Source of the DNA: an uncultured Eubacterium sp.
GTDB lineage: Bacteria > Bacillota > Clostridia > Oscillospirales > Acutalibacteraceae
Assembly (NCBI RefSeq): GCF_945980375.1
Contig: NZ_CAMFQO010000019.1
Coordinates: forward strand, 1 to 33,296
Reading direction: 5' to 3'
DNA: 33,296 nucleotides
The notes below the pieces were generated by a model. That model saw only the letters and a list, made by a program, of their open reading frames with translations. It had not been told where the DNA came from and did not search any database. Of the stretch, positions 1-33,296 are shown one piece after another; the first letter of the stretch is position 1; every line of letters begins with the position of its first letter. The position numbers and the translations under genes are program-made.

Positions 1-43
1 TAGGAGTCCGTCTCGTGGGCTCGGAGATGTGTATAAGAGACAG
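1..43. other. Illumina Nextera i7 adapter remnant (not genomic)
   Basis: Bases 10-43 match the Nextera transposase read-2 adapter, ending in the 19-base mosaic end (25-43, AGATGTGTATAAGAGACAG). Bases 2-9 (AGGAGTCC) equal the i7 index N705 as it appears in the oligo, and base 1 is the last base of the flow-cell arm. This is library-construction sequence retained at a contig end. The contig is therefore from tagmented Illumina data and the left edge is an assembly end, not a biological boundary. Confidence 0.97.
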
Positions 44-819
44 ATATAATAATTAATGCACATATCCAAATAATCATTTTGAGACAAATAGAAACATTTT
101 CTACTGAATTGTTTTGTAATATCTATTATTTTTCTTCTAACATCTAAACTACCATATAAATTTTCAATATTTCTTCTAGTCGCACTATTTCTTCTGCAAA
201 ATACACAATAAAGAGCCTCATCCAAATACGAAGCTATCTTAGCATTTTTACAATAATTTATTAAAAACAAATTATCTTCTGCTATTTTCAAAGATTCATC
301 AAATAGTTCTGTTATTAAATCTCTTTTAATGACTTTATTCCACACACTAAAAAACACTGTTCTGGGAGAATCAAATAAATGTTCAACAAATTTGTCAATG
401 GTCATTGGACTATGTATTTTTAAATTTGGTATATTTTCAACTATTTTATCTTCAATAAGATTTTTGATCCTACAACATACAATATCCGAATTATTTGTAA
501 CCATTAAATCAATCATTTTTTCGTACATTGTCGACTCAATAAAATCATCAGGATCAACAAACCCCAGATATACACCTTGAGCGATTCTTATTCCTGCATT
601 TCTGGCAGCACTAACACCTTGATTATCTTGATGAATAACAACTATTCTGTTATCTTTTTCGGCATACTCATCTAATATTTTGCCACAATTATCAGTCGAA
701 CCGTCATTAATAAAAATTGCCTCAAAATCAGTAAATGTTTGATTTAGAATACTGTTTATACACCTTTGTAAATATTGTTCAACATTATAAACAGGAATAA
801 TAATTGATAGTTTTGGCAT
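44..819 (-). CDS. Family 2 glycosyltransferase, 3' end missing
   Basis: The reading frame opens at ATG 817-819 behind AAGGAG (about 7 nt) and stays open to the adapter junction, so roughly 258 N-terminal residues are present and the C-terminus is lost. The start reads MPKLSIIIPVYNVEQYL, the GT-A nucleotide-sugar binding strand of GT2 enzymes. It is followed by the INDGSTDN loop, GVSAARNAGI and FVDPDDF, the last being the DxD-like metal/UDP site (normally DSDD). It probably transfers one sugar from a nucleotide donor to the undecaprenyl-linked polysaccharide precursor at the cytoplasmic face of the membrane. It is the last visible gene of the minus-strand operon, 9 bp after the preceding gene. 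Donor and linkage cannot be read from the sequence. Confidence 0.9.
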
Positions 820-828
820 AATGGCTCC

Positions 829-1713
829 TTATTTTTTTAGAATATTTATCAACTTATTTCTTAGCTGAATTCGCTTGATAAATAATTTCATCATGAATTT
901 TAAAAATATTTTTTGAATAGGATTAATGTTTTGATAATTCTCGTAGTAATATATTCTGGATTTATGTGTTAATTTCAATGTTTCGATTTTATTGTAAACT
1001 GTAGAAGTTGATGTTCCATGATTATGAACAAAAAACAAATCATTTACAAACGCAGCTTTATATCCCAAATTGAGTAGTTTTCGTCCCAAAATGCGTTCTT
1101 CACAATATAAAAATACGCCATCATCCAAAAAACCAATTTCTTTTAATACATCTGCACGAATTGCAAAAAAAGAGCCCGGAATAAATTCAGTTTCAATCAA
1201 TCTATTATAATTAGTATAAACCGGATCTTTAAAACATCTGCCTTTATTTAACTTAAATGTACATGCTAAAATATCGTCATAATAATTTGGTAATTTGATC
1301 GTCTTTTTTGAGAACGAGCCATCTTTTTCTTTCATAATGGGGGCTATCATCGCCAAATTATCATTAAGGCAAAAACAATCAATTAGCTTAGGAATAGTAT
1401 CATTTTCTAAAATGACATCCGGATTAGCAATAATAATGTATTCAGAATTATATTTATTTAATGCATATTTTGCACCGTAATTATTACCATAAGAATAGCC
1501 ACCGTTTATATCCGATACTATAAAATCTACTTTTGAGTTCTCATGATATTTATCGTTCAAAATAGACTCTGATTCATTTTTTGACCTATTATCTACAACA
1601 ATAATATGAAAATCATCATAATTAAAAGATAATAATAAGTCTGTTAAAAAAATTGTTGATTTATAATCGTTGTAATTAAGTATTACTATACTTGTATCCT
1701 TCAATTTGCTCAT
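829..1713 (-). CDS. Family 2 glycosyltransferase, rhamnosyltransferase-like
   Basis: A 294-aa GT2 protein. The chosen start is ATG 1711-1713 ([15 protein letters not shown]), which overlaps the TGA of the upstream gene as ATGA; an upstream in-frame ATG at 1726-1728 lies inside the previous gene and is less likely. Visible motifs are VVDNRS (nucleotide site), [13 protein letters not shown] and [10 protein letters not shown], the NPDV variant of the DxD motif typical of WbbL/RfbF-type rhamnosyltransferases. There is also a [15 protein letters not shown] stretch, resembling the catalytic acceptor-side ED region. Family knowledge suggests transfer of a deoxyhexose to the growing repeat unit; the specific sugar is inference. 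The basic C-terminus ([13 protein letters not shown]) may touch the membrane. Confidence 0.85.
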
Positions 1714-2315
1714 CCTACCTTTACCCATTTAGATTTTTCAAAATCCCAAGTTTTAACTACCTTGGCAGGTGAACCGACCGCAATAGAATACGGTGGAATA
1801 TTTTTTGTAACGACACTATTTGCACCTATTATTGAATGTTTTCCTATAGTGACACCGGGTAAAACACATACTCTCTGCCCAACCCAACATCCTTCTTCTA
1901 TTGTAACATCTTTTACTATAATATCTCGTGGACTATATCCTCCTTCTATAGTTGGATCCATTCCGTGATTATGATCAGTAACAAACACATCTGGTCCAAA
2001 AAGAACATCATTGCCGATAGTTATATTCCCCGCACAAGTAATTCTTGCACGACATTGAACTCTAACATTATCACCAAATGACAAGTTTGAATTTAATTTT
2101 TCTTCAAAATGCGAATCATAAACAAGTAACTCACTATTAGGTCCAATCCAAGTATTATGTCCAATAATAATATTGTGTTTCCCTACAATCTCACAAGTAT
2201 CACCAAAACCAATTTTTCCTATTGCACTTGATTTATCAAATGATTTAAAACCCTTAATAAAAATTTTCTTTTTTATTCTAATTGCAATTCTCTTAAATAA
2301 TCCAAATACATTCAT
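1710..2315 (-). CDS. Left-handed beta-helix acyltransferase (maltose O-acetyltransferase-like)
   Basis: A 201-aa protein with imperfect hexapeptide repeats across about residues 35-185 ([47 protein letters not shown]). Its closing loop, [15 protein letters not shown], is the acetyl-CoA binding signature of xenobiotic/maltose acetyltransferases. The TDHNHG segment near residue 114 carries the catalytic histidine typical of this family. It probably O-acetylates a sugar of the polysaccharide, as a trimer, using acetyl-CoA. It lies 3 bp after the glycerophosphotransferase gene and overlaps the following GT2 by 4 bp, so the three are translationally coupled. The acceptor sugar is unknown. Confidence 0.85.
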
Positions 2316-2318
2316 ATA

Positions 2319-3485
2319 CTAACCAATCTTTTTTATTTCTTCATACACTCTATCACAATTATGATTATCATATATTTGATAGAAGTCTCTCATCCGATTA
2401 TAATATTTTTCAGTCATAATAAAATCATTTTGATAGGCCTCTTCAAGATTGCTAATCAGTTCATCAATACAATAAGCAACCTTTCCAAATCCGTTTATCT
2501 CAGCATCAAATACACTTGACTGATACTGCTTAGTAAAAAATTCTGCTTTATCAAATTGAAAATATAAAACAGGCTTATTCATATAAGCAAAATCAAAATG
2601 AACACTTGAGTAGTCGGTTATCAATAATGCCGATTCCTTTAGAAGCTCTTGAATGTCATATTGATTGTCCTTATAAACAATTTCTATCTTTTCACAATCT
2701 GTTTTGAACGAATTTACATATTTTCGCATATTGTTATGTAGATAAAACACCAATGTCAAACCGTTTTTGATTAAAAAGTTTTGTAATTGATCATTGAAAA
2801 TAAAACTTGAATACGCCTTAAAATATTCAGTTTCTTCAAAAACCGTATCAGGATTTTGAGCAATGTACGCTCTCCATGTCGGCATAAGAACAATTTTTTT
2901 CTTATTAACATTAATATCATGCCAGCCATCTAAGCGAGGAAATCCTGTATATACAACTTCATTCTTGGTATAGCCATAATTGTTTAATACATTTTCATAC
3001 TCTGCTTTTCCGCTACAAATATACAAATTGATCTTTGCATATTTTTGAAGGCAGAATTCAGATATGCCATATGATACCCCATGTGGAAGAAAAACATCTT
3101 TGACCTTTATGTATTTTTTTATTCTCCTACAAAAAGAAACAGAATCAAACGGACAACACCCATTCACATGTGCACTAATATGTATTGGAGACATAACATA
3201 ATACACAAAATGCTTAAAACTATTAAACTTAATTATGTTACCATATTCTTTGATTTTTTTATAGTCATCACTGGATTTATCAATTATATAATATACTTTT
3301 TCGTTTGGATGTTGTTCTCGCAAATATTTATAAAAATAATAGCCATTATCTCTTGCTTGATCTGGTCTTTCTGTAATTATCCAAACATTTTTATTGAATT
3401 TTCTCGCAAGCAATCCAATTGGAATTGCAAATGCAAATTTAATGGTTGTTATTATATTTTTAAAATTTACACTGCTTAATTTCAA
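2319..3485 (-). CDS. CDP-glycerol glycerophosphotransferase (TagB/TagF-like)
   Basis: A 388-aa protein of the CDP-glycerol:poly(glycerophosphate) glycerophosphotransferase family. Recognisable blocks are ITERPDQARDNGYYFYKYLR near residue 37, LPHGVSYG (HG donor-phosphate site) near 135, TGFPRLDGW, LMPTWRAY and LLITDYSSVHFDFAY near 289, the last being the second nucleotide-binding block. The start codon is TTG (3483-3485) with AGGAG about 7 nt upstream; no ATG fits. By family it transfers glycerol phosphate from CDP-glycerol, here probably onto the polysaccharide repeat unit, giving phosphoglycerol decoration or a teichoic-like linkage. No tagD (CDP-glycerol synthase) is visible, so the donor must come from elsewhere in the genome. 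An N-terminal hydrophobic patch (about residues 12-24) could anchor it to the membrane. Confidence 0.9.
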   Translation of the reverse strand: MKLSSVNFKNIITTIKFAFAIPIGLLARKFNKNVWIITERPDQARDNGYYFYKYLREQHPNEKVYYIIDKSSDDYKKIKEYGNIIKFNSFKHFVYYVMSPIHISAHVNGCCPFDSVSFCRRIKKYIKVKDVFLPHGVSYGISEFCLQKYAKINLYICSGKAEYENVLNNYGYTKNEVVYTGFPRLDGWHDINVNKKKIVLMPTWRAYIAQNPDTVFEETEYFKAYSSFIFNDQLQNFLIKNGLTLVFYLHNNMRKYVNSFKTDCEKIEIVYKDNQYDIQELLKESALLITDYSSVHFDFAYMNKPVLYFQFDKAEFFTKQYQSSVFDAEINGFGKVAYCIDELISNLEEAYQNDFIMTEKYYNRMRDFYQIYDNHNCDRVYEEIKKIG

Positions 3486-3494
3486 AATAATCTC

Positions 3495-4484
3495 CTAAAC
3501 TGAATACTTTTGGTCTATCTTTGTTATTTTTTCATATATTCTTCTAATCAATAAATAGAGGTGTGGAAGACATACTGTTAAAATAGACATCATTTTTACT
3601 TTATTATTTAAAAGTTTTAAAATTAGTTTCATATTTGATTTAATAGTTTTTTTTGCTTCGTTCTTATACTCAGTTGGAATTTTTGCGGTTGATTTTCCTA
3701 TCAAAAATCCAATATATCTTGAAAAAGCAATTTGATATAACTCATCATTATTACAATCAGCCATAATCGTTTCAAAAACCAACTTTGGACCATTAAATTT
3801 GTTAGGATTAAACGAGGATGTTGCCGCCGAATTATTACGCACCATATAATGATATTTGCATACATCTTCAAACACAGACTTTTTGCTCTCTTTGAATAAA
3901 TAATAGTTCATTAGTAAATCTTCATAATTTTTGATTTCTGTATTCATAACTCCGGTATGCAACAAATTTTGGAACAGAGTGTGGTGAAATAATTTATTAC
4001 AAAGTCCCGGTTCAACCATTGTGCCTTCTAAAAGATCACAAAGGCCTTTTAGATTGTCTTGTTCCACAAGACACCCTGTATTGTGATAATAATCAACACG
4101 CTTTGCACCTAAAACCATTTTGTATCCACAATGAGAAATGTCAGCATTATATTTAACAGCATTATTAATCAAAAATTCATACATATCCTCATCAATCAAA
4201 TCGTCACCATCAACAAAGCCTATCCATTCGCCGGTTGCGTGTTTAATTCCGTTAATGCGAGCAGAGGTCACTCCTCCGTTTTCTTGATGAATTGGAATAA
4301 TTCTTGAATCTATTTTTGCATAATTACAAATTATATCAAACGATTTGTCATTTGAACCATCATCAACAACAATAATTTCAATATTAGAATGTGTTTGAGC
4401 GCAAACTGAATCTAATGTTCTTTTGATATAATTTTGCAGATTATAAACAGGAATAATTACTGATATTTTGTCGTTAATCGACAT
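3495..4484 (-). CDS. Family 2 glycosyltransferase
   Basis: A 329-aa GT2 enzyme. ATG 4482-4484 is preferred because GGAGG sits 7 nt upstream; a TTG two codons earlier is in frame but badly spaced. Motifs are ISVIIPVYNLQNYI, VVDDGSNDKS, GGVTSARINGI and FVDGDDLID (DxD site). The C-terminal 80 residues are basic and hydrophobic (LLNNKVKMMSILTV, LPHLYLLIRRIYEK), suggesting membrane association. The gene overlaps the end of the upstream acyltransferase by 11 nt, so its ribosome binding site lies inside that gene. It probably adds one residue of the repeat unit; donor and linkage are unknown. Confidence 0.9.
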   Translation of the reverse strand: MSINDKISVIIPVYNLQNYIKRTLDSVCAQTHSNIEIIVVDDGSNDKSFDIICNYAKIDSRIIPIHQENGGVTSARINGIKHATGEWIGFVDGDDLIDEDMYEFLINNAVKYNADISHCGYKMVLGAKRVDYYHNTGCLVEQDNLKGLCDLLEGTMVEPGLCNKLFHHTLFQNLLHTGVMNTEIKNYEDLLMNYYLFKESKKSVFEDVCKYHYMVRNNSAATSSFNPNKFNGPKLVFETIMADCNNDELYQIAFSRYIGFLIGKSTAKIPTEYKNEAKKTIKSNMKLILKLLNNKVKMMSILTVCLPHLYLLIRRIYEKITKIDQKYSV

Positions 4485-5025
4485 ATCCAATTCCTCCGTT
4501 GTTTTTTAGTTCATCAATCATTTGCTGTTTTTTCTCTGTGGTTAGTTGCGCACTTCTCATTGTATAGCTTTCGTCATACGAAGGACAAACTTCAATTTCT
4601 TGTTTTTTTCGTTCTATATATTCATCATATGAACATATTACCTTTGCAGGATTGCCAAGAGCTAAAGAATTCGACGGAATATCCTTACTTACAACACTTC
4701 CTGCACCAATAACAACATTATCACCGATAGTAACACCGGGTAAAACAATAGATCCTGCACCTATAAATACATTACTACCTATATTAACAATACCTATTCT
4801 TGTTTTATTTAGTGCTGTTTTTGTACTGGCATCGTGAGCGAGTATATGCACCCTTGGCGCTAATGTAACATCATCGCCGATAGAAATTAACCAAGAATGT
4901 GAATCATCAATGATTACTCCATTAAGACGCTTAAAGTTTTTTCCTACTTTAAGTCCTCTGTTGATCAACTCTTCAGTTGATATCTCGCCCCTCAATCTAT
5001 AAATCAGTTTTCTTAATTTGAACAT
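4474..5025 (-). CDS. Left-handed beta-helix acyltransferase (hexapeptide repeat)
   Basis: A 183-aa protein with hexapeptide repeats at about residues 45-130 (ISIGDDVTLAPRV, IGIVNIGSNVFIGAGSIV, VTIGDNVVIGAGSVV). It closes with the NSLALGNPAKVIC acetyl-CoA loop. HILAHDAST near residue 60 supplies the likely catalytic His. The tail (about 140-183) is charged and Lys/Glu-rich, which is longer than in minimal members. It is the second putative O-acetyltransferase in the operon and is clearly a different subfamily from the one at 1710-2315, so at least two acylation sites on the glycan are plausible (inference). It overlaps both neighbours: 13 nt with the upstream GT4 gene and 11 nt with the downstream GT2. 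Confidence 0.85.
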   Translation of the reverse strand: MFKLRKLIYRLRGEISTEELINRGLKVGKNFKRLNGVIIDDSHSWLISIGDDVTLAPRVHILAHDASTKTALNKTRIGIVNIGSNVFIGAGSIVLPGVTIGDNVVIGAGSVVSKDIPSNSLALGNPAKVICSYDEYIERKKQEIEVCPSYDESYTMRSAQLTTEKKQQMIDELKNNGGIGYVD

Positions 5026-6134
5026 AAAATTAAATCCTCTAACAGTTTTTCAACATTTTCAACTGTTTCATTTGTACTGAATTTTTTGCCTCTTATTTTT
5101 GCCTGCTTTTTATATTTATCTAACAAACCCTCTTCTGTAAGTATTGTATAAATGCCATCATACAATGCGTTTTCATTATTTTCTGTTACAATACCATATT
5201 CGTTATTACAGCCAAGCAATTCATTCGCACCACTCACCTTTGTGCTAATGACAGGAGTGCCTATAACAAGTGACTCTGTAACTGCCGTACTAAAACCTTC
5301 GTGAAGCGAAGAACAAACAAATAAATCAGCAGCAGCTACGTATTTATAGGGATTTTCGTCAAATCCAAGCAAAAGGCATGAATCGCAAATGTTTAAATCC
5401 TTAATCATCAATTCTAACTTATTTCTGTCTCCGCCTTCACCAAGAATATACAGTTTGCTATTTATTCCGTTATCTAATAGCCTCTTGTGAATTCTGACGA
5501 GTCTATCATATCCCTTATGTTCAAAACTAAGCCTACCAACAGAAACTATATTAAAGCAGCCATCGCAATGACTTATAATATCCTGACTTTCCTTGGATTT
5601 TTCAATTATTTGGTTTGTTTCATTAACATTATATAAAACTTTACAGTCTGCTTTGACATCAAACAATGAACAAAAGTTTTCTTTTACCGTGTCTGCAACA
5701 CAAATAATTTTATCAAAAGAATTATAGCATTTTGTCATTTCTTCTTGACTTCTAAATGATGCTGAAAGCTCCTCAACAGTCTTATGTTCAATATGAATCC
5801 ACGCTATTTTTTTGCCATTATATGCAGATGCAATTCTACAGCAAGGACCTTCTAAAAACGAAACAACTACATCATAATTTTTTCTAATTACCAACTTACA
5901 TAATATATTCGGAGAAAACAACTTCATCAATTTAGTATTACCGGGGAACATTTTCTTAAATCCGCCAATGTAATGAACATCGTTAGATAAGAATTTTTTG
6001 TTTACTCCGACATCAAAAAGTGTTTGAATAGTTACATCGTATTTAGTTTTGTCTAAATTATTTGCTAGGTTTACAAGAACTTTTTCTGCACCACCATAGC
6101 TTAAATCGTGTATAAGAAATAGTATTTTTTTCAT
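5013..6134 (-). CDS. Family 4 glycosyltransferase
   Basis: A 373-aa GT-B enzyme. The N-terminal domain begins MKKILFLIHDLSYGGAEKVL, the glycine-rich acceptor loop with GGAE typical of GT4. The C-terminal domain shows NIVSVGRLSFEHKGYDRLV and LYILGEGGDRNKLE. The EX7E donor-binding block is seen as SLHEGFSTAVTESLVIGTPVI, with the two glutamates near residues 280 and 288. It is a retaining transferase by family, probably extending the polysaccharide repeat unit from a nucleotide-sugar donor. It starts 3 bp after the stop of the EpsG-like polymerase gene and overlaps the acyltransferase that follows. Confidence 0.9.
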   Translation of the reverse strand: MKKILFLIHDLSYGGAEKVLVNLANNLDKTKYDVTIQTLFDVGVNKKFLSNDVHYIGGFKKMFPGNTKLMKLFSPNILCKLVIRKNYDVVVSFLEGPCCRIASAYNGKKIAWIHIEHKTVEELSASFRSQEEMTKCYNSFDKIICVADTVKENFCSLFDVKADCKVLYNVNETNQIIEKSKESQDIISHCDGCFNIVSVGRLSFEHKGYDRLVRIHKRLLDNGINSKLYILGEGGDRNKLELMIKDLNICDSCLLLGFDENPYKYVAAADLFVCSSLHEGFSTAVTESLVIGTPVISTKVSGANELLGCNNEYGIVTENNENALYDGIYTILTEEGLLDKYKKQAKIRGKKFSTNETVENVEKLLEDLILCSN

Positions 6135-6137
6135 AGA

Positions 6138-7307
6138 TTAATAATAAAATAAATTCAGTTTTTCACTACCGTAAAAACCAGCTCCTTGCATTGCGAAGGA
6201 ATAGTAAAAATATGCAAAATAAAGCACATAGCATGCAATTTTTATAAACGTTCTGGTTTTTCCCTCAAATGTTTTATTCAGCAACCATGGTAGTAAGATA
6301 TAGTCGGGTAACATAAAGTAAATTGGCATTCTTCCAACTAAAATACCGCTGGTAACTGTACCGACTAAATATACGCCTGTTGCAACAACAGACATATTAA
6401 TGCATATGTCAATAACATAATCGTGTTGTTCATCGACTGCTTTCTTTCTTACAAATGCTATTATTGGTGGTACTGCAGATATTAGAACACGAATAAAGTT
6501 AACTCCATCATCAATAGCACCATCTTCCATTCCATAATTCAGAAGAGCTGAACCAACACCTTCATTTTCGGTTCCTTCAAAGGATGCATCAAGAAAATCT
6601 GTAAATTGATCTATTCCAAAAATGATCAACAAGGTAGCGATAATACAAAACCAAATCCCCTTGCTCCAAGGTTTCAACCTTACAATAAAATATAACGGTA
6701 TCCAAAATAAAGCTGTTTGATGAATTGTTGCAGCCAAGAGTACCAAGAGTAAAAACCTAATCGTTTTTCTCTTTAATACATAGTTAAACCCATACATTAT
6801 CAAGCATACCGCCAAAAATTGGCGAACACCATTCATCATCCACGTAAATGATCCACTTGCCACAAACAAAAATGCACTCATGGCGAAATTAATTGAATGT
6901 TGATAATACAATTTTATAATTGCACCGGTTGAAATTATTGCCAAAAATGTAAACCAAATGGTATAATCCTTTGAAATAAAATGTTTAAAAATTATTTGAA
7001 GTATATCAAACCCTTTTGATTTACTGTCACTATCAATAATTGGCTTAATGTCTGATAAATCACTTGAGGCCTTTTGAAACTCAAGAACATATAGCCAAGT
7101 ATCGCCATAATTACTTCTATATGAAATAAAAAACACCATAACTGCAAATGATAATAATGCAAAAAATAATGGTATTGATTTTTGATACTTTTGATGTTCA
7201 ATATCATTTGGACCAAATGGCACTACTCTTGAGCTATTAATTCTCAAATAATATCCAAAGGCAGAAATCACTGTTGTTGAAATTAAAATTATATAAAATA
7301 CAAACAT
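6138..7307 (-). CDS. EpsG-family polysaccharide polymerase (Wzy-like)
   Basis: A 389-aa polytopic membrane protein with about ten hydrophobic segments. It begins with a membrane helix at residues 1-20 and contains the family hallmarks FFISYRSNYGDTWLYVLEF (the YR..GxDTxxY motif of EpsG-like proteins, here with GDTW) near residue 60. Further on are ASGSFTWMMNGVRQFLAVCLIMYG (NGxRQ) near 152 and AATIHQTALFWIPLYF (the HxTA motif) near 192. By family it polymerises undecaprenyl-linked repeat units or synthesises the chain on the outer face of the membrane. It is the only polymerase candidate in the cluster. No Wzx-type flippase gene is visible, so that function must lie beyond the contig end or elsewhere. 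Confidence 0.85.
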   Translation of the reverse strand: MFVFYIILISTTVISAFGYYLRINSSRVVPFGPNDIEHQKYQKSIPLFFALLSFAVMVFFISYRSNYGDTWLYVLEFQKASSDLSDIKPIIDSDSKSKGFDILQIIFKHFISKDYTIWFTFLAIISTGAIIKLYYQHSINFAMSAFLFVASGSFTWMMNGVRQFLAVCLIMYGFNYVLKRKTIRFLLLVLLAATIHQTALFWIPLYFIVRLKPWSKGIWFCIIATLLIIFGIDQFTDFLDASFEGTENEGVGSALLNYGMEDGAIDDGVNFIRVLISAVPPIIAFVRKKAVDEQHDYVIDICINMSVVATGVYLVGTVTSGILVGRMPIYFMLPDYILLPWLLNKTFEGKTRTFIKIACYVLYFAYFYYSFAMQGAGFYGSEKLNLFYY

Positions 7308-7315
7308 ACTAAACT

Positions 7316-8206
7316 CTACTTTGCTTTGTGTTTAACATAAAATGAAAATAATACACCCGGAACAATTAATAAAATACATAATAACTTACTTGGGCAATCT
7401 CTAATTATGTGTTTTTTCTTGGCGTGTATGGAACTCGAAATATAATGAATTACATTTTTCACCTTAAACTTCCAACTGGAATTTGGTAAAGATAAGTAAT
7501 ATTTTCTAATAGCTAAGAAGCTATTTGGACTATTCAAATATTGTTTGAAAATTGAATCCGTCATACCGTTTTGTTGATATTCAACAAATTTTAGATTTTC
7601 ATTCATTACTAAAAAATCATAGTTTTCAGATATTTTGAGATGCATAATGTGCGGATTATAGTTTTTCTCTCCGTTTATACTTTCTTGCGGAGCAACAGAT
7701 TTATATAAATCTGTCCTTACTACATTTGCCCTATCACCATTGACAATATGATACTTTCCCAAAAGTAAATCTATCAGATTTATTGATTTTTGATTTGGTA
7801 ATTTATCACCTATAATACTACCATCACAATAACAATCTAAACCAACTATTCCTGCATATTCATTTGAGCCATATTTTCTCCAAAATCCAATAACCTTTTC
7901 AACTAAATCATCGGGAGCATAGTCGTCTGAATCAATACACATCATTAACTCTGTATTACAATACTCAATAGCACAATTATAACCTGTATGCAATCCGCCA
8001 TTATCTTTCTTAATATAAATAATATTAAATACATTATCTTGATTTTTCCAATCACTAACAATCTGCTCTGTGTTATCTGTTGAACCATCATCAATAATCA
8101 TCCAACAAAAATCCATAGAGGACTGTCTTCTTAACGATTCATATAGTCTTGGCAATGTGTCTGCACGATTATATGTAGGGCTAAATATTGTTAAAGTAAC
8201 ACTCAT
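7316..8206 (-). CDS. Family 2 glycosyltransferase
   Basis: A 296-aa GT2 enzyme: LTIFSPTYNRADTLPRLYESL, MIIDDGSTDNTEQIV, NGGLHTGYNCAI and MCIDSDDYAPDD carry the GT-A fold motifs including the DSDD metal site. The C-terminus has a hydrophobic stretch (LLCILLIVPGVLFSFYV, about residues 272-288), a likely membrane anchor. Its ATG (8204-8206) shares one base with the TAA of the upstream gene (TAATG), so translation is coupled. It belongs to a subgroup often found in capsule clusters with a PTYNRA start. The donor sugar is not predictable. Confidence 0.9.
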   Translation of the reverse strand: MSVTLTIFSPTYNRADTLPRLYESLRRQSSMDFCWMIIDDGSTDNTEQIVSDWKNQDNVFNIIYIKKDNGGLHTGYNCAIEYCNTELMMCIDSDDYAPDDLVEKVIGFWRKYGSNEYAGIVGLDCYCDGSIIGDKLPNQKSINLIDLLLGKYHIVNGDRANVVRTDLYKSVAPQESINGEKNYNPHIMHLKISENYDFLVMNENLKFVEYQQNGMTDSIFKQYLNSPNSFLAIRKYYLSLPNSSWKFKVKNVIHYISSSIHAKKKHIIRDCPSKLLCILLIVPGVLFSFYVKHKAK

Positions 8207-9186
8207 TATCTGTTGCTCTTCCTAACTTTTAAAAAAATTCTCAATATGAATAGCATAATTTTAAAACCAAATAATTTATTGAATAATGCTACTAACTTAA
8301 CTTTATCATTAGTGCCATTATTTAGTAAATAACTCATCGATTTTACTTTAACCAATAATTCTTTATCTCCATAGAAAAATACTACATAAAGATTTAGTAA
8401 AGTAATGTATTGATAAGCCAAATAATCAAATACATCTTGTGTATTTTCTGTTTTTAGTTTGTTCAAATAATCAAGAGAGTTTTCAATATTATTATACAAA
8501 TCAACTATTGACTGTTTATTTATGTTATGAGTAATAGAGGTCTCCTGCTGTCTATATACATACACATTATTCGGATAAACAGTATAATTCTTACATACTG
8601 TTAATAACTTTGCTGTCCATTCAACATCTTCCGAAGTAACACCGAATCTAAAATCAAATATATTTTGCTTAACAACATCTAATCTAACAAATTTCGTGCA
8701 AGCAGAACTGATTATCCAATTATTAGTTATTAATTCGTTTAATGAATAATCATATTGATCCCTATATGCATCAAAGTTCATTATTGGCTTGAAATAACCA
8801 TCTTTCCATTCTCCATATCCAAACACAATAACATCATATTGTTTCGTGCAAATAATATCGTTTATTTCTTTCAGAAAACACATATCATTCCAATAATCAT
8901 CACTATCAAGAAACCCAATATATTGTCCATTTGCTTTTTCTATTCCATAATTTCTTGCAGAAGATAAGCCACCATTTTCTTTATGATACACTTTTATAAA
9001 ATCATATTGTTCAGCATAATTATCGCATATTTTTCCACTGCTATCAGTTGAACCATCGTCAACTAAAATCACCTCAAAATTTTTGAAAGTTTGATGTGTT
9101 AGACTTTGTAAACATTTATCTAAATATTGCTCAACATTGTAAACCGGAACAACAATACTAAATAACAATTTCGTTTCCAAATTCAT
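8206..9186 (-). CDS. Family 2 glycosyltransferase
   Basis: A 326-aa GT2 enzyme with FSIVVPVYNVEQYLDKCL, ILVDDGSTDSSGKIC, GGLSSARNYGIEKA and IGFLDSDDYW. This is the most canonical GT2 domain of the cluster. The RFGVTSEDVEWTAKLL block near residue 181 corresponds to the acceptor/catalytic base region. The annotated ATG (9184-9186) has AGGGAG only 1-2 nt upstream, tighter than usual, so a slightly later TTG is possible. It lies 13 bp after the GT4 gene and ends overlapping the next GT2 by 1 nt. Confidence 0.9.
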   Translation of the reverse strand: MNLETKLLFSIVVPVYNVEQYLDKCLQSLTHQTFKNFEVILVDDGSTDSSGKICDNYAEQYDFIKVYHKENGGLSSARNYGIEKANGQYIGFLDSDDYWNDMCFLKEINDIICTKQYDVIVFGYGEWKDGYFKPIMNFDAYRDQYDYSLNELITNNWIISSACTKFVRLDVVKQNIFDFRFGVTSEDVEWTAKLLTVCKNYTVYPNNVYVYRQQETSITHNINKQSIVDLYNNIENSLDYLNKLKTENTQDVFDYLAYQYITLLNLYVVFFYGDKELLVKVKSMSYLLNNGTNDKVKLVALFNKLFGFKIMLFILRIFLKVRKSNR

Positions 9187-9199
9187 TCTCCCTAACTAA

Positions 9200-10315
9200 T
9201 CAGCCAAAATAGATATTTCCTAATTCTTTGTATACATTCTTATCGGTAAACAGCTGAGCTTTTTCAAGTGCTGATTTTGCATAAATTGTCGGATTATCAA
9301 GCACTTTTATAATCCTATCAGCAAATGCATCAACATCTGTTGCACCTACAATAAATCCTGTTACACCGTCTTTAACAAGTTCTCTGTGCCCTCTGTTATT
9401 TGACGCTACTACAGCATTTTCACAAAGCATTGCCTCCATAACATTAAGAGGTAATCCTTCTCTAAAACTGCAAGCCACAGAACATTCGGCGATGTTGTTA
9501 TACTTATTGAGTTCAAGAGTATATCCCAAGAACTCAACACTATTTCCCAATCCGTTTTCCTTAACAAGATTTGTAAGATTATCAAGTTCAGGACCATTCC
9601 CGGCAATAAACAGTTTTGCAGTCGGATACTTTTCAACAACCTTTTTCATTGCGAGAATAGCTGTTCTTTGATTTTTGTTTGGAAGAAGCTCACCGACATT
9701 AACAATAACTTTTGTGTCTTCAGGAATACAAAGTTCTTCTCTAATAGTTTTCTTTTCTTCTTCGCATAAAGCATAAAACTTACTGCTATTAGCACCGACA
9801 CCGTGAATATGGTAGACATTTGTTTTGAAATTTTCAGATGCAAGAGCATAATCCTCTTCTGTAATCGTGATTAACTTATCAGTAAGTCTTGCACAAAACT
9901 TTTCGATAGGATAATAAATCATCCAATTTTTCTTGGGTGCCCCGTCGTAAAAATGAAAACCATGGGCGGTATAGATTACGCATGTACCTTTTTTTCTTGC
10001 TTTTTGTGCAGCAAGACGAGTAAATACTCCTGCTGCCGGAGTATTAGTATGAACAAAATCGTAATCACCGTTATCAATAATTTTTTTAACTTCTTTGTAT
10101 GCTTTTAGATTTTTTGGACTAAGCGGTGATCTTTCAAACGGCACATCAAATACTTTGTCGGCAAAATCAATTTTCAGGCCATTCTTTTCTGCCAAATTAT
10201 TTCTTGCTGCAACATGAACCTCATATCCGTTTTCTTGAAGCAATTTCATTAGTGGCTTGTGAAATTGACAAATATGACTTTGTACTGTTGCAGTTAATAA
10301 TACTTTTTTACTCAT
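9200..10315 (-). CDS. Family 4 glycosyltransferase (EpsD/CapM-like)
   Basis: A 371-aa GT-B enzyme. The N-terminal domain contains LLTATVQSHICQFHKPLMKLLQENG and THGFHF, typical of the subgroup that often catalyses an early extension step after the initiating transferase. The C-terminal domain contains VNVGELLPNKNQ, LFIAGNGPELDNL and the EX7E block SFREGLPLNVMEAMLCENAVVASN (glutamates near 285 and 293), then RGHRELV. Given its position just after the first four genes of the operon, it is a good candidate for adding the second sugar; this is inference from order and subgroup. AAGGAATAAGAG precedes the ATG. Confidence 0.9.
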   Translation of the reverse strand: MSKKVLLTATVQSHICQFHKPLMKLLQENGYEVHVAARNNLAEKNGLKIDFADKVFDVPFERSPLSPKNLKAYKEVKKIIDNGDYDFVHTNTPAAGVFTRLAAQKARKKGTCVIYTAHGFHFYDGAPKKNWMIYYPIEKFCARLTDKLITITEEDYALASENFKTNVYHIHGVGANSSKFYALCEEEKKTIREELCIPEDTKVIVNVGELLPNKNQRTAILAMKKVVEKYPTAKLFIAGNGPELDNLTNLVKENGLGNSVEFLGYTLELNKYNNIAECSVACSFREGLPLNVMEAMLCENAVVASNNRGHRELVKDGVTGFIVGATDVDAFADRIIKVLDNPTIYAKSALEKAQLFTDKNVYKELGNIYFG

Positions 10316-10328
10316 CTCTTATTCCTTA

Positions 10329-11909
10329 CTAGAAAGGTAAAATGGAATTTATTGTGAAAATAATATTCAGCATATTTGCTCTAAAATCAGTTTCCTTCAT
10401 ATTTACAACGCGGATGTTCATATCATATAATTCCTTGTTAAGATATTTTTTCATGTCAAGATGATGTTGGTCACTAATTCTCTTATCAAGCGGAACTTTA
10501 AACAAAACATCAAGAAACTTCCTATTATTATAAATAAAAGTAATGTCTGAATAGATTTTCATCTCTGAAATATTCAATCCGCCCCAGCTACCCCAAGTAA
10601 CTTCGTTATAATGCATATCTGCTGGTGGATACTGTGCTGGGATCTTTGAGTATTCAAATTTTTCAATATATTCTTCAAACACCTTATCAATCTTATGTGC
10701 AAGAGAACGATTGAAGATAAAGATTTTATATAAATTTCTAAAAAGTTTTGGTGAAAGCTTTGGCATACTGCTTCTACCATAATGTTTATACCAATATGCT
10801 CTAATTGTTTCTGATACCCAAGATTTAACCTCAACATCACAATCAAGATTTTCCATTAGGTATACTCTTTTTCTATACTCATTATCATTACCACGAGCAA
10901 TGTATCCATTATTGTGATCAATGATAGCTTTTATCTCTTCGTAATTTTTTAAGCCATCTGCCGTATCTGGAATATTGAAAAGAATTCTTTCAACATTAAA
11001 TCTATCCGAAATAGTTTTTGCTGCATCAGCATCAATAGTTTCTTTTTCAGCAGATACATAACTAAATGTCTTAAACTTATCGTATATTCCATTTGCTGCT
11101 GCAAAAGTTGTATTACTATCAATTCCACCGGTTAATGAAATATACGGTTTTTTCCATTTTTGTGCAACAAGTTGCATGCCGTTTTTAAGGATATCAGCCG
11201 CGTACTCAATTACTTCATTATACTCTTTATCGTCATTTACCTCTGATAAGTCTCTAAGAGGATAAAACCTTCTATGAGTGACACAATTCGAACAATACTC
11301 ATATTCAATGTTTGGAACTATACGCTTTACATTGTCAAATTGTGTCATATCACCAGGAAGATATGGACCCATAACACGATAATACCATCTATATTCAATA
11401 AGTTCTTTTGCAAGTTCGCACATTGATAAATTGCAAATATCACCAATTAATTGTGAATGTGATGAAATATAGAAATAACCATCAATATTTGCATAACAAG
11501 CAGATTGCATTCCAGATGGATCTACTTCATATGTAATCCTCCCGTCAACAATAGAACCAATAACAAACACACCCGTAATTTCATCTATTCTATCTTGATA
11601 ATCATCAGTTCCATATGCTTCGCCAATTCGTTGAAGAATTTTATTTTCATCAATTTCCATAGTAAACGGATTGTACGCATGGCCAAAAATAAAGAAAACA
11701 TTACCATTTAACTCTACGCTATGTACCGATTGAAGCATATGAGTATACGCATAGAAACCATTACTTAAATCATTCTTGTTCCATTTGCCCCAAAAAGGAA
11801 ATTTTTGAAGATCCAAATCATTTCTATTGGTAAGGATAAAACCCCTAACAAAAAGATACTGTTGTAATTCTTCATGTTTCTCAATCATTGTTACAAAGTC
11901 ATTGTTCAT
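10329..11909 (-). CDS. Asparagine-synthase-like ATP-dependent amide ligase lacking the glutaminase cysteine
   Basis: A 526-aa protein with the two-domain layout of asparagine synthetase B. Residues about 1-200 resemble the Ntn glutaminase fold (GVFVIGSIVDG, YFYISSHSQLIGD, then the linker LPGDMTQFDNVKRIVPN), but there is no N-terminal catalytic Cys2: the protein starts MNNDF. The synthetase domain has an intact PP-loop, SLTGGIDSN (258-266), for ATP pyrophosphate binding. Family knowledge: members without Cys2, such as beta-lactam and carbapenam synthetases, adenylate a carboxylate and use an amine other than glutamine ammonia, while intact homologues amidate uronic acids in O-antigen clusters. 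Here it overlaps the dehydrogenase gene by 11 nt and follows the aldolase. That suggests it condenses their hydroxyacid product with an amine, perhaps an amino sugar (inference). Confidence 0.8.
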   Translation of the reverse strand: MNNDFVTMIEKHEELQQYLFVRGFILTNRNDLDLQKFPFWGKWNKNDLSNGFYAYTHMLQSVHSVELNGNVFFIFGHAYNPFTMEIDENKILQRIGEAYGTDDYQDRIDEITGVFVIGSIVDGRITYEVDPSGMQSACYANIDGYFYISSHSQLIGDICNLSMCELAKELIEYRWYYRVMGPYLPGDMTQFDNVKRIVPNIEYEYCSNCVTHRRFYPLRDLSEVNDDKEYNEVIEYAADILKNGMQLVAQKWKKPYISLTGGIDSNTTFAAANGIYDKFKTFSYVSAEKETIDADAAKTISDRFNVERILFNIPDTADGLKNYEEIKAIIDHNNGYIARGNDNEYRKRVYLMENLDCDVEVKSWVSETIRAYWYKHYGRSSMPKLSPKLFRNLYKIFIFNRSLAHKIDKVFEEYIEKFEYSKIPAQYPPADMHYNEVTWGSWGGLNISEMKIYSDITFIYNNRKFLDVLFKVPLDKRISDQHHLDMKKYLNKELYDMNIRVVNMKETDFRANMLNIIFTINSILPF

Positions 11910-12813
11910 TTTTCACATGCTCCTCTAAATTAAATAAGATAGTGTCAAACATTCTTTTGTTATTACTGTCTCCAACAAAGCTATTGTGTGGGGTGATAAT
12001 TACATTGTCAAAATCCCATAACTTACTGTTTTGTTCAAGTGGTTCTTCTTCAAAAACGTCAAGTACGGCACCTGCAATTTTGCATTGTTCTAATGCAGAA
12101 ATCAAATCGTTTTGATTTACAAGTTTTCCTCTTGCAATGTTAACAAATACTGCACTATCTTTCATAAGGCAAAACTTTTCATTATTGAAAAAGCCTTCAT
12201 TATCACTTGTTAACGGTAATGTCAATACCACAACATCGGCTGTTTTCAACAGATTATCTAACTCATCAATAGGATAGATTTCATTAAAATTAGGATTATC
12301 GCTTGGGAACAAATCTACGCCGATAACATTTGCGTCAAACGCTCTAAAACGCTTTGCAACCTCTGATCCGATATTTCCTGCACCGACAATGAGTACATTT
12401 TTATCAATTAATTCTAATAAACCTCTATGCTTTTCCCATTTATGCTGCTTTTGATTTTCATAAAAAAATCTCGATTGCTTATATAATTGAAGGACTCCGC
12501 ATAAAGCAAACTCAGCCATTGGAGCAGAATAAACACCTCTTGCATTTGCAATCTTGATATTATGTTCTTTGGCATAATCAAGTGGAACTCTATCAAGACC
12601 TGCTGACGTTAACTGAATAAATTTCAAACTCTTGAACTTTTCAATTGGTGTGTATAGGAATAATCCATTACAAACCACAGCTTCGATATCACTAACATCA
12701 AATTCAATTGGTATTCTTTCATCTTGGACAAAAACAACATCATGACCAAGAGATTTAATATATTCAATTTGCTCTTGCGTATACTTAAACGCACCTGTCA
12801 AAAGTAATTTCAT
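11899..12813 (-). CDS. D-isomer-specific 2-hydroxyacid dehydrogenase
   Basis: A 304-aa NAD-dependent oxidoreductase. The Rossmann motif GAGNIGSEVAKRF lies at 144-156, and VIGVDLF about 20 residues later ends the second strand with Asp, favouring NAD over NADP. The catalytic trio is visible: Arg228 in NIARGKLV, a Glu in DVFEEEPL near 257, and His276 in ITPHNSF. It reduces a 2-keto acid to a D-2-hydroxyacid or runs the reverse. Its ATG overlaps the aldolase stop by 4 bp (ATGA), and its own end overlaps the ligase start. Such tight coupling suggests it acts on the aldolase's 2-keto acid product. No house-keeping role (serine or lactate synthesis) is indicated by the context. Confidence 0.9.
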   Translation of the reverse strand: MKLLLTGAFKYTQEQIEYIKSLGHDVVFVQDERIPIEFDVSDIEAVVCNGLFLYTPIEKFKSLKFIQLTSAGLDRVPLDYAKEHNIKIANARGVYSAPMAEFALCGVLQLYKQSRFFYENQKQHKWEKHRGLLELIDKNVLIVGAGNIGSEVAKRFRAFDANVIGVDLFPSDNPNFNEIYPIDELDNLLKTADVVVLTLPLTSDNEGFFNNEKFCLMKDSAVFVNIARGKLVNQNDLISALEQCKIAGAVLDVFEEEPLEQNSKLWDFDNVIITPHNSFVGDSNNKRMFDTILFNLEEHVKNEQ

Positions 12814-13628
12814 CTGTTAGCCTTTATTGCTTCAATTATCTTCTCTGTTTGTTTATGTATTTCATCAAAATAATCAATCGGTTGATTTTCTAAGCTCTTT
12901 TCAAACTCTCTGTTTTCGGCTATGCCGTTCGTCATTATCTGCTCAAACTCTACAACATCATACTTAGTCCAATCACAAAAAGCTCTTGCCAAAATCGACA
13001 TTGAAGAACCTAATCTGTAATGCTCGCAAAGAATATTTTCCGCAGGAAGAAGGTTATCACAATTAACCTTGCCTACACCGCCTATACCAAACTTTATGTT
13101 TGCTTTCTTCAATTTGGAAACAATTTCATCAACTGTTCCGTCAACATACAATTCAAACATAAATTTCTTGTGCTGGCTCAAATGCAAATCATTCAGTCCA
13201 ATATAGATTTCGTCCACATCATCAAGCACAACAACATCATCAAGGCATTTCCTTGCTTCTTCCGTTTCGAGCAAAAGTATCGTTTTTACTCTTCTTTTTA
13301 CTATGCTGTAGAACGCTTTAACATCATCAACAGATTTCCACATCGGAAGCATTATAAAATCTGCTCCTGCATTGATAACGGCATTAATCTCATCCTCTGA
13401 GCCATCGTGTATTGGATTAACTCTTACAAGAAGCTTTGGCTTGCTGATAGCAGTTCTAACATTTTTTACATCTTCAACCGTATGGTGATTTTTAACTGTA
13501 TCAAGTCCACCCTGTCGCTTATCTTTACCGATATACTCCATATCAATAAAGATTCTATCAACGCCTGCTCTTTCGCAAGCAGAAGCCACATCGGGATTAT
13601 TTGTTATGTAAAAATACTCTAACGCCAT
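12810..13628 (-). CDS. HpcH/HpaI-family aldolase (pyruvate-type class II)
   Basis: A 272-aa TIM-barrel protein of the HpcH/HpaI aldolase/citrate lyase family. FIDMEYIGKD (Asp29, Glu31) opens the barrel. LLVRVNP gives the carboxylate-binding Arg69, LLLETEEA the metal-binding Glu121 and IYIGLNDLHLS the metal-binding Asp147. Members split or form 4-hydroxy-2-keto acids from pyruvate (or oxaloacetate) and an aldehyde using a divalent metal. It sits 2 bp after the initiating sugar transferase and overlaps the dehydrogenase by 4 bp, an unusual place for a catabolic aldolase, which suggests a biosynthetic role in making a glycan substituent (inference). The family call is strong; the substrate is unknown. 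Confidence 0.85.
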   Translation of the reverse strand: MALEYFYITNNPDVASACERAGVDRIFIDMEYIGKDKRQGGLDTVKNHHTVEDVKNVRTAISKPKLLVRVNPIHDGSEDEINAVINAGADFIMLPMWKSVDDVKAFYSIVKRRVKTILLLETEEARKCLDDVVVLDDVDEIYIGLNDLHLSQHKKFMFELYVDGTVDEIVSKLKKANIKFGIGGVGKVNCDNLLPAENILCEHYRLGSSMSILARAFCDWTKYDVVEFEQIMTNGIAENREFEKSLENQPIDYFDEIHKQTEKIIEAIKANR

Positions 13629-13630
13629 AA

Positions 13631-14266
13631 TTATACTGTTTCGGTTTCTTTCTCTTCTACTTCATCAGTAACAAGTGTTGCTCCAACATTTACATTATCT
13701 TCATTTTTCAACACCTTGACTACTGTTGTAAACAAAATCTTCAAATCAAGCCATAATGACACATGGTCAACATACCAACAATTGAGTTCAATTCTCTTAT
13801 GCCATTCAACATCTTTTCTTCCGTGAACCTGTGCCCAACCCGTTATACCCGGACGAACATCAAACATATGCAATTGTTCTTCTGTATACTCACTAATGTC
13901 CCACGGATGATATGTAAGAGGAGGACGAGGTCCGACAAAACTCATATCACCTTTCAATATGTTCACAAGCTGTGGTAACTCATCAATGCTCGTTGCTCGA
14001 ATGATTTTGCCGACTTTTGTAACCCTCATATCATCTGCACCGCTATAAACACCGGTACCTGTATGTTCTGCACCTTGACACATAGACCGAAACTTGTAGA
14101 TTTTGAAGACTTTACCACCAAGGCCAATTCTGTCTTGCTTAAATAAAGCAGGACCTTCAGATTCAAGCCTAACAGCAACTACTGTCAAAAGCATTATCGG
14201 CGAAAGAAGAATCACAGCAACCACCGCAAAAATAATATCAAATAACCTTTTTATGTATTTATACAT
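13631..14266 (-). CDS. Initiating undecaprenyl-phosphate sugar-phosphate transferase
   Basis: A 211-aa short-form (PglC-like) monotopic phosphoglycosyl transferase. A reentrant membrane helix lies at residues 8-28 ([19 protein letters not shown], with the helix-breaking SP). It is followed by [25 protein letters not shown], where the usual catalytic DE-type acid pair corresponds to DELPQLVN near 118. Then come [12 protein letters not shown] and [12 protein letters not shown]. It moves a sugar-1-phosphate from a UDP-sugar to undecaprenyl phosphate, the first committed step of polysaccharide assembly, on the inner face of the membrane. It is the first gene of the operon, with AAGGAG 7 nt before ATG and a promoter about 75 bp upstream. 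The C-terminal tail is acidic (EVEEKETET). Confidence 0.93.
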
Positions 14267-14337
14267 TTTTTCTCCTTTATCATTAAAAAGAAATATCTGC
14301 TTTTTGCTTCAAAGCGCATTACCCCACGTTACCCGTT

Positions 14338-14367
14338 ATTATACAACATTTATTAACAATTCGTCAA
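14338..14367 (-). promoter_or_regulatory. Sigma-A-like promoter of the polysaccharide operon
   Basis: On the minus strand TTGACG (14362-14367), an 18-bp spacer and a perfect TATAAT (14338-14343) point at the sugar transferase gene. The leader would be about 65 nt. The stretch around it is very AT-rich. No repressor palindrome or attenuator was recognised. Confidence 0.75.
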
Positions 14368-14413
14368 TAAATATGACCTTATTTATAATAATTAATTTAT
14401 ATTTATACAGAGC

Positions 14414-14445
14414 AATAAAAAAGAAGCTGTGCATTTGACAGCTTC
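14414..14445 (-). terminator. Rho-independent terminator after spoVAD
   Basis: The arms GAAGCTGT (14438-14445) and ACAGCTTC (14423-14430) with a 7-nt loop are followed on the minus strand by TTTTTTATT (14414-14422). It ends just at the spoVAD stop and separates it from the polysaccharide operon. Confidence 0.85.
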
Positions 14446-15471
14446 CTACCCTTCCAAGATTACTGCATGTGCTATGCCGGGAATAGTGCGTCCCTGCTTT
14501 GTTGAGGTTGGTGACATCAATGCACCCGTGGCGACAAACAATACCTTTTTCAAGCTACCGTTCTTCATATTTTTTATGATGTGAGAGCAAAGCACGCTTG
14601 CAGAGCAGCCGCAACCCGAGCCTCCGGAATTAACATCCTGTCCCTCAAGGTCATAAATCATCAAGCCGCAGTCCTTATGCACAGGGCAGATGCTTATGCC
14701 GTATTCTCTCTCAAGAAGCTCATACAAAAGCTGACTACCCGTAAATCCCAAGTCACCCGTTAATATCAAATCATAATCATCAGGAGTGGTGTTTGTATCG
14801 TGCAAGACCTCCGATATGGTCCTTGCCGCCGCCGGTGCCATTGCCGCACCCATATTATTGGCATCTGTAATTCCGAGGTCTGTAATTGTGCCGATATGAA
14901 CTGCACAGATTTTTACTGCACCGGGCTCTTTACTAAGGTCTGCATTGCCTGAATTTTTAAGCACCATACTGCCCGCACCGGTAACTGTCCATTGTGCCGT
15001 GGGCGTACGTTGACCTCCGTATTCAAGAGGAAAGCGAAACTGTCTTTCGCTTGATGCAAAATGACTTGATGCGCCCACCACACATAAATTTGCTCCTGCC
15101 GACAAAAGCAACGATGCGTTACACATTGTAAGCGCCATTGTAGAGCAGGCTCCGTACATACCCAAAAACGGAATACCGAAATCCATAACAGCGAAGCAGG
15201 AGCCGGTACACTGATCAAGCAGGTCGCCTGCCAAAATAAAATCTATATCCTGCTCCTGTACTCCTGATTTTGAAATGGCTAATTGAACTGCCTGCTTGAG
15301 CATTGCAGATTCGGCAAGCTCATAGCTATCCTGCCCCATAGCAGTATCCTCAAACACCACGTCAAAATCCTGTGCAAGAGGCCCTTCGCCCTCCTTTTTT
15401 CCTGCAACTCCGGCAGCACCGAGGATTATTACGGGATTGTCAAGAATATATGTTTTTCCTAATTTTTGCAT
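14446..15471 (-). CDS. spoVAD: Stage V sporulation protein AD (SpoVAD)
   Basis: A 341-aa protein with the thiolase/FabH-like fold of SpoVAD, close to the usual length. Recognisable are NPVIILGAAGVAGKKEGEGPL, FEDTAMGQDSYELAES, GMYGACSTMAL (the thiolase-type Cys position), VTGAGSMVL and GGSGCGCSA. SpoVAD is a soluble component of the SpoVA channel; it binds dipicolinic acid and is needed for its uptake into the forespore, so the organism probably makes spores. It is unusual that spoVAC and spoVAE are not adjacent: the gene stands alone behind a YdcF-type gene. The Shine-Dalgarno sequence lies in the 3' arm of a hairpin (see 15479-15501). Confidence 0.93.
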   Translation of the reverse strand: MQKLGKTYILDNPVIILGAAGVAGKKEGEGPLAQDFDVVFEDTAMGQDSYELAESAMLKQAVQLAISKSGVQEQDIDFILAGDLLDQCTGSCFAVMDFGIPFLGMYGACSTMALTMCNASLLLSAGANLCVVGASSHFASSERQFRFPLEYGGQRTPTAQWTVTGAGSMVLKNSGNADLSKEPGAVKICAVHIGTITDLGITDANNMGAAMAPAAARTISEVLHDTNTTPDDYDLILTGDLGFTGSQLLYELLEREYGISICPVHKDCGLMIYDLEGQDVNSGGSGCGCSASVLCSHIIKNMKNGSLKKVLFVATGALMSPTSTKQGRTIPGIAHAVILEG

Positions 15472-15501
15472 AAAAACACCTCGGCATTATTTTTGCCGAG
15501 G
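15472..15501 (-). promoter_or_regulatory. Hairpin overlapping the spoVAD ribosome binding site
   Basis: On the minus strand CCTCGGCA and TGCCGAGG (arms at 15494-15501 and 15479-15486, 8 perfect pairs, 7-nt loop) are followed by TGTTTTT and then the spoVAD ATG (15469-15471). The GAGGTG Shine-Dalgarno (15477-15482) begins inside the 3' arm. It could be an intrinsic terminator for the preceding ydcF-like gene, a structure masking spoVAD translation, or both. Confidence 0.6.
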
Positions 15502-15546
15502 CCACGGGAATTTATGTATATACAAGCAACCATTTATTTTTTAGTT

Positions 15547-16326
15547 TTAATTTAAGAAAATTTGATACACCACTGCAAAAACCTCTCTTGTTGCAAACGG
15601 CATATAACCGTTCCAAGGCGTTTTACTTGGGTACGAATACGCCGTTATTCCGCATCTTTTTGCAAATTCGTATGCTCTGTATTCATGAAAATCATTGGTG
15701 ACAACGGTAATTTCATTAATACCAACGCCCATATCGTTGAGCATGGCTACGGAATTTTCAAAATTTTCTTTTGTTGAAGTTGATTTTTCCTCAAGCAGTA
15801 ATCTTGACGGCTCAATGCCCATTTGAGTAAGAGCATTATACATACATCTTGCCTCGGATATATCCTCGCCGTTGCCTTGTCCGCCACTCAAAACTGCGTA
15901 CGCCTCGGGGTACTTATTCAAATACTCGTACGCCTTATTTATTCTTTTGCTAAGAAATATGCCGGGTCTGTCGCCACGCACCATACAACCGAGAACAATT
16001 ACATAATCCGTTTGCTTTTCGTTTGCTGAACTGTGTTTGGCAACATTGGCAAAGGCAAAGCCTCCCACACCTATACCTAATGCAAGCACAGTGCAGATAA
16101 CAGAGGTTGCAATTTTGCCTGCTTTCTTTTGATTAAAGCTTTTGACAGCCTTGTTTACAGGCTCAAAAAGCATTGCATACAAAGTTATTACAACCGCAAA
16201 GCCAAGACCGGTCAGTACTCCTATATTGAGTTCTCCGGTTGTAACAAGCGGTCCTATATATAACAACGCAACAATCATTGCAAGCAAAATCAGAATTACT
16301 CTTATCAAAACAGATTTTGATTTCAT
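15547..16326 (-). CDS. YdcF/SanA-family (DUF218) membrane protein
   Basis: A 259-aa protein. Three hydrophobic segments (about residues 7-27, 31-53 and 74-96) precede a DUF218 domain: DYVIVLGCMVRGDRPG, AYAVLSGGQGNGEDISEA, EEKSTSTKENFENS and VTNDFHEYRAYEFAKRCG. This is the ElyC/SanA/YdcF family, linked to envelope and peptidoglycan or undecaprenyl-carrier metabolism, but the reaction is not established. The catalytic domain is predicted outside the membrane or at its surface. It is upstream of spoVAD, with about 75 bp and a hairpin between them. GGGGTGATTAA precedes the ATG. Confidence 0.85.
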   Translation of the reverse strand: MKSKSVLIRVILILLAMIVALLYIGPLVTTGELNIGVLTGLGFAVVITLYAMLFEPVNKAVKSFNQKKAGKIATSVICTVLALGIGVGGFAFANVAKHSSANEKQTDYVIVLGCMVRGDRPGIFLSKRINKAYEYLNKYPEAYAVLSGGQGNGEDISEARCMYNALTQMGIEPSRLLLEEKSTSTKENFENSVAMLNDMGVGINEITVVTNDFHEYRAYEFAKRCGITAYSYPSKTPWNGYMPFATREVFAVVYQIFLN

Positions 16327-16406
16327 TTAATCACCCCAAATGATGTTAACAAATAAAAATTAACTATCGGCAAATATATTATAAATAAATGGTAAAGAAA
16401 AAGGTG

Positions 16407-16443
16407 AAAAATGTTAAAGGCTCCCCTTAATGTAAGGGGAGCC
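16407..16443 (-). terminator. Rho-independent terminator of the infC-rpmI-rplT operon
   Basis: A perfect 11-bp stem GGCTCCCCTTA/TAAGGGGAGCC (16419-16443, 3-nt loop) is followed on the minus strand by TTTAACATTTTT. It lies about 45 bp after the rplT stop. The arm sequence resembles the head of the palindromic repeats at 25462-25520 and 32371-32425, so it may derive from that repeat family. Confidence 0.85.
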
Positions 16444-16489
16444 GAGTATAATCACATTTTATGCGGTTTGAACTGCTATATATTTTTTA

Positions 16490-16843
16490 TTAGAGAGCAG
16501 CCTTTGCAGCCTCTACAAGTGTTGCGAAGCCTGCAGGATCTGCGATTGCGATCTCTGAGAGCATCTTTCTGTTAAGGTCGATGCCTGCCTTCTTAAGACC
16601 GTTCATAAATGTTGAATAATTCATACCGTTCATCTTTGCTGCTGCAGAGATACGTGTAATCCAAATTCTTCTGAAATCTCTCTTCTTCTGCTTTCTGCCG
16701 ATATATGCGTACTGACCGCTCTTCATTACTGCCTGCTTTGCAGTCTTGAACAAAGCGTGCTTTGATCCATAGTAGCCCTTAGCTGCTTTTAATACTTTCT
16801 TTCTTCTTTTACGAGTCGCCATAGCGCCTTTAATTCTTGCCAT
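16490..16843 (-). CDS. rplT: 50S ribosomal protein L20
   Basis: A 117-aa protein beginning [26 protein letters not shown], the L20 signature, with [15 protein letters not shown] and [14 protein letters not shown] further on. The start is ATG 16841-16843 behind GGAGG; a longer in-frame extension upstream reads through the inserted repeat and is not real. L20 binds 23S rRNA domain II early in 50S assembly and, in other Firmicutes, represses its own operon by binding the leader mRNA. Its ribosome binding site is directly abutted by the inserted 273-bp palindromic element, which separates it from rpmI by 309 bp instead of a few tens. Confidence 0.98.
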
Positions 16844-16860
16844 TGTAAAATACCTCCGTA

Positions 16861-17133
16861 AGTTGGCGGTAGTCGAAAGAATATGGTTTTGATACAATCT
16901 TTTCCGCCAATACTTTGTTAAATTATTTTTGAATACGGCAGTATGCAAAAATAATTACGCCTTGTTTTGACGCAAAATCTTTACATCAAAACTGCAAGGC
17001 ACCTAAAATACAAAATTATGAGGAAATTTGTGCATTTCTTTGTTGCAGGCATACTTGCGTATGTCAAAACAAAAAATGTGCAAAGATGCCATCATTTTGC
17101 ATTTTAGGCATATTATTTCGGCTACCGCCAACT
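16861..17133. mobile_element. 273-bp MITE-like palindromic element between rpmI and rplT
   Basis: The terminal inverted repeats are 18 bp, AGTTGGCGGTAGTCGAAA (16861-16878) and its complement with one mismatch (17116-17133), flanked by TA on both sides (16859-16860 and 17134-17135). This is the target duplication of IS630/Tc1-mariner elements. The interior has no ORF but a chain of nested hairpins: an 11-bp perfect stem plus 4 bp at 16921-16956, a 12-bp stem at 16959-17000, and a 15-bp stem with one mismatch joining 17002-17016 to 17094-17108, which encloses CATAC-TTGC-GTATG at 17050-17063. Removing the element and one TA leaves about 36 bp between rpmI and rplT, the expected spacing. The transposase would have to be supplied in trans; none is in the window. 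Confidence 0.8.
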
Positions 17134-17152
17134 TATGTTTTAGTCGTTCTTC

Positions 17153-17350
17153 TTATTTATAAGGAACAAGTCTCTTGCACTGCTTCTGGTTTGTAACATC
17201 AGCAACTGCTGTCTTGCGAAGATTTCTCTTACGCTTTGTTGTCTTCTTGGTAAGGATGTGAGAGGTGTAAGCGTGAGCTCTCTTTACCTTGCCGCTCTTT
17301 GTTGTCTTAAAACGTTTTTTAGCGCCGCTGTGTGTCTTAATTTTTGGCAT
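17153..17350 (-). CDS. rpmI: 50S ribosomal protein L35
   Basis: A 65-aa highly basic protein ([17 protein letters not shown], then [17 protein letters not shown] and QCKRLVPYK), the full normal L35 length. It is the middle gene of infC-rpmI-rplT, 23 bp after infC, with CGGAGGTAATAGTT before the ATG. Downstream, the operon is interrupted by the palindromic element, but its own stop codon is 19 bp before the insertion so the protein is intact. Confidence 0.98.
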
Positions 17351-17373
17351 AACTATTACCTCCGTTAAATTAA

Positions 17374-17889
17374 TTACTTTGATTTAGGGGACATAAACAT
17401 AAGAATTTGACGTCCCTCGAGTTTTGGCTTTTTATCAACATTTGCTTCCTCGGCAAGCTGATCGGCAAATCTTTGCATATTGGTTTCGCCAAGCTCGGGG
17501 TGTGCCATCTCTCTGCCTCTGAGGCGGATTGATACCTTAAGCTTGTCGCCCTTTGCCAAGAACTTGCGGGCTTGGTTAACCTTTGTGTTAAAGTCACCGA
17601 TGTCGATATTAAGCGAAAGCCTGATTTCCTTCGTTTCAACAGTCTTTTGCTTTTTACGGTTTTCCTTTTCGCGCTTGGTTTGCTCGTAGCGATACTTGGA
17701 ATAATCCATAATTTTGCAAACAGGTGGCTTTGCCATAGGAGCAATTTTAACAAGGTCCACACCTCTTGCATCTGCAAGAGCCTGTGCCTCCTTTGCACTC
17801 ATAATGCCTAATTGTTCGCCGGTATCAGAAATAACTCTTAATTCCTTATCCCTAATTTCGCCGTTAAGCTGTGGAGCATCTTTGCTGAT
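17374..17889 (-). CDS. infC: Translation initiation factor IF-3, AUC start codon
   Basis: A 171-aa IF-3: N-terminal domain [13 protein letters not shown], then [25 protein letters not shown] linker, then the C-terminal domain [25 protein letters not shown] and [15 protein letters not shown]. The start is placed at ATC (17887-17889) because AGAGGTG lies 6 nt upstream and the protein then begins [13 protein letters not shown], in register with the usual IF-3 N-terminus. In-frame extension to ATG 17944-17946 would cross the leader hairpin, and the in-frame GTG lies within the Shine-Dalgarno itself. IF-3 rejects non-canonical starts, so an AUC start gives autoregulation, as known for the AUU start of E. 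coli infC. Confidence 0.9.
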
Positions 17890-17902
17890 AAAAAACACCT
17901 CT

Positions 17903-17965
17903 TTATAAAAAATAAATAAGTACAAACGCAAAGCGCCTGTACTCAATAATTACAAAAAATTATTG
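17903..17965 (-). promoter_or_regulatory. infC leader: terminator-like attenuator and upstream hairpin
   Basis: In the minus-strand leader a 10-bp stem GTACAGGCGC/GCGTTTGTAC (17920-17942, 3-nt loop, two G-U pairs) is followed by TTATTTATTTTTT, an intrinsic terminator just before the infC Shine-Dalgarno. Immediately upstream, CAATAATT/AATTATTG (17944-17965) forms a second stem. Position and layout fit the L20-controlled leader of Firmicutes infC operons, in which L20 binding favours premature termination; the L20 contact residues were not checked. Confidence 0.65.
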
Positions 17966-18021
17966 CCCTTTTCGCCTACGCTGGAGGGGAGAGAACATAC
18001 ACTCTGCTTTGTTGTGGAAAT

Positions 18022-18050
18022 AATATAACACATAGTAAGCTATTTGTCAA
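18022..18050 (-). promoter_or_regulatory. Promoter of infC-rpmI-rplT
   Basis: On the minus strand perfect TTGACA (18045-18050), a 17-bp spacer and TATATT (18022-18027). The transcript would start near 18015, giving a leader of about 125 nt before infC, long enough for the attenuator described. Confidence 0.85.
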
Positions 18051-18110
18051 GAAAAATTTTGAAAAGCTTGATGCTTGCAATGATACGGTTATTATCTGCA
18101 CATTCTATGC

Positions 18111-18154
18111 AAAAAGACTGCAGGAATGCCCAAACGCACCCTTGCAGTCTTTTT
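18111..18154 (-). terminator. Terminator after the iol operon and small membrane protein
   Basis: The arms AAAAAGACTGCA (18111-18122) and TGCAGTCTTTTT (18143-18154) form a 12-bp stem extended through a GG/CC pair. The run of T at the end gives an intrinsic terminator on the minus strand, 16 bp after the stop of the small membrane protein gene. Confidence 0.85.
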
Positions 18155-18169
18155 ATTAATCATTGATTT

Positions 18170-18505
18170 TTAATACAGTGAAGCGCCGCCGATTTCGGCA
18201 AGGCTGACGCCTGCAACTGCCATAACCACAACAGAAATAACACCAATCAAAATGGATATTGCATAGATAGCAATGATTGCCTTGATAAAGTTTTTCTTAT
18301 TTTTATTGGTATCAGGGCTTACGAGCCACACAATCCAGCAAATGATGTTTACTACCGGAATTGAAGAAAGAATGAGCATCAAAATGTACGAGCCGACACT
18401 CATTACCTCTCTTGTCGGGTCGTAAAACGGCTGTTGGTACTGCGGCTGCTGATACTGCGGTTGTTGCGGCTGATTAGGCTGATAATACTGATTATTCTGT
18501 TCCAT
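18170..18505 (-). CDS. Small Gln/Pro-rich membrane protein, unknown function
   Basis: A 111-aa protein starting at ATG 18503-18505 (MEQNNQYYQPNQ) behind GAGGTGC; a TTG four codons earlier overlaps that site and is rejected. Residues 1-30 are low-complexity Gln/Pro/Tyr with two QPQYQ-type repeats. Two membrane helices follow (about 38-62, with SIPVVNIICWIVWL, and 74-103, IIAIYAISILIGVISVVVMAVAGV), joined by a short basic loop SPDTNKNKKNF. Such Q/P-rich tails on two-helix proteins are common in clostridia, with no assigned function. It lies 19 bp after iolE and before the terminator, so it is probably co-transcribed with the inositol genes, but nothing ties it to that pathway. Confidence 0.75.
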   Translation of the reverse strand: MEQNNQYYQPNQPQQPQYQQPQYQQPFYDPTREVMSVGSYILMLILSSIPVVNIICWIVWLVSPDTNKNKKNFIKAIIAIYAISILIGVISVVVMAVAGVSLAEIGGASLY

Positions 18506-18524
18506 AAAGCACCTCAAAATTCAA

Positions 18525-19424
18525 TTAAAGTCCTGTGTTTTCTGCGATGTATTTGCGAGCCTTAACTGCGTATTCAAACGGGTTTGCCTTGGCAGGATCC
18601 TGCTCTGCTTCAACAACAACCCAACCCTCGTAATCGTTTTCGGCAAGGATGTCGAATATCGGCTTGAAATCAACATCGCCGTCACCGGGGACGGTGAACA
18701 CACCTGCTCTTACGGCATCAAGGAATGACATATGATTTGGCACAACCTGATTATTGTAAACATCAAGCCTTACATCCTTGAGGTGAACGTGCTTAATGCG
18801 GTTTATGTACTTTTTGAGCACGGGAACGGGGTCAATACCGGCAAAGGTAAGGTGTCCGCTGTCAAACAAAAGGTAAACAAGCTCGGGATCGGTAAGCTCC
18901 ATAAGCTTATCAATTTCCTCTACGGTCTGCACGCCGGTGCCCATATGATGATGAACGGTAAAGTACATACCCTTGCTCTTGGCATATGCACCCATTTCAT
19001 TAAAGCCCTTGGCAACAACTGCCCACTCTTCATCGGTATAATACGGCTTTTCGTCAAGAATTGATTTGGTTAAATCACCCTGGATAGAATTGCCTTGCTC
19101 CGATGCGCCGATAACCCTTGCACCGAGCTTATAAAGCTTATCGCAATGTGCCTTAAAAGCCTCAATGGTTTCCTCATAAGGCTTTGAGGTGAGATAGGAG
19201 CTGAACCAAGCGTTGCAAATTTGCAAGCCTCTGATGTCAAGATAAGGCTTAAGAACATCAGGATCGGCAGGATACTTATTGCCGATTTCGCTACCCTTAA
19301 AGCCTGCAAGTGCCATCTCGCTTATGCACTGCTCAAATGTATTTTCCGCACCCAAATCAGGCATATCGTCATTTGTCCAGCCGATAGGTGCAATAGCTAA
19401 TTTTACTTTGTTTGGATTAAGCAT
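18525..19424 (-). CDS. iolE: Inosose dehydratase (myo-inosose-2 dehydratase)
   Basis: A 299-aa xylose-isomerase-like TIM barrel. [17 protein letters not shown] at the N-terminus is the characteristic IolE start, followed by [17 protein letters not shown]-like [27 protein letters not shown] and VHLKDVR, with the metal ligands Glu, Asp and His in these blocks, then [10 protein letters not shown]. It dehydrates 2-keto-myo-inositol to 3D-trihydroxycyclohexane-1,2-dione, step two of inositol breakdown, using Mn2+ or Co2+. It is third in the iolG-iolD-iolE operon, 18 bp after iolD. Confidence 0.95.
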
Positions 19425-19442
19425 TTGTTTTCTCCTTATGTA

Positions 19443-21296
19443 TTAATAGTCAAAGGTCTTTGCAATGTTTTCCTGCATATCCTTGTATGCCTTTGCAACT
19501 GTTTCGCTTGTTGAAACCTCGGCAACACCGACTCTCCACCAAGACTCAAAGCCCGGTGTCATTGTTTTCGGCAGCACCTTGATGTCGAACAGAACAGTTC
19601 TGTCCTGTCCCTTTGCATCTGCAAGAGCCTTGCGAAGCTCATCCGATGTGCGAATTGTATATGCCTTTGCTCCGTAACCCTCGGCGATTTTTGCAAAATC
19701 GACGGTCATATCCGCGCCGTCAAGCATACCTGTTTTTGGATTTCTTGCCTTAAACACGGTGCCGAAGGTATCTGTTCCTTGATTGTTTTGAAGGTTTTCT
19801 ATACAGCCCCAGCCGAGATTGTCGAAAAGACAAACGTTAATCTTTAAGCCCTCCTGCAACGCAGTGTAAAGCTCGCTGTGTCCCATAAGGAAGGAGCCGT
19901 CGCCGCAGAAGGCGTATACCTCTGCCTCAGGCTTTGCAAGCTTTGCGCCGAGTGCTCCGTTAACCTCATATGCCATATTGGAATAGCCGTATTCCATATG
20001 GTAATTTCGACAACCCTTTGGTCTGAACAGGCGTTGCATATCGCCCGGAAGTGAGCCTGCTGAGCCGAGAGCAATGTCCTCATCATCCATAAACTCGTTG
20101 ATTATGCCAAGAGCAAGTGTTTGATTAAGTCCTCCCTCAAGCTCCTTGCTGTAATAATCGTCAACAATGGCATCCCATTCTGCCTTTGCGTCTGCAAGCT
20201 CTGTTGTGTAGGTTGTTTTGTAGCCGTCAAGTGCCCCGACAATAGCAGACAACGCCTCCCTTGCATCTGCAACGATAGCCTCTGCATCCATCTTGTAGGC
20301 ATCAAACGGACAAATGTTGATGCCGAGCACCCTTCTGTTTTCATTAAACAGCCACTTTGAAGAGGTTGTGAAATCGGTAAATCTTGTGCCTACACCGATA
20401 ACAAGGTCGGCATCCCTTGCAACAACATTGGCAGCCTTGCCGCCTGTTACACCGATACCACCGAGATTAAGCGGATGATTCCACGCAATAAGTCCCTTGC
20501 CTGCCTGTGTTTCGGTTACAGGGATATTACATTTTTCGGCAAGAGCCAAAAGCTCCTTTTCCGCACCTGAATATCTAACACCGCCGCCGCAAACGATAAT
20601 AGGCTTTTTGGCGGATTTAATAAGCTTTACTGCACGCTCAAGCTGTGAAGCTCCGATAGGGCGTCTGTCAATATGCCAAACTCTTTTTGCAAGGAAATGC
20701 TCGGGATAATCGTAAGCCTCGCCCTCTACATCCTGTGGCATTGCAAGACATACCGCACCTGTGTCGGCAGGGTCGGTAAGAACACGCATTGCGTTGATGC
20801 AGGCTGTCATCAGCTGCTCGGGGCGAACAATTCTGTCAAAGTAATGGCACACACCCTTAAATGCATCGGTAACAGTTCTACCATAGCCGTCAAAAAACTC
20901 TGCCTGCTGCAACACAGGGTCAGGCTGACGGCATGCAAAGGTGTCACCGGGGAGCACCAAAAGAGGTATTCTGTTTGCCGTTGCACAGCCACAGGCTGTT
21001 ACCATATTTGTTGCACCGGGGCCGATAGATGACACGCAAGGGATAATTGCCTTTCTGTCCATCTGCTTTGCATATGCTACTGCGGCAAGAGCCATATTTT
21101 GCTCGTTTTTGCCCTGATAAAATTTTAGATTATGACCGCCTTGTTCAAGCGCCTGACCGACACCGACTACACAGCCGTGACCGAATATGCCGAAAATTCC
21201 GCTGACAAATTTCGACTCTACTCCGTCAACCTCTATGTACTGATTGTCAAGGAACTTAACAAGAGCCTGCGCCATTGTAAGTCTTTCTCGTTTCAT
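19443..21296 (-). CDS. iolD: 3D-(3,5/4)-trihydroxycyclohexane-1,2-dione hydrolase
   Basis: A 617-aa thiamine-diphosphate enzyme with the normal three-domain layout. The N-terminal Pyr domain has GIFGIFGHGCVVGVGQAL and the glutamine-rich YQGKNEQNMA. The middle domain has KKPIIVCGGGVRYSGA. The C-terminal PP domain has the ThDP motif EVYAFCGDGSFLMGHSELYTAL followed by NVCLFDNLGWG. It opens the cyclic dione to 5-deoxy-glucuronate, step three of myo-inositol catabolism. It sits 18 bp after iolG with GAGGT before its ATG. Only iolG, D and E are here; iolB, iolC, iolJ and a transporter are not in the window. Confidence 0.96.
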   Translation of the reverse strand: MKRERLTMAQALVKFLDNQYIEVDGVESKFVSGIFGIFGHGCVVGVGQALEQGGHNLKFYQGKNEQNMALAAVAYAKQMDRKAIIPCVSSIGPGATNMVTACGCATANRIPLLVLPGDTFACRQPDPVLQQAEFFDGYGRTVTDAFKGVCHYFDRIVRPEQLMTACINAMRVLTDPADTGAVCLAMPQDVEGEAYDYPEHFLAKRVWHIDRRPIGASQLERAVKLIKSAKKPIIVCGGGVRYSGAEKELLALAEKCNIPVTETQAGKGLIAWNHPLNLGGIGVTGGKAANVVARDADLVIGVGTRFTDFTTSSKWLFNENRRVLGINICPFDAYKMDAEAIVADAREALSAIVGALDGYKTTYTTELADAKAEWDAIVDDYYSKELEGGLNQTLALGIINEFMDDEDIALGSAGSLPGDMQRLFRPKGCRNYHMEYGYSNMAYEVNGALGAKLAKPEAEVYAFCGDGSFLMGHSELYTALQEGLKINVCLFDNLGWGCIENLQNNQGTDTFGTVFKARNPKTGMLDGADMTVDFAKIAEGYGAKAYTIRTSDELRKALADAKGQDRTVLFDIKVLPKTMTPGFESWWRVGVAEVSTSETVAKAYKDMQENIAKTFDY

Positions 21297-21314
21297 ACTG
21301 GACCTCGCACAATG

Positions 21315-22328
21315 TTAACATTCAATTTCCGAAAGCTTAACAGGACGATGCTCTGCAACGGAAAGCTTTGCAGCCAAGCCCAAGCGAAGTGCCTCCAAGC
21401 CGTCATTTACTGTTGTCTTTGTCGGAATATCATTTTGAACTGCGTTGATAAACTCTGTCATTTCATCGGTAAATGACTGCATATATCTTTCAAGGAAGAA
21501 ATAAAGCGGCTTATCTGTTACATTGCCGTCGCCGTTGATATATGCAACGTTTGTAGGAGTATCATTTGCTGCAGCTGCCTGACCGCCCGAGCCAAATACC
21601 TCAAGCCTTTGGTCATAGCCATAGCAAGCCTTGCGGCAATTATCAATAACGCCGATGGCACCACTCTTAAACTTGAGAGCAACAAGTGCTGTATCAACGT
21701 CACCTGCCTCGCCGATTGCCGGGTCTACCATAACGGTTGCGTTAGCATAAACCTCCTCAACCTCGCCGCCGATAAAGCGAGCCATATCAAAATCGTGAAC
21801 TGTCATATCAAGGAAAATGCCGCCTGAAACCTTTACATATTCAATTGCCGGAGGCTCAGGATCACGGGATGTAATTTTGATTGTTTGCAAATCACCAAGC
21901 TTGCCCTCATTTGCAAGACGCTTAATCTCTGCAAAGTTGTGGTCGTATCTTCTGTTAAATCCGATTTGAAGCTTTACCCCTGCTTTTTCTACGGCAGAAA
22001 TAACCTTTTTAATTTTTGCAACTGTCAAATCAACAGGCTTTTCACAGAAAATATGCTTGCCCGCCTCGGCAGCCTCTACTGCAATGTCTGCGTGTGTATC
22101 TGTTGATGAGCAGATAAGAACCGCCTCAATTTCAGGATTATTAAGGATTTCGTGATAATCCTGATACGCGTTAGGGATGCCCAATTCCTGTGCAACCCTT
22201 TGCGCACCCTCAACATAAATATCGGAAATTGCCACAATCTCCGCCTGCGGAATGTGATAAGTAATTGATTTTGCGTGAACCTGTCCGATTCTGCCGGCAC
22301 CTATAATGCCCACCTTAAGCTTTTGCAT
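21315..22328 (-). CDS. iolG: myo-Inositol 2-dehydrogenase
   Basis: A 337-aa Gfo/Idh/MocA-family oxidoreductase. The Rossmann motif GIIGAGRIGQVHAK (7-20), the EKPVDL block with catalytic Lys97 and LDMTVHDFDMARF with the Asp and His of the active site are all present. It oxidises myo-inositol to 2-keto-myo-inositol with NAD+, the first step of the pathway completed by the two following genes. It is the first gene of the operon, about 60 bp downstream of a promoter whose leader carries a perfect 12-bp palindrome. AAAGGGGTATTATTT precedes the ATG. Confidence 0.93.
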   Translation of the reverse strand: MQKLKVGIIGAGRIGQVHAKSITYHIPQAEIVAISDIYVEGAQRVAQELGIPNAYQDYHEILNNPEIEAVLICSSTDTHADIAVEAAEAGKHIFCEKPVDLTVAKIKKVISAVEKAGVKLQIGFNRRYDHNFAEIKRLANEGKLGDLQTIKITSRDPEPPAIEYVKVSGGIFLDMTVHDFDMARFIGGEVEEVYANATVMVDPAIGEAGDVDTALVALKFKSGAIGVIDNCRKACYGYDQRLEVFGSGGQAAAANDTPTNVAYINGDGNVTDKPLYFFLERYMQSFTDEMTEFINAVQNDIPTKTTVNDGLEALRLGLAAKLSVAEHRPVKLSEIEC

Positions 22329-22350
22329 AAATAATACCCCTTTAATAAAA

Positions 22351-22362
22351 TGTAAATTTACA
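22351..22362. promoter_or_regulatory. 12-bp perfect palindrome in the iol leader
   Basis: TGTAAATTTACA lies about 20-30 nt downstream of the predicted transcription start and 22 bp before the iolG ATG. A perfect palindrome in this place is a plausible roadblock operator for an inositol-responsive repressor, but no regulator gene is adjacent and AT-rich palindromes can occur by chance. Confidence 0.35.
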
Positions 22363-22387
22363 GTATCAACTGCACAATATTAAAATT

Positions 22388-22416
22388 ATTTTATCATACG
22401 GCATATTTGTTTTCAA
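22388..22416 (-). promoter_or_regulatory. Promoter of iolGDE
   Basis: On the minus strand TTGAAA (22411-22416), a 17-bp spacer and TAAAAT (22388-22393) preceded by TGA, giving an extended -10. It is the only good promoter between the lepB terminator and iolG. Confidence 0.7.
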
Positions 22417-22465
22417 CAAAACAGAGGCAATAATAATTACCAAAATTCTCTTATTTATTTTAACT

Positions 22466-22511
22466 ATAATATACAAAAGGTCACCCATTCCTTAACGGAA
22501 TGAATGACCTT
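22466..22511 (-). terminator. Terminator after lepB
   Basis: Arms AAGGTCA (22505-22511) and TGACCTT (22477-22483) with an internal 6-bp stem CATTCC/GGAATG form a hairpin, followed on the minus strand by TTGTATATT. It lies 12 bp after the signal peptidase stop. Confidence 0.8.
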
Positions 22512-22523
22512 ACCGATACTGCT

Positions 22524-23117
22524 TTATTCAAGCTTGCCCGCTGTTTTGAACGGATAATACCTGAACATTACCTTACCTATAAACTTGTCACGCGACACAT
22601 AATTTGTCGTCACCCAATAACGCGAATCAACCGAATTGTCTCGGTTATCGCCCATAACAAAGTAGCAGTCCTCCGGCACTACAAAGCTTCCGCTATAATT
22701 GTCCTTGTTTTCCTCCGAAACAAAATCGTCACGAAGCTCAAGGGTTTTACCGTCTGCACCGGTAATATAAACCGTACCGTTCAGAATGTCTACCTTTTCA
22801 CCGGGCAGACCGATAACTCGCTTTACAAAGTATTCCTTTTCGTTATCGGGATACTTGAAAATTGCAATATCAAATCTTTCGGGGTCATCAAAGGTGTATG
22901 CAAGTCTGCTTGCAATAACTCTGTCGCCCTGTTGAATTGTGTCTAACATAGAGCCTGTCGGGATAACGGCATTTGCAAACACGCAATGCTTAAGCACCAT
23001 TGCAATAATCATAGCAATAACAATAGGTGCAATGAATTCGAGAAATTCTCTTAATTTTGATTTTTTAGCCTGCTCCTCCTGAGGCTCAACGGCAGGTGCG
23101 TTCTTTTCTTCACTCAT
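22524..23117 (-). CDS. lepB: Signal peptidase I
   Basis: A 197-aa type I signal peptidase of the Gram-positive length class. A charged cytoplasmic N-terminus (1-24) is followed by one membrane helix (about 27-47). The catalytic Ser56 lies in VIPTGSMLDT and Lys99 in YFVKRVIGLPGEK, then GDNRDNSVDSRYW (box E). It cleaves signal peptides from exported proteins on the outer face of the membrane. It is the last gene of a short operon behind a TSCPD protein and a GH36-like glycosidase (18 bp), which is an accidental-looking neighbourhood. Confidence 0.96.
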   Translation of the reverse strand: MSEEKNAPAVEPQEEQAKKSKLREFLEFIAPIVIAMIIAMVLKHCVFANAVIPTGSMLDTIQQGDRVIASRLAYTFDDPERFDIAIFKYPDNEKEYFVKRVIGLPGEKVDILNGTVYITGADGKTLELRDDFVSEENKDNYSGSFVVPEDCYFVMGDNRDNSVDSRYWVTTNYVSRDKFIGKVMFRYYPFKTAGKLE

Positions 23118-23135
23118 AATTATCTTTCCTTGTAA

Positions 23136-25064
23136 TTATCTTTCATTAGCAATTTTGAAAATCATTATCTCATAAGGATTCAATGTCAAGTCCATCTTTG
23201 AATTGTAGTCAAAGGTTTCGTCGGTTTCTGCAATTGATTTGCAGTATACGTTAAACCTTTTTGCACCCTCAAGGCTTTCCGGTGCGCACATAAGCTTATT
23301 AAGAGTCAGAGTTAAATCCGTTGCCTCGTCGGTTGGGTTACGCAGAGCAATAACACCCTCGCCCGACTCCGACCACGAAATATAGCCGTAAACATTATTT
23401 TCTTCAGGATTACCGCCGATGAAATGTGCATTTTTAAGGATGTCAAAATTATCCTTTTGCCAATTCATTGCGGCTGACAAATCGCTCCACTTCCTTTCGT
23501 TCATCATATTAACAGAAAGGTGAAGCTCATTAAGTGCCTGGCCTCTGACGGTACACCAATAGATGTATTTTTCAAACTCATCATCAGTGTATTTTACATG
23601 TGCGGTGTTGCCGTAAATAGGCTCATGATTGTACAAATTTTTAAGCGGAATTTGCAATGCACGCTTGCATACACAATCAAAATATCTTGCGTCACGATAG
23701 GTAATTTCGCTGTCGACCTGTGCCTGATGCTCAATATTCTTTGCAAAGCCGATGTCACCGCTGTTTTGCACCCAAAGAGAATTAACCCACTGAAGCCACC
23801 AAGGTGAAACATTAACGTAGCAGGTCATATTTATCCAAATGTCAGGTCTTGCCTCACGAAGCCTGTCGTAAAGTGCAATCCACTTTTGCCACATATCCGT
23901 AACAAAATACATATCCTCATAGCCGCCTACTGCGTGGTCGTGCTTTGGGTCCTTACAGGGCTTAAGGCAGAAGCCGTCAAGCTTCCAATAATCTATATCA
24001 AATTCCTTTGTGGTTTCAACAAGGAAATCGCCGAGCTTTTCGATATATCTTGTTGAGGCAACACAAATATCCCTTGCTTCCTTGTTGAGATAGCCGTTGC
24101 CTGCTTTTTGATAGCGCTTTGCGATTTTGTCAGGTCTGGTATATCCGCCACGGGGACCGAGCCACAAGCCGAAGCGAGAGCCAAGCTCATTGCAAAGAGC
24201 TGTAACCTTTGTGAGCTTGTTTGGGAACTTTTTGTTAAAGCACCAAAAGCCTGCCTTTACATCCGGCCAACCGTCATCAACAACATAGGCTGCGAGCTCC
24301 GGAGCATTATGAGCAGAAAGATGCTCGTGCACCTGTGCAAAGGAGGTCATAATATTATCCTCTGTGATGTCCTTCATATAGTCGTACCAGCTGTTGTACT
24401 GGAACCTTAACGGAGCAGGCACACTGATGGACTCAATATATTCATAAAACGCCTTGCGCACCTGAATAAGAGTGTTGTCGCTGCCACCGCCCATAACGGT
24501 TACGGGACATACAAAGCCCATTCCCAAAGGCTTGCCGACGTAATATCTTACGGACGCGTTACCGTGAATAATTCTGTTTTCCGTTGCGGGAAATTCGCAG
24601 CCGAAGAAAAGGCTGTCGATATATATCGGCTGACCGAGCATAGAATGGAATGCAGGAATTTCGCCGCCCTCAACCACATCAACACTGAAATGTGTTTTTG
24701 AGTTAACTATACCAATGCTTTCAAGCTCGATAAAATCAACCTCTCTGTCGTTGAACTGGTCAATAAATATCTGCTTGCAGATTGTGTTGCCGTCCCTGTG
24801 CACCCAATATTTGAGCGTTACCTGAAGGTCATCGGATTTTTCAAACCTAAAAACAAGCCTGTCATCCTCGTAATCTCCGCTTTCAACAGGGAGCCCCTTC
24901 GACGAATACTCGCCTCCGTCGGCAAAATGAATAACAAATTCACAGCCGTTACCGTCGGGAATAAAGCTCATACCCGAATATGTATTTTTTATTTGAGATG
25001 CATAAAACTTTTCATCTGTAATTTTGAATTCCCTTTTGAGTCTGTTGCTTGACAGCTTATACAT
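23136..25064 (-). CDS. GH36-like glycoside hydrolase (alpha-galactosidase type)
   Basis: A 642-aa protein. An N-terminal beta-sandwich region (about 1-205) precedes a TIM barrel containing QYNSWYDY (222-229), AYVVDDGWP (259-267), RFGLWLGPRGGY, and DYWKLDGFC (358-366), whose Asp363 matches the GH36/GH31 nucleophile in the KxD motif. WVQNSGDIG has Asp437 as the candidate acid/base. A short C-terminal beta domain ends in LNPYEIMIFKI. No signal peptide is present, so it acts in the cytoplasm on an imported alpha-galactoside or related sugar. The family assignment rests on motifs; subfamily and substrate are open, and the usual transporter neighbours are absent. Confidence 0.8.
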   Translation of the reverse strand: MYKLSSNRLKREFKITDEKFYASQIKNTYSGMSFIPDGNGCEFVIHFADGGEYSSKGLPVESGDYEDDRLVFRFEKSDDLQVTLKYWVHRDGNTICKQIFIDQFNDREVDFIELESIGIVNSKTHFSVDVVEGGEIPAFHSMLGQPIYIDSLFFGCEFPATENRIIHGNASVRYYVGKPLGMGFVCPVTVMGGGSDNTLIQVRKAFYEYIESISVPAPLRFQYNSWYDYMKDITEDNIMTSFAQVHEHLSAHNAPELAAYVVDDGWPDVKAGFWCFNKKFPNKLTKVTALCNELGSRFGLWLGPRGGYTRPDKIAKRYQKAGNGYLNKEARDICVASTRYIEKLGDFLVETTKEFDIDYWKLDGFCLKPCKDPKHDHAVGGYEDMYFVTDMWQKWIALYDRLREARPDIWINMTCYVNVSPWWLQWVNSLWVQNSGDIGFAKNIEHQAQVDSEITYRDARYFDCVCKRALQIPLKNLYNHEPIYGNTAHVKYTDDEFEKYIYWCTVRGQALNELHLSVNMMNERKWSDLSAAMNWQKDNFDILKNAHFIGGNPEENNVYGYISWSESGEGVIALRNPTDEATDLTLTLNKLMCAPESLEGAKRFNVYCKSIAETDETFDYNSKMDLTLNPYEIMIFKIANER

Positions 25065-25095
25065 AATGTTCCCCTTTATATTACTTATGTAATAT

Positions 25096-25350
25096 TTACA
25101 ATTCTTCCTTTATCTCCTCAAGTGCTCTTGCAAGCTGGTCCGGACAGGATGTGCCCTTAAAATTGCAATCAATGCCCTTAAGAGTTGAAATAACATCATC
25201 AATTTTTCTACCCTTTACGAGTGCGGAAATTCCCTTAAGATTTCCGTTGCAGCCACCCACAAAGCTTACTGAATTAATTGTTTGGTCATCGCTTACATCA
25301 ACGGTGATTTGCCTTGAACAAACACCTCTTGGAATATATACCTTTTGCAT
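25096..25350 (-). CDS. TIGR03905-type TSCPD-domain protein
   Basis: An 84-aa protein that is essentially one TSCPD domain. It reads YIPRGVCSRQITVDV at the start, SVSFVGGCNGNLKGISALVKGR in the middle, and FKGTSCPDQLARAL with the eponymous TSCPD motif near the end. The three conserved cysteine positions suggest metal binding. The domain is otherwise found at the C-terminus of vitamin-B12-dependent ribonucleotide reductases, but the role of the free-standing form is unknown. A good AGGAG site precedes the ATG, and the gene is first in the operon with the GH36-like and lepB genes. Confidence 0.9.
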   Translation of the reverse strand: MQKVYIPRGVCSRQITVDVSDDQTINSVSFVGGCNGNLKGISALVKGRKIDDVISTLKGIDCNFKGTSCPDQLARALEEIKEEL

Positions 25351-25381
25351 ATATGGTTCTCCTTTTTATACAGTCAATATT

Positions 25382-25410
25382 ATTATACATAGCATTATGC
25401 GATAATTCAA
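25382..25410 (-). promoter_or_regulatory. Promoter of the TSCPD-GH36-lepB operon
   Basis: On the minus strand TTGAAT (25405-25410), a 17-bp spacer and perfect TATAAT (25382-25387), followed by a leader of about 30 nt. Confidence 0.75.
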
Positions 25411-25461
25411 CAACAATTTATAAATTATATTTTAATAAGCACAAAGTATAACAAAGTGTAT

Positions 25462-25525
25462 CAATTATCCCCTCAGCCGTAATAAATGACAACGGCTCCC
25501 CCCTATTTGTAAGGGAAGCCGTTGT
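25462..25525. repeat. Palindromic intergenic repeat, copy A
   Basis: Plus-strand layout: CAATTATCCCCTCAG, a small CCGT/ACGG stem, then a 12-bp hairpin ACAACGGCTCCC/GGGAAGCCGTTGT (25489-25525, one mismatch). Copy B at 32371-32425 has the same order of parts (CAAT-CCCTC head, inner stem, CTCCC..AAG.GAGGC tail). From general knowledge, repeats of the form CAATCCCTC...CTCCCTTTACACAAGGGAGGC are widespread in Ruminococcaceae genomes. Copy A may also end transcription from the nrdD side. It closes the 429-bp stretch 25351-25779 that otherwise holds one promoter and one frameshifted ORF. Confidence 0.6.
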
Positions 25526-25724
25526 GTTTGAGTAAATATGTTTATAGTCATCAATAAAAAAGTGTTTACAGAAACGTTTTCTTCAATTTCAACGCTTATT
25601 TCTGTAGAAAAAATAATATCTTCGGCCGTCTCTTTTCGATCGAAAGGCAAATGATTGTTTTTAAAAAACGCTGAACTAACTTTTCGTTATATTCAGAAAC
25701 AGATAAAGAATTGGTGTTACTCAA
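25465..25724 (-). pseudogene. Small ORF with strong ribosome binding site, frame broken at a T6A run
   Basis: Perfect AAGGAGG (25734-25740) sits 9 nt before TTG 25722-25724. The zero frame gives MSNTNSLSVSEYNEKLVQRF and stops at 25596-25598 after 42 aa. At 25662-25668 the heptamer T_TTT_TTA lies in the phase used for -1 slippage; moving to -1 there opens a longer frame (NNHLPFDRKETAED, then IEENVSVN) to 25465, which is more protein-like in composition than the basic, hydrophobic zero-frame tail. That frame runs into the palindromic repeat, so the original 3' end seems replaced. I do not recognise the protein. Most likely it is a decayed gene; programmed frameshifting or an assembly indel are alternatives. 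Confidence 0.45.
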
Positions 25725-25778
25725 AAGTATCAACCTCCTTCTGGATATTAATACTGCATTTTTGACAAAAAAGACATT

Positions 25779-27317
25779 TTATCTATATTTTCTGATAATA
25801 GTGTTAAGCATTTTAACATCCTTCGATGTCGATATTGATTTTGTGTTTTTATATTCAATCAAGGCAGCCGGAATAGAAAAAGTTTTATGTGCCCAACCAA
25901 TAAAATATCCGCTTGACGTTCCATATTGGTTATTCAGGGTTTTCCTTAATCCTAAATTACTCTTTATTATTCTGTTAAGAGTAGACGTCCCAATACTTTC
26001 GTTTAACCATCCGTGAAAATCCAAACAAATATTAGGCTTTTCTTTCTTTGTAAAATTTCTTAACGCTCTACTCTCTTTTGCTTTGAACGCAATAAAATCT
26101 CTATTCATATCAATATGCTTGGAAGTGCATCTGCCAAAAGCAGTACTTCCGGATCTTTTATTATTTTTACCATCGATAGTTCCATCCGGGTTAGCACAAG
26201 GTATTATAACCAATCGATAATTATTCAGAAGATTAGAATTATTAGCATAATACTTTATTAAAGCATTAGCTTCTGCAACTAACAACTTACCATCTTTAGA
26301 ATAAGAATCCTCAAAACCATGAATAGCGAAATTCATAAATAATGTCTTTTTATATTTATTGTTTTTCGATTTATTATAAATTTCATACGCTTCTAATGGC
26401 TTACCCATTGCAGAGGTACCATATTGTTTTCTGATTACATTGGAATAATCATACGCTATTTGCGCAGATTCTCGATTTAAAACCAATGCATTGTCTGTAA
26501 CACGAATTGTACATTTAGTTGTAGAACTATGAGTAGATATAGTTAAAGTGGTGTCCCCTTTTTTTAATCCGGTAATTATTCCATTTGAAGAAATTTTGGC
26601 AATTTTAGTATTGGCAATTTTTAAAGTAACTTTACTAGAATATGTATTAGAAGGAAATGTATAATTTACCTTATGAGTAGATGTGCCTAATTGTATATAA
26701 TGAGTTGCTGCAACATTAACTTTTGACGGTGCATTTTTTACAGTAACCTTACAATTAACAGTTTTATTATATGTTGAAAAGATAATATTAGCCGTACCCG
26801 CAGATAAAGCTTTCACGTTTCCATTCGAATCGACTGTTGCAATTTTTGAATTAGAAGAAGTGAATATTTTTTTACAAGAAACACCACCATTTAAATTAGG
26901 TGTTATTTTGAAGTTTTCACCCACACCTACCGTAATCGAAGTTTTATTAAGTGTAATTGTAGATGGTCCGTTTTTTACTGTATATGTAAGTTCACATACT
27001 TTTTCTAAATAAGATGATGCAATATCGTCATCTGTGCTAATAGACTCATCATAAAAATAAATTTCTAAATGTCCCGTGCCGCAAGCCACACCTGTTAGTG
27101 TGTTTTTTTCAGTATCTACAACACCAATGTTTGTATCTGAATTTCTGTACTCTATATTATAAGAGTCATTGTTTAATTCAGGGAAAAATTCTGAAAGTTC
27201 TATTGTCTCATTTACTCCAATTGTTACATCTGTATTACCTGTATTTGCATAAGCCTGGGATGTGGGTATAAAAAATGCAACACACATTAAAATAAAAATT
27301 AAAATATTTTTTTTCAA
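25779..27317 (-). CDS. Secreted M14-family zinc carboxypeptidase with Big2-type Ig domains
   Basis: A 512-aa exported protein. The signal peptide is residues 1-25 (MKKNILIFILMCVAFFIPTS, cleavage near AYA-N). Two or three bacterial Ig-like group 2 repeats (about 30-115, 118-195, 200-275) carry SNGNVKALSAGTANI and SNGIITGLKKGDTTL motifs. The M14 domain (about 285-512) has zinc ligands His333 and Glu336 (HGFE) and His435 (FHGW), substrate-binding NPDG (376-379) and NRDF (405-408), and the catalytic Glu488 in LIEYKN. It probably trims peptides or cell-wall stem peptides outside the cell, with the Ig domains as spacer or wall contact. The start is TTG with GGGAG upstream. It lies 43 bp after nrdD with no terminator between, and is AT-richer than that gene. 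Confidence 0.9.
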   Translation of the reverse strand: MKKNILIFILMCVAFFIPTSQAYANTGNTDVTIGVNETIELSEFFPELNNDSYNIEYRNSDTNIGVVDTEKNTLTGVACGTGHLEIYFYDESISTDDDIASSYLEKVCELTYTVKNGPSTITLNKTSITVGVGENFKITPNLNGGVSCKKIFTSSNSKIATVDSNGNVKALSAGTANIIFSTYNKTVNCKVTVKNAPSKVNVAATHYIQLGTSTHKVNYTFPSNTYSSKVTLKIANTKIAKISSNGIITGLKKGDTTLTISTHSSTTKCTIRVTDNALVLNRESAQIAYDYSNVIRKQYGTSAMGKPLEAYEIYNKSKNNKYKKTLFMNFAIHGFEDSYSKDGKLLVAEANALIKYYANNSNLLNNYRLVIIPCANPDGTIDGKNNKRSGSTAFGRCTSKHIDMNRDFIAFKAKESRALRNFTKKEKPNICLDFHGWLNESIGTSTLNRIIKSNLGLRKTLNNQYGTSSGYFIGWAHKTFSIPAALIEYKNTKSISTSKDVKMLNTIIRKYR

Positions 27318-27360
27318 CGTACCAACTCCCTTTCACTTCCATTAAAAAATTAAAAAAATA

Positions 27361-29562
27361 TTACAGATGAAGTACTCTGTCCTTAATTTCCTGAGTTCTG
27401 CCCTGATTCCAGAACTGTGTGCCGATATATCCGCAGGTGCGGCGGGCAACATTCATCTTATCCTGATCCTCGTTGCCGCAGTTTGGACATCTCCAAATAA
27501 GCTTGCCGTTTTCGTCCTCAACGATTTTGATTTCGCCGTCGTAGCCGCAGCACTGGCAGTAATCGCTCTTTGTATTGAGCTCTGCGTACATAATGTTCTC
27601 ATAGATAAATTTCATTACCTGAAGCACTGCCGGAATGTTATCCTGCATATTAGGTACCTCAACGTAAGAGATGGCACCGCCCGGAGAAAGAGCCTGGAAT
27701 TCGCTTTCAAACTTAAGCTTTGTAAAGGCATCAATTTCCTCTGCAACGTGAACGTGATATGAATTTGTAATATAATTCTTATCGGTTACACCCTTGATTA
27801 TGCCAAATCTCTTTTGAAGGCACTTTGCAAACTTGTAGGTTGTAGACTCAAGCGGAGTGCCGTAAATTGAGAAATCAATATTTGTTTGAGCCTTCCACTT
27901 TGCACAGGCATCATTCATATACTGCATAACGCTGAGAGCAAATTCCTTACCCCCGTCGGCATCTGTATGTGATTTGCCTGTCATATACTTTGTACATTCG
28001 TAAAGACCTGCGTAGCCGAGAGAAATTGTTGAATATCCGTCATACAGCAATCTGTCAATAGGCTCGCCCTTGTCAAGTCTTGCAAGAGCACCGTGCTGCC
28101 ACAAAATAGGAGCCGCATCGGAAAGTGTGCCCTTAAGTCTGTTGTGACGGCACATCAAAGCACGGTAGCAAAGCTCAAGTCTTTCATCAAATATCTGCCA
28201 GAACTTTGTAACATCACCGCCTGAGGTGCATGCAATATCAACAAGGTTAATGGTAACGACGCCCTGATTGAATCTGCCGTAATATTTCTTTTTGCCCTCT
28301 TGGTAGTTCTTTGCTCTTGCGATGTTGCCCACACCTGCCTCGGTAAATCTGTCAGGAGTGAGGAATGAGCGACAGCCCATAGGTGTGTATACATCACCCT
28401 TGAGGTTGAGCATAACCTTTTCGCTTACATAGTCGGGTACAAGACGCTTTGCAGTACACTTTGCAGCAAGCTCTGTAAGATAGTAATACGGAGAATCCTC
28501 TGTGATGTTGTCACTTTCCAAAACATAGATAAGCTTCGGAAATGCAGGAGTAATCCATACACCCTTCTCGTTTTTAACACCCTTAATTCTCTGCTTAAGG
28601 GTTTCCTCAATAATGAGAGCAAGGTCCTTCTTTTCCTGCTCGGTCTTTGCCTCATTAAGATACATAAACACTGTTACAAAAGGAGCCTGTCCGTTTGTTG
28701 TAAGAAGTGTTACAACCTGATACTGAATGGTTTGAACGCCTCTTGCAACCTCGTCACGAAGACGGCGCTCGGTGATTTTTGTGAGCTTTTCCTCGGTTAG
28801 CTCGCCGCCGAAGTCCTTTGCCTCCTCAAGCACCTGTGCACGAATCTTATCTCTGCTGATTTGAACAAACGGTGCAAGATGAGTAAGTGAAATTGACTGA
28901 CCGCCGTACTGTGATGATGCAACCTGTGCAATAATCTGTGTTGCAATGTTGCAGGCTGTTGAAAAGCTGTGCGGCTTTTCTATCATAGTATCGGAAATAA
29001 CTGTTCCGTTTTGGAGCATATCCTCAAGGTTTACAAGGTCGCAGTTGTGCATATGCTGTGCAAAATAGTCTGCATCGTGAAAATGGATAAGACCGTTCTC
29101 GTGAGCCTCTACAATATCCTCCGGCAACAGAATTCTCTTTGTAATATCCTTTGATACCTCGCCTGCCATATAGTCACGCTGAACAGAATTGACAGTTGGA
29201 TTCTTGTTTGAGTTCTCCTGCTTAACCTCTTCGTTATTACACTCGATAAGAGAAAGGATTTGGTTGTCGGTGGTGTTTGCCTTACGAACAAGGGAACGGG
29301 TATAGCGGTACTTAACATAACGCTTTGCAACCTCAAACGCACCCTGTGCCATAATTTGATCCTCGACAATATCCTGAATCTCCTCTACCGAAAGAGCACG
29401 GTTTGCCTTGCTGATTTTGAACTCAACAAACTCTGCTATATCATTAATCTGTCCCTGTGAAAGCTCCTTCTTCTCGCAGGCAGCATTTGCCTTTGATACG
29501 GCAACGATAATTTTATTTATGTCAAATGTAGCTTCCGAGCCGTTTCTCTTAATAATGTTCAT
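27361..29562 (-). CDS. nrdD: Anaerobic (class III) ribonucleoside-triphosphate reductase
   Basis: A 733-aa protein, full length for NrdD. The N-terminal ATP-cone (residues 1-90, IIKRNGSEATFDINKI) provides allosteric control by ATP/dATP. The catalytic barrel includes NLVDIACTSGGDVTKFWQIF. The C-terminal zinc site is YCQCCGYDG...WRCPNCGN, and the glycyl-radical loop is RTCGYIGTQFWNQG near 708-721. It reduces ribonucleoside triphosphates to deoxy forms without oxygen, using a glycyl radical made by the activase NrdG. nrdG is usually adjacent but is not downstream here. The promoter region carries NrdR-like boxes. Confidence 0.97.
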   Translation of the reverse strand: MNIIKRNGSEATFDINKIIVAVSKANAACEKKELSQGQINDIAEFVEFKISKANRALSVEEIQDIVEDQIMAQGAFEVAKRYVKYRYTRSLVRKANTTDNQILSLIECNNEEVKQENSNKNPTVNSVQRDYMAGEVSKDITKRILLPEDIVEAHENGLIHFHDADYFAQHMHNCDLVNLEDMLQNGTVISDTMIEKPHSFSTACNIATQIIAQVASSQYGGQSISLTHLAPFVQISRDKIRAQVLEEAKDFGGELTEEKLTKITERRLRDEVARGVQTIQYQVVTLLTTNGQAPFVTVFMYLNEAKTEQEKKDLALIIEETLKQRIKGVKNEKGVWITPAFPKLIYVLESDNITEDSPYYYLTELAAKCTAKRLVPDYVSEKVMLNLKGDVYTPMGCRSFLTPDRFTEAGVGNIARAKNYQEGKKKYYGRFNQGVVTINLVDIACTSGGDVTKFWQIFDERLELCYRALMCRHNRLKGTLSDAAPILWQHGALARLDKGEPIDRLLYDGYSTISLGYAGLYECTKYMTGKSHTDADGGKEFALSVMQYMNDACAKWKAQTNIDFSIYGTPLESTTYKFAKCLQKRFGIIKGVTDKNYITNSYHVHVAEEIDAFTKLKFESEFQALSPGGAISYVEVPNMQDNIPAVLQVMKFIYENIMYAELNTKSDYCQCCGYDGEIKIVEDENGKLIWRCPNCGNEDQDKMNVARRTCGYIGTQFWNQGRTQEIKDRVLHL

Positions 29563-29631
29563 AAGTTTTCCCCTTCTAAAAAAATAACCGATTGTTACGA
29601 ATCTGTAACCTTTTCATCATTGACCTTTTAC

Positions 29632-29660
29632 ATAATATCAAAACATTGTGGCTGTGTCAA
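29632..29660 (-). promoter_or_regulatory. nrdD: nrdD promoter
   Basis: On the minus strand perfect TTGACA (29655-29660), a 17-bp spacer and TATTAT (29632-29637) with TGA before it (extended -10). The leader is about 65 nt. Confidence 0.85.
29636..29651 (-). promoter_or_regulatory. NrdR-box-like site 1 (promoter spacer)
   Basis: CCACAATGTTTTGATA matches the known NrdR consensus acaCwAtATaTwGtgt at about 10 of 16 positions, 8 of 10 in the core. It lies within the promoter spacer and overlaps the -10, where binding would block RNA polymerase. Confidence 0.5.
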
Positions 29661-29677
29661 TAGAAAAATTGAAAAAA

Positions 29678-29693
29678 ATACAACATATTGTGC
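29678..29693 (-). promoter_or_regulatory. NrdR-box-like site 2
   Basis: GCACAATATGTTGTAT matches the NrdR consensus at about 13 of 16 positions. Its centre is 42 bp, four helical turns, from site 1, as expected for tandem boxes bound cooperatively on one face of the DNA. Confidence 0.65.
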
Positions 29694-29836
29694 CTTTTCT
29701 TGAGATTGTAATATTTTTATACGAAATGTAGTTATGTAAAAAACTGCAAAACGCCCATATTCTGCACTATGCCATTACCCTGTCAAAAGGTATATATTAC
29801 AAATTGTAAACAGTTTGCGTGTGTTAAATAATCCAC

Positions 29837-29865
29837 TTGAAAAATACTATAATATGTTTTAATAT
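29837..29865 (+). promoter_or_regulatory. Promoter of the two-component operon
   Basis: TTGAAA (29837-29842), a 17-bp spacer and TAATAT (29860-29865), about 28 bp before the kinase ATG. A perfect TATAAT at 29848-29853 has no matching -35 box and is considered secondary. Confidence 0.5.
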
Positions 29866-29893
29866 ATATGTAGGCTACCCACGAGGTGAATAT

Positions 29894-31396
29894 ATGAAAA
29901 AAACAAAAAATCTTAACATAGCATCAAGAATTGCGATTGCAACGCTTTCAAGCATTGCCACATCCATAATTATGATTACGGTGGTAGTGCTTGTTTTTCG
30001 TTCATTGCTTCCTGACATATACGGCATAGCAAGAGTTGAATCAAACAGCTATTCTCTGCTCAACCAAATGCAATGGGCACAAACCATAAGCAGCATCAAC
30101 CGTGAGCTTACGGACAACACATCTGATGAAGCAAAGCAAAAGGACCTTAGGGGAATAACAAGACCAATCGACGAATTAGGCTCAAAAATATATATAACAA
30201 AAGACGGTGAGCTGTTTTACTCAAACACTGACAAATCTGCCATTGACGCAGAGCTGCACGAATTGGCACCTAATCTTAAGGACGACAACATCATTCTTTT
30301 CGGTGAAAACGGCTTGGTTGTTCAATCTCACACCGATAGCGACAACGGCTCATATATGATAAACATCACAAATACAGGCTACACGGTTGCAGACTCCTCA
30401 ATGCAAAGCACCTTAAAATCCTTTAAGGCGTTTTTCACAGGGCGTTCGGGATTTATAATATTTATGGCGCTGTTCATTATACTTATATCTAACCTGATTA
30501 TGTCAGTCATAGCGTCCAGAACGATAACGGCTCCGATCAAAAAGCTGTCTGACGGCGCAAACGAAATTGCAGGCGGTAACCTTGACTATCATATAGATTA
30601 CGACTCTACAAACGAAATCGGCACAACTGTTAAATCCATAAACGATATGACCGAAAAACTGAAAAATCTTATGCAAACCAAGGAGGAAATTGAGCAATCC
30701 CGCAAGGAAATGACCGCCGGAATTGCCCACGACCTCAGAACTCCGCTGACATCAATCAAGGGATATGTTGAGGGCCTGATGGACGGAATTGCAAATACTC
30801 CGGAAAAGCAGGAGCGCTACCTCAACACAATTTATTCATCTGCAAAGGATATGGAAAATCTGCTTGATGAGCTGTTAACTCTATCAAGATTTGAGGAGGG
30901 CAAAATCAAGCTTGAGCAAATCAGAATTGACATTGTACAGTTTTTGAGAGAATATCTTAACGAAAGACCGCAGGATAACAGGGCTGTAATAACATTCACT
31001 CCTCCAAGCTACAAGGGAAGCCTTGATGTAATGCTTGACCCCAACAGATTTTCACGAGTGCTAAACAACATTATTTCCAACGCTATCAAATATTCATCAA
31101 CCGCCCGCAAGCCAAGGATTGACATAAGCCTTGAGGTTTACGACAAGTCGGTAATCATTGCCCTTAAGGACAACGGCATTGGCATCAGCGATGAAAACCT
31201 GAAGCACATTTTTGAATCCTTCTACCGTGCAGATCAGGCGCGTACAAGGGTACAGGACGGCTCGGGGCTCGGGCTTGCCGTTTGCAAGGAAATAGTCGAG
31301 TTGCACAACGGTCACATATGGGCAACAAGTAAGGAGGGCAGCGGAACAACAATGATGATTTCGCTGCAACGATATAACGGAGAGGACACAAAATGA
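29894..31396 (+). CDS. Membrane sensor histidine kinase
   Basis: A 500-aa kinase. The start is ATG 29894 behind GAGGTGAATAT; upstream in-frame codons cross the promoter. TM1 lies at about 9-36, an extracytoplasmic sensor domain of about 150 residues follows, TM2 is at 187-209 and a HAMP linker at 210-262. HisKA has phospho-acceptor His279 in AGIAHDLRTPLTS, and the HATPase_c domain has NNIISNAIKYS (N box), DNGIGIS (G1) and GSGLGLAVCKE (G2). It senses an unknown external signal and phosphorylates the response regulator encoded next, whose ATG overlaps its stop by 4 bp. The target is unknown; the following gene is a broken ldh. Confidence 0.95.
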   Translation: MKKTKNLNIASRIAIATLSSIATSIIMITVVVLVFRSLLPDIYGIARVESNSYSLLNQMQWAQTISSINRELTDNTSDEAKQKDLRGITRPIDELGSKIYITKDGELFYSNTDKSAIDAELHELAPNLKDDNIILFGENGLVVQSHTDSDNGSYMINITNTGYTVADSSMQSTLKSFKAFFTGRSGFIIFMALFIILISNLIMSVIASRTITAPIKKLSDGANEIAGGNLDYHIDYDSTNEIGTTVKSINDMTEKLKNLMQTKEEIEQSRKEMTAGIAHDLRTPLTSIKGYVEGLMDGIANTPEKQERYLNTIYSSAKDMENLLDELLTLSRFEEGKIKLEQIRIDIVQFLREYLNERPQDNRAVITFTPPSYKGSLDVMLDPNRFSRVLNNIISNAIKYSSTARKPRIDISLEVYDKSVIIALKDNGIGISDENLKHIFESFYRADQARTRVQDGSGLGLAVCKEIVELHNGHIWATSKEGSGTTMMISLQRYNGEDTK

Positions 31397-32085
31397 GTAA
31401 AAAAATATTAATTATAGAAGACGACGAAAACATCATTTGCCTTGAACGAGATTATCTTGAGGCACACGGCTTTGAGGTGCTTTGTGCGAACGACGGCATA
31501 AGAGGTCTTGAGATAGCAAAAAGCGTAAACATCTCTCTCGTGCTTCTTGACATTATGCTTCCGTCGCTTAACGGGCTTGAGGTGTGCAAAAGGATAAGAG
31601 AATTCAGCAACATTCCTATCCTGCTTGTAAGTGCCAAAAAGGATGAATTTGACAAAATCAACGGTCTTGGCTTCGGTGCAGACGATTACATAGTTAAGCC
31701 GTTCAGTCCGTCAGAGCTTGTTGCAAGAGTAATTGCACACATCAACAGATACGAGAGGCTGACAAACGCCGACGCTAAGCCTGCCGAGGTATTGGAAATA
31801 AATGATCTTAAAATCGACAAAAAATCCCGACGCATATTCTTCAAGGATACGGAAATCACCTTTACTAACAAGGAATTTGATCTGCTGACTACCTTGGCTG
31901 AAAACCCCGACACCGTATTTACAAAGGACGAGCTGTTAAGCGAAATTTGGAATTATGACTCTATGGGCGACACATCAACCGTCACCGTACATATTAACAG
32001 AGTAAGAGAAAAGCTCTCCGCCATAGACAAGGATATGGAATATATCAACACGGTTTGGGGCAAGGGATACAGATTTAACAAATAA
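31393..32085 (+). CDS. OmpR/PhoB-family response regulator
   Basis: A 230-aa regulator. The receiver domain (1-120) has acidic EDDE (9-12), phospho-acceptor Asp53 in LLDIMLPS, LVSAK and IVKPFSPSE. A winged-helix DNA-binding domain (about 133-230) has FTNKEFDLLTTL, TSTVTVHINRVREKL and WGKGYRF. It is translationally coupled to the kinase (ATGA overlap) and acts as its output, binding DNA as a dimer after phosphorylation. Target promoters are unknown; the palindrome at 29797-29809 near the operon's own promoter is one candidate for autoregulation. Confidence 0.96.
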   Translation: MSKKILIIEDDENIICLERDYLEAHGFEVLCANDGIRGLEIAKSVNISLVLLDIMLPSLNGLEVCKRIREFSNIPILLVSAKKDEFDKINGLGFGADDYIVKPFSPSELVARVIAHINRYERLTNADAKPAEVLEINDLKIDKKSRRIFFKDTEITFTNKEFDLLTTLAENPDTVFTKDELLSEIWNYDSMGDTSTVTVHINRVREKLSAIDKDMEYINTVWGKGYRFNK

Positions 32086-32104
32086 AGCCGAACGGAGAAT
32101 GGAT

Positions 32105-32347
32105 ATGGAAAAACGAAAGGTTGTAATTATCGGTGCAGGTCACGTCGGCTCTCACGTGGCTATGGCTCTTTGCTTTCAGGGCACGGTTGACGAAATCGTA
32201 CTGATTGATAAGGACGAGGACAAGGCAAGGGCAAACTGCCTTGACATTGCGGACGCCTGCCTCTTTTTAGGCACAACAACTAAAATCAAGGTTGGAAATT
32301 ACGAGGATTGCAGGAGCAAAAGGCGAAAAACGCCAAAGGCGGCTTAG
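32105..32347 (+). pseudogene. ldh: L-lactate dehydrogenase remnant, N-terminal 70 residues
   Basis: The frame starts MEKRKVVIIGAGHVGSHVA at ATG 32105 (GGAG 7 nt upstream). It matches LDH through the Rossmann GAGHVGS motif, VLIDKDEDKARANCLDIADA and TKIKVGNYEDC, ending near 32315. It then reads RSKRRKTPKAA and stops at 32345-32347 inside a hairpin. A functional LDH needs about 315 residues with the catalytic His and Arg, all absent. The break coincides with a run of small hairpins and a palindromic repeat. It lies 19 bp after the response regulator and was probably once its operon partner or target. A repeat-driven misassembly is the other explanation. Confidence 0.85.
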
Positions 32348-32369
32348 ATTCGATGTCTAAGCCGCTTTT
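32339..32369 (+). terminator. Hairpin at the ldh break, terminator-like
   Basis: A 10-bp perfect stem GCGGCTTAGA/TCTAAGCCGC (32339-32348 with 32356-32365, 7-nt loop) followed by TTTTA. The premature stop of the ldh remnant is within its 5' arm. It probably ends two-component transcription. A small GGCG/CGCC stem precedes it at 32322-32334. Confidence 0.6.
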
Positions 32370-32370
32370 A

Positions 32371-32425
32371 CAATCCCTCCGAGTGCGACAAATCGCACCC
32401 ACCTCCCTTTACACAAGTGAGGCTC
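32371..32425. repeat. Palindromic intergenic repeat, copy B
   Basis: The sequence reads CAATCCCTCCGA, an inner hairpin GTGCGA-CAAA-TCGCAC (32383-32398), then CCACCTCCCTTTACACAAG and TGAGGCTC. It shares part order and edges with copy A (25462-25525) and with a repeat type that I know as common in Ruminococcaceae. It directly follows the truncated ldh. Confidence 0.65.
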
Positions 32426-32480
32426 AAATTGGTTTATTTTAATTTATATGGCGTGTTTCAGCCCACTTTATCGACAGTCT

Positions 32481-32513
32481 AAAGCGGATTGAACGTTGAG
32501 TTCAATCCGCTTT
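32481..32513. terminator. 14-bp perfect hairpin at the gtrA-like gene end
   Basis: AAAGCGGATTGAAC (32481-32494) pairs perfectly with GTTCAATCCGCTTT (32500-32513), loop 5 nt. The stem includes the last codons and stop of the GtrA-like gene on the minus strand. The T-rich side is stronger for plus-strand transcripts (CTTTGTTTATT), so it may act in both directions. Confidence 0.65.
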
Positions 32514-32990
32514 GTTTATTGCATCTCTGAATACTACATATTTATCGTACAGAAATTCCGTAATCATATTGCACGCCATAGTACAGCCAAGAACAATATA
32601 ATTAATTGCCGACACGTCTGCAAACCTTGCCGTAAAGTAGTTGCCAATAATGGTTGACACGGGAGTGAAAACACAATAAAATGCAAGCACCTTAAGCATT
32701 GCGATAGGCACATTGGATGCCGACTTAAAGGTGAACTTACGGTTAAAGGTAAAGTTCCAGAGCACAGACAACAGCAATGCGATAAGATACATCGGTCCGT
32801 ACTCGTTTTGCATAATTTTTGCAAAGGTTGCATTGGCCTGCATCAAGCTTTGAAAAAAGTCAAGCTTAATAACAACCTCATTCATAAAGGTAAAGCTTAC
32901 AACCTGAATTATGCCGGCAGAGGCGGAAAACAGAAAAAATTTTACAAACTGCAAAAATCCGCCGTTGCTTTTTTCTTTTTTATCACTCAT
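32502..32990 (-). CDS. GtrA-like membrane protein
   Basis: A 162-aa protein with four predicted membrane helices (about residues 17-37, 64-82, 96-116 and 125-145). The GtrA-family LLSVLWNFTFNRKFTFKS motif is in the middle and EFLYDKYVVFRD at the end. GtrA proteins are thought to flip undecaprenyl-phosphate-linked sugars or to help glycosylate cell-surface polymers. ATG 32988-32990 is preferred over an upstream GTG because GAGG is well spaced. It starts 15 bp after the stop of a 50-aa basic protein, with which it is probably co-transcribed, from a promoter at 33192-33219. No GT2 partner (GtrB) is adjacent. Confidence 0.85.
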   Translation of the reverse strand: MSDKKEKSNGGFLQFVKFFLFSASAGIIQVVSFTFMNEVVIKLDFFQSLMQANATFAKIMQNEYGPMYLIALLLSVLWNFTFNRKFTFKSASNVPIAMLKVLAFYCVFTPVSTIIGNYFTARFADVSAINYIVLGCTMACNMITEFLYDKYVVFRDAINKAD

Positions 32991-33005
32991 TACCTGCACC
33001 CTCTT

Positions 33006-33158
33006 TTACGGCTTTTTACCGAGAAGCTTAAGCAGCAGCCTTCGCAGCTTTACCGCTACGGTAACAATCTTTGAATGGTACTCTCTGTCCATTCGGCAGA
33101 TATATTCCTTGTCACCGATATTTCTGGTGGTCTTTCTATATAAAACATCGTATTTCAT
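33006..33158 (-). CDS. 50-aa basic protein of unknown function
   Basis: An ORF of 50 codons plus stop from ATG 33156-33158, with AAGGAG 7 nt upstream. It begins MKYDVLYRKTTRNIGDKEYI and ends in a Lys/Arg/Leu amphipathic stretch (KLRRLLLKLLGKK). Its theoretical charge is strongly positive. I do not recognise the family. A consensus-like promoter, a strong ribosome binding site and the 15-bp gap to the gtrA-like gene support it as real. The amphipathic C-terminus could bind membrane or a membrane partner (inference). Confidence 0.7.
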   Translation of the reverse strand: MKYDVLYRKTTRNIGDKEYICRMDREYHSKIVTVAVKLRRLLLKLLGKKP

Positions 33159-33191
33159 GGTAATACTCCTTAGTATACTACACACATTTAT

Positions 33192-33219
33192 ATTATCACA
33201 GTAAATATATAATTGTCAA
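33192..33219 (-). promoter_or_regulatory. Promoter of the 50-aa protein and gtrA-like genes
   Basis: On the minus strand perfect TTGACA (33214-33219), a 16-bp spacer and GATAAT (33192-33197). The leader would be about 25 nt up to the ATG at 33158. Confidence 0.7.
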
Positions 33220-33246
33220 TTATCTCTTTATTTTGTTAAAATAATG

Positions 33247-33296
33247 TGATATAATATAAAAAACAGCAATGCTGAAAGGCTACGGTGATTTTATGA
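33247..33296 (+). promoter_or_regulatory. Divergent promoter and probable gene start at the window edge
   Basis: An extended -10, TGATATAAT (33247-33255), without a good -35 box, is followed by GAAAGGCTACGGTGATTTT and ATG at 33293-33295, the last codon in the window. The coding region itself is not visible, so this start is tentative. Confidence 0.4.

Follow-up and report, generated by a model that had tools for sequence, protein, structure and literature searches.

An aldolase, a dehydrogenase, and an asparagine-synthetase-like protein encoded behind an initiating sugar transferase: a candidate glycan-decoration module in Clostridia

The locus described here raises the question of what an aldolase (ALD), a D-2-hydroxyacid dehydrogenase (DH), and an asparagine-synthetase-like protein (LIG) could contribute to a polysaccharide. 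The genes lie in the window, by which we mean the whole stretch of DNA analyzed (33,296 nucleotides, contig NZ_CAMFQO010000019.1 of an uncultured Eubacterium sp.). In our estimation, there is about an even chance that they make up a glycan-decoration module, for which we infer the acid, the amine, and the activity of LIG.

Gene layout and co-occurrence

A sequence-only reading had placed the trio directly behind the initiating sugar transferase (PGT), with overlaps of 4 and 11 nt, and the coordinates bear this out, with all genes on the minus strand (Table 1). The 4-nt overlap joins ALD to DH and the 11-nt overlap DH to LIG; a 2-nt gap separates PGT from ALD, and a 13-nt gap separates LIG from the following GT4 glycosyltransferase gene. 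The rest of the string encodes four GT2 proteins, a further GT4, an EpsG-type polymerase, two hexapeptide acyltransferase-like proteins, and a CDP-glycerol-type glycerophosphotransferase. The promoter-like and terminator-like sites at PGT are hardly commoner than in shuffled sequence.

Table 1. Features of the polysaccharide locus in the window
Feature	Position	Strand	Description
Terminator-like site	14447-14421	-	Just before PGT; consensus match only
Promoter-like site, TTGACG N18 TATAAT	14338-14367	-	Just before PGT; consensus match only
PGT	13631-14266	-	Small initiating sugar-phosphate transferase; passes Pfam Bac_transf PF02397 (230.8 bits)
ALD	12810-13628	-	Aldolase of the HpcH/HpaI type (class II pyruvate), predicted to form a C-C bond; PF03328
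DH	11899-12813	-	D-2-hydroxyacid dehydrogenase, putative 2-oxo acid reducer; 2-Hacid_dh_C PF02826
LIG	10329-11909	-	Asparagine-synthetase-like, lacking an N-terminal Cys; putative amide ligase that forms AMP
GT4	9200-10315	-	Glycosyltransferase, usual follower of the module; best NCBIfam match BshA
Rest of gene string	829-9186	-	Polysaccharide genes (see text)

Across 150 genomes of the family, the genes are nested: the 6 genomes with LIG fall among the 11 with DH, these among the 12 with a close PGT subfamily, and those 12 among the 16 with ALD, by tests that ignore relatedness and with many loci taken from metagenome bins. The PGT subfamily (at least 55% identity) was confined to ALD-bearing genomes of this sample. 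Among 20 LIG-bearing genomes found separately, 19 carried ALD, and ALD was present in eight of nine cases in which the two genes were unlinked.

At 42 of 55 loci with distinct ALDs, a PGT gene of the same orientation is no more than 6 kb away. The neighbor that would consume a 2-oxo acid is DH at 34 of them (three being weak matches of 33 to 37% identity, L057, L058, and L132), a transaminase IV and/or a PLP decarboxylase at 6, and an Ldh_2 dehydrogenase at 4, never two kinds together; a recognized partner is absent nearby at the other 11. LIG occurs at 15 of the 55 loci, with DH present every time, and it is far from the other module genes in several genomes. The trio had been expected to recur beside PGTs, and it does, with the correction that the strongest unit is PGT, ALD, and DH and that LIG is an add-on. 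Judged from sequence, PGT, ALD, DH, LIG, and GT4 form a real unit, and fusions of GT4 to LIG (L013) and of GT4 to ALD (L082) also occur.

The nearest relative of the module, in genome G018, matches ALD at 76%, DH at 69%, and GT4 at 86% identity, and LIG was not found in that genome at an E value of 1e-20. Since ALD-DH loci without LIG exist, the nearest relative L041 among them, use of the acid does not require LIG. Within the same genus, DH and LIG are both missing from one genome (G021) that has ALD and PGT, and ALD itself is missing from another (G149).

Sequence and fold of the three proteins

ALD matches Pfam HpcH_HpaI (PF03328) at 41.6 bits (cutoff, 25). E121, D147, and R69 are invariant in 12 sequences; the ESK and GPADLS sites of YfaU line up with the first two, and R69 sits in RVNP. 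We take them to be the metal-binding Glu and Asp and the pyruvate-binding Arg. The catalytic His of the HpcH type would presumably follow a DxEH motif, where ALD has EY (Y32 directly after E31); H49, together with K35, R38, and Q39, belongs to an additional conserved basic loop, and it lies in a loop of lower confidence. The predicted TIM-barrel fold matches HpcH/HpaI proteins (Foldseek E value of about 2e-10, identity of about 15%). Ranked by Z score, pyruvate kinases came first (20.5), ahead of SbnG and HpaI (19.2), but HpcH/HpaI led both in the sequence profile comparison and in Foldseek, and pyruvate kinase was set aside. ALD shares with HpcH, HpaI, and YfaU the Pfam family, the barrel, the aligned Glu and Asp ligands, and the conserved Arg; it differs in its low identity, its basic loop, and its location in a glycan operon.

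SbnG, which has the same fold as ALD, is a citrate synthase, so ALD could conceivably catalyze some other condensation in place of a pyruvate aldol addition. Three unrelated kinds of neighbor, each acting on 2-oxo acids or amino acids, stand in for one another next to ALD, which for that reason very probably yields a 2-oxo acid, as the sequence-only reading implied. In DH, the NAD domain (2-Hacid_dh_C, PF02826) scores 187 bits, and R228, E257, and H276, presumably the Arg/Glu/His catalytic triad, are invariant among 13 sequences.

LIG scores 20.9 bits against Pfam Asn_synthase, where the cutoff is 21, and has the two-domain fold of AsnB with a PP-loop. Its translation does begin MNNDF and keep the PP-loop SLTGGIDS, as the sequence-only reading had it. 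An in-frame TGA two codons ahead of the ATG rules out a start further upstream, and the first Cys of the protein is residue 138. We aligned it with 27 LIGs from related loci, including one N-terminally truncated fragment. None of the 28 has an N-terminal catalytic Cys, and nowhere in the aligned stretch does a Cys precede residue 14, with the relatives' start codons not fixed singly; the objection that close homologues might carry Cys2, the gene start having been misread, finds no support. The glutaminase Cys is indeed absent, although the place to look for it is not residue 2. An extra N-terminal helical stretch precedes the column equivalent to AsnB Cys1, which falls at about residue 22 and is occupied by Arg in 23 sequences, Lys in 2, Trp in 1, a gap in 1, and Cys in 1 (L012), where it is internal rather than N-terminal. 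By this alignment, the glutaminase of LIG is dead.

S258, G261, G262, D264, and S265 of the PP-loop do not vary among the 28 LIGs, both tandem copies included, nor do many residues of the C-domain. The profile comparison with Escherichia coli AsnB covers the N-domain and the PP-loop region; a MAFFT alignment, weak in that part, was used for the remainder, where the plasmid protein of E. coli was included from residue 331 on. In this distant alignment, a five-residue gap stands in place of the AsnB GEGSD loop, and the loop expected to carry the catalytic Tyr is shortened. A Tyr-Glu catalytic dyad is a feature of beta-lactam and carbapenam synthetases. Because the GEGSD loop is missing, LIG, as aligned, cannot be classed as just another AsnB or beta-lactam synthetase.

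No NCBIfam family, the TIGR03108/WbpS model included, matches LIG at an E value of 0.001. Searches of PDB sequences gave nothing useful, the profile reaching generic PP-loop proteins only (QueC and NH3-dependent NAD synthetase), and for that reason folds were compared. The suggested likeness to carbapenam synthetase was supported, this being the best fold match. LIG shares with carbapenam and beta-lactam synthetases the two-domain AsnB fold, the PP-loop, and the lack of an N-terminal Cys, and differs in its N-terminal extension and an identity of 11 to 14%. Those synthetases close a ring within one molecule.

A candidate route and its alternatives

The best reading of these sequences, which may equally well prove right or wrong, is an aldol addition, a reduction, and the AMP-activated joining of the acid to a glycan precursor as an amide. 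In the well-supported first step, ALD, a divalent-metal enzyme of the HpcH/HpaI fold, would join a pyruvate-type enolate to an aldehyde, giving a 4-hydroxy-2-oxo acid. DH would then reduce it to a (2R)-2-hydroxy acid, a step also well supported; formaldehyde as the acceptor would lead to 2,4-dihydroxybutyrate and larger aldehydes to larger hydroxy acids. In a plausible third step, the PP-loop of LIG would form an acyl-adenylate and pass the acyl group to an amine other than glutamine-derived ammonia. Linkage to PGT and GT4 and the fusions suggest that the acceptor is carried on the first sugar or disaccharide of a lipid-linked glycan; PGT and GT4 would build this glycan, and the EpsG-type protein would afterward polymerize it. 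Several observations weigh against this route: the lost GEGSD loop, the lack of a full-length DegT match in the genome (see below), the ALD-DH loci without LIG, the 11 ALD loci with no recognized partner nearby, the three weak DH matches, the two same-genus genomes without the full set, and the Rubrobacter relative of LIG described below.

Pantothenate synthesis also forms a C-C bond to a 2-oxo acid, reduces the product to a 2-hydroxy acid, and makes an amide with AMP formation. In that pathway (PanB, PanE, and PanC), the order of chemistry is the same, whereas the enzyme families differ and the context here is a glycan. We would tentatively go further, without yet leaning to this view, and imagine modular substituent making: the ALD family, with its dedicated PGT, may supply a 4-hydroxy-2-oxo acid that becomes a D-2-hydroxy, an L-type hydroxy, or an amino acid according to lineage, the D-acid being fixed through a pantothenate-like amide by the glutaminase-dead, AsnB-like LIG branch. 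A sugar amine bearing a 2,4-dihydroxybutyryl amide is described in PMC6272311; it is the kind of product that the module could make, with the acid in the L-form there.

One can envision instead that the hydroxy acid enters the glycan through its hydroxyl, whether glycosylated by GT4 or bound in an ester or ether linkage, LIG then capping the free carboxyl as an amide of a small amine or amino acid. This seems to us rather unlikely. At 11 of the 15 LIG loci, a relative of GT4 is found no more than 6 kb from ALD; both fusions, and Acyl_transf_3 at two ALD-DH loci without LIG (L118 and L133), are consistent with such an entry, as is the best NCBIfam match of the window's GT4, BshA, which glycosylates the malate hydroxyl (104 bits, far below the cutoff of 274). 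However, that match is generic, and the GT4s adjoining LIG are of at least two types (22 to 24% versus 42 to 58% identity to the window's GT4), so that no acceptor is shared by all of these loci. Inspection of the locus listings by eye revealed no acceptor gene kept in common beside LIG. Less probable still is that catalysis is confined to ALD and DH, with LIG a PP-loop protein that is dead or has been repurposed, as a scaffold, as a carrier, or for other AMP-forming chemistry. The lost GEGSD loop, the generic PDB profile matches, and tandem LIG copies (L003, L005, L006, L008, L009, and L022) would fit such a role, but the invariant PP-loop and C-domain residues argue against it.

AsnB-like proteins in surface-glycan loci are also known as uronamide synthetases, WbpS and WbqG (eps_aminotran_1, TIGR03108), according to PMC7468200. 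That LIG amidates a sugar carboxylate in their manner, its linkage to ALD and DH being incidental, we consider very unlikely. UDP-sugar 6-dehydrogenases do occur at some LIG loci (L021 and L121 by BLAST, L005 by eye), and a distant relative of LIG belongs to an E. coli capsule locus that also carries wecB and wecC. LIG differs from WbpS and WbqG, however, in having no NCBIfam match and no glutaminase Cys, it is nested within ALD and DH, and no UDP-sugar 6-dehydrogenase (PF00984) was found in the window's genome by a search that was positive in 13 of 14 control genomes. Nor was a full-length DegT match found in this genome; three partial matches (34 to 41 bits over 113 to 121 of 360 positions, all above the family cutoff of 19.8) are presumably other PLP enzymes. 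Uronamide formation and a DegT-made amino sugar as the acceptor are therefore both unlikely here, and the amine must come from elsewhere, for example, deacetylated GlcNAc or an amino acid, a source for which we can name no gene. Finally, the trio could be a catabolic aldolase/reductase set in the operon by chance; HpcH/HpaI aldolases are best known from catabolism, yet the same-strand PGT at most ALD loci, the fusions to glycosyltransferases, and the strict nesting with a PGT subfamily leave this scarcely credible.

Surface acylation and distant relatives

Acyl groups on bacterial surface sugars govern recognition by hosts, phages, and other microbes, and to our knowledge, few biosynthetic routes to such acids have been worked out. 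We found no description of this gene set in the literature searched, from which most subscription journals were missing. If the reading given above is right, the module would predict how Clostridia of the gut and rumen come by hydroxyacyl and aminoacyl substituents, the pairing of ALD with its own PGT would serve as a sequence marker for such glycans, and LIG would belong to a new group of AMP-forming amide ligases needing no glutamine.

Distant relatives of LIG were found on plasmids (four matches, 22 to 24% identity) and none in phages. Two of the four, from E. coli and Natrinema, are in glycan clusters; the Rubrobacter relative is outside any glycan locus, and the stretch around the Microvirga relative is without annotation. 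For ALD, the plasmid search gave two matches at 43%.

Gene string and its conservation

As the sequence-only reading had it, an HpcH/HpaI-type aldolase (ALD), a D-2-hydroxyacid dehydrogenase (DH) and an asparagine-synthetase-like protein without the N-terminal Cys (LIG) lie on the minus strand, overlapping by 4 nt and 11 nt, immediately behind a sugar transferase. This transferase (PGT) is of the Bac_transf type and starts the string; a GT4 glycosyltransferase follows the three genes. By consensus matches only, the gap between SpoVAD, the upstream gene, and PGT holds one terminator-like and one promoter-like site. The other genes of the string belong to ordinary polysaccharide synthesis: transferases of the GT2 and GT4 families, a polymerase of the EpsG type, a pair of hexapeptide acyltransferase-like proteins and one CDP-glycerol-type glycerophosphotransferase. 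Other window genes are listed in the table; the row of TIM-barrel, TPP-enzyme and GFO/IDH/MocA genes looks like inositol catabolism.

Features of the window and of compared loci (L-numbers)
Location	Strand	Feature
window 13631-14266	-	PGT
window 12810-13628	-	ALD
window 11899-12813	-	DH
window 10329-11909	-	LIG
window 9200-10315	-	GT4
window 18525-22328		row of TIM-barrel, TPP-enzyme, GFO/IDH/MocA genes
window 23136-25064		642-aa open frame, no Pfam match; flanked by signal peptidase and small TSCPD-domain gene
window 25779-27317		M14 zinc carboxypeptidase bearing Ig-like Big_2 domains
L003:6140-9581		tandem LIG pair standing alone
L006:1360-4742		tandem LIG pair standing alone
L008:1321-4757		tandem LIG pair standing alone
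L011:4043-9554		PGT-DH-LIG locus; D-alanine--D-alanine ligase-type ATP-grasp protein between DH and GT4
L122:7143-8069		short ATP-grasp protein directly after PGT, DH-less ALD-PGT locus
L129:6730-7662		short ATP-grasp protein directly after PGT, DH-less ALD-PGT locus
L151:5900-8245		E. coli plasmid pCE1537-B capsule locus: 781-aa protein, AsnB-like C-terminal part, N-terminal half without Pfam match
L153:4678-9899		marine Rhodobacterales plasmid: DegT aminotransferase precedes a group of glutamine-type AsnB, aldolase and NeuB-like synthase
L154:4678-9899		marine Rhodobacterales plasmid: as L153

We are nearly certain that PGT, ALD, DH and LIG form a genuine conserved module. Scanning a genome collection for LIG gave 21 loci (45-73% identity), with titles mostly of gut or rumen Clostridia; ALD and DH adjoin LIG in 11, eight of them in the order PGT-ALD-DH-LIG. 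Since the other 10 do not have both ALD and DH beside LIG, linkage alone could mislead, and whole genomes were therefore checked for the remaining genes. ALD was present in 19 of the 20 LIG-bearing genomes searched, including eight of the nine in which LIG and ALD are apart; the sole exception is L014, a locus truncated 112 nt before LIG. In those eight genomes, DH adjoins ALD in seven (two, L052 and L054, read through genomes equated by identical coordinates) and LIG in the eighth (L011, PGT-DH-GT4-LIG). GT4 adjoins LIG in L014 and L015; L018 is a fragment. No further module gene lies near LIG in six loci (L003, L004, L006, L008, L012, L019), some of them amid genes that by eye look housekeeping-like; three carry two tandem LIG copies, in genomes with ALD-DH at another place. 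A GNAT acetyltransferase-like gene, also judged by eye, lies near LIG in L003, L004, L006 and L008. The ATP-grasp protein of L011 exceeds an NCBIfam subfamily cut-off.

Among 150 family genomes sampled independently, the window's included, ALD was present in 16, DH in 11 (E 1e-45 or better), LIG in 6 (E 1e-20 or better) and PGT at 55% identity or more in 12, all other PGT matches being at most 51%. The genes were strictly nested, LIG within DH within close PGT within ALD. Conservation of the trio near PGT is supported. With the window genome left out, hypergeometric p values were 5e-6 (LIG in ALD), 4e-7 (LIG in DH), 3e-12 (DH in ALD) and 1e-13 (close PGT in ALD), but these ignore relatedness and true significance is lower. 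The module's nearest relative, in genome G018, has PGT, ALD, DH and GT4, and the family-sample search found no LIG there; within the window's genus, the same search found ALD and PGT only in G021 and no ALD in G149. Class-wide (n=391), ALD occurred in 20 genomes, LIG in seven and both in six, the seventh LIG match (G331) being weak (E 6e-39) and partial. Phylum-wide (n=398), ALD occurred in four, the window's included.

Partners of the aldolase and the predicted product

The ALD model is confident (pLDDT 93), with HpcH/HpaI aldolases as best Foldseek matches, and the ALD profile aligns to YfaU in the region of both metal ligands. E121, D147 and R69 do not vary among 12 sequences; neither do K35, R38 and Q39, which belong to an additional loop that, we speculate, might bind phosphate or nucleotide.

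Our comparison covered 55 distinct ALD loci, left from 62 stretches once four without ALD and three duplicates were dropped; 24 of the 62, including the four without ALD, were reached via LIG, which is thus over-represented. Neighbors were matched by BLAST against one or a few references, the reference and several partner families coming from Pfam. No more than 6 kb away and on ALD's own strand, PGT was found in 42 loci, and a partner that would act on a 2-oxo acid, or on an amino acid derived from one, in 44. This partner is a D-2-hydroxyacid dehydrogenase in 34 loci (three just 33-37% identical); six have a class IV transaminase and/or PLP decarboxylase, and four an Ldh_2 dehydrogenase (malate/L-lactate type). 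Two kinds never occurred together in the 55 loci, and 11 had no partner recognized by this search. Among the genomes of these 11, three have DH elsewhere (G120, G037 and that of L082 and L011); in two loci (L122, L129) an ATP-grasp protein adjoins PGT, possibly as an alternative ligase. Two transaminases pass a curated branched-chain transaminase cut-off; L-sulfolactate dehydrogenase is the top match of two Ldh_2 proteins, at scores under the cut-off.

Partner labels are scattered over an ALD tree (56 rows, built by a quick method, with poor support for 26 of its 53 inner branches), with 27 changes for five labels versus 30 in shuffles, a value as low in 18 of 200. Well-supported branches force at least three transaminase/decarboxylase origins and at least two Ldh_2 origins; L002 (DH and LIG) and L047 (transaminase) are sisters at 96% support. 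It is mainly because unrelated enzyme types, sharing 2-oxo acids as a substrate class, repeatedly interchange beside ALD that we consider a 2-oxo acid a very probable intermediate; a D-2-hydroxy acid is likely as well, by a slightly smaller measure.

Suggested destination of the acid and known systems

Fusions join GT4 to LIG (L013, 904 aa), GT4 to ALD (L082, 686 aa) and ALD to a domain known from the N-terminus of WbaP-type transferases, CoA_binding_3 (L002/L086, 612 aa). Together with a dedicated PGT subfamily, they suggest that assembly of the lipid-linked glycan uses the acid in its first steps. That LIG is an amide ligase acting on the D-2-hydroxy acid seems to us an even proposition.

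Two other routes were weighed. Uronamides are made by AsnB-like enzymes of glycan loci (PMC7468200); the window genome, 98% complete, gave no PF00984 match, which argues against uronamide formation there. DegT-like genes accompany ALD in 7 of the 55 loci elsewhere, yet DegT aminotransferase matches in the window genome are partial only, disfavoring a DegT-made amino sugar.

Hydroxyacyl amides on sugars are already known (in V. cholerae O1, for example; PMC6272311), as is uronamide synthesis by AsnB-like enzymes of glycan loci. A literature search found no description of the PGT/ALD/DH/LIG set, and the gene set, the modular exchange of partners and the LIG branch appear to be new. A 43% ALD relative is also present on two Rhodobacterales plasmids, flanked by a Cys-bearing AsnB on one side and a NeuB-like gene on the other; this is an independent pairing of an ALD-type aldolase with an AsnB-type enzyme.
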